A stretch of DNA of 64,000 nt from an uncultured Armatimonadota bacterium (GTDB lineage Bacteria; Armatimonadota; Fimbriimonadia; Fimbriimonadales; Fimbriimonadaceae), in the NCBI GenBank assembly GCA_903833215.1, contig CAILEM010000074.1, forward strand, positions 1-64,000. The letters run 5' to 3'. The notes under the pieces were generated by a model. That model saw only the letters and a program-made list of their open reading frames with translations, was not told the origin of the DNA and did not search any database. Positions 1 through 64,000 of this stretch are shown here, piece by piece; the first letter of the stretch is position 1, and every line of letters starts with the position of its first letter. The position numbers and the translations under genes were made by a program.

Positions 1-80
1 GCACTTCGTTGCTCACCGCTCGCCTTGCGAACCCAACCCACAAGTGTTGCGCGATCCGACTCCGACAGTTCGATAACCAT
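1..80 (-). mobile_element. Start of an IS630-type transposase (partial, cut by window edge)
   Basis: An ATG at 80-78 on the minus strand opens a frame with no stop down to base 1. The 26 visible residues begin MVIELSESDRATLVGWVRK. This resembles the N-terminal helix-turn-helix segment of IS630-family transposases, which typically reads (I/V)xLSxxERxxLxxWxR followed by a Gln-Arg stretch, and GEQRS follows here. IS630 transposases usually run about 340 residues with a C-terminal DDE domain, so most of the gene would lie left of the window. The adjoining DUF421 gene stops abnormally early 48 bases away, which fits an insertion. The assignment rests on a short stretch; another winged-helix protein is possible. 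Confidence 0.45.
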
Positions 81-128
81 ATACTAAAGACGGAATACAG
101 AACTCAATCGTACCGACGACTTAAAGAC

Positions 129-545
129 TCAGAACACTAGAGAAATCGCTCCTGCATCCACAATTCCGTGCTGACGCATCGCGGTCTCAAGCTCCTCTTG
201 CGTGACTCGCTCTCGATGCATTCGATCTTCCAGGACCTTTCCATCTGAGACAAGGATCGTCGGGGTGCCGAACACGAGGCCCTGTGCCGCGGGAGCCTTT
301 ACGAGAAGTTTTGTGAAGAACCAGCCAATTCCGATGAGAGTGCTGGAGCAAACAAGCCCAATGGCAAGGTCTCCCTTTCCCCCGGACATTGCGTTTTGAA
401 CCGCATTTGCGATCGCGATGAGCGTTGCGAGGTCGTAGATATTGAACTGAGCAACCTGACGCTTGCCCAATAGTCTCATGCCAAGGAAAAAGTACAACAG
501 CACGACCGCCGTTTTTCCGGCATAGACCGACAGATCGAACCACAT
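129..545 (-). CDS. DUF421 (YetF-like) membrane protein, probably 3'-truncated
   Basis: A 138-residue member of the DUF421/YetF family, inner-membrane proteins of unknown biochemical role. The hydrophobic N-terminal half (about residues 8-85) carries the family signature GMRLLGKRQVAQFNIYDL, followed by the small soluble domain beginning near PTILVSDGKV. The ATG is preceded by GAGGA, and the gene starts 5 bases after the stop of the next DUF421 gene, so the two are probably co-transcribed. The product ends at QHGIVDAGAISLVF, whereas its neighbour continues from the aligned point through a conserved VLExDGxISVVP block for another 35 residues or so. Loss of this block just before a transposase-like start suggests disruption by an insertion sequence. 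Confidence 0.75.
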   Translation of the reverse strand: MWFDLSVYAGKTAVVLLYFFLGMRLLGKRQVAQFNIYDLATLIAIANAVQNAMSGGKGDLAIGLVCSSTLIGIGWFFTKLLVKAPAAQGLVFGTPTILVSDGKVLEDRMHRERVTQEELETAMRQHGIVDAGAISLVF

Positions 546-550
546 GGCGG

Positions 551-1090
551 CTAAGGCATCCTCAACGCCTTGAAATGGCGTCTTGTCTTGAGCACTTCCG
601 AATCTTGGGGCACGACGCTGATCGATCCATCTACTTCGAGTACGGCCATTTTGACTTGATCGAGTCGCGTCAAGCCATGTTCGCGCAAAGCAGTCATCAC
701 CTGATCGTGAGTGACGCCTTCGCGGTTCAAGCGGTAGTCGATAGGTACACCTTCGCTGATGATCAGCATCGGATGCCCCACCATGACCCGCTCCGCCTTC
801 TTGGAGTGCTGAAGTATGGTGTTGAAGATTCGATTGACAATGAGCAACACCGTGCCTGCGATGAGCCCCCCGACCAATGTATTGTCGTTGTTCATCATCG
901 CGTTCTGGATCGAGTTTCCGAGGACAATGATCAAAACGAGGTCAAATATGTTCATTTGACCCAGCTCACGCTTACCCAGAAGGCGTAGTCCAATGATAAG
1001 GAACAGATATACGATCAGCGTTTTCGCCGCTATAATCAACGATCCCCGGAGGTCCGGGTGGTCAAATACTTGCTTGAGCCATTCTGACAA
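551..1090 (-). CDS. DUF421 (YetF-like) membrane protein
   Basis: A full-length 179-residue DUF421 protein. Two or three membrane segments (about residues 15-90) contain GLRLLGKRELGQMNIFDL and a GNSIQNAM motif. The C-terminal soluble domain has the PMLIISEGVP strand, the TxDQVMTALREHG helix and the closing VLEVDGSISVVP. The start is TTG at 1090-1088, supported by GGAGA nine bases upstream; no better ATG exists. It diverges from the DUF421 gene at 1136 across 45 bases, so one short region must hold both promoters. Homologues such as B. subtilis YetF, YdfR and YrbG are linked to spore or envelope traits, but no activity is established. Confidence 0.85.
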   Translation of the reverse strand: MSEWLKQVFDHPDLRGSLIIAAKTLIVYLFLIIGLRLLGKRELGQMNIFDLVLIIVLGNSIQNAMMNNDNTLVGGLIAGTVLLIVNRIFNTILQHSKKAERVMVGHPMLIISEGVPIDYRLNREGVTHDQVMTALREHGLTRLDQVKMAVLEVDGSISVVPQDSEVLKTRRHFKALRMP

Positions 1091-1135
1091 TTACTGATTC
1101 TCCGTACAGTTCTGGATAAAGAGGATGACGCGACT

Positions 1136-1612
1136 ATGAGCCTCGAATTGGGGAAACTCGCCATCGTTGCTGTAAGCACGGTGGTTATTTACTTCTTTCT
1201 TTGCCTTTCCATGAGGCTGGTGAGCCGTAGGCAGCTTGGTCAGCTTAGCCCACTCGACCTGTTGGTGATCGTACTTCTGGGCAGTGCCGTTGAAACCGCG
1301 ATGGTTCAAGGTGACATGTCACTGAAAGCCGGGCTCGTCTCGGGGACATCGCTACTGATCTCGAACTACTTCATCTCACGAGCCATTCGCCGTTCAAAGC
1401 GATTTGGGCACCTCTGCGGTGCTGGGCCGGTTTTGTTGGTGCACGATGGGAAATTTGTCGAAGAACACCTTAAGCGAATTGGATTTACCCACGAGGATGT
1501 TCTACATGCGTTGCGGCAGAGGGAGTTTGCCGACTTATCCAACGTTCGATTTGCTGTTCTCGAAGGAGACGGACAAATAAACGTGATTCCAAAGGATATG
1601 AAGGCTTGTTAA
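1136..1612 (+). CDS. DUF421 (YetF-like) membrane protein
   Basis: A third DUF421 protein, 158 residues, encoded divergently from the other two. It has the hydrophobic N-terminus with MRLVSRRQLGQLSPLDL, the GSAVETAM equivalent of GNSIQNAM, and a soluble C-terminal domain ending VLEGDGQINVIP. The usual LLGKR motif is altered to LVSRR, so it is a diverged paralogue and not a recent copy. A GAGG lies eleven bases before the ATG. No terminator is evident downstream. Membrane location is clear from sequence; the function is unknown. Confidence 0.82.
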   Translation: MSLELGKLAIVAVSTVVIYFFLCLSMRLVSRRQLGQLSPLDLLVIVLLGSAVETAMVQGDMSLKAGLVSGTSLLISNYFISRAIRRSKRFGHLCGAGPVLLVHDGKFVEEHLKRIGFTHEDVLHALRQREFADLSNVRFAVLEGDGQINVIPKDMKAC

Positions 1613-1778
1613 TAGGAGACATTTCTCGTCGCCTAAAACGATAGCCCTCCCATAATCCACCTTGAAATCCGCCTTCTTAGGTCCGGTTTGGTGTGAATTC
1701 CTCAGATTCAATCGAAGTAAGAGAACTCTCACCGAATCCTCATTCTATTTTTAAGTTGGTGCCCCACAATCCGTGCAA

Positions 1779-1828
1779 GTAGAAAGAGCTGGGAATCGTG
1801 AACATTTCGCAATCCCAGGCGAGTCTAC
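1779..1828 (+). other. Nested hairpin in the 387-base gap before gspE
   Basis: The gap 1613-1999 holds no convincing gene. Within it an outer stem 1779-1783/1824-1828 (GTAGA/TCTAC) and an inner stem 1789-1794/1813-1818 (CTGGGA/TCCCAG) are separated by a symmetric purine-rich internal loop (AAGAG opposite GCGAG). A GGAGG follows at 1831-1835 with no start codon at a usable distance. It could be part of a long structured leader of the secretion operon. I do not match it to a known riboswitch, and it may be chance. Confidence 0.3.
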
Positions 1829-1999
1829 AAGGAGGCAGGTAGAGCAAATAAACTGGAACCAAAAGGCTGTTTCGAACCGTATTAGCACAGTGCGGCCAGA
1901 TCTTCCAATGGAGAAAGTTTGCGTTACACCACGAGGTTCACTGAATCTCGGTAATGATTGGGTAAATATTCCCGAACTCGTTTCTTCCTGACTTCCAAG

Positions 2000-3595
2000 A
2001 TGAGCGTCGACGTCCCGCTAGAACCTATGACACCCGTAATTGCCCAAGATGCTGCCGAGATGGTCGATGGATTCGAATTCGTAGACCTAAACACCACGAA
2101 GCCTGACCCAATGGCGATGGAGCTTGTCCCAGGCGATTTCGCCCTGAAGCACCAGATTCTGCCGATGTCGATCGATGGGGGAACCCTGATCGTCGCGATG
2201 GGTGCTCCTCAATCGCTCCAAGCTGCCGATGACCTTGGGATTCTGATCAATCGCCCCGTGATCGCGGTACTTGGCGATAAGAACCTGATCCAAGAGCGCA
2301 TTCAAGAGTTCTTCCTTGAGCGAATTCTCGCCGGAATGACGGCAGATGACAGCTCGGTTACTGAAATCGATGATTCGACCGACCTCGCCGACTTGACCAA
2401 GTTGGCTGGAGAGACGGCGGTCATCCAGATGGTAAATGGCATTTTCGCTCAAGCCGTCCGCGATGGCGCGAGCGACATTCACATCGAGCCGTACGAGCGA
2501 GAAGTTAAGATCCGCGTCCGTGTTGATGGTATGTTGAGCGACCTCATGCGACCGCCCAAGCGAATGCATGCCGCGCTCATTTCGCGTATCAAGATTTTAG
2601 GCGAGGGCATGAATATCGCCGAGCGCCGACTTCCCCAAGACGGTCGTATCAAGCTCACCATTGCCGGTCGACAGATTGACGTTCGCGTTTCCATCGTTCC
2701 GACCGTCTATGGCGAACGCGCGGTCATGCGAATTCTCGATAAAGGAACGGCGATGCTCGGCTTGGCTGAGCTTGGAATGCAGTCCGACATTCTTGAGAAG
2801 TTCCGCAAGGTGATTTCGATGCCGCACGGCATCATTCTTGCAACCGGCCCAACTGGTTCGGGTAAGTCGACTTCCCTTTACGCTTCGCTCCAGGAGATCT
2901 GGTCTCCGACCACCAACATTCTCACCATTGAGGATCCGGTCGAGTATCAGGTGCCCGGAATTAGCCAAATTCAGGTTCGCGCCAATATCGGACTCACCTT
3001 TGCTTCTGGTTTAAGGTCCATCGTTCGTCAAGACCCCGACGTCATCATGGTCGGTGAAATCCGAGACCATGAAACAGCTGAGATCGCGATTCACGCTGCT
3101 CTCACCGGTCACCTTGTCTTCAGCACTCTCCACACCAACGACGCAGCCGGTGCAATCACTCGCTTGCTGGATATGGGTGTCGAGCCTTACCTCGTGGCTT
3201 CTTCGCTCATCGGAGTCATCGCTCAGAGACTTGTCCGTCGAGTGTGTACCAACTGCGCCACTCCCGAAGAACCCAAGATGGATTCACTCAAGGCGATTGG
3301 AATCACACAACACGATATTTCTTCCCGAGGCGGAGCTGATTTCAAGCGCGGAGCGGGATGTGATAAGTGCCAAGGTTCGGGCTACCGCGGCCGACAAGGT
3401 CTCTATGAGTTGCTCGTCATCGATGAACCGATTCGACGCATGACCGTCGAAAGAGCATCCTCAGGTGTGATGAAAGCCCACGCGATTCAAGCCCAGGGCA
3501 TGCGAACACTACTTGGCGACGGTCGAAATATGGTCATGGCTGGAAGAACAACCCCCGAAGAGGTCCTGCGCGTTTCTCAACGTGAGGATTTCTAG
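2000..3595 (+). CDS. gspE: Type II secretion/type IV pilus assembly ATPase GspE
   Basis: The cytoplasmic hexameric ATPase that powers pseudopilus assembly; about 531 residues, normal for GspE/PilB. The N-terminal domain (about 1-150) is the N1/MshEN type. The catalytic domain has Walker A GPTGSGKST at residues 283-291, the Asp box and Walker B region VRQDPDVIMVGEIRD, and the His box TGHLVFSTLHTNDA. A zinc-binding tetracysteine is present (C416, C419, C454, C457), typical of GspE/PilB and absent from PilT. An upstream in-frame ATG at 1958 exists, but ATG 2000 (MSVDVP) fits family length better; neither has a strong ribosome site. It opens the operon, 21 bases before gspF. Confidence 0.93.
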   Translation: MSVDVPLEPMTPVIAQDAAEMVDGFEFVDLNTTKPDPMAMELVPGDFALKHQILPMSIDGGTLIVAMGAPQSLQAADDLGILINRPVIAVLGDKNLIQERIQEFFLERILAGMTADDSSVTEIDDSTDLADLTKLAGETAVIQMVNGIFAQAVRDGASDIHIEPYEREVKIRVRVDGMLSDLMRPPKRMHAALISRIKILGEGMNIAERRLPQDGRIKLTIAGRQIDVRVSIVPTVYGERAVMRILDKGTAMLGLAELGMQSDILEKFRKVISMPHGIILATGPTGSGKSTSLYASLQEIWSPTTNILTIEDPVEYQVPGISQIQVRANIGLTFASGLRSIVRQDPDVIMVGEIRDHETAEIAIHAALTGHLVFSTLHTNDAAGAITRLLDMGVEPYLVASSLIGVIAQRLVRRVCTNCATPEEPKMDSLKAIGITQHDISSRGGADFKRGAGCDKCQGSGYRGRQGLYELLVIDEPIRRMTVERASSGVMKAHAIQAQGMRTLLGDGRNMVMAGRTTPEEVLRVSQREDF

Positions 3596-3616
3596 GGCTA
3601 GGACGAATCAAAAGCC

Positions 3617-4843
3617 ATGACCACATTCGCTTACACCGCTCAAGACCCACAGGGGAAAAAGCGCACCGGCTTCGTCGATGCAATTAACCGCGATGCAGCC
3701 ATCGCTGCGATTACAGCTGAAGGTCGATTCGTATTACAGATTGCCGAGCAGTCAACGCAAAAGGGTACAGCAACTCACAAAAAGGGTGAGACGCCAAAGC
3801 GTAGCGGAAAGGTATCGAAGAGTGACCTCGCACTCTTCAGTCGTCGTCTTGCTGACCTAGCGCTCGCCGGACTGCCGCTTGACCGCGTTCTGCAAGTCGT
3901 TGCCGAGCAATCCGAGAGTCAGCAACTCTCCGATGTTTGCGAAGAAGCGCTGCAAGAAGTTCGTGGAGGAAAGCCGGTCAGCGAAGCGCTGGCAATGCAC
4001 CCCAAGCTGTTCCCTCCTGTGTTCTGCCAAACCTTACGTGCTGGTGAAGCCAGCGGTCAGTTCGGAGAGGTTGCCGCTCGTCTCGCGGATTTCCAAGAGA
4101 GCGAAGTCGTTCGTCGAAGTACGATCATCTCCGCTCTGATCTATCCATGCATCTTGGCGTTTACAGCCGTCAGCGTTGTGATCTTCCTGTTGACGTTTGT
4201 TGTGCCCAAGCTGTCTGGAATCTTCCATGACTTGGGGAACGATCTTCCTGCACCTACCAAGCTCCTCATGGCAATCACTGGCGTGATCAACGAAAAGTAC
4301 ACGTTCATCATCGGCGGGATTTTGGTTGCCGTCGTTGGATACAAAGCCTGGGCAGCTACCGAAAGCGGTGCCCTTGCCCGCGACAAAATGTTTCTGACCA
4401 TGCCAATCATTGGGCCGGTTGTGAACAAGGCCACGGTATCTCGCTTTTCGAGGGTGTTGGGAACACTCCTTTTTGGAGGAGTTCCGATTCTTGAAGCACT
4501 AGAGCTTTCTGGTCTCGCTGCGGGCAATCGCTTGTTCCGTCAAAGCGCGGACCAAGTGATGAATGATGTGAAAGAGGGGCGCCCCATCGCAGAATCGATG
4601 CGAGATGCCGGTGCTTTCCCACCCGTCCTTACCCACATGGTCGCCATTGGTGAAGAAACTGGCGATTTGCCAAAGATGCTTGGCCGAGTTTCGGATAGCT
4701 TGGACTTTGAGGTTGACAACGGAATGCGCCGATTGACCGCGATGGTGGAACCAATCATCGTTCTTCTCATGGGCGGATTCGTAGGGTTTGTCGTGTTGGC
4801 TGTCTTGCTGCCGATATTCGCAGCGAACAGTTTGGTGAAGTAG
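3617..4843 (+). CDS. gspF: Type II secretion inner-membrane platform protein GspF
   Basis: The polytopic platform protein that couples GspE to pseudopilin polymerisation; 408 residues, matching GspF/PilC. The N-terminal residues (TTFAYTAQDPQGKKRTG) are the typical cytoplasmic start. Two tandem T2SSF domains follow (about 70-195 and 275-400), each followed by membrane helices, the first around IYPCILAFTAVSVVIFLLTFVVPK and the last near the C-terminus (a long hydrophobic stretch after MVEPIIVLLMGG). The repeated signature GxPLxxxL...GxxxSEAL / GxPILEALELS is visible in both halves. It lies between gspE and gspG in the order usual for type II secretion loci. Confidence 0.93.
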   Translation: MTTFAYTAQDPQGKKRTGFVDAINRDAAIAAITAEGRFVLQIAEQSTQKGTATHKKGETPKRSGKVSKSDLALFSRRLADLALAGLPLDRVLQVVAEQSESQQLSDVCEEALQEVRGGKPVSEALAMHPKLFPPVFCQTLRAGEASGQFGEVAARLADFQESEVVRRSTIISALIYPCILAFTAVSVVIFLLTFVVPKLSGIFHDLGNDLPAPTKLLMAITGVINEKYTFIIGGILVAVVGYKAWAATESGALARDKMFLTMPIIGPVVNKATVSRFSRVLGTLLFGGVPILEALELSGLAAGNRLFRQSADQVMNDVKEGRPIAESMRDAGAFPPVLTHMVAIGEETGDLPKMLGRVSDSLDFEVDNGMRRLTAMVEPIIVLLMGGFVGFVVLAVLLPIFAANSLVK

Positions 4844-4926
4844 GAGTCATTGCACACAGATAGTTTTGTATCGCAGGATCGATCGACGAGGATGAATCGG
4901 AGATGTCGCATCCAATCGGAGGAAAT

Positions 4927-5349
4927 ATGAAAAAAAACAGAGCCTTTACCTTGATCGAATTGATGGTCGTCATCTTGATCTTGGCTATCCTTGCCGCACT
5001 TGTCGTACCCAACGTTTTGGGCAAGACTGGAGCCGCAAAGGTTGCCAAAGCCAAAGCTGACCTCGCGGTCCTTCGAGACTCAATCGACAACTTTAGACTC
5101 GATTGCGATCGATACCCGACGACACAAGAAGGCTTCGATGCCCTTCGGAATGCCCCGAGCGGGATCAACGGATGGCGCGGCCCATACCTTAGCAAAGATT
5201 TAGGTAAGGATCCATGGGGCCATGACTACATCTACCAGACTCCTGGACCAAGTGGAAAAGATGGCTACATCGTTGAATCGTACGGCCAAGATGGAGCTCC
5301 CGGTGGTGAAGGTGATAACGAAGACATCACGGATGGCGCCGATAACTAA
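4927..5349 (+). CDS. gspG: Major pseudopilin GspG
   Basis: The main subunit of the type II secretion pseudopilus, 140 residues. A short basic leader (MKKNRA) precedes the prepilin cleavage/methylation motif FTLIELMVV with Glu at +5, then a long hydrophobic helix. The C-terminal region has the GspG hallmark DPWGHDYIYQTPG followed by the acidic Ca2+-binding loop YGQDGAPGGEGDNEDI. ATG 4927 is preferred over the ORF start at 4903 because GGAGGA lies just upstream and the leader then has the right length. Processing needs a prepilin peptidase, which is not in the window. Confidence 0.95.
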   Translation: MKKNRAFTLIELMVVILILAILAALVVPNVLGKTGAAKVAKAKADLAVLRDSIDNFRLDCDRYPTTQEGFDALRNAPSGINGWRGPYLSKDLGKDPWGHDYIYQTPGPSGKDGYIVESYGQDGAPGGEGDNEDITDGADN

Positions 5350-5983
5350 AAAGCGCGGCTACACACTCATCGAAATGATGGTTGTGACAGTCCTGCTCGT
5401 TCTGTTCTCGTCAATCCTCGTGCCGAACTACGTCAATTTTCTGCAAAGCCAGAAACGACGTGCGTTCTACGCAGGAGTGGTTGATGTGGCTGGGACGGCA
5501 AGAGAGTTGGCGATTCGCGAAAACTCAACTATGTACCTCCAAGCAGACACTTCGGCCAATGCCATCGTGATCAAGCAAGAGGTCAATTCAAGCACTTTTC
5601 AAACTGCGGATGGTGGAGCGGGACTCGGACTCTCGAAGAACATGGGGGGGAAAGGTTTCGACCAGAACCCGCAATCGAATATTTCAACTTCTTCGAACGA
5701 CCGTGCCAATGACCGGACGATTCAGACGTTGCCGATGACTTCAAGCATGAAATTCGGAAACTTTCAACTCGACGGTCAGGCATCGGATTCGAGTAGCTGG
5801 AAGATTCGGTTCTTCGCGGACGGCAGTTGCGATGCAGGTGCGGTTGAGCTCGATGATCGCGGATATGTCAAATCGTTAGTGATCACAGCACGAGGTAAGT
5901 CGAGCCTCGTGGATGGAAATATCCCAGACACTTCCCAAGGAAGTTGGATGGCAGGAAATTATGTCCAGCGGCAACAGCAATAG
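5333..5983 (+). CDS. gspH: Minor pseudopilin, GspH-like
   Basis: A 216-residue pseudopilin-like protein. The leader MAPITKKRG is followed by YTLIEMMVVTVLLVLFSS, with the cleavage site after Gly and Glu at +5. The rest is a soluble beta-rich domain with a Ser/Thr/Asn-rich central part. Assignment to GspH rests on position (after gspG) and length, since GspH proteins diverge strongly. Starting at ATG 5333 it overlaps the end of gspG by 17 bases, indicating translational coupling. GspH is thought to join the pseudopilus along its length or near the tip. Confidence 0.75.
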   Translation: MAPITKKRGYTLIEMMVVTVLLVLFSSILVPNYVNFLQSQKRRAFYAGVVDVAGTARELAIRENSTMYLQADTSANAIVIKQEVNSSTFQTADGGAGLGLSKNMGGKGFDQNPQSNISTSSNDRANDRTIQTLPMTSSMKFGNFQLDGQASDSSSWKIRFFADGSCDAGAVELDDRGYVKSLVITARGKSSLVDGNIPDTSQGSWMAGNYVQRQQQ

Positions 5984-6395
5984 GAGATTGTTTCTAAAGG
6001 GCTTCAGCTTGATTGAAGCGCTTGCGGCCGTCACCATCTTAGGTGTTGGCATTGCTGCCGTCGTGAGTGGATTGGGTGCGGTGACGAGAGCGGAGTCAAG
6101 AATGAGAAAAATCGAACTCATGACTCGCTTGGCACAGCACAAGTTCGACGAATTAGTTGCGACCAGTTCGTCTATGACGGCCGGAGCGGCTCAGAGCGGC
6201 GACTTCTCTGATCAGAACCTGCCGGATTACGCTTGGAACTGCGAAATCACGGACACAGGAATCACCAACTTGGAAGCAGTGACGATAAAGGTCACTCTAA
6301 CCAAAGATACTAGCACCAGCTCTCCGATGGCGAAAGTGTCAACACTCCTGTACGTCCCACCCGCATCGACGACTTCTACAACAGGGGGCGGATAA
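5961..6395 (+). CDS. gspI: Minor pseudopilin, GspI-like
   Basis: A 144-residue minor pseudopilin. A 13-residue leader ends in KG, followed by FSLIEALAAVTILGVGIAAVVSG with Glu +5, the family-typical methylation motif. The downstream soluble domain (about residues 45-130) ends in a Thr/Gly-rich tail. ATG 5961 lies inside the end of the preceding gene (23-base overlap) with AGGA upstream, and it gives a proper short leader, unlike the longer frame from 5913. In known systems GspI is the core of the GspI-J-K tip complex; the next two genes fit J and K. Confidence 0.78.
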   Translation: MSSGNSNRRLFLKGFSLIEALAAVTILGVGIAAVVSGLGAVTRAESRMRKIELMTRLAQHKFDELVATSSSMTAGAAQSGDFSDQNLPDYAWNCEITDTGITNLEAVTIKVTLTKDTSTSSPMAKVSTLLYVPPASTTSTTGGG

Positions 6396-7262
6396 GTGAA
6401 GCGCGTTCGTGGCATTACACTTTTGGAAGTCTTGGTGACAGCCGCGATTACCGTCATCGTTCTCCTTGCTGCCGTCCAAGCAATGGCGGCGGGAATTGGT
6501 TACAACGAGCGACTTCGATCTGGTCGCGATACTGAAGATAGTAGACGGCGGTTTGAAGAGCGGTTAACACTTCTTCTCACACGAGCCTACATCGATTCAG
6601 CTGACACCAAGGGCATTAATCCAAACAGCGCAAACGCAACTGGCTCTACAGAAACTGCCAACACACGGACATGTTTCTTTGTCGGCCAAACAGGAGCGGG
6701 TATGCCTCCAGGTCAGACGATTGCGCCAGGGCAGCTCCTTATTCCTGGTCAGGCAACTCAGGCTGCAGCTGCAGGTGCTCAGACCAACGGTTCAACGAGC
6801 GCAGGCAATGCCGATACGTTGATGTTCACCGTCATGGGCCGACCTCTCCCTGGTTCGGTTCTCGCGGAGGATCCCAGCGACGACTTCGAGACGACAAATC
6901 AGCACTACGGTCCGCAAGGCGGACTCGCTGAATATGCGATCAGCATGACGCCAGTAGGCGATGCTCAAGGTCAAAAAGGCGTCATCTTGCGAGAACAACT
7001 GCCAGCCGATGAGGACGCCACCCAAGGTGGATACGAATCTGTTATCGAACCTGATGTGACGAGTCTCACTTTTGAATTCTTCGATGGAACTGCGTGGCAG
7101 CCTTCGTGGAACACGTTCGCTCAAACGACGAGGCAGCTTCCAGCCGCAGTTAGAGTTACTTACTCTCTCACGGGTGAGAGCCAGAACCGAATTTTCATCG
7201 TCGGTCTTGCCTGCTCAACCGTGACACCCAATAACCCGGCGACAACTACGGGGGGCAACTAG
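6396..7262 (+). CDS. gspJ: Minor pseudopilin, GspJ-like
   Basis: A 288-residue pseudopilin starting with GTG immediately after the gspI stop codon. The N-terminus MKRVRG/ITLLEVLVTAAITVIVLLAA shows the prepilin cleavage site and Glu +5. The long soluble domain includes Gly/Ala/Gln-rich low-complexity (about residues 100-140, with repeated PGQ) and ends in a Thr/Gly-rich stretch. At 288 residues it is larger than E. coli-type GspJ (about 200), as often seen for bulky tip pseudopilins outside Proteobacteria. It overlaps the next gene by one base. Confidence 0.75.
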   Translation: MKRVRGITLLEVLVTAAITVIVLLAAVQAMAAGIGYNERLRSGRDTEDSRRRFEERLTLLLTRAYIDSADTKGINPNSANATGSTETANTRTCFFVGQTGAGMPPGQTIAPGQLLIPGQATQAAAAGAQTNGSTSAGNADTLMFTVMGRPLPGSVLAEDPSDDFETTNQHYGPQGGLAEYAISMTPVGDAQGQKGVILREQLPADEDATQGGYESVIEPDVTSLTFEFFDGTAWQPSWNTFAQTTRQLPAAVRVTYSLTGESQNRIFIVGLACSTVTPNNPATTTGGN

Positions 7263-8626
7263 TGAGAAGACAACGTGGAAGTGTTTTTGTCTATTCCCTT
7301 GCCGTTCTCGTGGCGCTGATTGGAGTCCTCGCTGCCGTAGCTTCAACCGAACGCGTTGATGTTAAGGCAGCGGCAAATCGCAAAGAAAAGCTCAAAGCAC
7401 GAATGGCTTGCATGGCGGCCATCCAGAGATTCATCGCCGTAGAAGCGAATGATCTCCTTGGCGGCGGAGCTACGACGACAGGCGGATCGAGTGCTTCGAC
7501 AAGTACGACTGCACAGCAAACCGGAGCAACGACGCAGCAAGATAGTTGGGCTCTCCTAGGCTCCAACGGCGATGAGAACGTCGTGGTAGATGATACGAGC
7601 TTTAGGATGCAGGTCCTCGATGCCTGCTCCTTTGTCAATCTTTCTCAGCTCATACCTACCGCCCAGATCGGGCCGGGAACAACAATCACATCCACGAATG
7701 CCCCATGGCTCGTGAATATGCCGTTGTCCCAGCAGCAAGTTGATGCCTTCGTCGATTTCACGACCTCTGGACCCAATGCCACGGCAGATGGTGGAAAGGA
7801 CGCTTACTACAACGGACTCACCAACCCGTACAAAGCGAAGGAAGCGCCGCTGGATACGCTTGATGAGTTGCTTCAGATTCGGTATTTCAACGCCGCTGCG
7901 ATTTATCAGCCGAATACGAATATCGTGTCCACGGTTACCTACACCGCTGGATCAAGTGGTCAACAGCCGACGATCTACGATCTAGTGACACCTTACTCTT
8001 ACAGTCCGAATATGCAGCCAGGCCCTCTCGGACAGCAGCAGGCGAGAACAAGGATCGCTCTACCGATCAATGCTCAAAATATCGCTCCGTATCGAACCTC
8101 TGGTCGCTTTACAGCTCCGGGAATTGCCGCTCTTCAAAGGTTAACTCCTGGAATGAGGCTGTCTCAGATTGTCAATGCAATGCCCTCGATTCAGGACAAG
8201 CGGGCGATTCTCGACTTCTACACGGTTTATACCGGGACCAAGGTGAGCGGCCTCATCAACCTGAATACAGCCTCACAAAATGTCATCGCGAGCATGCCCG
8301 GTATGACTCCAGACATCGCACAGGCCTTAGTACAACAACAACAGACCGGTTATACAAAGCTATCCGACGTACTCAACGTTGCGGGATACACCGGGAACGT
8401 CCTGACTCAAACCATCGACCATTTTTGTGTCCAATCTTCTACGTTCATCGTGAGAGTCATTGGCTCTTGCGGATCAGCCTCAGTCGCAATGGAAGCAACC
8501 GTAGACATCATTAGTAACAAGCCTAGGCTCATCCGCATCGCCGATGTGCCGTTTACCGACGCCATTGGTCGGTGGAATTGGAATTCGACCACGTCAACCG
8601 AAACAGTACTCAAGGAGGGTTCATGA
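7262..8626 (+). CDS. gspK: Minor pseudopilin, GspK-like
   Basis: A 454-residue protein with GTG start overlapping the gspJ stop. Its N-terminus (RRQRGSVFVYSLAVLVALIG) is pseudopilin-like but lacks the Glu at +5, as is characteristic of GspK, the largest, tip-located pseudopilin. The large periplasmic part includes a helix-hairpin-helix-like segment, INLNTASQNVIASMPGM, near residue 340, matching the GspK SAM-like domain (typically NLNTAxxxxLxxLPG). Order I-J-K is conserved. The stop overlaps the next start by four bases (ATGA). Confidence 0.8.
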   Translation: MRRQRGSVFVYSLAVLVALIGVLAAVASTERVDVKAAANRKEKLKARMACMAAIQRFIAVEANDLLGGGATTTGGSSASTSTTAQQTGATTQQDSWALLGSNGDENVVVDDTSFRMQVLDACSFVNLSQLIPTAQIGPGTTITSTNAPWLVNMPLSQQQVDAFVDFTTSGPNATADGGKDAYYNGLTNPYKAKEAPLDTLDELLQIRYFNAAAIYQPNTNIVSTVTYTAGSSGQQPTIYDLVTPYSYSPNMQPGPLGQQQARTRIALPINAQNIAPYRTSGRFTAPGIAALQRLTPGMRLSQIVNAMPSIQDKRAILDFYTVYTGTKVSGLINLNTASQNVIASMPGMTPDIAQALVQQQQTGYTKLSDVLNVAGYTGNVLTQTIDHFCVQSSTFIVRVIGSCGSASVAMEATVDIISNKPRLIRIADVPFTDAIGRWNWNSTTSTETVLKEGS

Positions 8627-9990
8627 GCAAGGGCAACCCAAAGACGGCAAACTTAGTCATTGAATGGTCGCCCAAGGGGGTAACGACCTTTGATGCAGTT
8701 ACCCGTGCGACCCAGCATTTCGACACTACGGTCGCTGCCGCAGCATCGACAGGCGGGCGAGAAGTTCTTGCCGCCGTGTCGCGTCGGTCAGTCTTCGTCC
8801 GTACAACCCGCGTTCCCGATGCAACAATTTCGGACGTTCGCTTGGTTTTGAGCATGAAACTTGGGGACCTCTTTCCCTTGGCTGCCAGCGACCTTGCTTA
8901 TGACTTCGTCCTCACCGATGACGTGAATGGTGAAGGTCGATTAGCAGTCGTCGTTGCGATGGCAGCTCAAGATTTACGCCGACTGCATGAGGAATTCCGC
9001 GCAGCAGGCTACAAGGTCACGCAGGTTATTCCGAGTGCTTTTGGGTCCGTCGCCTTAGCAGACATTCTGTCTCGAAAGTCTGCCGCCGTAGTCACCCGCG
9101 AAGCCGATGGCATCGGCATCGATATTATTGAAGGCGGACAGCTTCGGTACAGTCGACTCAGCACGAATACTGCGAATCCGACCGCGGAGGTTTGTCGCAC
9201 CTACACCGTTGCCGGTTTAGCGACGGGAGAAATTATCGCGTCGAGCGGGATGAAATTTGCCGACTCCGATGTTGCAACTCCTCAGAGCACACTCGATGCC
9301 CTCATCACGTCCCCACACGGCTTGCCCGCCATCAATTTGGAAGTCCCCGAGGCAGTCGCTTTGCGGGCCAAGAAGGCGCATGACCAACGACAGGCGTTCG
9401 CATTATTTACATTTGTGGCTGCGCTCGCACTGTCCGGATACGCCTATTACGATTACAGCTCGAAGATCGCGGCAGTTGAAGCGGTCAAATCAAAGCAGGA
9501 AACGCAGATCACTAAGTTGACCAAAGAGGCTAAGAAGCAGCAATCGGCGTTGGCCGCTCTGATCAGCCCACACGACCTAGGCAAGCTCGTTGGTGACAAG
9601 AAACTGGCAGCTACAAAGGTAGATGGAACCAGCGACGACGCTCAAACCGCGATTGATACTGGCCTGACGTATGGTCAGAAGTTCTCAGACGTAATCACCA
9701 CGGTAGTCAATAATGTGCCCCCTGGTGTTTGGATTAATGGCATCAGTCTTGAGCGTGGAAAACGCCTAGTGATGAGAGGAACAGCCAAGACGAACGAGCA
9801 GATTACGACGTTCGTTAGGAGCTTGTCTGCACTCGATCAAGATCCGAAGGCACAGCGCCTAAGGGATGTCCGGTTAGAGTTCACTAACAACGGCTCCATA
9901 GAACAAACACCCATAGTACAGTTTAGCGTATCAGCATTTCCCGTCGGAAATGTGCCGCTCAGTGATCCGACAAAGGTCAAGAAGAAATGA
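8623..9990 (+). CDS. PilM-PilN-like (GspL-like) assembly-platform protein
   Basis: A 455-residue protein combining two parts. Residues 1 to about 230 resemble the cytoplasmic actin-like PilM/GspL domain. A single membrane helix (about 267-285, FALFTFVAALALSGYAYY) is followed by a coiled-coil stretch and a periplasmic PilN-type ferredoxin-like domain with the PPGVWINGISLERGKRLVMRG signature split across strands. Such proteins recruit the GspE ATPase to the membrane platform. GspL normally has this layout, but the periplasmic half reads as PilN (fimbrial assembly family). ATG 8623 has AAGGAGGG upstream and overlaps gspK by four bases; the ORF start at 8572 is unlikely. Confidence 0.75.
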   Translation: MSKGNPKTANLVIEWSPKGVTTFDAVTRATQHFDTTVAAAASTGGREVLAAVSRRSVFVRTTRVPDATISDVRLVLSMKLGDLFPLAASDLAYDFVLTDDVNGEGRLAVVVAMAAQDLRRLHEEFRAAGYKVTQVIPSAFGSVALADILSRKSAAVVTREADGIGIDIIEGGQLRYSRLSTNTANPTAEVCRTYTVAGLATGEIIASSGMKFADSDVATPQSTLDALITSPHGLPAINLEVPEAVALRAKKAHDQRQAFALFTFVAALALSGYAYYDYSSKIAAVEAVKSKQETQITKLTKEAKKQQSALAALISPHDLGKLVGDKKLAATKVDGTSDDAQTAIDTGLTYGQKFSDVITTVVNNVPPGVWINGISLERGKRLVMRGTAKTNEQITTFVRSLSALDQDPKAQRLRDVRLEFTNNGSIEQTPIVQFSVSAFPVGNVPLSDPTKVKKK

Positions 9991-10571
9991 TCGATTTCAA
10001 GAATAAGGACGAGCTATCAACAAACGTGGTGATTTGTGTATCACTAGTGGTGTTGGTCGCGGCAGGAGCCTGTATGAAGTTCATGCCCCAGCCGGTAGCT
10101 CCTAGCCAGCGGCAGAATTCGAATGCTCGAAGAAAGATCACCAGAACCATTGAGTCGATCAAGTCAAAGATTACGGTCGTTACCAAGGAACTTACGGCGA
10201 AGACTTGGCCCGGTCAACCTGAAGAGATCGGACCCGTCGCGCTCAAGCAAGTCAACGGACTCCTTCAGAATCACCACCTCAAACTGGTCGGTTTTCACTC
10301 CCAAAAGCCGATTGAGCAGCCAAACATAACACTCGTTCCGTTCATCGTTTCTGTTGATGGCGGGTTCTTGAATGTGATGGCATTCGCCAAAGATCTAGAA
10401 CGATCTGGGACGAAATTCGCGGTAAACCTCTTCCAAGTTTCAAGCGCAGATCAAGGCAGCGATAAGGTGACGGCAAGCATAGGAATTACTGCTTACCAAC
10501 TACCAAAACCGGCCACCACGGATTCGCCTGCGAAGAGCAATGACTCCAAAGGAGTGAAGAAGAATGCCTAA
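9987..10571 (+). CDS. PilO-like (GspM-like) platform protein
   Basis: A 194-residue bitopic inner-membrane protein: short cytoplasmic N-terminus, one membrane helix (about residues 13-32), a Lys-rich coiled-coil segment (about 45-75) and a small periplasmic domain containing SVDGGFLNVMAFAKDLERSG, which matches the PilO pattern GxYxxLxxFlxxLe. It starts within the stop of the preceding gene (ATGA) and overlaps the following gene by eight bases. PilO pairs with PilN to bridge the inner membrane and the secretin. Recognition is by architecture and position more than by strong identity. Confidence 0.65.
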   Translation: MIDFKNKDELSTNVVICVSLVVLVAAGACMKFMPQPVAPSQRQNSNARRKITRTIESIKSKITVVTKELTAKTWPGQPEEIGPVALKQVNGLLQNHHLKLVGFHSQKPIEQPNITLVPFIVSVDGGFLNVMAFAKDLERSGTKFAVNLFQVSSADQGSDKVTASIGITAYQLPKPATTDSPAKSNDSKGVKKNA

Positions 10572-11259
10572 AATCTTTGGTCGAGAAGTCCCATCGATTA
10601 TGCTCGTGGCTGGCGGCCTTGTTGCCGGATACCTTGTTGTCACGGCATTATTCCCTGCCGAAGTCGCGGCACCAACAACGAAAAAGCCAAAAGCGATCGC
10701 CAAGAAAACCGTTGGAGAAACGGATTACTTGCTGACCGACTATACATACAAGATTGACCCATTGCCCGATTCTCTAAAGCCTAAAGACGCCTTTAAGCCC
10801 TTGGTGATGAAATCCACGAATTTGCCAAACGGGATCCTTACGATCGACAACTACACCTACAGTGGTATGGCTTCGATCGATGGAGTCGCCAATGGTTTGC
10901 TGGAAAATGCAGCTACCGGTCAAGGTGACTTCGTAAAGAAAGGCCAACGATGGCACGACAGTTGGCTCGTGGTGAGTATCGACGCAGACAAAATCGCAAT
11001 GAAGAATGATGTCGGCGACATCACGACTCTCCTTGCCGGTGCTGCTTCGCTCAAGTCCACACCTGGCACGCCCGGAACATTGCCGAGCCCTGGTGGATCG
11101 AACCCCGTGATGGTTGGCCCAATCGGAGCCCAAGACCTTTCTCTCGTACCGGATAGCACTGCTATGGCCCAACAAGGAAATGGCGGTCGACGAGGCAGAG
11201 GCGGACGTGGAGGCCGCGGAGGCCGTGGCGGCGGCGGTGCCCCGATGGATGGCGGTTAG
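10564..11259 (+). CDS. PilP/GspC-like periplasmic linker protein with Gly-Arg-rich tail
   Basis: A 231-residue protein with an N-terminal membrane helix (about 9-30). It then has a proline/lysine linker, the segment IDPLPDSLKPKDAFKPLV that precedes the HR/PilP domain in many platform proteins, and a small beta domain containing WHDSWLVVSIDADKIAMKN. This fits the PilP/GspC part that touches the secretin N0 domain. The C-terminus (about 203-231) is a striking Gly-Arg repeat (GGRRGRGGRGGRGG) not usual in PilP. It lies 48 bases before the secretin gene, as expected for pilP-pilQ or gspC-gspD. Confidence 0.65.
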   Translation: MPKIFGREVPSIMLVAGGLVAGYLVVTALFPAEVAAPTTKKPKAIAKKTVGETDYLLTDYTYKIDPLPDSLKPKDAFKPLVMKSTNLPNGILTIDNYTYSGMASIDGVANGLLENAATGQGDFVKKGQRWHDSWLVVSIDADKIAMKNDVGDITTLLAGAASLKSTPGTPGTLPSPGGSNPVMVGPIGAQDLSLVPDSTAMAQQGNGGRRGRGGRGGRGGRGGGGAPMDGG

Positions 11260-11307
11260 TCGGTCCATCAAGTTCAGTTTTGACGTAAGTAAATATAGGA
11301 ATAAATC

Positions 11308-13794
11308 ATGGCGGAATTTAAGAAATCTTGGATATGCATGTCGTTGCTCCTGCCAGCGGCAGCCTTCGGCCAGTTTTTCAATGGCACAGGCTTGGACGGT
11401 CCAAACTCATCGAAACCGTGGGTGGATTTCAAGCTAAATCCGAAAACGAAAATCAAGCTCGACTTCAGAGATGCCTCTGTTGACAACATCTTGGCGATGT
11501 ACGAGAAGGCCTCTGGAATCACGATCGTGAAAGATCCGGCACTTGTTGGAAAGATGACCGTCACCAGTGCCAAGCCAGTGAGCCTTAACGATGCTTACTC
11601 CATCCTGAAAGCCAACCTTGATCTGAAAGGCTATGACCTTTCGAAAGATGGAAGTTTCCTCGTCATCAAGAATCGCAACGGCGGCGGTGGTGGCGGAATG
11701 CGAGGCAACGGGATGCCCCCGGGAATAGACATGGGCTCGTTATTCGGCGGCGGGGACAACCAAATAGGAGTGAAAGTCTACAAGTGTGACTTCGCCAATG
11801 CGGCTCAGTTAGCCAAAGTTGTGAACGACGTCTACTCCGGAACGGGAGGAGGCGGTGCCAACCCATTTGGTGGCCAAATGGGAGGCCGCGGTGGTGCAAA
11901 TCCATTCGGCGGCAATGGCTTCGGTAATCGCTTTGGTGGCGGTGGTGGCGGCATGGGCGGCCAACAGAACAACCGCTTTGGCAACATCATGAGCATGTTT
12001 GGCCAGAGTACAACCAGTACGGTTAAGGCTTCATCCGACGACTATACGAACTCGGTTATCGTTAGCGCGAACGACAAAGATCAACAGCAGGTTGGAAATC
12101 TGGTCAAGCAACTTGACAAGAACTCCGACGAGCCAATGAAACCACACGTGTTTCATCTGAAGTACGCATCCTGCAACGACGTCCAGCCAGTCGTTCTCAA
12201 TGTCCTGCAGACGAACGCTCCCAAGGGTAAAGCGGGTATGGGCCCTCAGTCGATTCAGAGTACGTTCCAGAACGCAATCCGAATCGGTACGGGTCAAGCC
12301 GCATCTGGTCCAGTCGTCTCGGATGTTCGAACGAACTCAATCGTCGTGACAACGACTCCTGCAAACCTGGAAATTGCGAGCAAGCTTGTTGAGCAGCTCG
12401 ATAAGCCAGTTGATTTCCAGAGCACAACGTTTGTCTATCCGCTAACCAACGCCCGACCTGACATGGTTGCAAATCTCTTCCTCCAGGCATTTGGTCAGCG
12501 ACAAGGAACGAGTTCGAGTTCTTCTGCTCGTAATCCATTCTCAGGTGCGAACACAAGTAGTAACGGAACTTCGACTACGGGTGCCGGCGGCACAACGGGA
12601 GCCCGCGCTCCTGGTGCAAATGTCGGCGCAGGTGAAGATCTGATGGCTCAGAGCTCGCTCCCCCTCCAGATGCAAGATCCTAATGCGGCAAGCGGAGATC
12701 TTCTGACCTCTGTTACCGTGCAAGGCTTCGGCGGATTTGGTGGTGGTGGAGGCGGCGGTGGTGGCCGTGGACAGGGTGGCGGCGGTGGAGCCGCAGCGCA
12801 AAACCAGTCCGTAACCCAGACTCGCGACAGTAACGGGCAAATCACAAACCTTCGGGACCTAACCGGTCAAATCACAGTCATTCCCGACATGAACACGGGT
12901 TCTTTGATCGTGGTTACAACACCAGACAATAGAGAACTCGTGAAGTCGATTCTTGCCCAGCTTGACCAAGTTCCTCAACAGGTCATGATCCAGACAATTA
13001 TCGTCGAGGCTTCCCTTTCTAAGGCGAATCGGTTTGGTGTGGAGTGGCAGTTTGCATCGAAGAGTGCGCAGGGCACCGCCGCTGGCGGCACGGGCTTTAG
13101 CTTGAAGAACGCTAACCCTTCTCTGCAAGGCCTCAGCTATACACTCGCTGGAAAGGACCTAACCGCCTTCTTCAACATGCTCCAGACAGATACGAAGTTC
13201 CAGATCCTGTCAACACCTAGAATCTTCACTTCGAACAACACAGTGGCTTCGATTAACATCAGCCAAAGCATTCCGTACATCGTTAGCACGATTCAAAACA
13301 CGAATGGAACGACGAGCTACAACTACGCGTTCCAGGACGTTGGCATCGTGTTGACCGTCACGCCGCGAATCACCTCCAACGGGTACGTGAATATGGATGT
13401 GACGCAGACGGCAAATGACCTCCAGGGCTACACCGACTTCAATGCACCGATTGTTAACCAACGAATGGCAAACACAACGGTGACGGTTAAGGATGGCGAG
13501 ACTGTGGTCTTGGGCGGAATGATCCAGAACCAAGTGACAGCGACGGTAAACAAAGTTCCGTTGCTCGGAGACATTCCAATCCTAGGTTCGCTCTTTACTT
13601 CGAAGAATCGAACTGACACCAAGACAGAACTCCTTGTGTTCTTGACCCCGACGGTAGTCCGAGACGTAGCCGAAGCCAAGAAGCTCTACGAAAAGACCCA
13701 GAAAGAAATGACACCAGGGACCAAGGAAAGTTTGAACATTATCCAACCGGCAAAAAGTAGCGCCGCTACTCAGAAACAGACTGGAGGAAAGTAG
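11308..13794 (+). CDS. gspD: Type II secretion/type IV pilus secretin GspD
   Basis: The outer-membrane secretin channel, 828 residues. A signal peptide (about 1-20, ending AAAFG) is followed by an STN/N0-like domain (IKLDFRDASVDNILAMYEK). Several N1-N3 repeats follow, interrupted by long Gly-rich insertions (about 125-230 and 470-500), and then the C-terminal secretin domain with VEASLSKANRFGVEW, VPLLGDIPILGSLF and TELLVFLTPTVV. Secretins of this class usually have 650-750 residues; the extra length is the Gly/Asn/Met-rich insertions, which also contain long Gly runs. AGGA lies eight bases before the ATG. It is followed after four bases by an LTxxQ gene. Confidence 0.93.
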   Translation: MAEFKKSWICMSLLLPAAAFGQFFNGTGLDGPNSSKPWVDFKLNPKTKIKLDFRDASVDNILAMYEKASGITIVKDPALVGKMTVTSAKPVSLNDAYSILKANLDLKGYDLSKDGSFLVIKNRNGGGGGGMRGNGMPPGIDMGSLFGGGDNQIGVKVYKCDFANAAQLAKVVNDVYSGTGGGGANPFGGQMGGRGGANPFGGNGFGNRFGGGGGGMGGQQNNRFGNIMSMFGQSTTSTVKASSDDYTNSVIVSANDKDQQQVGNLVKQLDKNSDEPMKPHVFHLKYASCNDVQPVVLNVLQTNAPKGKAGMGPQSIQSTFQNAIRIGTGQAASGPVVSDVRTNSIVVTTTPANLEIASKLVEQLDKPVDFQSTTFVYPLTNARPDMVANLFLQAFGQRQGTSSSSSARNPFSGANTSSNGTSTTGAGGTTGARAPGANVGAGEDLMAQSSLPLQMQDPNAASGDLLTSVTVQGFGGFGGGGGGGGGRGQGGGGGAAAQNQSVTQTRDSNGQITNLRDLTGQITVIPDMNTGSLIVVTTPDNRELVKSILAQLDQVPQQVMIQTIIVEASLSKANRFGVEWQFASKSAQGTAAGGTGFSLKNANPSLQGLSYTLAGKDLTAFFNMLQTDTKFQILSTPRIFTSNNTVASINISQSIPYIVSTIQNTNGTTSYNYAFQDVGIVLTVTPRITSNGYVNMDVTQTANDLQGYTDFNAPIVNQRMANTTVTVKDGETVVLGGMIQNQVTATVNKVPLLGDIPILGSLFTSKNRTDTKTELLVFLTPTVVRDVAEAKKLYEKTQKEMTPGTKESLNIIQPAKSSAATQKQTGGK

Positions 13795-13798
13795 GTAA

Positions 13799-14485
13799 AT
13801 GAAACTCAATAAATTAGCTCTCATCGTCGCGCTTGCAGCGCTTGTTTGCAGTGCAATCGCCCAAGGCGGCGGTGGTGGCGGTCGCCAGGGACGCGGTCAA
13901 GGCAATCGAGGCAATCAGTTCGCCCCGATGACGATCGCTGGTCGAGAAGAAGTACAGAAAGAGATCGGACTTACTGACGACCAGAAAACCAAAATCACCG
14001 AACTAAGAACTGCGACCCAACAGAAGAGCCGCGACGCACGTCAAGCTGCCAACGGAGACCGACAGGCACAGCAAGAGGCCATGACCAAGATCAATGCCGA
14101 AGCTGCAAAAGCACTCGCAGAGATTCTCAAGCCAGAGCAATTGAAGCGCCTTAGAGAGCTTCAGATTCAATGGACGGGCTCAATGATCGTCGTCAGCGAC
14201 AAAGAAGTTCAGAAAGAGCTAGCAATTACTGAGGAACAGACTGCCAAGTTCAAGGAACTCCAAGACAAGCAGCGCGCAGTAATGCAGGAAGCCCAGCAAA
14301 ATGCAAACGGCGATCGAGCTGCGATCACTGAGGCCATGACTAAGAACGCAAAGATCATGGAAGAAGAGATTGGCAAGGTCCTAACCGACGCGCAGAAAAC
14401 AAAGCTCAAAGAGATGGGCGGTAAAGAAATGCCGAAGCCAGCTCCAGCAGCTCGTGGCGGCGGTCGCGCTGGTGGCGGATTCTAA
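13799..14485 (+). CDS. Secreted LTxxQ-motif (Spy/CpxP-like) protein, copy 1
   Basis: A 228-residue exported protein. The signal peptide ends around AIA-Q (residue 21), followed by a Gly/Arg/Gln-rich stretch to about residue 40, a long helical region rich in Lys, Gln and Ala, and a Gly-rich C-terminus. Four LTxxQ-type motifs occur: LTDDQ 58-62, LKPEQ 110-114, ITEEQ 143-147 and LTDAQ 195-199. This motif defines the Spy/CpxP family of periplasmic chaperones and stress sensors, which usually carry two. It sits four bases after gspD with GGAGG upstream, so it belongs to the secretion operon. It may be a chaperone or a cargo; that is inference. Confidence 0.75.
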   Translation: MKLNKLALIVALAALVCSAIAQGGGGGGRQGRGQGNRGNQFAPMTIAGREEVQKEIGLTDDQKTKITELRTATQQKSRDARQAANGDRQAQQEAMTKINAEAAKALAEILKPEQLKRLRELQIQWTGSMIVVSDKEVQKELAITEEQTAKFKELQDKQRAVMQEAQQNANGDRAAITEAMTKNAKIMEEEIGKVLTDAQKTKLKEMGGKEMPKPAPAARGGGRAGGGF

Positions 14486-14506
14486 GTTCCAATACCATTA
14501 GCCCCA

Positions 14507-14542
14507 AAAGCGCTGAGTGCCTAATATCGCTCTCAGCGCTTT
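14507..14542 (+). terminator. Perfect 11-bp inverted repeat between the two LTxxQ genes
   Basis: Arms 14507-14517 and 14532-14542 (AAAGCGCTGAG/CTCAGCGCTTT) are exact complements around a 14-base loop, 22 bases after the first LTxxQ gene. There is no long T run downstream, so it may attenuate or stabilise transcript ends instead of terminating fully. Confidence 0.5.
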
Positions 14543-14609
14543 GAGGTATTTCACAGAATTAAAACCGCAGAGTGGCGGACCCACTCAACGAGGAATGGAA
14601 AGGTCAAAA

Positions 14610-15308
14610 ATGAATTTTAAGAAACTCATACTAATCGCAGCCACTGCCGCGCTTGTTACAGGAGCATTGGCACAGGGCGGCGGCGGATTTGGACAGGGAC
14701 GACGTGGCGGATTTGGGCCAGGCGGCGATCCAGTTCAGATGACTGGTCGTGAAGATGTTCAAAAGGATCTCGCACTTACCGACGATCAGAAGACAAAGCT
14801 CTCTGAGCTCCGCGAAAAGGTTCAGCAGAAGCGACAAGAAGCCATGCAGGCTGCTCGTGAAGCTGCAGGTGATGATCGCGAAGCGATGATGAAGGCCATG
14901 CAAACCACGATGGCCAAGTTGACAGAAGAAAATACGGCCGCTGTCAATGCGATCCTGACTCCTGAGCAGGCGAAGAGGCTCAAAGAGATCACCGTTCAGT
15001 TCGTTGGCGTGAGAATCGTCACGACGAACAAGGCAATCGCTAAGGAGCTCGCCATCACTGACGAGCAGAAGGCGAAATTTGACGACCTCAACAAGCGACA
15101 GCAAACTGCGATGCAAGAGACCTTTCAAAAGATCCAGAACGGTGAGATCGAAAGATCTCAGATGCAAGAGATCATGACGAAGAACAACAAGATCATGGAT
15201 GAGGAAATCAACAAGGTTCTCACTGATGCTCAGAAGGCAAAGCTCAAAGAAATGGGTGGCAAACCATTCACTCGAGTCGATGCACCACCTCCCGGCGGCG
15301 GCTTCTAA
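14610..15308 (+). CDS. Secreted LTxxQ-motif (Spy/CpxP-like) protein, copy 2
   Basis: A 232-residue paralogue of the preceding gene: signal peptide ending ALA-Q (about residue 22), Gly-rich segment with GRRGG, then a helical body with motifs LTDDQ 56-60, LTPEQ 116-120, ITDEQ 149-153 and LTDAQ 204-208, and a Pro/Gly-rich tail. The two copies share the closing motif VLTDAQK(A/T)KLKEMGGK and the same order of motifs, indicating tandem duplication. ATG 14610 is chosen because it starts directly at the signal peptide; the frame opens at 14517, inside the intergenic hairpin. Probable periplasmic or secreted location; role unknown. Confidence 0.75.
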   Translation: MNFKKLILIAATAALVTGALAQGGGGFGQGRRGGFGPGGDPVQMTGREDVQKDLALTDDQKTKLSELREKVQQKRQEAMQAAREAAGDDREAMMKAMQTTMAKLTEENTAAVNAILTPEQAKRLKEITVQFVGVRIVTTNKAIAKELAITDEQKAKFDDLNKRQQTAMQETFQKIQNGEIERSQMQEIMTKNNKIMDEEINKVLTDAQKAKLKEMGGKPFTRVDAPPPGGGF

Positions 15309-15335
15309 CCAAACCGCACCATATTCAAAAAAATG

Positions 15336-15363
15336 GGGCCTTCCAGCAAAAGCTGGTAGGCCC
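15336..15363 (+). terminator. Hairpin terminator after the secretion operon
   Basis: Stem 15336-15347 pairs with 15352-15363 around an AAAA loop (GGGCCT-T-CCAGC against GCTGG-T-AGGCCC, one T-T mismatch). It lies 27 bases past the last LTxxQ gene. The T tract is weak, so efficiency is uncertain. Confidence 0.6.
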
Positions 15364-15407
15364 TCACTACATGTGACTTGGCTGAGGTACAAACCTCTCT
15401 ACTCCCT

Positions 15408-17306
15408 ATGATCCCTTCCCTTGCCATGCTTTTGCTCCTGGTGTCAGCCACGCCACCACCCAAGGCAAAGCCTCACGCCTTTGTTTTGGTGCCAATGCCG
15501 CAGCGCGTGGTTCATAACAAAGGTGCGTTCCGAATTGGCGCGAGCACGAATATCGTGTTCAGCGATCAATTACCTGAGGATCGATTTGCCGCGGAACAGC
15601 TCATGGAAGAGATTCTCACTGACCTCGGTGAGAGAATTGAACCGATCAGCAAGCCGTCGCCCAAAGCGATTACATTGACTCGCCTTACGGCGCCGGTTTC
15701 AAAATCTGATTTGGGACAAGGGTACAAACTCGATGTCACCCCGTTGAAGATTACGATATCCGCCCAGACAGCAGAAGGGATGTTTTACGGCGTCCAGACT
15801 CTAAAGCAACTTATTCGAGCTAACCGCAAGCTCCACTCCATCCCCGCATGTCATATCGTAGATTGGCCGACCCTGAAATACCGTGGTTGGCAACACGACA
15901 TAAGTCGTGGGCCCATCCCCACCTATGCTTTCTTGATGAAAGAGATCCGCACTCTTTCTGAGTTCAAGCTGAACATGCTCACCCTCTACACGGAGCATGT
16001 GTTTAAGCTTAAGAAGCATCCGACGATCGCACCCGAGGACGGCATCACTGCAGACGAAATCGTTGAGTTGTGCTCTTATGCCAAGCAGTTTCACGTTGAG
16101 GTTGTCGGAAATTTTCAATCCTTTGGCCACTTCGAAAACATCCTCAAAACTCCCGGGTATCAAAATCTGGCCGAGAATCGACGTGTTCTGAGCCCAGCCA
16201 AAGATGAAAGCTATCGTTTTCTTTCCGAGGTCTTTTCAGAAGTTGCGCCGGCTTACACCAGCCCGTTGTTTAACATCAATTGCGACGAGGTTAGTGGCCT
16301 AGGTGAAGGCCCAAGTGCTCGCCTTGTGAGGCAAATTGGGGTTGCGAATGTTTACGCCAACCATATCAACCGCGTCGTAGCTCTGCTCCGCAAATATGGA
16401 AAGACTCCTATGATGTGGGGGGACATCGCACTCAAGTTCCCTGAAATCGTCCCGAAACTGCCGAAGGATCTGATCGCGCTTCCCTGGGCTTACGATCCAC
16501 GCGCGAGCTTTGAAAATCAGATCCTCCCGTTCACCAAATCCGGGCTCCAGTTCATGGTTTGCCCAGGTGTGAGCTGTTGGAACCAAATGTGGCCAGACCT
16601 CGACACCGCCTCAGTTAATATCTCGAACTTTATTCGTGACGGAGCCAAAATGGGCGCCATTGGGGTTCTCAATACGACTTGGTTTGATGACGGAGTTAGC
16701 TTCTTTGATGACAACTGGTACGAATTAGTGTGGGGTGCCGATTGCTCTTGGGTTCCCGCGACACCGACCAGAGCACAGGACCCGGAACTCGTACGCAAGG
16801 TTCGAATGGCTCGGTTTGACCGCGAGTTCCCGAGCGTGTTCTATGGCATTCCGGGTTCGAAGCTTAGTACCGCAATGAAGCAACTTAGCACGCTGCGGAA
16901 AAATCCTGTTTCGGGCGGACTGAAGAATTCTGCCTTCTGGAGAGACCCGACGCCAGCATTGGCAACAATCACAGATCCAGAATCGATTACGGCGTATCTC
17001 GGGGATGTCGCCAAAGTCACAGAGCAATTGCTTGCTGCAAAACCCAAGGCGACTCACAACGCAGCCACCTTGGACTATGCGTTGTTTGCGGCGCGGCGCG
17101 CGAAGTTCCTTGGTGATAGCCTTCTTGCCGTTCGAGCCCAGCAGCAGTTCAACATGCAGCCCGTACGCAATCTTGCCGCTGAACTGGCTGCGATCAAGGA
17201 CTCTTATGCTGATTTGTGGCAACGAGAGAACCGTCTTTGGTGGCTCGACAAAAATATCGCTAAATTCGAAGACCTCCAAACCACCATTCGCAAGCTGTAC
17301 AAGTAG
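15408..17306 (+). CDS. Secreted GH20-family beta-N-acetylhexosaminidase-like enzyme
   Basis: A 632-residue exported protein of the glycoside hydrolase 20 type, enzymes that release N-acetylglucosamine or N-acetylgalactosamine from chitin fragments, glycans or peptidoglycan. ATG 15408 begins a signal peptide (MIPSLAMLLLLVSATP). Residues about 30-150 form the GH20b-like domain. The barrel starts near LKYRGWQHDISRGPIPT, and the catalytic Asp-Glu pair is D293-E294 in NINCDEVSGL. The pair sits where GH20 enzymes have GGDEV, but the preceding Gly is replaced by Asn-Cys, so specificity may differ. The sugar ABC importer next door supports a glycan-foraging role. Confidence 0.8.
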   Translation: MIPSLAMLLLLVSATPPPKAKPHAFVLVPMPQRVVHNKGAFRIGASTNIVFSDQLPEDRFAAEQLMEEILTDLGERIEPISKPSPKAITLTRLTAPVSKSDLGQGYKLDVTPLKITISAQTAEGMFYGVQTLKQLIRANRKLHSIPACHIVDWPTLKYRGWQHDISRGPIPTYAFLMKEIRTLSEFKLNMLTLYTEHVFKLKKHPTIAPEDGITADEIVELCSYAKQFHVEVVGNFQSFGHFENILKTPGYQNLAENRRVLSPAKDESYRFLSEVFSEVAPAYTSPLFNINCDEVSGLGEGPSARLVRQIGVANVYANHINRVVALLRKYGKTPMMWGDIALKFPEIVPKLPKDLIALPWAYDPRASFENQILPFTKSGLQFMVCPGVSCWNQMWPDLDTASVNISNFIRDGAKMGAIGVLNTTWFDDGVSFFDDNWYELVWGADCSWVPATPTRAQDPELVRKVRMARFDREFPSVFYGIPGSKLSTAMKQLSTLRKNPVSGGLKNSAFWRDPTPALATITDPESITAYLGDVAKVTEQLLAAKPKATHNAATLDYALFAARRAKFLGDSLLAVRAQQQFNMQPVRNLAAELAAIKDSYADLWQRENRLWWLDKNIAKFEDLQTTIRKLYK

Positions 17307-17362
17307 GGATTAGAGATACAATTCAGCACACTGCTATAGGGTGCATTAACGGGGATGATCGA

Positions 17363-18700
17363 ATGAAGACACATGTTTCGGCTATTTACGCGGCCATAGG
17401 GGCTTTGGGCCTGCTTCTTGCGGGCTGTTCAGGCGGTTCAGGCGAGCCAACCGCGGCCAATGCTGGTAACGGCAAGGATCTGGAGGTTGTTTCGTTCCAA
17501 GGCGGCTTTGGCATCGAGTTTTTCCAAAAAGCGGCCAAAGAGTACGAAGCGAAACATGCTGGCGTGCATATCACAGTCACCGGTGGCCCTAGAGTTTGGG
17601 AACAGCTGAGACCCCGATTCGCCAATGGTACACCCCCGTCGTTGACTTGGCCAGGTTGGGGAATGGACTATTGGGCGCTCATCTACGACAAGCAGGTGTT
17701 TCCGCTCGACGATGCTCTAAAGACTCCAGCCGCCGATGGCAAGACCGTCTGGAAAGACACGTTTGACGCCTCTCTCCTAAAGCTTGGTGAATACCAAGGC
17801 AAACAGTATGAGTTGCCCTATCACTACAACATCATGGGCTGGTGGTACAACCCTGATACCTTTGCCAAGCACGGTTGGAAGGTGCCCAAGACTTTCAAAG
17901 AACTCGTTGACCTTTGTCCAAAGATCAAGGCCGCGGGTATGGCTCCGATCACCTACCAAGGAATGTATCCCGACTATACGATCAAGGGCTTCCTATTCCC
18001 GTGGGCCATCAGCGTTGGCGGTATCAAAGCTGCAGACGACGCGCAGAGCCTCGTTCCTGGCGCTTGGAAATCGGATGCTTTCCTTCAAGCGGCCAAAATG
18101 GTCAAGCAGCTTCGCGACAGTGGCTTCTTTGAAGACGGAGCCAGTGGATTGAGCCACACTCAATCGCAGACAGACTTCCTCGCTGGCAAAGCGGCCTTCA
18201 TTCCCTGCGGCACTTGGCTTGAATCTGAGATGAGAAAGACAATGCCTCCAGGAGCAAAGATGGCATTCATGCTTCCTCCAGTTGTCGATGGCGGAAAGGG
18301 CGACCCGAGCGCGATCATGATTGGCATCGAACCTTGGATCATTCCGACCGGCGGATCCAATCACGATCTAGCCATCGATTTTTATAAGTACATGACATCG
18401 CTAGATAAGGCAAAGCAGTTCATCACAGAATGCGGAACCCTGACAGCGATCAAGGGGAGCGACCAAGTCACGCTACCTCCGCTTCTCGTTGAGCCAGCTC
18501 GATTGTTCCGCGAGTCGAAGACGGTCTACTCGATCCAGTTCGACACATGGTATTCCACGCTCGGAACGGAATCCAAGAATGCGATGGCTGCTCTATTGAA
18601 TGGCTCAAATACCCCTGAGCAATTCGTTGACCGACTCGAAGCTGCCGCCGAAAAGGTTCGGCAAGACAAATCGAAGCCGGTTCACAAAATGACTCACTAA
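17363..18700 (+). CDS. Sugar ABC transporter substrate-binding lipoprotein
   Basis: A 445-residue extracytoplasmic solute-binding protein of the MalE/UgpB-like family 1. The signal peptide ends in the lipobox LLAGC, with lipidation at C22, followed by a flexible Gly/Ala-rich linker. The body has family features: EYEAKHAGVHITV, WPGWGMDYWALIYDKQVFPL, LPYHYNIMGWWYN and the closing helix region. It is followed by two permease genes at 5 bases and then an overlap. Next to a GH20 hexosaminidase it may bind N-acetylglucosamine or chitobiose, like NgcE or DasA; the ligand is inferred from context only. Confidence 0.85.
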   Translation: MKTHVSAIYAAIGALGLLLAGCSGGSGEPTAANAGNGKDLEVVSFQGGFGIEFFQKAAKEYEAKHAGVHITVTGGPRVWEQLRPRFANGTPPSLTWPGWGMDYWALIYDKQVFPLDDALKTPAADGKTVWKDTFDASLLKLGEYQGKQYELPYHYNIMGWWYNPDTFAKHGWKVPKTFKELVDLCPKIKAAGMAPITYQGMYPDYTIKGFLFPWAISVGGIKAADDAQSLVPGAWKSDAFLQAAKMVKQLRDSGFFEDGASGLSHTQSQTDFLAGKAAFIPCGTWLESEMRKTMPPGAKMAFMLPPVVDGGKGDPSAIMIGIEPWIIPTGGSNHDLAIDFYKYMTSLDKAKQFITECGTLTAIKGSDQVTLPPLLVEPARLFRESKTVYSIQFDTWYSTLGTESKNAMAALLNGSNTPEQFVDRLEAAAEKVRQDKSKPVHKMTH

Positions 18701-18704
18701 ACCC

Positions 18705-19616
18705 ATGAGAAATCGCGGCCGGACTGCCTTCATCATCTCTTACTTGGCGCCGGCCGTGATTCTCTACGGTGTTTTTGTCATTCTCCCCGTGCTCCAAGCG
18801 GTTGGATTTTCACTCTTCAAGTGGAGTGGCCTGTCGTCAAAGAAGACCTATGTCGGGTTCGACAATTTTAAGCAGTTGTTTCACGACAACGTCTTTTGGG
18901 AGGCCCTCCTACATAACGCCTGGATATTCGTATTCGGCGGCACCGCGATTCTGGTCATTGCAATTGCGGTTGCCCATGGCATGCAGGGAGAAAGCAAACT
19001 TACCAAGACACTGCGAGGCGTCTACCTCTTTCCCAATATCATGTCTTTGGTGGTCGTCGCGATCCTTTGGGAGTTCGTTTACGATCCCCACATCGGGTTA
19101 GTGACTTCATTGGTGAAGCTCTTTGGAGGCAGTGCGAAGCCAAATCCACTCGCCCCAATTCAAGATACATCTATCCTTGGGAATCCGACAAAAGCATTAC
19201 CAGCCGTGATCATCACATTTGTCTGGTTTGCGGTTGGTTTCTATATCATGCTGTTCTCAGCTGGAATCCGCCAGATTCCCCAAGAGGTCGCGGAAGCCTC
19301 AAAATTGGATGGAGCAGAAGGCATATTCCGATTCCGCAAGATCACGCTTCCTCTCTTGTGGTCTGTTGGCCGGATCTCGGTGATCTACATCGTCATCAAC
19401 ACGCTGAATGTTTTCGCGCTCGTCTACCTCATGACTCAGGGTGGGCCTGATCGAAAGACTGAGGTCATGCTGACGTATCTGTACGAGCAGGCTTTTGTGA
19501 ACAGCGACTATGGAGCGGCAACCGCATTGGCGATCGCTAACTTCGTTATTGTGATGGCGGTCAGCGGGATTGTCATGGGCTTGACGCGCAAAGACCCGAG
19601 CGGAGCACACCATTGA
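18705..19616 (+). CDS. Sugar ABC transporter permease (MalF/NgcF-like)
   Basis: A 303-residue inner-membrane permease with six predicted helices. The first, FIISYLAPAVILYGVFVILP, and the following FSLFKWSGL are typical of MalF-type sugar permeases. The EAA loop that contacts the ATPase is EVAEASKLDGAEGIFRFRKI followed by TLPLL. It starts four bases after the binding-protein stop and overlaps the next permease by four bases. No ATP-binding subunit is encoded nearby, so it probably uses a shared MsiK/UgpC-like ATPase from elsewhere. Confidence 0.88.
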   Translation: MRNRGRTAFIISYLAPAVILYGVFVILPVLQAVGFSLFKWSGLSSKKTYVGFDNFKQLFHDNVFWEALLHNAWIFVFGGTAILVIAIAVAHGMQGESKLTKTLRGVYLFPNIMSLVVVAILWEFVYDPHIGLVTSLVKLFGGSAKPNPLAPIQDTSILGNPTKALPAVIITFVWFAVGFYIMLFSAGIRQIPQEVAEASKLDGAEGIFRFRKITLPLLWSVGRISVIYIVINTLNVFALVYLMTQGGPDRKTEVMLTYLYEQAFVNSDYGAATALAIANFVIVMAVSGIVMGLTRKDPSGAHH

Positions 19617-20467
19617 ATCAGGCGATTTCACTTACCAAGCGAGTCTTCGCGGCGATCGGGCTAACCATTTTCACTTTGGCGGTCGTGGTGCCGTTGCTTT
19701 GGATGGTGCTCACCTCCCTAAAGTCAGGGCCAGAGATTTTTGCATCACCCTGGGGCATGCCAGGTCGCATTCACTGGGAGAATTTCACACATGCGTGGGA
19801 GACTGCTGGAATTGCCCACTTCTTCTTGAATAGCCTGATCGTGACGATCGCGACGTTGGCGATCCTGTTGCCAACTGGGGCCATGGCAGCCTACGTATTC
19901 GCACGCTATCCGTTCCCCGGTTCGAAGCTGCTTTTCGGCACATTTCTGGGTGGGATGATGTTCCCGCAGTTCTTAACGATTGTTCCTCTGTTCTTCTTGA
20001 TGAATACCTTGAAGATCGGGGCGTTCAGCTTGTATGACACCAAGCTCGGCCTCACAATCGTATATGTCGCCTATTCTCTACCGTTTACGGTATTTGTCCT
20101 CACCGGCTTCTTTCAAACGCTGCCAAAGGATCTCGATGAGGCGGCAATGATCGATGGGGCTGGGCACTCCAAAGTGTTTTGGCGTGTCATGCTTCCGTTG
20201 GCTAAGCCAGGCCTTATTGTCGTGGGAATTTTCAACGGTATCGGTCTTTGGAACGAATACTCGCTAGCCTTGGTGCTCATCCCAAGTGAGCAGAACCGCA
20301 CCTTGCCATTGGGCATAGCCAACCTTGTGATGGTTGAGCACTACCAAAGCGATTGGGGCGCGCTTTTTGCTGGCCTGGTCATCGTCATGGTGCCCGTGCT
20401 TGTTGTGTACTGGATCTTCCGCGACAAGATCCACGAGACGATGTTAGCCGGGGCGCTGAAGGGCTAA
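19613..20467 (+). CDS. Sugar ABC transporter permease (MalG/NgcG-like)
   Basis: A 284-residue partner permease. It starts with TTG at 19613, overlapping the previous stop (TTGA), and its first helix begins within the first 20 residues. Family features are VVPLLWMVLTSLKSGPEIFA, the FPGSKLLFG segment and the EAA loop LDEAAMIDGAGHSKVFWRVM followed by LPLAKPG. With the preceding permease it forms the membrane channel for a carbohydrate taken up via the lipoprotein. The convergent PAP2 gene ends nine bases beyond its stop. Confidence 0.87.
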   Translation: MNQAISLTKRVFAAIGLTIFTLAVVVPLLWMVLTSLKSGPEIFASPWGMPGRIHWENFTHAWETAGIAHFFLNSLIVTIATLAILLPTGAMAAYVFARYPFPGSKLLFGTFLGGMMFPQFLTIVPLFFLMNTLKIGAFSLYDTKLGLTIVYVAYSLPFTVFVLTGFFQTLPKDLDEAAMIDGAGHSKVFWRVMLPLAKPGLIVVGIFNGIGLWNEYSLALVLIPSEQNRTLPLGIANLVMVEHYQSDWGALFAGLVIVMVPVLVVYWIFRDKIHETMLAGALKG

Positions 20468-20475
20468 TCGCCTCT

Positions 20476-21042
20476 TTAGCCGGCCTTGTCTTCTGGTTGA
20501 CCCAGAAGATCCAATCCAAACCCTGGAAGGACAAAGTAGAGTAGGCACGACGTCCCGATCCCACAGAAGACGCCACCGATCACATCGGTGGGCCAATGAA
20601 CGCCACGATAGATTCGGCTGAAACCAATAAGGGAGGCAACGGCATACGAAGACCACCCAAGGTGCCTGTACTTTGTGTTCCAAGTAAGGATCAACAGCAT
20701 CGTAGCCATCGCGAAAGCAGTTGTTGTATGCCCGCTGGGGAAGCTACGGGTATGCACGTCTTCCATAGCGATGGCGGTCTTTAGGTTGCTCGGGCGGTCT
20801 CTGCCAATGAGCTCTTTGAGTAGATCAGAAACCCCCCAGCCGCTGATCGCATCGGCAAGGATCATCGGAAGGCAAAACCGTCGCGTGCTTTTGTGGAGCA
20901 GGAACAGTAGGCATGATGCACCAATGACTCCGCCCAGACCGAATGTGCTAAAGAAGGCGAAGATCGGATCCAACCAAGATCGGTGGAGCCCAATGTTGAT
21001 CGCATGAAATGCGTTTTGGTCAAACTCGTAAAGCCACTCCAC
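20476..21042 (-). CDS. PAP2-family membrane phosphatase
   Basis: A 188-residue integral membrane protein with all three PAP2 acid phosphatase motifs: KELIGRDRPS (KxxxxxxRP), SFPSGH, and SRIYRGVHWPTDVIGG (SRxxxxxHxxxD). Such enzymes dephosphorylate phosphatidic acid, undecaprenyl pyrophosphate or similar lipids at the outer face of the membrane; the substrate cannot be read from the sequence. Five hydrophobic segments are visible. It lies five bases after the anti-sigma gene on the same strand, so the ECF system may control it, which would suit an envelope stress role. Confidence 0.88.
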   Translation of the reverse strand: MEWLYEFDQNAFHAINIGLHRSWLDPIFAFFSTFGLGGVIGASCLLFLLHKSTRRFCLPMILADAISGWGVSDLLKELIGRDRPSNLKTAIAMEDVHTRSFPSGHTTTAFAMATMLLILTWNTKYRHLGWSSYAVASLIGFSRIYRGVHWPTDVIGGVFCGIGTSCLLYFVLPGFGLDLLGQPEDKAG

Positions 21043-21046
21043 TCGG

Positions 21047-22453
21047 CTAGGGTACCGGGTCCTTCTTGGGCAACTCTTGGATCACGATCAGAATCCGCCT
21101 GGTCTTGCCCCCTGGCTTGCCTTTACCGGCATTGCCTGGGTGCGACATTGCATCCTTGAAGGTGGACTTCGAAGATCCAGTTGCTGCCACTACGTCAGCA
21201 GATGGCTTGGCTGACTCATTGGATTTTGCCAACTCAGGAACCCCTTGCTTTCCCCCTTGGGCTTTAGGTGACTTGGCGGCAGTTTTTTCGCTATTCGCAG
21301 TGGGGCTATTCCCATAAACGGGATCTTTAGCACGAGGCGCTTGGCTGGCAGCCTTAGAACTAGGAGGCGTTAGGTTCACACCTAGGGTCCTTTCCCTGTA
21401 AAACTCAAATCCAGCCCCAGGCCCACCTCTGCCGGCACCGCCACTTCCAGCTTTAACTGAGGCATCGTTTGTCATTTCCGCCCCTGACTTTCCAGATAAG
21501 CGGACTGTTGATGTCAATCCTCTGAGACTTTCGATCACAGCATCCGCTTGATCTTCGTCCACCTCAATTTCGATTGTTGAACTACGATCGCCAGACTGAA
21601 TCGTTCGGTTCCTCGATGCGGATTTCATTTCAGGTGTCCGGTATTTTTCAATAGCATCGGTCACCTTTGCAACACCGACATCACGGGAGGAAAACGCCAG
21701 GGTCACGACAGAAACTTTAGGGCTCACGCGACGAGCCATCATCGGTTCAAATTTCTGGGTATTTGGCGTCGCTGCACTCGTCACAGAAGGTGCCCTTTTT
21801 GTTGATGCATCGCGTGGGGCCTTATCGTTCACTTGCTCCCGTGCTTGGTTCGTCGTAGTCGGGAATCGAGGCGTCACAACAGCGGGCACCTTACTCAAAT
21901 TTTTCTTTGTCGACTCAATATTTTTAGCCGATAGGTTTTGATCAGCACCCAGAACTGGCTGATCCGTTTTGGCGGCAAACTTTGGAAGTGGAGCGCTCTT
22001 TGCAGCATCAGCACTTGGTGCTTGCATCTGGTCAGCCATCGGGCTGGCTGGTGCACCACCAACGGATTTCGCCTCGGCAGCCATACTTGCTACCGTAGCA
22101 TTCTCACTCTGGAATGCTAATGAATTCTTTGCTGCCACCTTTGCACTCTCAAAAACGGGCAGGATCGCAAAGAAGACGACTGCGGTAGCCAAAGCAAATG
22201 CCCCGCCCAACATCCAGCCGCGTCCGATTGCGAATGCAGGCTTCCTCTTACGTTCAAGAGCGGCCAACGTTTGTTCGAGCCCATGCGGGGTGATATTTGC
22301 TGCACAGGATTTGACCGATGCCCCAAGCAACCGAAGTTGTTCGAACTCCTTGCGTAAGTTCGGATCTCGGTCCATGGCAAGCCGAACTTCTTCAGATCGC
22401 TCCAAATCTAGTTCGCCATCCAGATACGCTTTTAGGTCGTCATGCAAACTCAT
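21047..22453 (-). CDS. Membrane anti-sigma factor with large extracytoplasmic domain
   Basis: A 468-residue protein. The first 70 residues (HDDLKAYLDGELDLERSEEV) match the cytoplasmic RsiW-like anti-sigma helical domain, without a zinc CxxC motif. One membrane helix lies at about 83-103 (LGGAFALATAVVFFAILPVF). The rest is periplasmic: a low-complexity Lys/Ala/Ser/Pro region, then a folded part at about 230-315 with VTLAFSSRDVGVAKVTDAIE, which resembles DUF4349-type domains, then more disorder. It overlaps the sigma gene by four bases (ATGA), the standard pairing. Sigma release probably follows regulated proteolysis; the signal is unknown. Confidence 0.75.
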   Translation of the reverse strand: MSLHDDLKAYLDGELDLERSEEVRLAMDRDPNLRKEFEQLRLLGASVKSCAANITPHGLEQTLAALERKRKPAFAIGRGWMLGGAFALATAVVFFAILPVFESAKVAAKNSLAFQSENATVASMAAEAKSVGGAPASPMADQMQAPSADAAKSAPLPKFAAKTDQPVLGADQNLSAKNIESTKKNLSKVPAVVTPRFPTTTNQAREQVNDKAPRDASTKRAPSVTSAATPNTQKFEPMMARRVSPKVSVVTLAFSSRDVGVAKVTDAIEKYRTPEMKSASRNRTIQSGDRSSTIEIEVDEDQADAVIESLRGLTSTVRLSGKSGAEMTNDASVKAGSGGAGRGGPGAGFEFYRERTLGVNLTPPSSKAASQAPRAKDPVYGNSPTANSEKTAAKSPKAQGGKQGVPELAKSNESAKPSADVVAATGSSKSTFKDAMSHPGNAGKGKPGGKTRRILIVIQELPKKDPVP

Positions 22454-22959
22454 CTCATGACCTCCTCGGGAGCAAACAATTGGCGGCGCAGTTGAAGGAA
22501 TGCATGATGCAATCGTGATTTCACCGTGCCCACCGGAACAGATAGGACCAGTGCTGCTTCTTCGTATGTAAGACCTTCAATTTCATGCAAAATAACGATT
22601 TCCCGATGCTCCGGCGAGAGCTTGCATAGAGCCTGGTTCAGCGCCTGACGATCCACGATCGCAGTCTCACTGTTTCCATCAGACGGTCGTTCTGGATCGA
22701 TCTCAAGAAGCACCGGTTCAAAGCGTTGCTTCCGTGAAATACGGCGGCATTCGTTATGGGCAATTCCAAAAAGCCAGGTAGTCAGATTCGATTCTCCGCG
22801 AAACTTATGGAAGACTTTCTGTGCCGTCAAGAATGTCTCTTGCGAAACATCGGCGGCTCGATCGACTCCCACTCGGCGAGCGCAGAAACGAAACACCGCA
22901 TCGTAATGTTGACGTGCGATGCTCGCCATTTCCCCTTCGGTAGACCGGTTGGTCATCAT
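22450..22959 (-). CDS. ECF-type RNA polymerase sigma factor
   Basis: A 169-residue sigma-70 family protein of the extracytoplasmic function group. Region 2 spans about 12-80 (RQHYDAVFRFCARRVG, AADVSQETFLTAQ, TTWLFGIAHNECRR). Region 4 spans about 108-158 (LSPEHREIVILHEIEGLTYE, then VPVGTVKSRLHHAF for the DNA-reading helix). The gene overlaps its anti-sigma partner by four bases. It is about 130 bases from the divergent small membrane protein at 23088, so both could share a control region. No clear autoregulated promoter was identified. Confidence 0.92.
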   Translation of the reverse strand: MMTNRSTEGEMASIARQHYDAVFRFCARRVGVDRAADVSQETFLTAQKVFHKFRGESNLTTWLFGIAHNECRRISRKQRFEPVLLEIDPERPSDGNSETAIVDRQALNQALCKLSPEHREIVILHEIEGLTYEEAALVLSVPVGTVKSRLHHAFLQLRRQLFAPEEVMR

Positions 22960-23087
22960 CCGAATCGGTTCCTGTCGCGCCCGATAATCATAAGTGTCCT
23001 GGACAGTCTAGACGGTTCAATTGATTTTACTGAGTTGATGCGGAATGCAGCATTCGATTCCCAGTCCGAAGAGGATTGCTTTCTTTG

Positions 23088-23453
23088 ATGCCAGAATCAT
23101 CCATGCTTTCATTCCCGACACTGCAAGTCCTACACCTGCCAATCGCGCAAGTCGCAGGTGCGGACTGGCTTGCTCGGGGTGGAACCTACTATGTCCTCGC
23201 GTTCGTTTGGATCGCCAGTGCGGCATTCTACTATTTTATGGCTAATCGGCTGGGGCACCAAGTCGGCAGCCCAAACGATGGCTGCCTTTACGGAATCTGC
23301 AACGTCTTGCTGGCGTTCTTCGGCGGTGGACTCGGATTCATGGCGTTGATCCACTACTATCCTTACTTTATTCTGAGCTCGACGCTAGGAGCCTTGGCTC
23401 TTCCTAGTCTCGCAACGCTGTACTTTGCATCACGGGTTCGATCAGGCAAGTAA
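23088..23453 (+). CDS. Small membrane protein of unknown function
   Basis: A 121-residue hydrophobic protein that I do not recognise. Three or four membrane segments are visible: around YYVLAFVWIASAAFYYFMA, a Cys-containing GICNVLLAFFGGGLGFMALI, and FILSSTLGALALPSLATLYF. The loop between the first two contains GHQVGSPNDGCLYG. ATG 23088 has GAGGA twelve bases upstream; TTG 23076 and ATG 23103 are alternatives. It ends 20 bases before leuB and may be co-transcribed with it, though leuB may have its own promoter. No family can be named. Confidence 0.6.
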   Translation: MPESSMLSFPTLQVLHLPIAQVAGADWLARGGTYYVLAFVWIASAAFYYFMANRLGHQVGSPNDGCLYGICNVLLAFFGGGLGFMALIHYYPYFILSSTLGALALPSLATLYFASRVRSGK

Positions 23454-23473
23454 CGGGTCATAATCGGGAACGC

Positions 23474-24544
23474 ATGTCGAAAAAGATAGCCGTTTTGGCC
23501 GGTGATGGAATCGGCCCCGAAGTGACAGCGGAAGCTGTCAGTGTCCTCAAAGCTGTGAGTTCTGACTTCGAGTTTGAATTCGCATTGGTCGGAGGCGCAG
23601 CATACGATGATGGCGGACACCCTTTGCCGCAATCAACGCTGGATCTGTGCAAGCAGGCAGATGCTGTTCTATTCGGATCGGTGGGTGGCCCCAAGTACGA
23701 CAAAATTCAGCCTCCCGAATTACGTCCAGAGGTCGGTGCACTTCTTCCCCTCCGCAAGGAACTCAACCTTTACGCAAACGTACGGCCAGCCAAGACGATG
23801 CGGGCGCTTCTTGGAGCGAGTCCCCTAAAACCGGAGAACGCGGCTATGGACTTGGTTGTCATGCGGGAGTTGACTGGCGGGATCTATTTTGCTCGACCAA
23901 GGGAGCGCCGCGACGACGGCAATACGGCTGTCGACACGTGCATCTACTCGAAGTATGAAGTCGTCCGAATTGCGGAGCACGCCTTTTCGATTGCTCGGCA
24001 AAGAAGAAGCGAGATAGTGAGCGTCGACAAAGCCAACGTACTCGAAACAAGTCGGCTGTGGCGCGAAGTGGTTACCGAGATGGCTAGCCAGAATCCAGAC
24101 GTCAAAGTGACGCACATGCTCGTCGATAACTGCGCGATGCAGCTTGTCCGAAATCCATCTCAATTTGATGTGATCCTGACGGAAAACATGTTTGGAGATA
24201 TTTTGTCCGACGAAGCTTCCATGATTACTGGCAGTCTTGGCCTCCTGCCATCCGCTTCCTTGAGTGATCACAAAGAAGGCAAAGTGTTTGGCCTGTATGA
24301 GCCAATTCACGGCTCCGCTCCAGATATCGCTGGTCAAGGTAAGGCCAATCCGATTGCGGCGATTCTGAGCGCTGCGATGCTGTTGAGATACTCGTTTGAG
24401 GACGACGTTACGGCGCGGAAGATTGAGGATGCCGTAGAAGCCGTTCTTGACGCGGGTCTCCGGACGGCGGATATTTACCAACCGGGGCTCAAGTTGGCTT
24501 CCACTGGTGAGATGGGCCAAGCCATTCTCGAACAACTACGGTAG
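23474..24544 (+). CDS. leuB: 3-isopropylmalate dehydrogenase
   Basis: LeuB catalyses NAD-dependent oxidative decarboxylation of 3-isopropylmalate in leucine biosynthesis; 356 residues, normal length. Signatures are KIAVLAGDGIGPEV at the N-terminus, MRELTGGIYFARPR, VDKANVLETSRLWREVV and the dehydrogenase signature NMFGDILSDEASMITGSLG. The GSAPDIAGQGKANPIA loop is the NAD+ specificity region, with Glu-Pro-Ile-His-Gly before it. No other leu genes are in the window, so the pathway is dispersed. Upstream, CATAAT at 23459-23464 ends nine bases before the ATG and could be a -10 giving almost no leader. A strong hairpin terminator follows. Confidence 0.96.
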   Translation: MSKKIAVLAGDGIGPEVTAEAVSVLKAVSSDFEFEFALVGGAAYDDGGHPLPQSTLDLCKQADAVLFGSVGGPKYDKIQPPELRPEVGALLPLRKELNLYANVRPAKTMRALLGASPLKPENAAMDLVVMRELTGGIYFARPRERRDDGNTAVDTCIYSKYEVVRIAEHAFSIARQRRSEIVSVDKANVLETSRLWREVVTEMASQNPDVKVTHMLVDNCAMQLVRNPSQFDVILTENMFGDILSDEASMITGSLGLLPSASLSDHKEGKVFGLYEPIHGSAPDIAGQGKANPIAAILSAAMLLRYSFEDDVTARKIEDAVEAVLDAGLRTADIYQPGLKLASTGEMGQAILEQLR

Positions 24545-24560
24545 TTGGGCAGCCAAGACA

Positions 24561-24605
24561 CGAAATAGCCCTCGCTTAGTTAAAGGCGAGGGCTATTTCG
24601 TTTTT
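24561..24605. terminator. Bidirectional terminator between leuB and the pseudopilin gene
   Basis: A perfect 15-bp inverted repeat (24561-24575 and 24586-24600, arms CGAAATAGCCCTCGC and its complement) encloses a 10-base loop and is followed by TTTTT at 24601-24605. It separates two convergent genes and can serve both. Confidence 0.9.
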
Positions 24606-24616
24606 GAGGTCAGCTC

Positions 24617-25564
24617 TTAGTTACAGTTAGGATGAGCGCCTTCGACGTCGGTTGACCAGTAGCAAATGTTGCCAACTGTTGCGTGCCAATCGAGTGTCTT
24701 AGCGTGTCCGTCCGTCCACTGAACGTTCAACTTACCGCTGTATCGTTGAGGAATGAGCTGGAGAGCTTGGGTTGGAGTTACCGTACCGCCGCTCTGAGTC
24801 CAGTTCGATGCACCTTGGTTCATCCAATAGTGTGGGTAGTTTGCATTCTGACCTGCTACGTATGCAGCTTCGTTTCCGTTTGCTTTGGTCGCATCCCAGA
24901 GGCCAGACTCATTGGTGATATCAGGTCCTGCACCGTAATAGTGCGCGTCGATGATCATGATCGTGCCAGAAACGCGTGGTACCGATGTGAGTGTTGGAGG
25001 TGAAGGCAAGTTGGCTGAGCCGCCGCTGGTGTTGGCACCTGGGCTGAGCCAGAAGTCGTTGTGGCCGTAGCTGTTCTGACCGCCGTAGTTGAAGCCAGCT
25101 TTAGCTCCAGAATTGTTCTGGAAAGGTACAGCAGTGTTGCCGCCAGGATAGAAAGCGTCTGTTGTATCTGGACCCTTGAATACTTGGTAGTTCTTGGTAT
25201 AGGGCTGGATGATATAGGACCAGTAAAGTCGCTTATTGACGTCGCTGGAAAGACCACCGGCTTGGTCAGGAGCAGTGGAGTTGAGACCATTTGCCTGGCT
25301 GCCAAGATAGTCTGGGCAGACGATCGTTGCCGAGTAGTTGTTTGAAGCGTCGCCGCCACAGTTCCAACGGTGGGCATAGAGTGCGTCGTCGCTGTCGTTG
25401 GCGTACATCAATGATGCCATTCCAAACTGCTTTAGGTTGTTAAGGTCAGAAGTCTTCTTTGCAGCTTCTTTAGCTTGTGCAAATACGGGGAATAGGATGG
25501 CTGCGAGGATCGCGATGATTGCGATAACAACCAATAATTCAATAAGTGTAAAGGCTTTCTTCAT
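24617..25564 (-). CDS. DUF1559-type pseudopilin-like protein
   Basis: A 315-residue protein with a prepilin N-terminus: MKKA then [20 protein letters not shown], Glu at +5, followed by [22 protein letters not shown]. The remainder is a beta-rich domain ending near [13 protein letters not shown], the H-x9-DG type C-terminal motif of DUF1559 proteins. Such genes are highly multiplied in Planctomycetota and Armatimonadota; their role is unproven, perhaps as pilin-like surface filaments or secretion substrates. ATG 25564 is preferred over the longer frame start because the prepilin leader is then four residues and AGGAG lies eleven bases upstream. It probably uses the missing prepilin peptidase and perhaps the GspE/F machine. 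Confidence 0.85.
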
Positions 25565-25582
25565 ATAAGACCTGGCTCCTAT

Positions 25583-25600
25583 TGCACACTCGCGTGCGCA
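25583..25600 (-). promoter_or_regulatory. GNRA-loop hairpin abutting the pseudopilin ribosome site
   Basis: In the minus-strand transcript, TGCGCAC (25600-25594) pairs with GTGTGCA (25589-25583) around a GCGA tetraloop, with one G-T pair. It ends two bases before the AGGAG ribosome-binding site (25580-25576). The position suggests control of translation or message stability, but this is inference. Confidence 0.4.
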
Positions 25601-25748
25601 GATTTTCTCACCAACCTGGATTGTGGATGGGATCTGTTGGCCCTCACACAGCCTTAACACAAAGTTAACTGCCTCTTAATACGGAATAAACTTGCTCTGT
25701 CCACCCCTTATCTAATCGAATAGATGTCCCGTCAGGAGATACATAAAC

Positions 25749-25787
25749 AAAGGAGCCCCTGCGCCTTTCGGGCACAGGGGCTCCTTT
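25749..25787 (-). terminator. Terminator downstream of clpC
   Basis: Arms 25749-25761 and 25775-25787 (AAAGGAGCCCCTG/CAGGGGCTCCTTT) are exactly complementary, with the stem continuing inwards past one mismatch to a TTTC loop. In the minus direction it is followed by TTTGTTTATG. It lies 19 bases beyond the clpC stop. Confidence 0.85.
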
Positions 25788-25805
25788 GACGGGCACGTTC
25801 ACCTG

Positions 25806-28304
25806 TTACGTCGAAGCGAGTTCTTTTTGCGGAGGCTCAGACGGCTCGTCTGACTGTCGCTTAAAGATCACTGTCTTGCCATCTTCAGTGTCCGCTTGTA
25901 TGAGGTCGCCGCTTTGGAATCTTCCTAACAGCATTTCCTCGCTAAGTGGATCTTCAATGAACCTCTGAACAGCTCTTCTCAGCGGCCTTGCTCCAAGGTT
26001 CGCATCGTAGCCCTGTTCGACGAGCATATTCTTCACAGCATCGCTAAGCGCGATCGTGATACCCATCGAAGCCGCTTGCTGATTGACTCGCTTTAGGTAA
26101 AGATCCGCGATTTCTAGGATCTCTTCCCGCTTCAAGTGATGGAACGTGATGACCTCGTCGACACGGTTCAAGAACTCGGGGCGGAATAGCTTTCGCATTT
26201 CCTCAACCATCTTGTTCTTCATGTTTTCGTAAGTCTTCGGATCGTTAAGGTCCATCTTCACGTCACGGAGGCCGAGCGGCTTATCCATTTCGATCGGTCG
26301 GACACCAACGTTGGAAGTCATGATGATGAGAGTGTTTCGGAAATCCACGGTTCGTCCTTGACTATCCGTGAGCTGACCATCTTCCATCACCTGCAAGAGG
26401 ATATTGAATACCTCCGGGTGCGCTTTCTCGATTTCGTCGAGGAGAACGACACAGTAAGGATTTCTGCGAACCTGCTCAGTGAGCTGTCCGCCCTCATCGT
26501 AACCAACGTATCCGGGAGGGGCTCCGAGAAGCCGGCTGACCGCGAATCGCTCCATGTACTCAGACATGTCGATGCGCACCATATTCGACTCTTTCTCATA
26601 GAGGTACGCAGCTAAAGCTTTCGCAAGTTCAGTTTTGCCAACACCCGTCGGTCCTAGGAAGATAAAGCTACCCATAGGTCGCTTTGGATCCTTCAGGCCC
26701 GAACGAGCACGTCGGATGGCGCGAGAAACGGCCACAACCGCATCGTGCTGCCCGATAATGCGCTCGTGCAGATCGCCTTCCATTCGTAGGAGCTTTTGGC
26801 TCTCCGCTTCGACGAGCTTGGTGACAGGAATACCAGTCCAGCTTTGAACGATCCAAGCAATTTCAGACTCACCGACGACAGGCTCTGCCTTCGGCGTGTT
26901 CTGCCATTCCTCTTCACGTTGTTGCACGCTGATCTCGAGTTCATCGCGCTCAAGCTGTAGCTTTGCCAGTTGCTCCTCGTTAGCCGTGCGCTTCTCCATA
27001 TGCTCGACTTCTGCCTTCAGCTTGGCCAAGCGAGTGCGGTCTTGACGCACATCGATCGGCGGCAAACTTTGTTGCAGACGAACACGAGAAGCAGCCTCAT
27101 CGACCAAGTCGATGGCTTTGTCAGGAAGGCTTCGGTCGGAAATATACCGCTGGCTGAGTGTGACTGCGGCCACGATGGCGTCGTCTGTGATCTCGACATG
27201 GTGGTGGGCTTCGTACCTTTCTCTAAGGCCCTTCATGATGTCGATCGCTTCTTCTTCGCTAGGTTCTTTAACCTTTACAGCTTGGAATCGGCGCTCAAGC
27301 GCGGCATCCTTCTCGATGTACTTTCGAAACTCGTCTTGAGTCGTCGCGCCGATGCACTGCAACTCACCACGAGCGAGTGCTGGTTTCATGATATTGGAGG
27401 CATCGATGGCACCCTCGGCAGCACCGGCCCCAACCAAAGTGTGAAGTTCGTCGATGAACAAGACAACTTGTCCCTCGGCCTTTCGGACTTCCTCCATCAC
27501 CTTCTTCATGCGCTCTTCAAATTCGCCGCGGTATTTCGTGCCTGCGACCAGCCCAGCAAGATCCAGCGCAACAATTCTCTTGTTACGAAGGAGATCGGGA
27601 ATATCGCCACTCACGATTCGAAGCGCCAATCCCTCTGCAATCGCGGTTTTGCCGACTCCCGGCTCACCGATCAGGCATGGATTGTTCTTCGTCCTACGGC
27701 ATAGGATCTGCATGACCCGTTCAATCTCACTCTGTCGGCCTACGACTGGATCCAATCGTCCTTCGCGAGCGAGCTCGGTCAGGTCTCTGCCGAATTCGTC
27801 TAACGTCTGCGTTTTAGTCGTTCCACCAGTGGCTGCGCCAGGGCTTCTTCCCCCTGACTTGGTTTGTGTCTCGTTGTCTTGGAGCGCCATGACTTCTTTG
27901 CGCGCCTTCTCAAGTTCCACACCCAACTTAGCCAGAACTCTGCCTGCCAGACCATCACCCTCGCGGATGAGGCCAAGCAAAAGATGCTCTGTACCGATGT
28001 AGTTGTTATTCAGGTTGCGAGCTTCGTCGTACGCCAGGTCAATAACCCGCTTTGCTCGAGGCGTTAGCGTCATATCCTGGCTTGGTCGGGCATCTCCCCT
28101 TGGAAGTTGCTTTTCGACCTCGGCCCGGATTCTGTTGAGGCTGACGCCTAATTTTTCGAGCACACGTGCGGCGACGCTATCTGACTCTCGCACGAGTCCG
28201 AGTAGAAGATGCTCTGTCGAGACATATCCTTCCCCAAACTTCTGTGCCTCTTCTTGCGCATAGAAGACGACCTTCCTAGCGCGTTCTGTAAAGCGTTGCC
28301 ACAT
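25806..28304 (-). CDS. clpC: ATP-dependent Clp protease ATP-binding subunit ClpC
   Basis: A Hsp100/AAA+ unfoldase that feeds substrates to ClpP; 832 residues, typical of ClpC. Two Clp N repeats lie at about 1-150 ([32 protein letters not shown]). The first AAA domain has Walker A GEPGVGKT near residue 210. The middle coiled coil around 415-470 is the short ClpC/UVR-type. The second AAA domain has [15 protein letters not shown] near residue 550 and [20 protein letters not shown]. The C-terminal D2-small domain ends with [19 protein letters not shown]. Upstream bases give GGTGGGA before the ATG. McsA/McsB and CtsR, the Gram-positive partners, are not nearby. It has its own terminator. Confidence 0.95.
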
Positions 28305-28627
28305 TCTTAGCTTCCCACCTACTTTACGGCCAATTCCCTTAAAAGGGTCGGACCGATAGCATTATCTACGTTTCAGAAATCGATCGAGTTGTAACCGATT
28401 CCAACTTGCCATTGCTGAGTTCATTCGGATCCTCAAGCGATGGTCGATTCGATCCATAGTGAGAGTACCCCTCCTCTGTTCGGGATGCTAGCTGTCCGAT
28501 GGAGCCTAGCCCAATCGAACGTCTAAAACCGAAAGAATCAGAGCCCTACATCGCGTACGACGAACATTAACCTAAGACGGTTCAAATCACCAGAAAAGTC
28601 CTGGGTAATTCTGCAATCTCCGAAGCC

Positions 28628-28655
28628 TTGCGCAGATGGTTCAAAGCGGTATGCT
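28628..28655 (+). promoter_or_regulatory. Predicted promoter giving a leaderless MCE transcript
   Basis: TTGCGC (28628-28633), a 16-base spacer and TATGCT (28650-28655) precede the ATG at 28662 by six bases, so transcription would begin at or next to the start codon. There is no Shine-Dalgarno sequence. The rest of the 357-base gap 28305-28661 contains clpC leader sequence and nothing else I can identify. Confidence 0.45.
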
Positions 28656-28661
28656 AGCCCG

Positions 28662-30104
28662 ATGCAAAGCGCAGCTAAGGTCGGGCTGTTGCTCGTCGTG
28701 TTTGTAGGATTGCTGATAGGCGGGTACGCAGTTCTCGGAAAGAACATGTTTGCCGCCAAGAGCGATCACTACTTTGTGGATCTCGCTGACGCCGGTGGCG
28801 TTTCAGAAGGCACGCAAGTTCTGATGGCGGGCGTAACCATTGGCAAAGTAGCGACGGTGAAACTTGTTTCGCCTGTCCTTGCCGAGCTCAAACTTGACAT
28901 CACGCAGGGAACAAAAATTCCCGAAGGAAGTGTCGTCCAACTGCCAACATCTCTCATCGGGTTCGGTGAGAACCCAGTGACGATTGTTCCGCCCGACGCT
29001 TCCGTGGTTACCCTGCTGAAAAGCGGGGATCGAATGAAAGGAAAGAAAGGTTCCCCGCTAGACGGCTTTCTTCCTGAGGGCCGCCAAACGGTCGTTGAAC
29101 TTAACAAGACGATGGTTGCCTTTCGCAAGCTTCTTGAAGACGAGAAACTTCAGTCGCGGGTAAAGGATCTCTTGGTAACTTCGAACAAAACCTTGGAGAG
29201 ATTCGGGACATTAGCTCAGAATGCCAGCAACCTGATGGTTGCCAACCAAGCCTCTGTTGGAAAGGCGGTTACCGCAGCATCTTTGGCAATTCAGGATGTC
29301 CGAAAAGTCACCCTACGAGTGGCCGAGCTTATTCAACAAGGCAAGTTTGAGAAACAAGCCTTCGCGATCATGGACCAGGTCAAAACCATCACGAAGCACG
29401 CTGATGAGATGATCGTCAGCCTGAACAAGATGGTCAACGACCCGAACCTTCGGGGCCCCATCAACGAGAGCGTCGCGAATGTTGCTACGATCACGTCCTC
29501 TGGCAAAGAGATCGCTGCCAATGTGGCCAATATCACCAAGAGCGGGACCTCGATTGCCGAGAATGTCTCCGTCGTAAGCAAAAAGGCCATCGGCCTTACC
29601 GACCAAGCGGCTGAAATTGCCACGAAGGCAAGCCAGATTGAGGATCAACTTAAGGGCGTGCTCGACAAGGTTGGCGGCTTCTTCAATAAGACTCCGAGTA
29701 CTGGCAATCTTCCGAAATTCACAACAGAGATGGATCTGTTTCGAGAGAGTCACCCAGGCTATTGGAGAACGGACGTCAATGTTAGCGTTCCCCTAAACGA
29801 CTCAACTTTGCACCTCGGCTTGTACGATGCTCTCGAATCCAACAAACTTACTGTGCAGTTGGGCAAAAGCCTTTCCGAGAAGCTAGGGTTTCGATACGGA
29901 GTGTATGGTAGTTCCGCCGCTGTTGGGGTAGACTACCGTCTTGCGCCAAGGTTATCCCTCCGTGGGGATGCGTGGAAGATCAATGATCCCCGCTTTGACC
30001 TGCGTACAAGCTACGAATTCGGAAACGGATTCATTGGTTGGTTCGGTGTGGATAGAGTCCTAAAGGACAACGCCATAACCTTTGGAGTCGGAATACGAAG
30101 ATAA
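28662..30104 (+). CDS. MCE/MlaD-family lipid-transport protein with barrel-like C-terminus
   Basis: A 480-residue MlaD-like protein. One N-terminal membrane helix (about 5-25, VGLLLVVFVGLLIGGYAVLG) is followed by the MCE domain (about 35-115, YFVDLADAGGVSEGTQVLMAG, VxVxLxI strands). A long helical section then follows (about 140-345) with repeated alanine/valine/threonine heptads (SVANVATITSSGKEIAANVA). The last 125 residues change to alternating polar/hydrophobic strands ending in FGVGIRR, suggestive of an outer-membrane domain. MCE proteins ferry phospholipids between membranes. The MlaE permease and MlaF ATPase are absent here, so the partner genes lie elsewhere. Confidence 0.82.
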   Translation: MQSAAKVGLLLVVFVGLLIGGYAVLGKNMFAAKSDHYFVDLADAGGVSEGTQVLMAGVTIGKVATVKLVSPVLAELKLDITQGTKIPEGSVVQLPTSLIGFGENPVTIVPPDASVVTLLKSGDRMKGKKGSPLDGFLPEGRQTVVELNKTMVAFRKLLEDEKLQSRVKDLLVTSNKTLERFGTLAQNASNLMVANQASVGKAVTAASLAIQDVRKVTLRVAELIQQGKFEKQAFAIMDQVKTITKHADEMIVSLNKMVNDPNLRGPINESVANVATITSSGKEIAANVANITKSGTSIAENVSVVSKKAIGLTDQAAEIATKASQIEDQLKGVLDKVGGFFNKTPSTGNLPKFTTEMDLFRESHPGYWRTDVNVSVPLNDSTLHLGLYDALESNKLTVQLGKSLSEKLGFRYGVYGSSAAVGVDYRLAPRLSLRGDAWKINDPRFDLRTSYEFGNGFIGWFGVDRVLKDNAITFGVGIRR

Positions 30105-30164
30105 AAAGGGGAATTGTCGTGTGGCTGGAAGCCGCACACAAACCTGAAATAGGATTATAAGGAA

Positions 30165-30665
30165 ATGAAGGTCATTCTAAATCAGACGGTGCCGAAAGTC
30201 GGCAAACAGGGCACGGTCGTTAGCGTCGCTGACGGATTTGCACGCAACTACCTCTTCCCTCGCGGCTTGGCAATCGTCGCCGACAAGAACCAGCTCAAAG
30301 CGCTCGAAATTCGAAACGTTCGATTGGCTGCCAAGTCTGCTGACGCAAAAGCTGCAGCAGAGCAACTCAAGATTCAGATCGATGGCAAACTGGTCCGAAT
30401 TCCTGGCCAGGTCGGAAAGGATCAGGGCAAGCTGTTTGGTGCAATCACATCGCAGAACGTCGCAGACGCGATTCGAAAGCAGCTCGGCGTTACGCTCGAG
30501 AAGAAGAACATTGCATTGATCGAGCCAATTAAGAAGCTTGGCGATCACTCCGTAGAAGTCGATCTTCACCGCGAAGTCGATGCCAAGGTTATCGTTCAGG
30601 TATTTGACCCTGCAGCCGAAGTCGTCGAGACAGTCGCTTCAGAGCCAGAACTCGTCGAAGCCTAA
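30165..30665 (+). CDS. rplI: 50S ribosomal protein bL9
   Basis: A large-subunit ribosomal protein binding 23S rRNA near the L1 stalk; 166 residues, slightly longer than E. coli L9 (149) because of an acidic C-terminal tail. The N-terminal domain has the family signature KVGKQGTVVSVADGFARNYLFPRGLA. A long connecting helix (Lys/Ala-rich, about 45-75) leads to the C-terminal domain with LFGAITSQNVADAI and HREVDAKVIVQV. AAGGAA precedes the ATG. In many bacteria rplI sits with rpsF-ssb-rpsR; here it is alone and ends in a strong terminator. Confidence 0.96.
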   Translation: MKVILNQTVPKVGKQGTVVSVADGFARNYLFPRGLAIVADKNQLKALEIRNVRLAAKSADAKAAAEQLKIQIDGKLVRIPGQVGKDQGKLFGAITSQNVADAIRKQLGVTLEKKNIALIEPIKKLGDHSVEVDLHREVDAKVIVQVFDPAAEVVETVASEPELVEA

Positions 30666-30685
30666 GAAATCAGAATCAGAAATTG

Positions 30686-30722
30686 AAGGAGGCCCAGCCA
30701 TTGGCTCGGGTCTCCTTTTTTT
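30686..30722 (+). terminator. Rho-independent terminator after rplI
   Basis: A stem starting AAGGAG at 30686 and ending CTCCTT at 30712-30717 (one G-T pair, one bulge) is followed by an unbroken T run to 30722. It overlaps the stop codon of the convergent MocR gene. Confidence 0.88.
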
Positions 30723-32190
30723 ACATCTGAGTGATCATTCTTCCTAACTTGGCAATGGCCCCTTCGATTTCAGGAGACCACTTGCCCGCTGTGAGTCTGA
30801 TGAAATTCCGATAGCCGTCCTCGACGCTAAACAGAACACCAGAAGATATGAAGATGTTCTGAGCAAGAGCTTTCGTGTAAAGTGCGACGGAATCAATGTG
30901 CTCGGGAAGCTGCACCCAAAGCACGTAGCCACCACTGGGTTGGGTGACACGGGTTTCTGGGGGGAAATATCTTGCTATCGCTTGAGACATCCTCCCGACG
31001 TTGGCCGCGTATGCCTTCCTTGCCCTCCGAAGATACTGGTCATACCCTCCATCCGTAAGGAACTCAGCAATAACCAATTGCGGCAGACTCGGAGCAGAAA
31101 TGGTGAAGGAGTGCTTGAGGCGCTCAATGGCCCCGTGCCACTTCCCTGCCACCACCCACCCTACTCGATACCCAGGAGCGATAGTCTTCGAGAATGAGGA
31201 ACAGATCACGACGTTCTCTCCACCCTCAAACGCCCGAAGCACACGTGGTCGTGCCCCCTCGAAACAGAGATCTCCGTAAACATCATCTTCAATCAGAACG
31301 ACACCATGCTTGTTTGCAATGGCGTTCAGACGTCGCTTGTCGTCATCGGACATGCAGCTTCCTAACGGGTTCTGGAAGTTCGGGCTCACCATACACGCCT
31401 GAACGGGTGTCCCAAGTTCTTCTTGTTCCGTTAGGGCCGCCTCAAGGGCGTCGAGACTAATCCCTTCACGAGTCCTTGTCTTGACTTCAAGGCTCTTCAA
31501 TCCTGCTAGGTGAATGGCTTGGAGTACGCCATAGTGGCATGGAGATTCGACGGCAACAACGCCGCCCGGTGTGCATACTGCTCGCAGGACCAAGCACATC
31601 GCTTCTTGGCACCCCATCGTGATGACCACTTCATCCGGGGAGATCACAGCTCCAGCAGCAAAGGATCTCTGAGCAATTTGCTCGCGAATGGCTCGATGGC
31701 CTGAAGGAGGCCCATATCCGTAACTTGCCTCAGGGTGGTCACGGGCAACCGCTCCGATGATCCTGGCCAACTTCGCCAAAGGCAGGAGGTCAGGATTAGG
31801 GTTGGCAAAGGCCAAATCGATCAAGCCTGGTCGCTCCACTTCATGGGTCATCGATTGAAGCATCTGGTCACGCGTAAAGTGAGACGGCGACGGTGCTGGA
31901 GCCGAACGCATCGGTTCAGGTGGCCTTTGGTTTGCGTAAGCGTGGACGTAGTAGCCCGATTGCGGACGAGGATGGATGAGGCCCGCGTCTTCAAGAAGCC
32001 GGTAGGCATCAAGCACCGTGGTGATACTGACGTTCGACTGTCTGCTCAACTCCCTAACCGAGGGTAGGCGATCTCCAGGACGGTACACGCGATCGACGAT
32101 CATAGCCCGGATCTGTTGGGCCACCTGCTCATAGAGCTTTGGCTCCGAATTCCGTGGGACCTGATCGACTGGGGATCTATTCCTATCCAA
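30721..32190 (-). CDS. MocR-type (GntR-aminotransferase) regulator
   Basis: A 489-residue chimeric regulator. The N-terminal GntR winged helix (about 13-80; LYEQVAQQIRAMIVDRVYRPGDRLPSVREL split) is fused to a PLP-dependent aminotransferase fold. PLP-binding features are the NPLGSCMSDDD loop, IEDDVYGDLCFEG and the Schiff-base lysine in SSFSKTIAPGYRVGW. MocR proteins such as PdxR and GabR sense PLP or amino compounds. The start is TTG at 32190, preceded by AGGAGGAG, instead of the longer frame from 32316, which would run through the promoter. Two direct repeats at 32216-32252 are likely operators. Confidence 0.88.
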   Translation of the reverse strand: MDRNRSPVDQVPRNSEPKLYEQVAQQIRAMIVDRVYRPGDRLPSVRELSRQSNVSITTVLDAYRLLEDAGLIHPRPQSGYYVHAYANQRPPEPMRSAPAPSPSHFTRDQMLQSMTHEVERPGLIDLAFANPNPDLLPLAKLARIIGAVARDHPEASYGYGPPSGHRAIREQIAQRSFAAGAVISPDEVVITMGCQEAMCLVLRAVCTPGGVVAVESPCHYGVLQAIHLAGLKSLEVKTRTREGISLDALEAALTEQEELGTPVQACMVSPNFQNPLGSCMSDDDKRRLNAIANKHGVVLIEDDVYGDLCFEGARPRVLRAFEGGENVVICSSFSKTIAPGYRVGWVVAGKWHGAIERLKHSFTISAPSLPQLVIAEFLTDGGYDQYLRRARKAYAANVGRMSQAIARYFPPETRVTQPSGGYVLWVQLPEHIDSVALYTKALAQNIFISSGVLFSVEDGYRNFIRLTAGKWSPEIEGAIAKLGRMITQM

Positions 32191-32215
32191 AGTGTGCTCC
32201 TCCTGCCAGATGTAC

Positions 32216-32252
32216 GAGTGTACAGATTCTGGGGCGATCAATGAGTATACAG
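32216..32252. promoter_or_regulatory. Direct-repeat operator candidate upstream of the MocR gene
   Basis: GAGTGTACAG (32216-32225) and GAGTATACAG (32243-32252) are direct repeats 27 bases apart, about 2.6 helical turns, with one mismatch. They lie 26 bases before the TTG start of the MocR gene and upstream of the divergent peroxiredoxin gene. MocR regulators characteristically bind direct repeats, so autoregulation is the simplest reading. Confidence 0.5.
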
Positions 32253-32382
32253 TTTGAACCACACACAGCCCACACAGTTGGCAGGATTGAATCTGTATCT
32301 CCCCGAGATTTCTCATACCATCTTGAGGGCAATCGGGCTTGAGTCACTTGGCCCTGCCACCAAAAAGGTAAAACGAACTTCC

Positions 32383-32829
32383 ATGAAAATCGGACAAATC
32401 GCACCAGATTTCACGCTCCCAGACCAGAACCGAGATCGCTTTAATCTTGGTCAGCACCTTGGCAAGGGTCCGATTGTGATCTACTTTTATCCCAAAGACG
32501 ATAGCCCCGTGTGCACTGCCCAGGCTTGCGCCTTCCGAGATAAGTATCAAGTTTTTCAAACGATGGGCGCGCTTGTCGTCGGGATCAGCAGCGACCTCGA
32601 GGATTCCCACCAGTCCTTCGCAGCGAAGAACAAATTGCCGTTTATTCTCTTGACGGATGAGAAAGGTGAAGTCCGTGACGCTTTTGGAGTGCCGAAGAAG
32701 TTCGGAATGGTGCCAGGACGGGTCACCTATATCCTAGATAAGCAAGGAATTCTTCGCGGTATGTCCAACAGCCTTACCAACGCGAAGTCACATGTAGACG
32801 ACGCGTTGGCAATTATTCGGACGCTGTAG
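32383..32829 (+). CDS. bcp: Peroxiredoxin, Bcp/PrxQ type
   Basis: A thiol peroxidase that reduces hydroperoxides; 148 residues. The thioredoxin-like fold starts MKIGQIAPDFTLPDQN. The active site is YFYPKDDSPVCTAQACAFRD, with peroxidatic Cys at 44 and a resolving Cys at 49, the C-x4-C spacing of Bcp/PrxQ atypical two-Cys enzymes. The canonical TPGCT is SPVCT here. ATG 32383 is chosen by family alignment; the frame continues upstream to 32254 with no conserved sequence. It is transcribed away from the MocR gene and converges on the efflux permease gene. Confidence 0.9.
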   Translation: MKIGQIAPDFTLPDQNRDRFNLGQHLGKGPIVIYFYPKDDSPVCTAQACAFRDKYQVFQTMGALVVGISSDLEDSHQSFAAKNKLPFILLTDEKGEVRDAFGVPKKFGMVPGRVTYILDKQGILRGMSNSLTNAKSHVDDALAIIRTL

Positions 32830-32858
32830 GCTCTCAGAAGCTATTCGCGTCTGAGAGC
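32830..32858. terminator. Inverted repeat between convergent genes
   Basis: GCTCTCAGA (32830-32838) and TCTGAGAGC (32850-32858) are exact complements with an 11-base loop. The right arm overlaps the last codons of the permease gene. No T tract; a shared bidirectional stop signal is likely but weak. Confidence 0.45.
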
Positions 32859-34073
32859 AACGATTGGGTCAAGTTTGGCTGCGCTCATTGCTGGGTAGAG
32901 GCCAAACACCATTCCGATCATCGCGGAAAACATCGCCGCAAAGATGGCTGCCACGATTGGGAATGGCATCTCGAGGCCATTCTTACCTGGCCAATGCATG
33001 GATACCGAAATCAGGCATACAACTTGACCAAGCCCATAGGCAATCGACATGCCAATGAGTCCGCCGACAAGACTAAGCGTTCCAGCCTCAACCAAGAACT
33101 GGGTAAGAATCGAGCCTCGTTTGGCTCCAACTGCTTTGCGCAAGCCGATTTCTTTCGTTCGCTCCGTCACTGAGACGAGCATGATGTTCATGATGCCGAT
33201 TCCGCCCACTAGGAGGGACAGAGCGGCGACTGCAGCAAGAATTCCGCCCGCAGCACCTACAATGCCTCCAAAGACCTCCAGAATGGATTCTCTCGAGTCA
33301 AGTCGGTAAATCGGTTTGTTGTTGGATCGAATCATGAGGGACTGCCAAACCGATTCCATGGCATCGTCTACCTTGACGCCTGGCTTGGCTCTGAGCATCA
33401 TCATGTCGAGCTTTTCTCCGCCGACCCATTTCTTCTGAGCAGTCGTTATCGGCACGAGTAGCATGCGACCGGTGTTATCGCCCATGAACTCCGTTTTCTC
33501 AACGATCCCGACGATCTCCAGCGCAATGCCTTGGAGCATGATAAGTTTGCCGATTGCCTTCTTATCTGGGAAAAGTCGATCACGAATATCCTCGCCAATA
33601 ACCGCTACATTGGCTCGAGACGTCACGTCGTTTTTATTGAGAGCGCGTCCCTCTAAAAGCGTGAATCGATTGAGTTCTTGAAAATTCTCGTCGCTGGCAT
33701 AGATCTGCGGATTGTCGACATTCTTCTCGCCATAAATGATCTTTCTTGCAGGCAGATTCATAACTCCGGCAGCGATGTCAAGACTCTGAACACGCTCCAT
33801 GACGAACTTCATGTCCTGCTGAGTCAGCTTCGCGATGTTTCCAAGATTTTGCCCCCGATTTCTACGACCTGGATCGAAGAATACGAACATCGTATCCGCA
33901 CCGAGCTTTTTAAACTCGCCATTGATGTAAGCCTGAAAGCCACTAGAGATCATGACGATCAGGGTCACGCTCATGACCCCGATGATCACGCCGAGCATCG
34001 TCAAGAACGCTCTCAGCTTGTGCAGCCGGAGCATTCCCAGCGCGATCAAGAACGATTGGAGGACGTTTTTCAC
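32841..34073 (-). CDS. MacB/FtsX-type ABC transporter permease
   Basis: A 410-residue inner-membrane permease of the MacB/LolC class. The N-terminal helix (LRAFLTMLGVIIGVMSVTLIV) is followed by a large periplasmic MacB-PCD domain (about 45-245). Three C-terminal helices follow, including the FtsX signature GGIGIMNIMLVSVTERTKEI, continued by GLRKAVGAKRGSI, and ending AKLDPIVALRRE. It has no ATPase domain of its own, unlike E. coli MacB. The adaptor gene ends two bases upstream, so they form one unit. The ATP-binding subunit expected with them is not in the window. Likely exports a peptide, lipid or drug across the envelope; substrate unknown. Confidence 0.9.
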   Translation of the reverse strand: MKNVLQSFLIALGMLRLHKLRAFLTMLGVIIGVMSVTLIVMISSGFQAYINGEFKKLGADTMFVFFDPGRRNRGQNLGNIAKLTQQDMKFVMERVQSLDIAAGVMNLPARKIIYGEKNVDNPQIYASDENFQELNRFTLLEGRALNKNDVTSRANVAVIGEDIRDRLFPDKKAIGKLIMLQGIALEIVGIVEKTEFMGDNTGRMLLVPITTAQKKWVGGEKLDMMMLRAKPGVKVDDAMESVWQSLMIRSNNKPIYRLDSRESILEVFGGIVGAAGGILAAVAALSLLVGGIGIMNIMLVSVTERTKEIGLRKAVGAKRGSILTQFLVEAGTLSLVGGLIGMSIAYGLGQVVCLISVSMHWPGKNGLEMPFPIVAAIFAAMFSAMIGMVFGLYPAMSAAKLDPIVALRRE

Positions 34074-34075
34074 GG

Positions 34076-35722
34076 CTAGTCGCTCCCAAATTCCATAGCA
34101 CCCTTACGCTTCGGTCCTTTATAGGTTGGCTTCTGTACCGTAGTGCCCTTCTTAACGCCTGACAGAATCTCAACTTCAGAGCCGGAGTGTGCGCCGGTTT
34201 GAATATATACTCGCTCGGGCGTGCCCCCTTCCTTCTTCGTTGGGATCTCGACGAACTGCTTTTTACCATCCTTTCCGACGTACTCCAGAGGGAGCAGCAA
34301 TACGTTTGTTCGCTTCAGCACGTTCATCGTACACTTGGCTGACATGCCAGATCGAAGTTCTGGAACGGCGTCGTTGAGCAGGATTTCAACTTCATACTTC
34401 ACAACCGCATCAGAGGAGGTACTTGCCGCGGCACCAGTCGAGCTAGACGCATCCTTGCTGGCAGGGGCAATCTTCTTGACGATTCCGTGGAATGGTTTCG
34501 CAGGAATCGCATCCACATCCACCTGAGCCGACATTCCGAGAGTCATCTTGGCGACATCGATTTCATTCACGTCGAGCTTGACCCGCATCGCCGTTCGATC
34601 TTCGATTTTGACGATCGTTGTTCCACTGCTAAATTGGCTGAGACCTGTAGCAAGTTCTCCAACTTGGAGCCCTTTCTTGGTAACAATGCCGGTGATAGGT
34701 GCTCGGATCTCGGTTTCACTCAGTTGCCTTTGCGCATCACTTACCACCGATTGAAGTTGAGACACAGTCGCCATCTCTTGATCGCGACTCTTTGTCATCA
34801 CATCGGGGTCTCGCAGGCCAGCCTTGGCCCGTTCTAGGTCGGCCAAGGCGGATTGGTAATCATGTCGCTTGACTTCGTCCTGAATGGAGTTGGCGTTAGC
34901 GGTGTCGAGGGCAGCGCGGCTTTGCTCAATCTGCTCGTCAGCCTTGGCGAGTTCGGACTTAAATTCGCCGTCGATCCTGTCACGGTTAATTTTCGCGCTA
35001 TCAAGTCGTGTTCTAGCCAAATCCAGGACGAGTTTTGCGTTCTCGACGACCTTGCCGGAAACGTATCCCTTCTTCTCAAGCTCGATCTGACGTGCATAGT
35101 CGCTCTTGGCGTTTGCCAAATTCGCATTCGCTTCGTTGAGGGTACTGATCGCACTGGCGAGCTGGATAGGGTGAGCACTCTGGAGGAGACGCTTCTTTTC
35201 CTCCAGTGCCGTGTTAAGGTTCATCTGAGCTTGTTTGATGGCAGAACTAGTCAGTCTTGGCTGAATCTTAAGCGCGAGTCGAAGTTGAGCGACCTTTGCC
35301 TGTGCCTGCTCGAGGGCAGCCTGAGCCTGTAGACGGCTCTGGATAATCGAGATTGCCGTCTTTTCAGTCGCACTCTTTGCGCCACGAAGCTGAGCCTCGT
35401 TCTGTTGAAGCATCAATCGCGTTTCTTTCGGATCGATGATCGCGATGAGGTCACCTTGTTTGACATGATCGCCTTCCTCTACAAATAGTTTTGAAAGTCG
35501 ACCTGTCACACGACCTTTCACCTCGACGGACTTAACTGCGTCGACGGTACCAGTCTCAACGATGTTGACGGCGAGGTCGCCTTCATAAACACTTTTATTA
35601 TTGGCAGCCGCAGTTTTTGCCGTTTCGGCAGCCTTGGCACCATTCATGGACCGAAACGCTAACCCGCCCAAACCACAAACGGCGAGCAACACAAGGGTAA
35701 GCGGAATAATCGCTTTTTTCAT
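34076..35722 (-). CDS. Periplasmic adaptor protein (MacA/HlyD-like)
   Basis: A 548-residue membrane-fusion protein. One N-terminal membrane anchor (about 5-22, IPLTLVLLAVCGLGGLAF) is followed by a lipoyl-like half (VEVKGRVTGRLSKLFVEEGD). A very long helical hairpin (about 100-320) is rich in Ala, Gln, Leu and Lys and is longer than in E. coli MacA (371 residues in total). The second lipoyl half is IRAPITGIVTKKGLQVGE, followed by beta-barrel and membrane-proximal domains. It pairs with the permease two bases downstream. The extended hairpin suggests a wide periplasmic span or a different outer-membrane partner. Confidence 0.88.
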   Translation of the reverse strand: MKKAIIPLTLVLLAVCGLGGLAFRSMNGAKAAETAKTAAANNKSVYEGDLAVNIVETGTVDAVKSVEVKGRVTGRLSKLFVEEGDHVKQGDLIAIIDPKETRLMLQQNEAQLRGAKSATEKTAISIIQSRLQAQAALEQAQAKVAQLRLALKIQPRLTSSAIKQAQMNLNTALEEKKRLLQSAHPIQLASAISTLNEANANLANAKSDYARQIELEKKGYVSGKVVENAKLVLDLARTRLDSAKINRDRIDGEFKSELAKADEQIEQSRAALDTANANSIQDEVKRHDYQSALADLERAKAGLRDPDVMTKSRDQEMATVSQLQSVVSDAQRQLSETEIRAPITGIVTKKGLQVGELATGLSQFSSGTTIVKIEDRTAMRVKLDVNEIDVAKMTLGMSAQVDVDAIPAKPFHGIVKKIAPASKDASSSTGAAASTSSDAVVKYEVEILLNDAVPELRSGMSAKCTMNVLKRTNVLLLPLEYVGKDGKKQFVEIPTKKEGGTPERVYIQTGAHSGSEVEILSGVKKGTTVQKPTYKGPKRKGAMEFGSD

Positions 35723-35808
35723 AGGATCGGGGGGAGTATCGCAAATTGGGACGGATAAGTTGCACTCAATTTGTTTTTTTTATCGAAAACGGGGAGCAAA
35801 TTCGATGA

Positions 35809-36861
35809 TTAGGGCGTAAACCAGAGCCCGCGGACATCTTTTGGTATCCTTGACGCCTCTGGATACACGAGATATACGGTGTGCTTTGAGTAGTTCCAAG
35901 CGGCTTCGAAATCGGACCTCTTGTAGGTTTTTCTGACCTGTGCTTTGAAGGCAGGATCGTTGATGATCGGATCGCCCTTCTTTTCAAACCCGACCAAGAC
36001 GACAAGATGACCTTGCTCTTTGGGGGAAAGTGGGAGCCCTCGCAGCAAATCGAAGGACACTGAGCAGATCACGGGAAAGCCAGCTTCAATCCAAGTTTCA
36101 AGGTCTTGAATCTCGGAGAACCGCGAGACATAGGATCGCATTCCTGGAAGCGAGCCTGCGTAAGCAGTATTGAACGGCCAATTTCCTGCCCCTTTATAAA
36201 TTGGGTCCCAAACATGGGCTTCAACTTCCGGAACATCCTTGTTCAGCTCTGGCTTGCCGAGCAGATTTGAATAGTGCCACAACACCATCGACATCGAAGT
36301 TGGGCTACACAAAACGCCGCCGTTAGGATAGTTACCCTGTGCTCGCTGAGGAACATCGATCAATTTGCCCCATGTCGGAGAGGCACTTTTAGATTCCGCG
36401 GGGGTTTGCTTTTTCCCCAGGAATGAAAATGTGAGGAGTTTGAGTCGCGGGAGATGCCCCTCGACGAGAGTGTTCATTGTTACCTGGATATCCACCGACT
36501 TGGCTTCCTTGGCAAGAACGAGTGTATCGGTGTCTACTGTGCCCAGTTCGTCCTTCTGTCCATTAACACTTCCCCTCGGCCCCAGTTGGGGATCAAGCGT
36601 CCACTGAGCGAGCGTGTACCACTTGGTATCGAAACCCTCACCATGCGCTTTGACCTCGATCTTGAGTGAAGCCGCTTCCGCAGATTCGACATTCCACGAG
36701 GCGACCATTTCGCGAAAAGGAATGCCAGCGTCAATCGATGGGAAGACTCGCACCAGCGAGGTTCCCTTCGGAGGAAAGGCTGCGTTCGGCTCAAGCGCAA
36801 CCAGGTGCGCTGCAAATTGATTCGATGTTATGGCCATAGCGAATGTTGCGAGGAGTGGCAT
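35809..36861 (-). CDS. Secreted C39-like cysteine peptidase (peptidase_C39_2)
   Basis: A 350-residue protein with a short hydrophobic N-terminus (LLATFAMAITS) that may be an export signal. Residues about 1-150 form a beta-rich domain of unknown type. The C-terminal papain-like domain has the catalytic Cys185 (GGVLCSPTSMSMVLWHY), His285 (GHLVVLVGF) and Asp302 (INDPAF), the triad of C39_2 proteins. C39 enzymes attached to ABC exporters cut double-glycine leaders, but this stand-alone form is usually a secreted or cell-wall hydrolase. It lies 86 bases upstream of the adaptor gene on the same strand. Its substrate is unknown. Confidence 0.75.
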   Translation of the reverse strand: MPLLATFAMAITSNQFAAHLVALEPNAAFPPKGTSLVRVFPSIDAGIPFREMVASWNVESAEAASLKIEVKAHGEGFDTKWYTLAQWTLDPQLGPRGSVNGQKDELGTVDTDTLVLAKEAKSVDIQVTMNTLVEGHLPRLKLLTFSFLGKKQTPAESKSASPTWGKLIDVPQRAQGNYPNGGVLCSPTSMSMVLWHYSNLLGKPELNKDVPEVEAHVWDPIYKGAGNWPFNTAYAGSLPGMRSYVSRFSEIQDLETWIEAGFPVICSVSFDLLRGLPLSPKEQGHLVVLVGFEKKGDPIINDPAFKAQVRKTYKRSDFEAAWNYSKHTVYLVYPEASRIPKDVRGLWFTP

Positions 36862-36960
36862 GGAACCTCAAATCGGGAAGCAAAATGGAAGGAAGAGCCT
36901 CAAAACAAGGCCTCTTGTGATCATTATTGTATCAGGTCACGAATTCAGTTAACCGGGGAC

Positions 36961-36990
36961 TCGACACTTGTGTCCGTTGTCAGGTATGAT
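36961..36990 (+). promoter_or_regulatory. Predicted rpsD promoter with almost no leader
   Basis: TCGACA (36961-36966), an 18-base spacer and TATGAT (36985-36990) lie 11 bases before the ATG at 37002. Start of transcription at the usual distance would leave a leader of about 4-6 bases. No Shine-Dalgarno sequence is present, so initiation is probably leaderless or nearly so. Confidence 0.5.
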
Positions 36991-37001
36991 CAACCGATCT
37001 A

Positions 37002-37610
37002 ATGGCGACCTACCGAGGAAGAAAGACCGATATTTGCCGCACCGTCGGCTACGACATTTGGGGACGAGCTAAAAGCCCGGCCACCAAGAGGGCATACCCG
37101 GCCGGACAGCATGGACCGAACCTGAAGGATCGCCGACAGTCCGAGTACGGTGAGCAGTTGTTGGCCAAGCAGGTAATCCGCCGCTACTACAACATGCTCG
37201 AAAAGCAATTTTCGAATAGCTTTAAGAAAGCCCAGAGAATGAGTGGCAACACAAGCCTCAACTTCCTGCGTCTTCTTGAGCTCCGACTTGCAACGGCTGT
37301 ATGGCGACTTGGTTACGCTCGAACTGTGTTCCAGGCTCGACAGATGGTAAATCACTGTCACATCTTGGTCAACGGACGAGTCGTAAACATTCCAAGCTTC
37401 CAGCTCAAAGTTGGCGACGAAGTACAGGTTCGAGACCGAGAAGTCAGCCGTGGAATGGCGCGATCCAACCACTACGAAGGTTCTGCGGTTCCAGCTTATA
37501 TCGACGTGGATGTTCAGAATTTCCGAGGAAAGATCATTTCTCTGCCTGAGAGAGAAGATTTTCCGAAGTTCTTCCAAGAGCAGCAAGTCGTCGAATACTA
37601 CGCACGTTAA
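37002..37610 (+). CDS. rpsD: 30S ribosomal protein uS4
   Basis: A primary 16S rRNA-binding protein; 202 residues, typical. The N-terminal domain has the family pattern YPAGQHGPNLKDRRQSEYG and KQVIRRYYNMLEKQF. The S4 RNA-binding domain is LRLATAVWRLGYARTVFQARQ, followed by MVNHCHILVNGRVVNIPSF. The zinc-binding cysteines of some S4 proteins are absent. In most bacteria rpsD lies in the alpha operon with rpsM, rpsK and rpoA; here it is isolated with its own promoter and terminator. That is not rare, but autoregulation by S4 in the usual way is uncertain without a leader. Confidence 0.96.
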   Translation: MATYRGRKTDICRTVGYDIWGRAKSPATKRAYPAGQHGPNLKDRRQSEYGEQLLAKQVIRRYYNMLEKQFSNSFKKAQRMSGNTSLNFLRLLELRLATAVWRLGYARTVFQARQMVNHCHILVNGRVVNIPSFQLKVGDEVQVRDREVSRGMARSNHYEGSAVPAYIDVDVQNFRGKIISLPEREDFPKFFQEQQVVEYYAR

Positions 37611-37636
37611 TTCTTAGACAAAGAGGATCGTCTGCA

Positions 37637-37673
37637 AAAACCAGCAAGGGTACTTCCCTTGCTGGTTTTTTTG
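37637..37673 (+). terminator. Rho-independent terminator after rpsD
   Basis: A perfect 15-bp stem (37637-37651 with 37657-37671, core ACCAGCAAGGG) with a five-base loop is followed by a seven-T run. Strong terminator 26 bases past the rpsD stop. Confidence 0.93.
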
Positions 37674-37739
37674 TTTCTGAACTTCCAGATTGAAGGATCG
37701 TCTTACAGAAGAAGGATCACATCACGGAGGAACCGCACC

Positions 37740-38216
37740 ATGAGAAAGGCTATTGCCTTGATTTTCACGTTGGTTCTCGGTTTGGTTGTTTTACTAACAG
37801 GACTCGTCATCGGAAGTGAGGATGGACGCAAAGCCCTTGGTAGCGCGGGTACCAATCTGCGACAAGCTGCGAGCGACACCGGTGACGCTTTTCATGCAGG
37901 GGCATCTACTGCAGGGGCGACTTTGACTTCAGATGCCAAGTCGGTCAGCAGTGCCGTCTTTGGTGCGCATAGATCCGACGACGCTACCCTCGTGCCCGAC
38001 CCGGGTAGAAAAGTCTACAGCGCACTTATGTCTCATCCAGAACTGGGGATCTCCCGGTTAAGGATCGAAGTGAACGGCAACGTCCTGACGCTCAGCGGTA
38101 CAGTTCCCACCGAACTCCAAAACCAGAATGCCCAGAAACTTGCACGACAAGTGGCTGGAGATCAGTTTTCCATTAATGACAAATTGATCGTGCCAATAGC
38201 GGAGCCAAGCGAATAG
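37740..38216 (+). CDS. BON-domain envelope protein
   Basis: A 158-residue protein with an N-terminal hydrophobic segment (about 4-24, IALIFTLVLGLVVLLTGLVIG), a Ser/Ala/Thr-rich linker, and a C-terminal BON domain (about 85-155; VYSALMSHPELGISRLRIE, VNGNVLTLSGTVPTELQ). BON domains bind membranes or lipids and occur in OsmY-like and DolP-like stress proteins. ATG 37740 has CGGAGGA nine bases upstream, and the ORF start at 37659 lies inside the rpsD terminator, so it is rejected. Converges on the transaminase gene five bases away. Confidence 0.8.
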   Translation: MRKAIALIFTLVLGLVVLLTGLVIGSEDGRKALGSAGTNLRQAASDTGDAFHAGASTAGATLTSDAKSVSSAVFGAHRSDDATLVPDPGRKVYSALMSHPELGISRLRIEVNGNVLTLSGTVPTELQNQNAQKLARQVAGDQFSINDKLIVPIAEPSE

Positions 38217-38221
38217 ACACA

Positions 38222-39277
38222 TCAAACGAAGTCGGAAATCACACCTATCCACGATTCCAGCTGTTCGATCGTTAAGTTCCCCATATTGCTCACTTGGAAA
38301 TACTTGTCTTTGAGCACTCCCTTGCATCCATAAAGGATGTAGCCCGCCTCGCTGTTTAGTTGAAACCATTGATCGTAGGTGAACCCTTGCGGAAGGTTAA
38401 CTGTGGTCAGCGTGCACGAAAGATCAGCAACGGGAATCGGAGACATCAATCCTTTGCGTGCCAAATTGCTTCGTAGCATCTTAGCCTTCAGCGCATAGTC
38501 TGCCTGTCGAGCTTTTGCACCTCCGTCTCCCATTTCCCTCAATGCTTCCCGCAACGCCATGAGGCCTGGAACGGGTGGCGTAAGAGGTGGATTATCACCG
38601 GTGTACATTGGCAAGCTCATGTAGTAGCTTCGCCGTGGCACATTCGCCATACCACCGACGGAGCTAGAGTTCACCAACACAAACGCCACTCCTGGAATGC
38701 TGTGAAGACACTTGTTCCCGGAGGCGCACACCGCATCGAGATTGGAAAAATCGATGGAGTCCGCACCAAAACTACTCATTGCATCCACAAGACACTTGAC
38801 TCCAAATTCTCGACACAAGGAGCCTAATCGCGCGATATCGTTGAGCCGGCCGGTCGTGGTTTCGTTGTGGGTTCCAATAACTGCTTCGTAGCCATTGCTG
38901 AGTTCACGGCGAATCTCATCGAAACCCCAGGCATCGAGCCAATCTGAGGTTAGAGACTTGTACGGAATGGCATGCACGTCAAAGATGTCGCGAATTCGTC
39001 CGCTGTAGTACCCGTTCTCTAGGATCAAAACGGGACCAGCTCCAATCACGGAAGTGATCATGGCCTCGACGGCAAGCGTGCCAGATCCGCCCAGAAGGTA
39101 TGGCTCCCATCCTGAAGTTGTTTGATCGTAGACAGACAGAAGCCTCTCTTTGGTCTCGCGGATAAGGACCGCATACTCTGGATCCCGGTGATTCAGGTCC
39201 GGAGCGGCCCCTGCCTGACGAACCGAATCGCTCGTCATACATGGACCCGGCGTAAGGAGGATCTTCTGACGGCTCAT
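38222..39277 (-). CDS. Class V transaminase, 2-aminoethylphosphonate-pyruvate type (PhnW-like)
   Basis: A 351-residue PLP enzyme of fold type I. It shares with PhnW the N-terminus LLTPGPCMTSDSV, the LLGGSGTLAVEAM segment, HNETTTGRLNDI, VDAMSSFGADSIDFS and the Schiff-base lysine in SGNKCLHSIPGVAFV. PhnW converts 2-aminoethylphosphonate and pyruvate to phosphonoacetaldehyde and alanine. No phnX, phnA, phnY or transporter is present, and it sits four bases after trpA. A related class V role, such as serine or alanine-glyoxylate aminotransferase, is possible. I infer co-transcription with trpA from spacing. Confidence 0.75.
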   Translation of the reverse strand: MSRQKILLTPGPCMTSDSVRQAGAAPDLNHRDPEYAVLIRETKERLLSVYDQTTSGWEPYLLGGSGTLAVEAMITSVIGAGPVLILENGYYSGRIRDIFDVHAIPYKSLTSDWLDAWGFDEIRRELSNGYEAVIGTHNETTTGRLNDIARLGSLCREFGVKCLVDAMSSFGADSIDFSNLDAVCASGNKCLHSIPGVAFVLVNSSSVGGMANVPRRSYYMSLPMYTGDNPPLTPPVPGLMALREALREMGDGGAKARQADYALKAKMLRSNLARKGLMSPIPVADLSCTLTTVNLPQGFTYDQWFQLNSEAGYILYGCKGVLKDKYFQVSNMGNLTIEQLESWIGVISDFV

Positions 39278-39281
39278 GCGT

Positions 39282-40070
39282 TTACCGCGTTGCTGCCTTC
39301 AGCGCCTTAATAGCATCCACAACCGCCTGCCTGCCCTCTCCGCCGTTCCACACCTTGTGCAGGAGGTTCACCAAGAAGCTTCCAACAACGGCTCCGTCTG
39401 CAACTTGACACACCATCTTTACGTGCTCAGGAGTTGAGATGCCAAATCCGACACAAACAGGCTTAGCCGTTTTCTCCTTGATCTTCGAAACAAGGCCCTG
39501 AACATCGGGTGGCACCTGATTCTCAGACCCCGTTACTCCTGTTCGAGAAACAGCGTAAACGAAACCAGTGGTTCGGAGGCAAACCTCCTCAATTCTTTGC
39601 TCTGTGCTCGTCGGGGCAACAAGAAAGACCGTATCAATTCCAGCGGCGATACTTGCCGAACACCACGCCTCGGCTTCGTCGGGAATTAAATCACTAATGA
39701 TCGACCCGCAGATGCCTGCAGCTTTGCTCGCTTCGGCAAAGGACTCCAGACCGAATCGAAGGATAGGGTTGTAATAACCCATCGTAATCACGGGGACACC
39801 GCAACCTGCTCCAGCTACTGCTTCGATAATTTCACGGGGCGTTGTGCCGTTATCAAGAGCCCTTTGGCTGCTCGCCTGAATGGTGGGACCTTCTCCAAAC
39901 GGATCGCTAAAAGGGATTCCGATTTCAATGACATCGGCACCGCCTTCCACAAGGGCTTCCAGAATCGCTGGAAGCTCAGAAAGGGGCTGATCACCTGCCG
40001 TAACAAATAGGACAAGTGCCTTCTCTCCACGCCGCTTAAGTTCATCGAATCGATTGCTAAGTGTCAGCAC
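39282..40070 (-). CDS. trpA: Tryptophan synthase alpha chain
   Basis: TrpA cleaves indole-3-glycerol phosphate to indole, which passes to TrpB; 262 residues, normal. The (beta/alpha)8 barrel has FVTAGDQPL at the start and the catalytic Glu in DVIEIGIPFSDPFGEGP. It also has MGYYNPILRFGLESF, the active-site loop VYAVSRTGVTGS and PVCVGFGISTPEH near the end. A GTG start is used at 40070. TrpB and other trp genes are not in the window, which is unusual because trpB and trpA are normally adjacent. The transaminase gene follows at four bases. Confidence 0.95.
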   Translation of the reverse strand: MLTLSNRFDELKRRGEKALVLFVTAGDQPLSELPAILEALVEGGADVIEIGIPFSDPFGEGPTIQASSQRALDNGTTPREIIEAVAGAGCGVPVITMGYYNPILRFGLESFAEASKAAGICGSIISDLIPDEAEAWCSASIAAGIDTVFLVAPTSTEQRIEEVCLRTTGFVYAVSRTGVTGSENQVPPDVQGLVSKIKEKTAKPVCVGFGISTPEHVKMVCQVADGAVVGSFLVNLLHKVWNGGEGRQAVVDAIKALKAATR

Positions 40071-40124
40071 AGCAAAGATTCTGTCAGAAGGAGGTTAATC
40101 CGTGCTTGCTCAAGAGGTGAGCTT

Positions 40125-40814
40125 TCACTTGGCGAGCGTAATGCCACTGAGTCGAACCCACTTGGTCTGCTGTCCTGGAGTCATGATTGCCAAAATCTTC
40201 TGATCGGCTTCGCGCTTTTCTCGTGCCACTCGTTGACGCTCGCCATCATACATTTCGGCGATCTGGGCACACTTAAAGTTATATTTCGTCGCATCTGCCC
40301 CAGGCTTTGGCATGGGGACTGACTCAATCGCGGCAGCGATCATTGCACTGAGATCCTCATCCTTCTTGGCGATAGCGCGACAGATTTGCGTGATCTGCTT
40401 CACCTGAGCAGGGCTCAAGCCAATGCGAGTCGATATGGCTGGATCGATCAGGGCAATCGATCCTATTGCGGGGATCCCGAGTTGCAGAAGTTGCTCCTTC
40501 TGAGCCACGGTTAGAGTTCCAAGACAAGCGTTGGCGAACTTTCGATCACAGCTGATTCGGTCTGAATCTTTTGCTGTTTTTGACTTTTCGCGAGCCTTCG
40601 ACTCCGCCAAATACGCTTTGACAGCATCAAGATACGCCTTCTTCTGGGCAGGATTGAGCTTTAGCTTCTTTGTCAGCGGCTCCTCACTCATCCTCATCGC
40701 ACATTGTTGAGGCACTGACAACTCAGGGTTTTCCAACGCAATCTGCCCGTATCCTGTTCGGACGCCTATCGAAATAAATCCAAGGAGGATTGCGGGTGCG
40801 ATCTTTGAGTTCAT
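40125..40814 (-). CDS. Secreted LTxxQ-like repeat protein
   Basis: A 229-residue exported protein with signal peptide to about residue 23 (ILLGFISIG... YGQ) and a helical body. Four degenerate LTxxQ motifs occur: LNPAQ 53-57, LTVAQ 101-105, LSPAQ 133-137 and MTPGQ 211-215. Order and the 32-residue step between motifs two and three match the two proteins beside gspD, so it is a distant paralogue without the Gly-rich tails. Four Cys residues (38, 89, 97, 145, with a fifth at 182) may form disulphides. The gene lies 33 bases after a sister gene on the same strand. No function is known. Confidence 0.65.
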   Translation of the reverse strand: MNSKIAPAILLGFISIGVRTGYGQIALENPELSVPQQCAMRMSEEPLTKKLKLNPAQKKAYLDAVKAYLAESKAREKSKTAKDSDRISCDRKFANACLGTLTVAQKEQLLQLGIPAIGSIALIDPAISTRIGLSPAQVKQITQICRAIAKKDEDLSAMIAAAIESVPMPKPGADATKYNFKCAQIAEMYDGERQRVAREKREADQKILAIMTPGQQTKWVRLSGITLAK

Positions 40815-40846
40815 TTTTGGAAATTAAGTCACAAAAGGCCTAGCAG

Positions 40847-41557
40847 CTACTTTGGAGCAAAGATCTTGCCCTGAAGTCCTTTGTAGGCAGCGAGTTGTTT
40901 TGCTGTCAGGACGGCTTGCATTGCGTTTTTCGTTTGGAGGGCAATTTTATCGAGCTCGGGTTGCCTCTTTTTTAAGCCATCTGTTCGCTCTTTAGTAATT
41001 CGCTCATTAATGGCAGCCGCTTCAGCCTGGGTTTTTACCCGGACGTTCTTGAAATTGGCTGCGACACCCTCGTCAACCTGCCGTGCGATGGCCGAAGACT
41101 TCTTTACGCTGTCTCCGTAGATAGAACGAACCTTGGTCAACTGCGGTACGGACATTCCGATCTTCTTCGCAACGACGACATCGAGTACACCACCAATGTC
41201 GACGCTCTGCAAAGAAAGTTGTCCGAGGCGCTTCAGTTGGCTTGGGGTAAGTACCTTGAGGCAATTGTCCCTAAGCTCCATCAAGAACCCGAGATACTTC
41301 TGATCTGTGCTTAGGGTTGCAGGATCTTTACCAGCCTTTTGTAACTCAGCCAAGTACGGCTTAGCCACTGTCCGTTCGTGTTCGGCAGCACTATTCAGCT
41401 TTGCTCGCTGAGCCTCTGTGAGTCCCACTTCTACCTGGACCTTCTTTGCCATTAGCAATCTGTAGTCCGCCACATGGGAATCAAACGAATCCATTTTCTG
41501 AGCGCAGACAATTGCCGCAGCACTCAAACACCCTATCATTCCAAGCAATCTCTTCAT
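40847..41557 (-). CDS. Secreted LTxxQ-like repeat protein
   Basis: A 236-residue protein with signal peptide ending around VCA-Q (residue 20). Motifs LTEAQ 46-50, LTPSQ 103-107, MSVPQ 135-139 and LTAKQ 217-221 give the same four-motif plan as the LTxxQ proteins at 13799 and 14610, including LTPSQLKRLGQL for LTPEQAKRLKEI. The start ATG 41557 begins the signal peptide; the frame runs further into the dnaE end and the N-terminal extension there looks spurious. It precedes its sister gene at 40125. Likely periplasmic; chaperone or stress sensor by family, unproven. Confidence 0.68.
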   Translation of the reverse strand: MKRLLGMIGCLSAAAIVCAQKMDSFDSHVADYRLLMAKKVQVEVGLTEAQRAKLNSAAEHERTVAKPYLAELQKAGKDPATLSTDQKYLGFLMELRDNCLKVLTPSQLKRLGQLSLQSVDIGGVLDVVVAKKIGMSVPQLTKVRSIYGDSVKKSSAIARQVDEGVAANFKNVRVKTQAEAAAINERITKERTDGLKKRQPELDKIALQTKNAMQAVLTAKQLAAYKGLQGKIFAPK

Positions 41558-41618
41558 CGTAAGTTCTACTTTTCTCATTAACGCCAGATCGGCCGCCGCA
41601 ATTCCCAGATCCGCAACT

Positions 41619-44600
41619 TTAGGCCGCTTCAAAATGCGATATCTCAAGTTCGCAACGCGCAAGCCCTTCCGATACAGCTTTCTTGAAGAAATCCGTAGGG
41701 TTTACATGTTGAGGAAGATAGATCGGCGTTGAACCGCCACCGTTTACGATTTGAAGCAAGATCTCATAGTCGCCAGGGTGTTCTTCAATGACTTTGCGAA
41801 GACGGAACATCTGGCCTTCGGTGGCTCTCCAAATCGAGATCGTGACAATTCCGGCCGAGCCAGCTCCTTTCTGATAGTCAGGAAAAAGCGAGTCTTCGAG
41901 GAGCTTTATATCCTCCAGTCGAATCTCAATCGATTTCTCACCACGCATCTCGCGATGCATGACGTAGCCCGTCGCCTGCACCACGCTATCCTTGCGTAGG
42001 ACGTCTTTTAGTTTTTCAAATGTTGCTGGGAATGCGGTGAGATTTGCCTGCCCGCTAAAGTCCTCTATCGTAAGCGTCGCCATCCGCTTTCCTTCCGACT
42101 TAGTGACAATTTGACGAAGCTTCGCAACGACTCCTGCCAGCTTTACGAAGACGTTTTCATCCTGCTCCGCAATGCTCGCACAGGTGTGAGTTGCGCTCTG
42201 CGCAATCACTCGCTCGTGACCACGAAGAGGGTGATCGGAAACATAAATTCCCATGACCTCCTTCTCCATTGCGAGATTCTCGCTTCGCGTCGCCATTTCG
42301 CATTCTGGCAGCGGGGGATAGGAGAGGGGACCAGCCGAACTGTCATCTCCAAAGAGGGAGTCTTGTCCGGAAAGGCGCGACTTGTTCTGTGTGTCTGCAT
42401 ATTGCAGCGCACCTTCAACGTAATTCAGAAGCTTTTTACGATTGGCGTCGAGCCCGTCCAAGGCACCAGCCCGAATGAGGGCTTCTAACGCGGTGCGGTT
42501 TAGGCCAAAACTCTTAACGCGATCGCAGAATTCGTAGAGGTGCACATAGGGACCGTTCTTTGTACGATCCGTGATGATGCCGTCAACGATTCCCTCTCCA
42601 ACGCCCTTAATCGCAACCAGTCCAAAACGAATGCCAGTGGTTGGCGCTTCCTTTCCACTTCGGGATTTCGTTTCGCCGGTAGCTTCGATCGAGAAATCGC
42701 GGACTGAGCGATTGATATCGGGTTGGAGTACTGGGATTTTTTGTCGACGGCACTCTTCAATAAACGCCGTTACACGGTCTTCCTTGTCGAGGTACACGCT
42801 CAACGATGCCGCCATGTACTCAACTGGGAAATTGGCCTTTAGGTAGCCGGTTTGATAGGACAGGATCCCGTAGCAAACAGCATGCGCTTTGTTGAAGGCA
42901 TATCCCGCAAATGGAAGCAACAGTTCCCAAACCTTCTCGGCAGCTTTCTTGTCAACGCCGATCGCAGCGGTTCCGTCAAGGAACTCGATCTTCATGCCAT
43001 CCATCGCCTTGGCATCCTTCTTTCCCATCGCTCGCCGCAAGATGTCGGCCTTTCCGAGGCTGAAACCTGCAATCGCTTGAACAAGCTTCAGAACCTGGTC
43101 TTGGTAGACGATGACGCCGTAAGTTTCCTCAAGGATCGGCTTCATTCGTATATCAAGATATTCCGGCTTCAGCTTGCCGAACTTCGTATCGATAAACCGA
43201 GGGATGTGCTCCATCGGACCAGGCCGGTAGAGCGCGATCATAGCAGAGAGCTCTCGTATGTTCGCCGGCTTCAGTTGCTGAACCCAGCGAGTCATTCCTC
43301 CACCTTCAAGCTGGAACACGCCAATGGTTTCGCCCCGACCAAGCATTTCGTAGGTCTTGGTGTCGCCCTCGGGGATTTTTCGGACATCAATGTCTATCCC
43401 CTTGGTCTGCTTAATATTCTCGACGCATCGCGCCAAAACGGTGAGGTTGCTAAGACCCAAGAAGTCCATCTTGAGGAGGCCAATCTTCTCAAGAATTCCC
43501 ATTTCGTAGGCAGTGATGGCCTGGCCGTCATTGCCCCTGTACAACGGAACATAGTCCACGAGTGGGTCTTTGCTGATAACCACGCCTGCTGCATGGACGC
43601 CAGCGTGTCGAGCCATGCCTTCTACCGACTTCGCAGTATCAAACAGACTCTTCATTTTTGGATCAGAGTCGACGATCTGACGGAACTCAGCTACTTCCTT
43701 GTACGCCTTGTCAAGCGACCATCCTGGGAGAGATGGGATGGCTTTGGTGAGTCGCTCCGTTTCTTGTGGCGTATAACCTTGGACACGACCACAGTCCTTG
43801 ATCGCAGCTTTGGCACCGAGTGTTCCAAAAGTTACGATCTGGGCTACGTGGTCTTTTCCGTATTTCTCTGTGACGTATTGGATGATTTCGTCACGGCGGG
43901 CGTCCTCAAAATCCATGTCGATATCGGGCATCGATATTCGTTCTGGGTTTAGGAATCGTTCAAACGTAAGGTCGTAATAAACGGGATCAACGTCCGTGAT
44001 ACCAACGCAGTACGAAACCAGCGACCCTGCGGCTGAGCCTCGAACACCAAAGTAGATGCCTCTCTCTCTTGTTGCCTGGGCAAATTCTTTGACAAGGAGG
44101 ATGTAGTCGTCAAAGCCAGTTTTGGTGATGACACCGAGCTCGTAATTGAGTCGATCGAGGGCGAGTTCAGGATCTTTGCATCTTGCCTTCAATCCCTCTT
44201 CAGATAATTTACGCAGATACTCGGTGGATGTCATCCCCTCTGGGACATCTGGCTGAGGCATCGGAGCTCGCTGCTTGTCAAGCTCGACGTTGCACATCTC
44301 AGCAATCATCGCCGTGTTTTCAAGTGCCTCTTCCGTTTCGTGGAAGATCTGAGACATCTCTTCCTTCGATTTGAGATAGAAGTTATCGTTCGAGAACTTC
44401 ATTCTCTTGTCGTCGGCAACAAGGGATCCTGTCTGAATGCAAAGTAAAACGTCGTGCGGCTGTGCGTCGCCTTTACATAGATAATGAGCGTCATTTGTCG
44501 CGACAAGCGGCAGTTTGAGCTCCCGCGAGATCTTGATCAGATTCTCTCTGATCCTTGCCTGCTCTTCGAGTCGGTGATCTTGCAGTTCGATGAAGAAATT

Positions 44601-45110
44601 GCCTTCGCCAAACATCTCGCTGTACATTCCCGCGGTGTATTGGGCCTTCTCGTAGTTCCCCTTTAGCAACTCTTGACAGATCTCTGACCCTAGGCAAGCA
44701 CTCGTGGCGATAACGCCTTTGCTGTGGGCACGTAAAATTTCGTGATCCACTCGAGGCTTGTAGTAGTACCCCTCAAGCGCGGCAATGCTGCTGAGCTTGC
44801 AGAGATTGCGGTAGCCCTCGAGATCTTTGGCAAGGAGAAGAAGATGGTATGCGGATTTCTCGCCATCTCCTTTCTTGACGTTTATCCCTTGGGGAGCAAC
44901 GTAGGCTTCTACGCCCAAGAGCGGTTTTATGCCCGCTTTCTTGGCTTCAAAATAGAACTCCATAACACCGAACATAACGCCGTGATCCGTAATCGCAAGC
45001 GCAGACATGTCCATCGCTTTCGCGCGTTTGACCATGTCCGGGATGCGATTCGCGCCATCAAGCAGCGAGTATTCCGTGTGGTTATGGATGTGACAGAAGG
45101 AATTGCACAT
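41619..45110 (-). CDS. dnaE: DNA polymerase III alpha subunit
   Basis: The replicative polymerase, 1163 residues, within the normal DnaE range. An N-terminal PHP domain starts HIHNHTEYSLLDGAN. The catalytic palm has the acidic triad region MPDIDMDF at 394-401 (D396, D398, D400). Downstream are the fingers, with GVRGSAAGSLVSYCVGI in front, and the helix-hairpin-helix region LSYQTGYLKANFPVEYMAA and IKGVGEGIVDGI. A C-terminal OB fold (FVKLAGVVAKLRQIV) closes the protein. DnaE1 type, with no separate PolC. Upstream a short CTCAC-ATT-GTGAG repeat lies at 45134-45146. It stands alone, unlike the lpxB-rnhB-dnaE-accA cluster of Proteobacteria. Confidence 0.95.
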   Translation of the reverse strand: MCNSFCHIHNHTEYSLLDGANRIPDMVKRAKAMDMSALAITDHGVMFGVMEFYFEAKKAGIKPLLGVEAYVAPQGINVKKGDGEKSAYHLLLLAKDLEGYRNLCKLSSIAALEGYYYKPRVDHEILRAHSKGVIATSACLGSEICQELLKGNYEKAQYTAGMYSEMFGEGNFFIELQDHRLEEQARIRENLIKISRELKLPLVATNDAHYLCKGDAQPHDVLLCIQTGSLVADDKRMKFSNDNFYLKSKEEMSQIFHETEEALENTAMIAEMCNVELDKQRAPMPQPDVPEGMTSTEYLRKLSEEGLKARCKDPELALDRLNYELGVITKTGFDDYILLVKEFAQATRERGIYFGVRGSAAGSLVSYCVGITDVDPVYYDLTFERFLNPERISMPDIDMDFEDARRDEIIQYVTEKYGKDHVAQIVTFGTLGAKAAIKDCGRVQGYTPQETERLTKAIPSLPGWSLDKAYKEVAEFRQIVDSDPKMKSLFDTAKSVEGMARHAGVHAAGVVISKDPLVDYVPLYRGNDGQAITAYEMGILEKIGLLKMDFLGLSNLTVLARCVENIKQTKGIDIDVRKIPEGDTKTYEMLGRGETIGVFQLEGGGMTRWVQQLKPANIRELSAMIALYRPGPMEHIPRFIDTKFGKLKPEYLDIRMKPILEETYGVIVYQDQVLKLVQAIAGFSLGKADILRRAMGKKDAKAMDGMKIEFLDGTAAIGVDKKAAEKVWELLLPFAGYAFNKAHAVCYGILSYQTGYLKANFPVEYMAASLSVYLDKEDRVTAFIEECRRQKIPVLQPDINRSVRDFSIEATGETKSRSGKEAPTTGIRFGLVAIKGVGEGIVDGIITDRTKNGPYVHLYEFCDRVKSFGLNRTALEALIRAGALDGLDANRKKLLNYVEGALQYADTQNKSRLSGQDSLFGDDSSAGPLSYPPLPECEMATRSENLAMEKEVMGIYVSDHPLRGHERVIAQSATHTCASIAEQDENVFVKLAGVVAKLRQIVTKSEGKRMATLTIEDFSGQANLTAFPATFEKLKDVLRKDSVVQATGYVMHREMRGEKSIEIRLEDIKLLEDSLFPDYQKGAGSAGIVTISIWRATEGQMFRLRKVIEEHPGDYEILLQIVNGGGSTPIYLPQHVNPTDFFKKAVSEGLARCELEISHFEAA

Positions 45111-45200
45111 CAGTTATAAGGCGAACCCGCGACTCACATTGTGAGAGTCATTAGGCACTCCTATTCTGACGGTTGGAAGGGGTCCGATGCCGCAGGAATC

Positions 45201-47123
45201 TTACTCCCCTTGAACATCTTCGGTCCAAGCTCGGAGAAACTCAGCGACGCTCCAAGCTTGCCATGGGCACCCACCGGGAGATTGAGGTTCATCACCATCA
45301 TAAACTTCTGCGATCCCTCCCAAACCGTACTCCGTCAGCATATGTTTGGCGTTTCTTAGGATCTTCTTTGCTTCCACGCGATCATCGTTAAACCTGACAA
45401 TCGCCGAGATATAGCTTCCCATCAGCCATGGCCAAACGGTTCCTTGGTGGTAAGCAGCGTCCAGTTCTGGCAAAGAGCCGACAAATTTCCCGCAGTAACC
45501 TCTTTCGCTTCTTCCCAAGGTTCGCAAACCGACCGGAGTGAGTAGCTCGCGGGCCACAACCCCCAGAGCGCGTTTGGCATTCTCAGGTGTAACTGGGCTG
45601 AATGGCAACGCCATCGCGATGACCTGGTTTGGACGCAGAGTGGCATCGTCGGGATCAACTGTATCCAGGAAGTGTCCTAAACCTTCGTGCCAGAATTTAA
45701 GATTGAAGCTGCTCGCAGCCCTCTCGGCTTCCATTCGATAATGCTCGGCAGAATGGGCAGATGGCGTCGTAATTCGAGCCAAATCCAAGTTTTCTGTCAA
45801 CCACTCCAGAACCCTCAGCAGGTTTATCCACAGGGCATTGATCTCAACTGGCTTTCCGTGCCTTGGAGTCACTACCCAATCCCCAATTTTGGCATCCATC
45901 CAAGTCAATTGAACTCCAGGCTCACCTTGCGTAAGGAGACCGTCTGAGTCGTCAACACCGATACCAAAGAGTGTTCCTCGCACATGCCAGTCGTAGATGG
46001 ACTCCAAGACTGTACGCATTTCGCCAGCAAACTCGTCGTGCCATTCAGCTTCGAGTGTTTTGTAGACGGCATTGGCAAACCATAGGGTTGCATCGACAGT
46101 GTTGTAGTCAGGGTGCTCCCCCTTTTCGACGAAGCGATTCGGAATGAGTCCCCGATAAAGCTGTGATGCGTAGGCGCTGAGGATTGCTCTCGCCTGCTTG
46201 ACTCGGCCGGTATGCAAGCATAACCCCGGTAGCGAAATCATGGTGTCTCGTCCCCAATCCGTGAACCAGGGATAACCAGCGATAATGGTTGACCGATGCT
46301 CGGTTTCGACAAAGAACTTCTCAGCTGAATGCTTGAGCATCGCCGAAAGCCTAAACTCAGCCGCGCCCTCTAATGCCGGGATGTCGCTAGGTGCCCTGTT
46401 GTGGGTTGTTGACGCAACAAGCGAAATAGTCTGTCCAGGTTGAAGATCATAGAGCAATTCACATGGGCAGTAGAGATCATCTCTCGCGTCAAGTCCGCGA
46501 TCCTTTTCTCGAGCATGCTCAAATCGGTAATACCAACCGTGACTTGGGCTCCTGATTGCGTCAGGATGAAAGATGTACAAGGGGACGTCAAAGTGACTGA
46601 TAACAGTCGAATCTGCCGAATAATCTAGTTTCGAAGGATAGCTGGAGTCTTCATAAAAATTGGCATGATGATCGCGATGGCACACAAGCGGACGAAGCGT
46701 GAGACGGCATTTCGAGTCGCTCAGGTTCGTATACGAAATGGTGACCGCATTCTCGTGTTTGTGCGACGCAACAAGCTTTTGAATGTGGAAGCCTGGTCCT
46801 TTGTATCTCCATCGTGCAACGTCGTCAACTGAAAACTCTCGAAGGTAGTGGACACCGTCTGGGTAGATGGCGCCTGGATACTGATTCGCCGATATCCCAA
46901 GTGGGTTTCCTCCGACTTCCACAAAGGCATCAATCGCACTCAGGAGCAACATCCGACCCGTGGGAGGAGTTATGGAAGCCACCAGCAGTCCATGGTAGCG
47001 CCGGGTATTGATCCCAGATGCCGACCCCATCGCGTATCCACCAATTCCATTTGCGAGCAGCCACTCCTTTCGTGTGGCGACCTCTAGGTTTTGGCATTGA
47101 AGTTCGTCTAGGAGATATCGCAT
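45201..47123 (-). CDS. Glycogen debranching enzyme (GDE family, GH133-like)
   Basis: A 640-residue amylo-alpha-1,6-glucosidase-type enzyme. The N-terminal domain (about 1-220) has EWLLANGIGGYAMGSASG and NTRRYHGLLVASITPP, typical of archaeal and bacterial GDE. The C-terminal (alpha/alpha)6 barrel contains AGYPWFTDWGRDTMISLPGL, PDYNTVDATLWFANAV and TQGEPGVQLTWMDAK, where the acidic catalytic residues lie, and YHQGTVWPWLMG near the end. It removes alpha-1,6-linked glucose from limit dextrin. Other glycogen genes are not nearby. It ends 90 bases upstream of dnaE on the same strand; independent regulation is likely. Confidence 0.9.
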   Translation of the reverse strand: MRYLLDELQCQNLEVATRKEWLLANGIGGYAMGSASGINTRRYHGLLVASITPPTGRMLLLSAIDAFVEVGGNPLGISANQYPGAIYPDGVHYLREFSVDDVARWRYKGPGFHIQKLVASHKHENAVTISYTNLSDSKCRLTLRPLVCHRDHHANFYEDSSYPSKLDYSADSTVISHFDVPLYIFHPDAIRSPSHGWYYRFEHAREKDRGLDARDDLYCPCELLYDLQPGQTISLVASTTHNRAPSDIPALEGAAEFRLSAMLKHSAEKFFVETEHRSTIIAGYPWFTDWGRDTMISLPGLCLHTGRVKQARAILSAYASQLYRGLIPNRFVEKGEHPDYNTVDATLWFANAVYKTLEAEWHDEFAGEMRTVLESIYDWHVRGTLFGIGVDDSDGLLTQGEPGVQLTWMDAKIGDWVVTPRHGKPVEINALWINLLRVLEWLTENLDLARITTPSAHSAEHYRMEAERAASSFNLKFWHEGLGHFLDTVDPDDATLRPNQVIAMALPFSPVTPENAKRALGVVARELLTPVGLRTLGRSERGYCGKFVGSLPELDAAYHQGTVWPWLMGSYISAIVRFNDDRVEAKKILRNAKHMLTEYGLGGIAEVYDGDEPQSPGGCPWQAWSVAEFLRAWTEDVQGE

Positions 47124-47169
47124 GGCGTATTTTGGGGCAGCAGAATTCCGAGGCTAATGGAAATCCCCG

Positions 47170-48738
47170 TTATGGTTTTCCGTCAGGGCGTGGGCTGATC
47201 ACCTTCGTCACATTGGAGGGCCGTTTATAGTTGCGTTGAGTGAGCAGATCCGTCAGATTGTCCAGTCTGAGTCGAAGGCCCAGTTGATAGTCCGTTGGAT
47301 TTTTCCGATACAGCAGATAGGGCTCAAAACACCCTACGACTTGAGATACCGAATACTCTCGATCGAACCACTTATAGTATCGATCATATTTCTGTAAATA
47401 ACTAAACTTTGTTGGGCCTAGATTCACATCTCCCCTGACGGTGTAACCGGCCTTGCTGTACAGGGGGTCTATGGGAAATTGTGGTGTTCCGGAATCTGCC
47501 GAATAAAACGTTCCCGCTGAAATCCTAACTTGTGGGACGGGCATGTACGCCAGCCCAATAAAGCCTCGCACCCAACCGTAATCGGTTTCCCCAAGAAAAA
47601 TTTGCGTATCAACCCGGGTAATGGTTCGCAGATTCCTTGTAATGCGGATCGGCGGTGGGCCAATCTCTTCGATCAATTCGAGTCTTGTGACCAGAGGAGT
47701 TGTCAACTCCCGAATCGTCTGAATACGTGTTTGGGAGATATATCCGAACCCAAACAGATCTCCGCCTCGCTCATATACACCCTCTACCGCTTTGGAAAAT
47801 GGTGCGCTGGAGCCCCGGTCGGTAAGGGTTTGATTCCAAGAACTCCCGAGGGAAACCGTACTTCTCGGACTACGAAAAGCTCGATCCTCCCCTTCTGGGC
47901 TCGTCACTGCGATGTTATCAAGAAATCCAAATCCAAATCTCTCCCCAAAATCTGAGGCCGGCGTGATGTAGGTCGTAGGGACGCCGTCTGCCAAGAAAGA
48001 CTTGGAAATACTCGCGCCATATCCCGGTCTTGAATCAGGAAAAGCGCCGACTGAAAACGCAACATTCGTTGCATGGTTCAGAAGGAATCCTCCTCCCCAA
48101 CTGGCGCCAAGCCCGTTTTGCCGACTGTAATTCAGCCCTGGGAAAGTCAAACCCTCACTGCGTTTATCCAAGTTAAAGCTTCGATCAGGGAGGGTAACTA
48201 TCTTCCTACCAAGAATGTAGAGCTTCGGCTTTTTCATTCGTCCGCTCTGACCTGGCTTGACCGTCATAAAGGAGCTATGGACCTCATACCAAGGCGGATT
48301 TGCCAGCGACGTGGTGACCTCCACGTTCTTCAGGGTCCACAACTTGGGAGTCATCTCTAGTTCGTCGGCCTTAAGGTGTGACGAACCGATGTGAATCTCT
48401 GCGTTTTTGGCATAGCCCTTTTGGCCATCCTTCGCCCACCACATCTCGATGCGATCTGCTCGTACGGTGGCAATAGGGTCATCTAGCCGGACGTGGCCCG
48501 ATGCACTACCCATTTGTGTTTTGACATCGATGTCAACGTGATCAGCTTGAATGCGGGTCAGATCGACATCGACGACGACGCCATTTTCGAACGACCACTT
48601 TTCATTCGGAATGTCATACGCTCCAGAGACGTAAGTGATCTTGACGTCTCCGGGAAGCATGAGCGTCTTTGTCTTCCCTGCTTGCGTCTGGTGAACCGCA
48701 AGAGCGGCCATAGGCAAGAGAAGCCATGGAGCAGGCAT
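47170..48738 (-). CDS. LptD/OstA-like outer-membrane protein
   Basis: A 522-residue exported protein. A signal peptide (MPAPWLLLPMAALAVHQTQA) precedes a beta-jellyroll OstA/LptA-like domain (about 25-175), with repeated patterns such as FENGVVVDVDLTRIQADHV and VRADRIEMWWAKDGQKGYAKN. The rest (about 180-520) is alternating strands with aromatic ends, such as SRPGYGASISKSFL, consistent with a beta barrel. LptD inserts lipopolysaccharide into the outer leaflet; at 522 residues this is shorter than Proteobacterial LptD (about 780), so it may be a diverged relative. The start ATG 48738 begins the signal peptide. Confidence 0.65.
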   Translation of the reverse strand: MPAPWLLLPMAALAVHQTQAGKTKTLMLPGDVKITYVSGAYDIPNEKWSFENGVVVDVDLTRIQADHVDIDVKTQMGSASGHVRLDDPIATVRADRIEMWWAKDGQKGYAKNAEIHIGSSHLKADELEMTPKLWTLKNVEVTTSLANPPWYEVHSSFMTVKPGQSGRMKKPKLYILGRKIVTLPDRSFNLDKRSEGLTFPGLNYSRQNGLGASWGGGFLLNHATNVAFSVGAFPDSRPGYGASISKSFLADGVPTTYITPASDFGERFGFGFLDNIAVTSPEGEDRAFRSPRSTVSLGSSWNQTLTDRGSSAPFSKAVEGVYERGGDLFGFGYISQTRIQTIRELTTPLVTRLELIEEIGPPPIRITRNLRTITRVDTQIFLGETDYGWVRGFIGLAYMPVPQVRISAGTFYSADSGTPQFPIDPLYSKAGYTVRGDVNLGPTKFSYLQKYDRYYKWFDREYSVSQVVGCFEPYLLYRKNPTDYQLGLRLRLDNLTDLLTQRNYKRPSNVTKVISPRPDGKP

Positions 48739-48890
48739 GCGACATTCTACCGTCTGGTGCCCAATCGGGTTCCCAACATGTCCTCGCAGCAAGGTGTGCA
48801 GTTTGTATCGGTGATTGATCGAACAGACGAACTTTGCGTGCAGAGGAGTACGTCATGTAAGATGTACAGGGGTAGTCACAAACTGCTCTG

Positions 48891-49445
48891 ATGGATTTTA
48901 AAATGACCCATGTAATTGCCGCTGAAACCGCCGCGCAGGAGCGGCAGTGGGTAGGAAGGTGTCGCGTTGGCGATGAATCTGCCCTTGCCTGCCTGATTGC
49001 TCGTCACCGGAATCGTTTGGTTCGAACCGCCACTAACCTTTTGCGGGATCGACACGAGGCGGAAGATGTTGCTCAAGAGTCGTTCCTCAAGGCATTCCGC
49101 GAGATCAATAAGCTTAGAGATGACCGCGCTTTTTCTGGGTACCTCTATCGAATTTGCGTCCGCCTGTGCATGGATCGCCTACGCCTCAAACGCGCCGAAC
49201 TCGTAGAATTCGATTCGGCACAACCCCACTGTGGCGGAAACGTCGAAAACCGTGTTGTCATCGAGAAACTGTTGAGCCAACTTCCCGCAGAATTGCGAAC
49301 CACCCTGGTTTTGCGTGAGATGGAACAGTTGAGCTATGAGGAAGTTGCTGAGGTTATGCAGGTCCCGATCGGCACAGTTCGATCAAGGCTTCACACAGCA
49401 CGTGAAAGATTTAGAAAGCTTTGGATTGAGGCGGTGCGTGATTGA
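48891..49445 (+). CDS. ECF-type RNA polymerase sigma factor
   Basis: A 184-residue sigma-70 family protein. Region 2 spans about 30-98 (LIARHRNRLVRTATNLLRDR, AEDVAQESFLKAF, YLYRICVRLCMDRLR). Region 4 spans about 120-175, with LPAELRTTLVLREMEQLSYE and VPIGTVRSRLHTARERF as the recognition helix. A second in-frame ATG at 48903 is possible. It is the first gene of a chain in which every junction is a four-base overlap, leading through its anti-sigma factor and a membrane protein to a GlnD-like enzyme. A possible promoter is TTGCGT (48834) with TAAGAT (48858), 18 bases apart. Confidence 0.92.
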   Translation: MDFKMTHVIAAETAAQERQWVGRCRVGDESALACLIARHRNRLVRTATNLLRDRHEAEDVAQESFLKAFREINKLRDDRAFSGYLYRICVRLCMDRLRLKRAELVEFDSAQPHCGGNVENRVVIEKLLSQLPAELRTTLVLREMEQLSYEEVAEVMQVPIGTVRSRLHTARERFRKLWIEAVRD

Positions 49446-49870
49446 AAACCAGAGTATTCGGTTGTAAGAAGTTTGGCAAATTGTTGAGCGAACAAGCTGA
49501 CAGATGCCTTTCTGCTTCCGAAGAACGGTTTCTGGAGCGGCACCGTGTCGCTTGCGTCGAGTGTCAGGCGATTGAACATTCGACCAGTTGTGCTCTGAAT
49601 ATGCTGCGAATGGCAGCACTTGAGCCCGAAATTGAACCCATGTTCGAAGACCGAGTGATTCGCCGGTTGAAGGTTCAGCAGGTAAAGGAAAGTCTCAACT
49701 ATTGGTCTCCAGCGCTTGTTGGGGCCGGTATCGCATGCATCGTGATCTTTGTCACGCTCCAAATGGTTGCCTCACCTGTGCAAATGAAACGTGCTCATAT
49801 GCCGGATGGTGAAGCGAAGCGAGAAAGTGCTCCCAAGCTGGAGCTAGATTTCGTTCCGGTTATTCGATGA
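49442..49870 (+). CDS. Zinc-type anti-sigma factor
   Basis: A 142-residue protein beginning with TTG at 49442, overlapping the sigma stop (TTGA). The cytoplasmic part carries ERHRVACVEC, giving the H-x3-C-x2-C core of zinc anti-sigma (ZAS) domains. One membrane helix lies at about 90-110 (WSPALVGAGIACIVIFVTLQ). A short periplasmic tail of about 30 residues follows. It should hold the preceding ECF sigma factor at the membrane. ZAS proteins of this size often respond to redox or envelope signals through the cysteines. Confidence 0.78.
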   Translation: MKTRVFGCKKFGKLLSEQADRCLSASEERFLERHRVACVECQAIEHSTSCALNMLRMAALEPEIEPMFEDRVIRRLKVQQVKESLNYWSPALVGAGIACIVIFVTLQMVASPVQMKRAHMPDGEAKRESAPKLELDFVPVIR

Positions 49871-51420
49871 GTCCTTGGATTCGAGCGCTGGTCGGAGCGA
49901 CTGTCAGCGCCCTTGTAACGCTCATTGTTCATCCGGTGTCTCGGCCCTATATGGTGGGCGTGACGTCCCGAGCGTCCCCGACCGTACTCTCGAAGTGTAT
50001 TGACTCAAATGCCCTGACACTTCCCTCACCGAACACGCTAACGCAAGCGAGCCTTTGGATGCAATTGGCGGCTGCCAAAATTGCCTCGCACGAAGCACTT
50101 AGCGACAAGGAACGTGTGACAGTGCTCGCAGTTGCACAACGAGCCTCAGAGCGACAAACGACCAATGCTTTTTGGCTTCAGATGCAAGCGATTATTTACG
50201 CAGACCAAGGGCTACTTGGTCAGGCAACAACTTGCTGGTTGCGTGCGTCGCAGTGCCAACAGTGGGATGATGGGCAAACCGCACGCTTAAAAGTAGCGAG
50301 ATCACGTATTGCCGAGTTAACTAGTGCCCAGCAGTCATGGCAACTTGCCTATTTGTATTACAGCCGATCTGATGCGGTTTCCGATTGCCTATTAAGAGTT
50401 ACGCGGGACTTTCTTTCGCGCGCGGATTTCGACACTCCTAGCGGCCTGTCCTTACGCTACGCAACACTTCTAAACGGAGATTTGCTTCAAAAACACGCCC
50501 GATCTACGAAAGGAATTACGACCTCGACGGAGATGCTCGAACTCACGACCTATCCGCCAGGCAACGTAGGCGACACATTCCTAAAGCCCAAGATGCTTTG
50601 GAGTGGCCGTTTGAAGGTTATCCGAAACCTCACAAAGGTGCTTCACCAGCCCGATTCAAGCGCGATTGCCACCAAGATTTACGCACTGAGTGATGCGATA
50701 AGTGCATTAACGGTCCATGTCTCGAATGGGCAACAAACCGAGTGGCTTGCTTTCGCGACCGTACTCTGCTCCTCGATTTCTGGAGCTCTCGTTATCATCA
50801 CATTGTTTGGCGCGTTTATCTGGGGGCTCGGGCAACTGATCTCATGGAGGCTCGCCAAATCGCGCCAGGTCAAGCCGCAGATCGCGATCATCATTGCGAT
50901 TGCCCTGGGTGGCCTCGTACTTCTCCTCACGAGCTATTGGCCAGCAGCATTCGCCACGATGTTATGCGCTGGGTTCCTAACCGTCGCACCTGATCGAAGT
51001 CGAACGCTACGGCCCACCGACTTAGGGCCATTCTTTTCGTTCATGGCCATGGTGGTTGGCCTAATATGCTCACTCATGTTCGCGAGCTACCTTGTTGGAA
51101 ACACTCCCGCAGCGAATGCAATCCTTCCCAATCTAGGCGTTCCTTCAGCCTTCATCGGCAAGCCGTTGTGGGCGGGACTGTCCGCGGTGGCGTTTTGCTT
51201 AATCCTCCTCATCGCGCCAATATGGGCGGTTGTGCACCGGATCGGAACGCCCTATGTCCTGTCACTGATCCTGATGCGATTTGGCTCCTTTGTTGCGGTC
51301 ATGGGCTTGGTTTTGGCAATAACTCTTGCTCCATTATCTGTTTATGCGGATCGACGCTTGGAAACGACGTTTGGAGAACTTGTTGACAACGAACCAGTGC
51401 ACTATTTAATCCACCAATGA
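49867..51420 (+). CDS. Polytopic membrane protein with TPR-like N-terminal region, unknown function
   Basis: A 517-residue protein not matched to any family. It has an N-terminal helix (about 5-22) followed by a soluble, mostly helical region to about residue 290 with alanine-rich repeats (NAFWLQMQAIIYADQGLLGQ, ATTCWLRASQ) reminiscent of TPR units. About six membrane helices then span 295-500 (ISGALVIITLFGAFIWGLGQ; IAIIIAIALGGLVLLL; AVAFCLILLIAPIW), and the tail is short. It overlaps the anti-sigma gene (ATGA) and glnD (ATGA). Position suggests a sensor or partner of the anti-sigma factor, perhaps linked to nitrogen status; this is inference only. Confidence 0.6.
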   Translation: MSPWIRALVGATVSALVTLIVHPVSRPYMVGVTSRASPTVLSKCIDSNALTLPSPNTLTQASLWMQLAAAKIASHEALSDKERVTVLAVAQRASERQTTNAFWLQMQAIIYADQGLLGQATTCWLRASQCQQWDDGQTARLKVARSRIAELTSAQQSWQLAYLYYSRSDAVSDCLLRVTRDFLSRADFDTPSGLSLRYATLLNGDLLQKHARSTKGITTSTEMLELTTYPPGNVGDTFLKPKMLWSGRLKVIRNLTKVLHQPDSSAIATKIYALSDAISALTVHVSNGQQTEWLAFATVLCSSISGALVIITLFGAFIWGLGQLISWRLAKSRQVKPQIAIIIAIALGGLVLLLTSYWPAAFATMLCAGFLTVAPDRSRTLRPTDLGPFFSFMAMVVGLICSLMFASYLVGNTPAANAILPNLGVPSAFIGKPLWAGLSAVAFCLILLIAPIWAVVHRIGTPYVLSLILMRFGSFVAVMGLVLAITLAPLSVYADRRLETTFGELVDNEPVHYLIHQ

Positions 51421-53801
51421 CACAGGCAGCCAAAGACCGAGTTCTAGCGATCGCGGATGAGCGTCAAATCCATCTTCAAACTCTGCTGGCAAAACCAAGC
51501 GGCGTCAGTTGGTGTATCCGGCATTCTGAACTAGCCGATGAAGTTGTTCGGATCCTTTACGACGACATACAGTCGACATACGCTGACCTACCACCGCTGT
51601 CGATCATTGCCACCGGCGGCTATGGCCGGAGCGAACTTTCCTCGTATTCCGACATTGATATCACGGTTGTTCCGTCCGACGAAGCTTCCCCTCTCCTGGA
51701 CCAAGCGATTCGCACCCTTTTCCAGGATCTGCACTGGGCGTTTTGCACCGCCCTCAAGATGGATGTTGGCTACGCGTACAGGCTCCTAGCCGATGCTCCC
51801 GGCCTTGATGTGAAGTCGAGAACCGGATTAATGGATATGCGATTGCTGGCTGGGTCTCATGAACTGAGTCGCCAGCTTGAGGAAGCGCTTACAGAGAGCT
51901 TTGAAGTCGGTGAATTCGTTCTCGCAAAGATCAAAGAGCGCGAACAGATGTTTCACCGGTATCACGACACTCCATTGGTGGTTGAACCCAACCTGAAGGA
52001 AGGAGCAGGCGGGATTCGTTGTTTCCATTGCGCCAATTGGCTCCGAGAAGCAATCGGGGAGCGCGCAAGTCGCCCAACGAAAGAGTACGACCAAATCCTG
52101 CGCATCCGTAATCTCCTGCAGTTGAATGCTGGAAAGCATCAAGACATGTTGTCCCGCCAACGTCAAGCCCAGATTTCTGATCAGCTAGGCGTCGACATGT
52201 ACGACATGATGGCTACGGTGGTTGAGTGCGGCGCCGCTCTTCACGACTACTACCGGAGTGCCCGCGAAAAGATTACTCACTCGACTTTCGCCCTATCCCG
52301 AGGGGTTCTTGCCGTTCAAGGGGAAGCCCGACTAGTCGGCCAGGCAGACGCCGGCGAGGCCGCGGTTGGAATCGCCATCGGAACCCAACTGGACTTGCGC
52401 GTTGCCAATATCGCCGTTGCGCCTACCAAGGGCGTGCGAGGGCCTGCCGCAATGTACGCCATTTCAACCGGTGAGGCTACGTTGAGGAATATGGATCGAT
52501 GCGGCTTGCTTGGACAGCTGCTTCCCCAACTTGTGGCTTGCCGGACGTTGGTTCCGACCGACGCGGTTCATGAGTACACCGTGTTTGAGCACACGATGCG
52601 TGTCGTTCGATATCTTGAGCAGCTACCACAGGGCACCTTCTTGGGGGACCTTAAGGATGGTCTGAACGATCAAGAGCCGTTGTATTTGGCTGCGCTGTTG
52701 CATGACGTGGGCAAAATTGATCCCGATAAGGATCACAGCATCTATGGTGCCGAGATTGCGAACGAAGTTTGCGAAGCTTGGAATCTCGCTATAGGCAACC
52801 GCGAGACAGTCGAGTGGCTAGTTCGAGAGCACCTTACCATGGCGCGTTTCATACGCGTCCGCGACATCATGAACCCGCAAACCGTTGAAGAGTTCGCAGG
52901 CATTGTCGGCGACGTCAACCGGCTTGCCCTTCTAACAATCTTCACTTTTGCCGATGTAAGCGCAGTTGCAGATGGGGCTTGGACGCCGGCCCAGGACACT
53001 TTCCTGAGAGAGCTGTTTGCCCGAACAGATGCCCTTTTGCGCGGGGATGCCCACTTCTCGCCAGATCCTGCCGTGTATCGTCAGCGCTTGCTGCGCCAAT
53101 TAAAGTCGCAGAAAGAAGACGAAGGGGCCCTTCAGGAGTTTGTCCAAAGCCTTCCTGCCTACTACCTCACCAGTACGCATCCAGAAGTTATTCGCCTGCA
53201 CATGGGCTTCGTGAAAAAGGCTTTGGATTCGGTTCCAACGGTTGAGATTTTTCACCGTTCCGACATTAGTGCTACCGAGATCACGATTTGCACGCTAGAC
53301 GCACCTGGACTGTTGAGCAAACTTCTAGGAGTCTTTTACGCCTTTGATCTGAGTGTGGGAGGCATCCGAGCCTGCACAACGATGACGGCTCCCGCCGTCG
53401 CCCTCGACGTCTTTACCGTAAGTTTCTCGGCTCGCCCCGTTCCGACGGCAACGATGAATCAGGTTACCGCTGCCATCTTAGAGGTCATTCACGGCACAAC
53501 CGACGTTGAAGAGTTACTGGTGCGGAAAGGCAAAGATCCATTCCGGAAACAGCGGATCTTCAAACATACGTTTGTTGAAGGTACACCAGGGATTCTGGAA
53601 ATCCGATCCCCGCGAGGGAGAGGGATGCCATTTCGCTTCTCAAGGTTGATCGCCGATCAAGGCTGGAATGTTGTCGCAGCGCGCGTGGGCCAGTGGGCCG
53701 GAAACGCAACCGCCGCATTCTATTTGCTTGGGAACGGTGGCGAAGGTCTACACAAGCAGGAAGTCGATTTCTTGTTGGACGCGATCTCCTCCGGACCTTA
53801 A
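51417..53801 (+). CDS. glnD: GlnD-like [PII] uridylyltransferase/UMP-removing enzyme
   Basis: A 794-residue protein with the GlnD domain order. The nucleotidyltransferase motif GGYGRSELSSYSDIDI (67-82) has catalytic D79 and D81. Next come the GlnD PII-UTase region (NLKEGAGGIRCFHCANWLRE), an HD domain (LAALLHDVGKIDPDKDHS) for UMP removal, and two ACT domains (about 620-690 and 720-794) that bind glutamine. GlnD uridylylates PII proteins under low glutamine. E. coli GlnD has 890 residues, so this is compact. No glnB, glnK or amtB is nearby, so the PII partner lies elsewhere. It ends the sigma-led chain, an unusual location. Confidence 0.88.
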   Translation: MTQAAKDRVLAIADERQIHLQTLLAKPSGVSWCIRHSELADEVVRILYDDIQSTYADLPPLSIIATGGYGRSELSSYSDIDITVVPSDEASPLLDQAIRTLFQDLHWAFCTALKMDVGYAYRLLADAPGLDVKSRTGLMDMRLLAGSHELSRQLEEALTESFEVGEFVLAKIKEREQMFHRYHDTPLVVEPNLKEGAGGIRCFHCANWLREAIGERASRPTKEYDQILRIRNLLQLNAGKHQDMLSRQRQAQISDQLGVDMYDMMATVVECGAALHDYYRSAREKITHSTFALSRGVLAVQGEARLVGQADAGEAAVGIAIGTQLDLRVANIAVAPTKGVRGPAAMYAISTGEATLRNMDRCGLLGQLLPQLVACRTLVPTDAVHEYTVFEHTMRVVRYLEQLPQGTFLGDLKDGLNDQEPLYLAALLHDVGKIDPDKDHSIYGAEIANEVCEAWNLAIGNRETVEWLVREHLTMARFIRVRDIMNPQTVEEFAGIVGDVNRLALLTIFTFADVSAVADGAWTPAQDTFLRELFARTDALLRGDAHFSPDPAVYRQRLLRQLKSQKEDEGALQEFVQSLPAYYLTSTHPEVIRLHMGFVKKALDSVPTVEIFHRSDISATEITICTLDAPGLLSKLLGVFYAFDLSVGGIRACTTMTAPAVALDVFTVSFSARPVPTATMNQVTAAILEVIHGTTDVEELLVRKGKDPFRKQRIFKHTFVEGTPGILEIRSPRGRGMPFRFSRLIADQGWNVVAARVGQWAGNATAAFYLLGNGGEGLHKQEVDFLLDAISSGP

Positions 53802-53812
53802 GTCCGCCACAC

Positions 53813-55366
53813 TCAAGGCATGTCAACATGCACGGTCTTCTCGTGTGTGTACACGGCCGCACCTTTGGCCGCTCCCTTGGGTCGACGCACGTACTTCTTG
53901 AGCGTATAGTCCACCGGAACGTAGGAGGCGTGCTTGCTTGTGGAATTTAGAACGGCGACTTTGGCCGCAAACAGGATTGTTTCGAGCTGGACTCGGTCAG
54001 GTTGATTCCGGGTCGCAATAACGACATGCGCAGAGGTTGCTCCCCTGACATGTAGCCATAAGTCATTCGGCTTGGCAACACGAAGGGTGAGGTAGTCGTT
54101 GCTCTCCGCGTTTTCGCCAAACAGAACGGTGTAGCCGCCCGGTGCCGAGAGTTCACGAACCCGATGACCCTGATAAGGTCGATCTACTTTGTTGGCGGCT
54201 GGTACGACTTGAAGGTTGATCCAACGTTTCTCAATGGCGGTGCGTTCTAGTTCGCGTAACCGATCGAGCCGAGTCTCGTTCTCAACGAAAGAGATGAGTT
54301 CCAAAATCCCTAGATAATCTCGTTCGACTCGTTCAATCTGATCTCGAACGATTCCCATCCTTCCCTTCGCTTTCTTTGCCTTTTCGAAATAGCGATTTGC
54401 GTTGGACTTAAAGTCAAGTTCAGGGTCGAGCTTAACTTCCAGTTCGGTGCCATCGTAGTCCCAAGCTTTGAGGGAGCTGGCGCCTTCTGGTTCGCGGGCA
54501 CCGTATGCAAGGACGAGTTCACCAAGACGCTGCCAGCCACTTGCCTTCCCTCCTGCTTCCTCAGCTTGACGTAGCTCTGACAGTGCCACTTCCTTTGCTA
54601 GAGAAAGCCTTCTCAGCTGTGACAGGGTGGAGGCTCTGAGTGAGTCGGTCTCGGCGCGCGGAATGGCTAGATCGTAATGCTGTTCCAGCGCAACACTTAT
54701 CGACGCACGTGGAAATTCAGTGAGCCCCAGTGCCGCCACACTGATGGGATAGGCACCATTTCCAGGAGACAGGACCGGCGCAAACTCACTTGGTAATTCA
54801 CCTTCCGTCGCAGCCATGAGCTTGGTTAGAAAGGGACTCATCGGTGCTGCGGTACCTTTCGAAAGGACTGGAGGTAATTCGTAGTGCGAATTAGGCTGAA
54901 TAGGTCTTGAACTCTTTGTTCTGCCAACCCATTTGGCTGCAGACAAAATTCGATCCGCCTGGTCCACCAGAATGAGGTTCGAGTGTTTACCCATCAACTC
55001 CGCAATGAGGCGGGATTCACCCACCGGGGACTCGAACGTCAATTCCAGGATTCGGTCATGTTGAATCTGGTTGACGGCGATGAGCCGGGCACCCTCAAGC
55101 CGAGCACGCAAAGTCATACAGAAAACGGGGGGTTGTGCTTGATTTGATGGCCGTTTCGTGATGAAGTGAACTCGGGAAAAAACAGGGTGGCTGTTCAGAA
55201 GGAGCATGCCTTCGCCCCCACCTGCATAGATACCAATACACACTTCAAAGTCGGAAGGCTGGCGGACGGACTGAACCTTGCCACCCACAAAAGCGCGTAG
55301 CTCTTCAACGACTGCCGAGAGCGTGAAACTGTCGAACGGGATTCTCATTTGCTTTTGATCGGGCAC
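53813..55366 (-). CDS. rqcH: Rqc2-like ribosome quality-control protein RqcH (NFACT)
   Basis: A 517-residue NFACT protein. RqcH binds stalled 50S subunits and adds C-terminal alanine tails for degradation. The NFACT-N domain (about 1-170) has FDSFTLSAVVEELRAFVGG and VSVRQ-like strands. The middle has coiled coil (about 250-370). The NFACT-R domain ends with LRVAKPNDLWLHVRGATSAH, the conserved region, then LEYVPVDYTLKKYVRRPKGA-type sequence (SYVPVDYTLKKYV). Older annotations call it fibronectin-binding protein A. ATG 55366 fits the family start (MRIPFDSF a few residues in). It converges on glnD across 11 bases. Confidence 0.9.
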   Translation of the reverse strand: MPDQKQMRIPFDSFTLSAVVEELRAFVGGKVQSVRQPSDFEVCIGIYAGGGEGMLLLNSHPVFSRVHFITKRPSNQAQPPVFCMTLRARLEGARLIAVNQIQHDRILELTFESPVGESRLIAELMGKHSNLILVDQADRILSAAKWVGRTKSSRPIQPNSHYELPPVLSKGTAAPMSPFLTKLMAATEGELPSEFAPVLSPGNGAYPISVAALGLTEFPRASISVALEQHYDLAIPRAETDSLRASTLSQLRRLSLAKEVALSELRQAEEAGGKASGWQRLGELVLAYGAREPEGASSLKAWDYDGTELEVKLDPELDFKSNANRYFEKAKKAKGRMGIVRDQIERVERDYLGILELISFVENETRLDRLRELERTAIEKRWINLQVVPAANKVDRPYQGHRVRELSAPGGYTVLFGENAESNDYLTLRVAKPNDLWLHVRGATSAHVVIATRNQPDRVQLETILFAAKVAVLNSTSKHASYVPVDYTLKKYVRRPKGAAKGAAVYTHEKTVHVDMP

Positions 55367-55420
55367 GGCTCGTTGTACCTCTCTACGTAACTCGCCGGGG
55401 TCCGAGCCGTCTTAGCTTCC

Positions 55421-57103
55421 ATGGCACATCCGATTCTCTTTTGCCTCTTGCCGCTGGTTACGGTTGGACACGCAGCACCCACTCCCGTTCAACTCAAGAG
55501 CCGTATTGTTGAGGCGTCTGTGTTCAAATCAGGCTTGGTGATGTTAACGCGTGAGGTTACTGTGCCCGTAGGCGATGGAAGTTATACGCTCGATGTTGTG
55601 CCAGAAGCTTCAGACGGCACTTTTTGGTATAGCTCCCCAGACGGCCTTCTTGTGACAGACGTGACAACGACACTGAGAATGAATGACCAGAAGGTGAAGC
55701 TAACGGCCCAGACCATTGGGGACTACCTTGCCGCGAATATTGGTCAGACAGTCAAACTCACCTGCCGAACAATCCAGTACGGCTCAACCAACAAGGAGAC
55801 ACTCGAACAAATCGAAGGGATCGTGAACGGACCTCCGCGCGGAAACACAAATAGTGTTCCAATCAAACTGTCAAACGGCCATCTGAAGAACCTCGCACTC
55901 ACCAGCATCGAGGAGATCGACACAACGGGTCTTAAGTCGGAACTCTCCAAGAGCGTTAAAACCCCTGACCTTAGAATCCAGTTTCGAGCTCAATCAGAAA
56001 AACCCGCAAGACTGCACTTTGTCACGCTAGAGGCGGGGGCAACTTGGGTCGGCAGCTATCTTGTCACCCTAAACCCATCGAGGGCCGCAACCGTGATTGG
56101 AAAGGCGCAAGTGGCCCTAGGTCGCCTGAGTTTCGATGACACGAAAGTTAGTGCAGTGGCGGGTCAACCTTACATGGTCTCGAATAACCGATACGACCTC
56201 AATTCTGGGATCGGAGGACTCGTCAACTACCTCAATGGCGATCAGGATCAATTTCTAAGCTACCTCCAGAGTTCGAAGGACCCGTTTCAGCTTTTGCCAC
56301 AGATGGCGACTGAAGCCGCACAGGCAACTCAATGGGAGAACGGACTAGGCTATGGGTATGACCGCGACGCCTACAACTACAGCCGCTTTGTCGGATATGG
56401 CGGAGGAATGGGCGGTGGAGGCGGGGGAGGGCAAGTAACGTATACGAATCCTTCCAGCACGCGACGCGAACTTGCTCCACAAGCCACCACCGAACGTGTG
56501 GAGAGCCTTTTTGCCTATCCGATCGGAAAAGTGTCCCTTCAGGCCGGCGATCGACTCTCGCGAATCTTGTTCTCGCAATCCTCAACTTATGAGAACATCT
56601 TCCGTTGGTCTGCCGAAGTTGGAAATCCAGACGTCACCGTCAAAAATCTTCTGCGGATTCACAATACGGGAACCGTACCCTGGACGGGTGGTCAAGTCTT
56701 CGTTACGAAAGGTGCCACACCTTTGGCCCAACTGATCATGCCGTTCACTTCAGCGGGCAAGGCCGCCGACCTTGAACTCGCAAATGCGCAAGATATCGCC
56801 GCAAAGAAGGAGGAAATCGTCGTTAGCAGCGATGCAATCGCGATGCCGAACCGGCCCAAACTTCTTCTGCCACGGCAACTTATCGAAGTTCACATGTCAG
56901 TAGAAAGTAGCCGTATGGAAACCGCAACTTTTGAGATGACAATCACGGTGCCAGGTGAGGTTGTGGACCCCAACGGAGGCAAGGTTGAGAAGCTCCTCGC
57001 GCGGCCCGACGGATGGAATCGGTCTTCGCGAATTACGTGGTCATTCAACCTCTCGCCTGGTGAGAAGCGAGAGGTCCGAATGCAGTACCGGCACCTTGGT
57101 TAA
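55421..57103 (+). CDS. Exported DUF4139-type beta protein
   Basis: A 560-residue protein with a signal peptide (ILFCLLPLVTVGHAAP) and no recognised enzyme motif. The layout is an N-terminal beta domain (about 25-110), a middle beta domain (about 190-260) with a following Asn/Tyr/Gly-rich loop at about 320-340 (GGGMGGGGGGG), and a C-terminal beta domain with FRWSAEVGNPDVTVKNLLRI and FNLSPGEKREVRMQYRHLG. The final region is typical of DUF4139 proteins, found widely in exported proteins of unknown function. Upstream it diverges from rqcH across 54 bases. Downstream it converges on pepF with a hairpin. Confidence 0.7.
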   Translation: MAHPILFCLLPLVTVGHAAPTPVQLKSRIVEASVFKSGLVMLTREVTVPVGDGSYTLDVVPEASDGTFWYSSPDGLLVTDVTTTLRMNDQKVKLTAQTIGDYLAANIGQTVKLTCRTIQYGSTNKETLEQIEGIVNGPPRGNTNSVPIKLSNGHLKNLALTSIEEIDTTGLKSELSKSVKTPDLRIQFRAQSEKPARLHFVTLEAGATWVGSYLVTLNPSRAATVIGKAQVALGRLSFDDTKVSAVAGQPYMVSNNRYDLNSGIGGLVNYLNGDQDQFLSYLQSSKDPFQLLPQMATEAAQATQWENGLGYGYDRDAYNYSRFVGYGGGMGGGGGGGQVTYTNPSSTRRELAPQATTERVESLFAYPIGKVSLQAGDRLSRILFSQSSTYENIFRWSAEVGNPDVTVKNLLRIHNTGTVPWTGGQVFVTKGATPLAQLIMPFTSAGKAADLELANAQDIAAKKEEIVVSSDAIAMPNRPKLLLPRQLIEVHMSVESSRMETATFEMTITVPGEVVDPNGGKVEKLLARPDGWNRSSRITWSFNLSPGEKREVRMQYRHLG

Positions 57104-57104
57104 A

Positions 57105-57131
57105 TCGAAGTCCTCTAAATGAGGGCTTCGA
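57105..57131. terminator. Hairpin between convergent DUF4139 and pepF genes
   Basis: TCGAAGTCCTC (57105-57115) pairs with GAGGGCTTCGA (57121-57131) around TAAAT, with one G-T pair. It begins two bases after the left gene's stop and overlaps the pepF stop. No T tract, but shared termination is likely. Confidence 0.55.
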
Positions 57132-58890
57132 ATCGATCGACATCGGCGCGAATCTGATCTAGACTGGCTCTCCAGAAGTCGGGTTTGGTAATGTCGATGC
57201 CAAATCTCTTGCCGAGAGTTGCTGCGTCTGCTAAACCGGTCGAAGAGAGGAGGTCGTCGTAGTGTGCCTTGAATGGCTCGGGATCGCGCTGATACACAGC
57301 GTAGAGCCCGAGTCCGAATAGCAAGCCAAACATATACGGGAAGTTATAGTAGCTGCGTCCATAGTAGTGGCTCTTTGCCGCCCACATGTAAGGATGCAGG
57401 TAATCGGAATCGAGGCCGTCACCGTAAGTCTCAAGTTGTGCTCTCTGCATAATTTCGCACATCTCGCGACCAGATAGTTCTCGCTTCGCCCGAGCTTCAA
57501 AGACCCATTTCTCAAAGAAGAATCTGCTGGAGATATCAACGACCACCTGACATGAGCCCTGAAGTGAAGCTTCTAGGACTGCCAACTGCTCGCCAGGAGT
57601 TCCATCTTTCAGCACGGCCTGGCGTATGATCGTCTCACAGAAAATGCTGGCTGTCTCTGCCAGAGTCATCGGTGTTGCCCGTTGTAGAGGCGTTCTGCCG
57701 TAGAGACACAAATTATGATAGCCGTGTCCTAATTCGTGGGCAAGCGTCGAAACGGACCCGAAAGATGGCTTGTAGTTCATCAGTATGCGGGACTCATCTT
57801 TACGGATCGACATACAGTAGGCACCATCGGTCTTGCCCGCCCGTGGTCCTGCATCGATCCAGTTTTCTCGGAACGACCTCGAAGCAAACTCACCCAGCTT
57901 GTGAGAGTAACCGTGAAACTGCTCGACAACAAAATCACATGCTTCAGGATATTCCCAAGTCTGTTCGCTACTGCCGAGTGGGGCAAAGAGGTCGTAAAAA
58001 GCCAATTTTTCAAGCCCGAGTGCTTTCGCCTTCGCCTTGAGATACCTGCGAAAAATCGGAAAGGCCTCCGTGGCGGCCAACATCATCGCATCTAGCGTAT
58101 GCCGGTCGATATTGCAGCTCAGCAACGCTTCGTCGAGGGGTTCATCCCACTTACGATGGCGACAAAGGGTCGAAACTTCCCCTTTCACACCATTCATGGC
58201 TGCGGCTAGCGGAACCTCAACCGTTTTCCATCCTGCTAATTCAGCCTCGAACGCAGTTCGTCGACGCTCCCGATCAGGGTCGTAGGCGAAATTGCGTACC
58301 ACGCTCATCGGAAGGTTCTGGATTTCTCCGTCGACTTCTATGGGAATCGTAAGTTGACTGGTGACATTGCCATGAAGCTTTGACCATGCCGACATGCCAG
58401 TGACCTCCAACTCAGATGCCAGCATTTCCTCACCGGGGCGCATCAAGTGTTGGGAGCTGATCTTGGCTTTGATGAGCATATACTCATGAGCTTTGGCGAC
58501 TTCACTGGACGCTAGGAGGGCTTCCAGATCCAACCCACCAATCCAGGCTGCGAAGCGCTTGCTTAGCTTTCGGACACTCACGTGGAGTTGGTCGATTTCA
58601 CTTTCTTTGGCTGCCGCCAACTCATCGCGCGAATCGGTAGAGGTAAACGCATGAATATAAGCGTTGATCACGCGGAGCTGCTCTAGAACAGAGTTATAGG
58701 CGGGTACCAGTTCGTCAAACACCTCCGAACCGCTGTGGCTGCCTTTCTCGATCGAGTGTTTATGGAAGTACTCTTCGAGTGCCTTGATCCCCCGTTCGAC
58801 GTCTCCGAAGGCGGAATGAAATTCTAAGGAGCTGAGGCTGGGGAAAACGACTTCCATGTCCCAGCGCGGAAGCGCAGATGAAGCTGACAT
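57115..58890 (-). CDS. pepF: Oligoendopeptidase F-like M3 metallopeptidase
   Basis: A zinc metallopeptidase of family M3B that cuts short peptides; 591 residues. The zinc motif HELGH lies at 385-389, in STLAHELGHGYHN, with the downstream Glu in TLAETASIFCETI. The substrate-site segment ends with YPYMFGLLFGLGLYAVY-type sequence (YYNFPYMFGLLFGLGLY), matching the bacterial pepF clade. ATG 58890 (MSASSALPRWD) gives normal length; the frame extends to 58965, almost to the Lrp gene, with no homology. It diverges from lrp by 80 bases. Likely cytoplasmic peptide turnover. Confidence 0.92.
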   Translation of the reverse strand: MSASSALPRWDMEVVFPSLSSLEFHSAFGDVERGIKALEEYFHKHSIEKGSHSGSEVFDELVPAYNSVLEQLRVINAYIHAFTSTDSRDELAAAKESEIDQLHVSVRKLSKRFAAWIGGLDLEALLASSEVAKAHEYMLIKAKISSQHLMRPGEEMLASELEVTGMSAWSKLHGNVTSQLTIPIEVDGEIQNLPMSVVRNFAYDPDRERRRTAFEAELAGWKTVEVPLAAAMNGVKGEVSTLCRHRKWDEPLDEALLSCNIDRHTLDAMMLAATEAFPIFRRYLKAKAKALGLEKLAFYDLFAPLGSSEQTWEYPEACDFVVEQFHGYSHKLGEFASRSFRENWIDAGPRAGKTDGAYCMSIRKDESRILMNYKPSFGSVSTLAHELGHGYHNLCLYGRTPLQRATPMTLAETASIFCETIIRQAVLKDGTPGEQLAVLEASLQGSCQVVVDISSRFFFEKWVFEARAKRELSGREMCEIMQRAQLETYGDGLDSDYLHPYMWAAKSHYYGRSYYNFPYMFGLLFGLGLYAVYQRDPEPFKAHYDDLLSSTGLADAATLGKRFGIDITKPDFWRASLDQIRADVDRFEALI

Positions 58891-58970
58891 TTTATCTAGT
58901 CTACAAGCTATGAAGATTCGGTTTTCGATCCACGAACCCAAATAAACTGTAAGCTGTCTGAACAAGCATT

Positions 58971-59435
58971 ATGAAAACACATCTGGATGAAGTCGATGTT
59001 CAGTTGCTGTCTCTTCTGCAACAGGACGGTCGTATTACCAATGCCGATCTTGCAAAGCAGGTTGGACTTTCACCTCCTTCTGTGCTGCAGCGTGTACGTG
59101 TCCTCGAGAAAGCAGGTCTGATAAAGGGCTACTTCGGCATTCTCGATGCGGAGAAACTGGGTCTACGAATCACTGCGTTAGCCATGATCAGCCTTTCCCT
59201 CCACCAGGAACAACCGATTGAACGGTTTCGCAGAAGTGTCAACGAAATACCAGAGATTCTTGAGTGCTATCACGTCAGTGGTGAGTTCGACTTTCTGCTA
59301 AAAATCGTCGTCAAAGATATTCGATCCTATGAGCAACTGATTCGAGAACGACTCAGCAAAATCAAAGGCATCCAGCAAATTAAAACTTCGTTTGTCCTAG
59401 CGACGACAAAGCACACAACACAAATCCCGCTATGA
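58971..59435 (+). CDS. Lrp/AsnC-family transcriptional regulator
   Basis: A 154-residue regulator. The N-terminal winged helix (about 5-60) contains DVQLLSLLQQDGRITNADLAKQ then VGLSPPSVLQRVRVLEKAG. The C-terminal RAM/ACT-like domain (about 70-145) has VSGEFDFLLKIVVKD, which binds an amino-acid-type effector. The length is typical. It overlaps the SRPBCC gene by four bases (ATGA), so the regulator, the SRPBCC protein and the dGTPase form one unit. The divergent pepF gene 80 bases upstream is a plausible target. Confidence 0.9.
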   Translation: MKTHLDEVDVQLLSLLQQDGRITNADLAKQVGLSPPSVLQRVRVLEKAGLIKGYFGILDAEKLGLRITALAMISLSLHQEQPIERFRRSVNEIPEILECYHVSGEFDFLLKIVVKDIRSYEQLIRERLSKIKGIQQIKTSFVLATTKHTTQIPL

Positions 59436-59878
59436 AGCAGATTCCTTCGGTGTCCGATACGCTGGTTGTCTATGGCGATTTCCACGGATTCTCCCCGGAG
59501 GAGCTGTTCGACCATTGGGTTTTGCCCGATCTGTTGACGCTTTGGTGGCCCCAAATCGCCGATAACGAACCCCATGAAGGAGGCAGCTATCGCTTCAGTT
59601 GGCCGGACCAGAACTGGTATCTCCAAGGTTCGTACACGGTCTTCCAAAGAGGCGAACATCTCCGTTTTAGCTGGAAGTGGAACCATGAACCTGAGGTTGA
59701 TGAACCGATTTGGGTCGATGTCTGCTTCATGGCAATCGATCATGGGACCAGGATGTCGATTTTTCACGGTCCCTATTCTGATTCCGAAAAAGACCAAGTA
59801 TCCCATCAGGGCATCCTGGAAGGTTGGATCCATTTTGGAAGTCGACTCGCTGGCCTAAGAGTTGGCGAAACGGAATAG
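59432..59878 (+). CDS. SRPBCC (AHSA1-like) domain protein
   Basis: A 148-residue START/Bet v1-fold protein with the AHSA1-like pattern: WVLPDLLTLWWPQIADNEPH near the N-terminus, GGSYRFSW, the strand RGEHLRFSWKW, and the C-terminal QGILEGWIHFGSRLAGL helix. Members bind small hydrophobic ligands or act in stress; the ligand cannot be inferred. It overlaps lrp by four bases and the dGTPase frame by 17, so the three are translationally coupled. Why an SRPBCC protein sits here is not clear. Confidence 0.8.
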   Translation: MKQIPSVSDTLVVYGDFHGFSPEELFDHWVLPDLLTLWWPQIADNEPHEGGSYRFSWPDQNWYLQGSYTVFQRGEHLRFSWKWNHEPEVDEPIWVDVCFMAIDHGTRMSIFHGPYSDSEKDQVSHQGILEGWIHFGSRLAGLRVGETE

Positions 59879-60956
59879 CGATGTCGGCGCACCGGCACGC
59901 CTCGGCGAGCCGTCTGTATGCGATGTGCCCCACCACGTCCGTGAATTGACCGAGAGCCGAGAATACGAGATGCTCTCACCCTATGCCGCCAAGGCAGCCG
60001 AATCGGAAGGACGGTCCGTGCCCATCCCGGATGACCCCGTCCGAACTTGCTATCAGAGAGATCGGGATCGAATCCTTCACTCTAAGTCATTTCGACGTTT
60101 GAAGCACAAGACCCAAGTATTCATCGATCCGCTTGGGGATCACTACCGAACGCGAATGACCCATACCCTTGAGGTCTCGCAAATTGCCAGGACGGTCGGG
60201 AGAGCTTTGCGCCTTAACGAAGACTTGATCGAGGCGATTGCTTTGGGCCACGACTTGGGTCACACACCGTTCGGTCATGCGGGGGAATTCGCACTAGACG
60301 AGGCGATACGCGGTCACTGGCATGCGCATCCGAGCGAAAACCCAACCCCTAGCGGTTTTCGACATTACGAGCAGTCGATCCGCATTGTTGATGTTCTAGA
60401 GGAACTCAACCTCACCGCTGAAACCCGATCAGGAATAGACGGCCATAGCAAAGGTCGCAAGGACCTCTCCGCTCACGATGGTGAACCCACATCGACTCTG
60501 GAAGCCGCGACCGTTCGTATAAGTGACCGAATCGCATATCTGAATCACGATCTCGACGACGCCATCCGAAGTGGAATCATCAGCGCAATCCCGAAGCGAT
60601 TTGACATGCTTGGCACAACCCATTCCGGGCGCATCAGTACGATGGTGCAGGATCTTATTATCTGCAGCCAAGATTCACAAAGCATCAATCTTTCTGGGTC
60701 GTTACTGGACTGCATGAACGACTTGAAAGAGTGGTTGTTTGACAATGTCTACTTGCTGTACCCACAGCGCTACCCGGATGTCCGAAAAGCCCAAAATCTC
60801 GTCAAGGAACTGTTCCAACACTTTTCTGACGAGACACAACTCCCCGAACGGTACACCGGAATCCAAGGGGCAGTCGACTACATCGCGGGAATGACAGATA
60901 GGTACGCGATTGAAACTTATGCAAAGATTAAGTTGCCCAATGCGTGGAAAGCTTAG
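59862..60956 (+). CDS. dgt: Deoxyguanosinetriphosphate triphosphohydrolase-like protein
   Basis: An HD-domain dNTPase of 364 residues that splits dNTPs into deoxynucleoside and triphosphate, adjusting dNTP pools. Features are RDRDRILHSKSFRRLKHKTQ, HTLEVSQIARTVGRALRLNE and the HD motif LGHDLGHTPFGHAGE, with the RISDRIAYLNHDLDDAI helix further on. The start is uncertain: TTG 59862 overlaps the preceding gene by 17 bases, while GTG 59925 or TTG 59946 are later choices; conserved sequence begins near RELTESREYEM. Length fits the short dGTPase class. It ends a coupled set with lrp and the SRPBCC gene. Confidence 0.9.
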   Translation: MAKRNSDVGAPARLGEPSVCDVPHHVRELTESREYEMLSPYAAKAAESEGRSVPIPDDPVRTCYQRDRDRILHSKSFRRLKHKTQVFIDPLGDHYRTRMTHTLEVSQIARTVGRALRLNEDLIEAIALGHDLGHTPFGHAGEFALDEAIRGHWHAHPSENPTPSGFRHYEQSIRIVDVLEELNLTAETRSGIDGHSKGRKDLSAHDGEPTSTLEAATVRISDRIAYLNHDLDDAIRSGIISAIPKRFDMLGTTHSGRISTMVQDLIICSQDSQSINLSGSLLDCMNDLKEWLFDNVYLLYPQRYPDVRKAQNLVKELFQHFSDETQLPERYTGIQGAVDYIAGMTDRYAIETYAKIKLPNAWKA

Positions 60957-60987
60957 GGAAAATTGGCCCAATCCCTCATAAAATATG

Positions 60988-61055
60988 ACCCAGTACTTTG
61001 ACGGGCAAGAGTGGGGCTACACTGCGGGATTAAGCGCATAATCCAAGTGCTGGGT
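60988..61055 (+). ncRNA. Candidate three-way-junction leader RNA upstream of the pseudopilin gene
   Basis: P1 pairs 60988-60998 with 61045-61055 (ACCCAGTACTT/AAGTGCTGGGT, one G-T pair). Inside it, P3 is a perfect six-pair hairpin, 61027-61032 with 61039-61044 (GGATTA/TAATCC), directly abutting P1. P2 is a short hairpin AGTG/CACT around GGGCTA with a GGGCAAG approach. The whole lies 48-115 bases before the ATG at 61103. It resembles a riboswitch or other cis-acting RNA but matches none that I know. Confidence 0.4.
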
Positions 61056-61102
61056 AGACCTTATCGATTTCTTAAACTAGAAGAAATATCATTGAGCACG
61101 TA

Positions 61103-62077
61103 ATGAAACGCTCAGCATTTACGCTCATTGAACTTCTAGTCGTCATTGCAATCATTGCCATTTTGGCTGCCATCCTATTCCCAGTCTTCGCTCAGGCCAA
61201 GCTTGCAGCAAAGAAGACCACATCTCTCAGCAATCAGAAGCAGATCAGCCTTGGCATCATCATGTATGCCGCTGATGCCGATGATCACTACCCAAGGAAT
61301 GATGGCTGTACATTGAATGATTCAATGTTGCCTAGCTATAACAACCAGCCAGCAGGAACGAACCCAACACCTTGGTGCAACGGTTCGGCAAATCCTGGAG
61401 CGTTTGCATTCCGCGACAACCACTATGCTTGGCAGAAGTGGATCATGCCATACGTTAAGTCGATCAGCCTGTTCACTCACCCTACGATCGCGCTCATCAA
61501 GGGCACTTCGTTGACAAGCGGCGTTCCGAACAACACCGACCAGGGCGAAATCGCCAGCGGCTACGCACTGAACATCGCTATCACAGGCGCCCTCAACACA
61601 TGGCCAAGTCCAGCCGCTTTCGGCGCTTACCGCGAGTCTTTCGTCGGCGGTACCCAAACCGGTCTTGCTAGCCCAGCCGAAGCGATGCTAACTACGGAGC
61701 AGTGGTTTGAAGTCGTAACCGGTGCATGGGAAACAAACTACTCCGGTCAATCCACGCCTTATTGGCCAGCAGCGTTCAAAGAGCACTGGGAAGCTATGTA
61801 CTATAAGAGCGGCGGCACAGGCGACTGCGGCGTTCAGACGGGTCAGGTCGACCCAACCAAGGCACCGTTCAACGTTGTTCCTCTCGGTTATGCCGATGGC
61901 CACGTAAAGACGATCCCTGTTGGTCAGTTCCTCGCTAACACTCCAACCTTTGCTGAGTACACCGGTGCTTCGCTCAACACAGCCGTCTGCAGCTACTTCG
62001 CAGCATTCGGAAGCAACTCCTTGACCACCCCAATGATTTCGGCTGGCCAGGGCAAGTATCCAATGTGGGGCTTGTAA
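61103..62077 (+). CDS. DUF1559-type pseudopilin-like protein
   Basis: A 324-residue relative of the protein at 24617. The N-terminus is MKRSA then [20 protein letters not shown] with Glu +5, followed by [22 protein letters not shown] and a beta-rich domain. The C-terminal region has [17 protein letters not shown], the H-x9-DG-like end found in DUF1559 proteins. Predicted to be processed by a prepilin peptidase and to sit in the membrane or a filament. Two such orphan genes lie far from the gsp operon in this window. A possible structured RNA precedes it, and a small lipoprotein gene follows after one base. Confidence 0.85.
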
Positions 62078-62078
62078 G

Positions 62079-62240
62079 TTGAAACGCCTTGTGTTGGTAT
62101 TGGCATGTGCAGTAGGTTTCCTTGCAGTGCAAGGATGCAGTTCTGGCGATGTATCGGTCAACGATATTCAGAAGAACGGCAAAGCACAAGCTGACTGGAT
62201 CAAGAAGCATCCGCCAGCGCCAGATACTCATATCGAGTAA
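62079..62240 (+). CDS. Small lipoprotein, 53 residues
   Basis: A short gene starting TTG at 62079, one base after the pseudopilin stop. The product starts MKRLVLVLACAVGFLAVQGC, with a lipobox-like VQGC and lipidated Cys at residue 20, then a hydrophilic tail of 33 residues (DVSVNDIQKNGKAQADWIKK, Pro-rich end). The signal features, the frame staying open to a proper stop, and a strong terminator 20 bases later support a real gene despite the weak start context. It is probably translated with the pseudopilin gene. Function unknown; an accessory to the pseudopilin-like protein is one possibility. Confidence 0.7.
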   Translation: MKRLVLVLACAVGFLAVQGCSSGDVSVNDIQKNGKAQADWIKKHPPAPDTHIE

Positions 62241-62259
62241 GCCTTTCATTTGAAAGGAG

Positions 62260-62299
62260 AGCGGTCTTTTCATCTTCGGATGGGAAGACCGCTTTTTTT
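62260..62299 (+). terminator. Rho-independent terminator with UUCG loop
   Basis: AGCGGTCTT...CATC (62260-62274) pairs with GATG...AAGACCGCT (62279-62293), with two G-T pairs, around TTCG closed by C-G, the very stable UUCG tetraloop. A seven-T run ends at 62299. Ends the pseudopilin-lipoprotein unit. Confidence 0.93.
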
Positions 62300-62372
62300 G
62301 TTTTCGATCCGTCATAGATCGCCATGCCCGTCAGGGTTTGAAAGCTGGTGCCGTTCGGGCCAAACTGTTAAT

Positions 62373-64000
62373 GTGTCCTGTCGCATCTACTCGCTTCTCG
62401 TTTGTTGTTTCGCGATCGTTTTCGCCATTGGTGGGTGCAATTCACCAGCACCCGTCCCGGTTGCAAAACCTAAGAAGGTCGCTTTGGCCGATCCGTGGCT
62501 CTTGAGGTCAGATGATCCAACGGATTTGACGCCAGCACTTCTTTGGAACGGACAAGTTGGATTTCGTATCGCACGCGATGCCAGTGGTCGCAAAATGCCA
62601 TTCTTCTCGATTGACGAATACGACGTGACAGGTGAAGAGAAGATCCGTCAGATGGATTCCCCACTGCCGAATGGAGTTGTACTCGACGGCAAGCCGCTTC
62701 CGATTACGGGTGACTACCGCCAGACCTTAAACTTGAAAACTTCCGAGTTGACCACCCATTGGGCCTCCGGAAAATTCGTGGTTGATTGCAGCATTGTTCT
62801 CGATCCCATTGAACGGATGATTGGTGAAAGGTGGATCGTTACGGGTGCAGACACCACCGACAAAGTCGATTTTGATCTGGGAACTCTCGGAAAGATGGGG
62901 AAGGAGGCGATGCTATCGACCCACTACTTCTGGGGTCCATCGAAGATGAAATGCCGACTCATGGCCAACCGGTATCCGCTGTCCAAACCGACTTTCGACG
63001 TGGTCATGTCGTTTGGAGCCAGCCCCAATCGAGCGAATATGGGGACAAGTGCCGCCAATGCCGATAAAGCCACCGACCCACTCAATCCGGCGAGCAGTAA
63101 GTTGTATGACGATCTCAAGACACAATCAGCGGCTTGCTGGGCAGAACGATGGAAAACCGATATCGAGATTGATGGTCCCGTAGAAGACCAACAAGCCGTC
63201 CGCTCCTTTATGTTCTACTTGCGTTCCGCCCTCAGTCCAAGCGGTGGGATGTCTATTAGTCCCTTTGGCCTGAGCGATCAAATGTATAACGGCCACGTGT
63301 TTTGGGATGCCGATATTTGGGTCTTCCCTGCATTGGCGCTCATAGACCCAGATCTCGCTAAGGCGATACCTGCATATCGCTCGATGCATCCCAATGGCTC
63401 AAAGTTCGCATGGGAGTCTTCGGTAACGGGGAAAGAAACGGTGCCTGGCCCATCGCAGAAGGAAATACATATCAATGGCGATGTTGCTTGGTGCCTCAAT
63501 CAAGCTGCCGCGCTCGGCATCGCTGGCCCGATAATTACTAGAGAAACGGTCCAAAGCGTTGCGAAATACTTCAAATCGGTTTCAACTCCTATCCCAGGCT
63601 CAAACGAACTCGCCATCAAAGACGTGATGAGCCCCGATGAGAACCACATCGGGGACAATGACCTGTATACGAACTTACTTGCCCAGTGGTGCGCGAATGG
63701 TGGAACTTGGAAACCTGGAACCCGTGCCGGCGATCCTATTCCCACGTACAAGTTGCCCAAAGATGGCAAGTCATTCTTGACCTACGATGACGACCTCGTT
63801 CGCGCCTATAAACAAGCGGCCGCTGTCCTAAGCATTTATCCACTTCAATACCCACCGGCGGAAGCTCAAGCCGAGGCGATGATGAACCGATTTGCGCCGA
63901 AAGTCTCCAAGAATGGACCGGCAATGTCGGACTCGGTGCATGCCCTCATCTGGGCACGAATTGGGCACCCAAAGGAAGCCTACGAGACGTGGAAAAACAG
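62373..64000 (+). CDS. GH65-like glycoside hydrolase lipoprotein (partial)
   Basis: A frame open from GTG 62373 to the window end (542 codons). The N-terminus has a signal peptide ending in AIGGC, a lipobox, with Cys near residue 24. The body resembles the (alpha/alpha)6 family GH65/trehalase-like enzymes: LTPALLWNGQVGFRIARDAS early, YLRSALSPSGGMSISPFGL, NGHVFWDADIWVFPALALI, and the probable catalytic Glu423 in KDVMSPDENHIGDND, equivalent to the GPDEYH of GH65. GH65 enzymes act on trehalose, maltose, kojibiose or glucosyl-hydroxylysine. The C-terminus lies beyond the window. The start lacks a clear ribosome site, so GTG is a best guess. Confidence 0.72.
   Translation, partial: MSCRIYSLLVCCFAIVFAIGGCNSPAPVPVAKPKKVALADPWLLRSDDPTDLTPALLWNGQVGFRIARDASGRKMPFFSIDEYDVTGEEKIRQMDSPLPNGVVLDGKPLPITGDYRQTLNLKTSELTTHWASGKFVVDCSIVLDPIERMIGERWIVTGADTTDKVDFDLGTLGKMGKEAMLSTHYFWGPSKMKCRLMANRYPLSKPTFDVVMSFGASPNRANMGTSAANADKATDPLNPASSKLYDDLKTQSAACWAERWKTDIEIDGPVEDQQAVRSFMFYLRSALSPSGGMSISPFGLSDQMYNGHVFWDADIWVFPALALIDPDLAKAIPAYRSMHPNGSKFAWESSVTGKETVPGPSQKEIHINGDVAWCLNQAAALGIAGPIITRETVQSVAKYFKSVSTPIPGSNELAIKDVMSPDENHIGDNDLYTNLLAQWCANGGTWKPGTRAGDPIPTYKLPKDGKSFLTYDDDLVRAYKQAAAVLSIYPLQYPPAEAQAEAMMNRFAPKVSKNGPAMSDSVHALIWARIGHPKEAYETWKN

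Follow-up and report, generated by a model that had tools for sequence, protein, structure and literature searches.

The window analysed here, a stretch of 64,000 nucleotides, is contig C74 of the 6.2-Mb genome of a Fimbriimonas-type armatimonadote of the order Fimbriimonadales. A chain of four co-directional genes, referred to as sig, anti, mid and glnD, has been identified in it (Table 1). As a sequence-only reading of the same DNA had reported, the adjacent reading frames overlap by four bases at each of the three junctions (TTGA, ATGA and ATGA). A gene for an LptD/LptA-like protein diverges from sig and adjoins it in most loci of the family.

Table 1. Coordinates of the features discussed (positions refer to the window unless another contig is named)
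Feature	Position	Strand	Basis
LptD/LptA-like outer-membrane protein, divergent from sig	47170..48792	-	weak LptD and LptA NCBIfam matches
Predicted autoregulatory ECF promoter: GAACTT (48829-48834), 16-nt spacer, CGTC (48851-48854)	48829..48854	+	conserved position and spacing
TAAGAT, possible housekeeping sigma-70-type -10 just 3' of the ECF -10	48858..48863	+	inference; absent from the consensus scan list
sig: ECF sigma factor, 184 aa, RpoE/AlgU/SigW-like	48891..49445	+	Pfam Sigma70_r2, r4_2
anti: zinc anti-sigma factor, 142 aa, TTG start	49442..49870	+	C8, H34, C38, C41; zf-HC2
mid: unnamed membrane protein, 517 aa	49867..51420	+	no Pfam or NCBIfam match; AlphaFold2 model
glnD: PII uridylyltransferase/uridylyl-removing enzyme, 794 aa	51417..53801	+	catalytic motifs, GlnD_UR_UTase, HD
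Secreted TM-anchored 246-aa protein of no known family, then PilT (L222, L253)	contig C147 of the same genome, 18063-18874		genus-conserved ECF-type site

Overlaps of this length are found in 7 of the 37 co-directional pairs of the window, three of the seven being the junctions from sig to glnD, and in about 20% of crude pairs in the relatives. As they are commonplace in these genomes, the weight of those in the sig-glnD chain comes from their conservation. The chain was rebuilt in 28 relatives. Throughout most of the genus and of the family each of the three junctions is again predominantly a four-base overlap, the one between sig and anti reading GTGA, TTGA or ATGA. It is the retention of the overlaps, not their occurrence, that exceeds chance.

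The window also encodes a second ECF sigma factor joined by a four-base overlap to a 468-residue partner that has no Pfam family (21047-22959, minus strand), a type II secretion/type IV pilus cluster (1958-13794) whose last member is a secretin-like protein of 828 residues, and three small YetF/DUF421-like membrane genes lying side by side (129-1612).

Domain organisation of the four proteins

The sig product comprises regions 2 and 4.2 only (Sigma70_r2, 59 bits; r4_2, 53.8 bits; both above the Pfam cut-offs) in a short protein, as is characteristic of ECF sigma factors. The solved sequence closest to it is sigma-H (6in7), followed by SigW and RpoE.

The N-terminal region of anti has a complete set of zinc ligands (C-x25-H-x3-C-x2-C), in which the HxxxCxxC motif and the upstream cysteine that define the ZAS class are both present. 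The zf-HC2 family matches this region at 18.1 bits, just below the cut-off of 22.2, and the best relative gives an E-value of 1.4e-7. The same N-terminal ligand spacing is a feature of RsrA-type zinc anti-sigma factors, from which anti differs in bearing one trans-membrane helix and a short outer tail. HxxxCxxC is retained in the anti-sigma factors of 23 of 29 relatives; since the zinc ligands are missing in the other six, sensing of redox state or zinc is not essential. Domain and profile searches of sig and anti identified nothing like a PII-binding or ligand domain.

The mid protein has no match among the Pfam and NCBIfam profiles and its sequence has no relative among solved structures. 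An AlphaFold2 model (pLDDT 91.3, pTM 0.85) predicts an N-terminal trans-membrane helix, a TPR-like helical domain (approximately residues 43-284) and about six further trans-membrane helices, seven in all. Residues 43-182 match the TPR fold, about 70 residues superposing at about 2 Å on numerous chains of TPR proteins (highest Z 7.9), and a conserved NEP motif lies near the C-terminus. By the positive-inside rule the loop charges place the N-terminus and the loops TM2/3, TM4/5 and TM6/7 inside, so that the TPR domain and the C-terminus are expected to be outside. This topology makes the role of sensor that had been proposed for the protein plausible; mid probably senses the state of the envelope or modulates the anti-sigma factor. 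No clear known fold could be assigned to the membrane half: when residues 284-517 were modelled alone the best nine matches all belonged to the DMT superfamily, with Z-scores of 6.3-10.5 and rmsd of 4-8 Å that are weak and below the level of trust, and Foldseek gave nothing significant for this half.

In GlnD the nucleotidyltransferase motif (GG-x-GR-x-E...SDxD) is present as GGYGRSELSSYSDID, its core columns being invariant, and the HD motif HDVGK is intact. The GlnD_UR_UTase (49.1 bits) and HD (49.8 bits) families match above their cut-offs; for the two C-terminal ACT domains expected of a GlnD there is one weak ACT match (15.5 bits against a cut-off of 27). TIGR01693 aligns through residue 785 with 339 bits, below its cut-off of 519. 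The nucleotidyltransferase, GlnD and HD domains and the catalytic motifs are shared with the GlnD of Proteobacteria and of the amtB-glnK-glnD operon of Actinobacteria, as is the conservation of Tyr51 in PII; the present protein is shorter. Actinobacterial GlnD transfers adenylyl groups (PMC4285133).

PII of the window's genome carries the T-loop Tyr51 (RGSTY). The PII proteins of GlnD-bearing genomes have RGSTY or RGSQY, the exception being one genome (G008) that is 89% complete and in which a single PII was found. Six genomes of the same genus that lack both GlnD and mid keep one PII, and Tyr51 has gone in all six. Some of the PII proteins devoid of Tyr51 (L119, L120, L305-L308) have shortened T-loops. 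Among genomes at least 90% complete, 50 have both GlnD and PII, none has GlnD alone, seven have PII alone and 13 have neither (p = 1.6e-9), and mid and PII occur independently (p = 1.0); both p-values ignore shared ancestry. Whether a genome has GlnD thus goes with PII and the tyrosine at position 51, and not with the sigma module. This distribution marks GlnD as an ordinary PII enzyme, which would transfer either uridylyl or adenylyl groups.

Predicted promoter of the operon and a possible second target

A putative ECF promoter, GAACTT-N16-CGTC, lies 46-75 bases 5' of sig in essentially all loci of the family, and also in most relatives devoid of GlnD. In the window, as in most family loci, none of 300 shuffled sequences gave a site as good; of 447 regions lying 5' of genes in the studied loci, those of sig counted, no more than 11 score equally high. 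The -35 element is identical to that of the AlgU consensus, GAACTT-N16/17-TCtgA (PMC10651043). Of 29 regions 5' of sig, 18 contain a GTAnn[A/G]T element; the TAnnAT element that soon follows the ECF -10 in many loci could provide basal expression. The sequence-only reading had named a separate promoter for glnD as grounds against coupling, and a scan for promoters and terminators inside the sig-glnD chain, including the region before glnD, identified nothing above chance. With the ECF promoter in place before sig across the whole family, glnD probably shares its transcript with a sigma factor that regulates itself.

That reading had also proposed a search for promoters with the same motif. Genome-wide the motif is not enriched (19 sites against 17 for the reversed control) and is too short for regulon prediction; such a prediction was therefore abandoned and only sites conserved among orthologues were used. 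The only recurrent second site of this type is 5' of a secreted, trans-membrane-anchored protein followed by PilT (Table 1). It is present in 8 of 11 same-genus genomes that have the module and in none of seven that lack it (p = 0.004, confounded by shared ancestry). No sigma motif was found 5' of any of this genome's three PII genes; the high-scoring sites that a search around its PII/amtB genes gave lie away from the PII genes.

Distribution of the gene order and loss of its parts

The conservation of the four-gene order, which the earlier reading had put forward as a check on its proposal, has been followed in 85 genomes of the family, of which 67 encode mid, 62 glnD and 54 both. In 52 of the 54, mid and glnD are neighbours on the same strand and in the remaining two they are on separate contigs, so the order holds wherever both sit on one contig. 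The order sig-anti-mid-glnD is likewise found in a second family (f5) and, with GlnD as query, in named Armatimonadota records including Fimbriimonadaceae MAGs. The operon also occurs in a cultured organism of the same genus as the window, the type strain Gsoil 348 of Fimbriimonas ginsengisoli, whose genome comprises 5,231,762 bases (PMC4072686); it lies there on the minus strand of the chromosome, at about 4,122,350-4,127,300. Another family (f2), other classes of Armatimonadota and other phyla have glnD without this arrangement. Neighbouring genes vary among the relatives (RqcH, TrkA, LptD-like adjacency) while mid and glnD stay joined wherever both are on one contig. Genomes that have glnD have a single copy, and that 54 of them have kept it at this place hints at something beyond accident. 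We found no paper that describes a linkage of an ECF sigma factor with glnD; the contexts of GlnD described in PMC4285133 differ from the present one in that none is an ECF sigma operon.

Across Fimbriimonadales loci the identity of sig ranges from 94 to 58% and that of mid from 50 to 17%, sig being far more conserved than mid or anti. In a genome without mid (G005) the identity of sig is 47%. The mid family is essentially restricted to Fimbriimonadales. Same-genus genomes that lack mid (L110-L113) encode a diverged sig (44-53%) and a short anti-sigma factor; an M32 carboxypeptidase comes next, joined in some of these genomes by GNAT enzymes. Two apparent exceptions were rejected: the long open frames that precede glnD in certain relatives simply lack stop codons and are not mid-GlnD fusions, and one seemingly GlnD-less genome (G149) has a partial glnD after mid at a contig break.

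Either half of the chain has been lost in some lineages. Twelve genomes at least 90% complete keep sig-anti-mid without GlnD; eleven of them are also devoid of PII, and the only PII-like protein of the twelfth (G135) is without the T-loop tyrosine. As the p-values given above are blind to ancestry, a tree of sig and mid was built, on which the presence of GlnD requires approximately seven changes, at least five of them forced by supported branches. Conversely, one sister genus has glnD-trkA-trkA but lacks the sigma genes, and its glnD is not preceded by a sigma motif. Neither half, therefore, needs the other.

The trkA genes encode two TrkA-type potassium regulators, one of 150 residues with TrkA_N and another of 220 residues with TrkA_N and TrkA_C. 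In f5 and in many of the family's genera they lie 3' of glnD; in GlnD-less genomes they usually come directly after mid. Loci with the pair in one or the other position include L103-L109, L283, L285-L287, L045, L051-L053 and L055-L057. The genus of the window lacks the pair both in the operon and in the genomes tested. The occurrence of the pair after glnD or after mid, together with the loss of either half, suggests that the older order was likely sig-anti-mid-glnD-trkA-trkA.

A probable envelope-stress sigma system and its possible link to nitrogen control

We consider these genes to form, with a probability of about 0.6, an envelope-stress module of the RpoE/AlgU type; the GlnD encoded in its operon would be an ordinary one and an output that the module can do without. 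The assignment to envelope stress is made because of the sigma factor, the zinc anti-sigma factor with a single trans-membrane helix, the outer TPR protein, the GAACTT -35 element and the divergent LptD-like gene. By analogy with its family, the membrane-bound anti-sigma factor would hold the sigma factor, and mid would probably act as sensor or modulator. Once freed, the sigma factor would transcribe its own operon from the conserved site and probably, in the Fimbriimonas clade, the secreted-protein/pilT operon. As the last gene here, glnD would be co-transcribed and probably translationally coupled. The coupling would run one way, from sigma factor to GlnD level, and be dispensable to both sides; nitrogen control would be carried along by the operon as an output and would not be what the sigma factor responds to.

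RpoE and AlgU operons combine an autoregulated ECF sigma factor with a single-TM anti-sigma factor and an extracytoplasmic protein. The likeness to RpoE-RseA-RseB-RseC of E. coli and AlgU-MucA-MucB of Pseudomonas lies in these predicted features. The present operon differs from them in the zinc class of its anti-sigma factor, in a third protein with seven trans-membrane helices, a TPR domain and no family match, and in a CGTC -10 element; it also runs on into glnD and, in relatives, into trkA-trkA.

The sequence-only reading had proposed a signalling module that links membrane state with nitrogen control. The proposal is supported in part, by the conserved order, the ECF promoter and a plausible sensor; the link as the purpose of the module is not supported. 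As the switch survives in lineages that have lost its nitrogen partner, nitrogen can at most be a target of the switch and is not its core function. A dedicated two-way module, in which feedback from GlnD or from the glutamine/PII state reaches the sigma factor and nitrogen and membrane signals are thereby combined, agrees with the order and overlaps conserved in two families, the shared sigma-type promoter and the single glnD per genome. We regard it as very unlikely, however, because the sigma trio outlives GlnD and PII in repeated lineages, GlnD follows PII, glnD-trkA persists without the sigma genes, no motif precedes the PII genes of this genome, and the searches of sig and anti gave nothing like a domain that binds PII or a ligand. 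The linkage could also be historical, an unbroken old operon in which glnD is expressed mostly from a housekeeping promoter and its co-regulation has no physiological effect; the commonplace four-base overlaps, the TAnnAT element just past the ECF -10 and the clean loss of either half would fit this, but mid and glnD stay joined while the flanks change and the ECF promoter remains conserved, and we hold it to be unlikely.

PII binds TrkA in Azospirillum, and the charge of glutamate is balanced mainly by potassium (PMC7646526); controlling glnD and trkA together might therefore make sense as a means of regulating ions and turgor. A sigma factor answering envelope tension or osmotic change would then raise GlnD and the TrkA pair and reset glutamate and potassium. 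Such an operon accords with the six-gene order of f5 and of many of the family's genera, and with the trkA pair that usually remains after glnD loss. Against it are the absence of the pair from the genus of the window, the lack of a C-terminal domain in the small TrkA and the lack of any potassium channel gene seen in the operon, which make it a highly improbable account of the locus. For Fimbriimonadales with the six-gene operon, a sigma factor of envelope tension that governs potassium regulation as well as the modification of PII, the sensing of turgor thereby directly resetting the glutamate and potassium pools, is a speculative and improbable extension.

The envelope-stress module with GlnD as output remains the preferred reading. 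The mid protein represents an unnamed family of 7-TM TPR proteins and a candidate sensor in diderm Armatimonadota. The occurrence of the operon in the cultured Fimbriimonas ginsengisoli Gsoil 348 makes it accessible to experiment. If activation of the sigma factor alters the level of GlnD, an envelope-stress sigma factor would directly set the PII system, joined in relatives by the potassium regulators.
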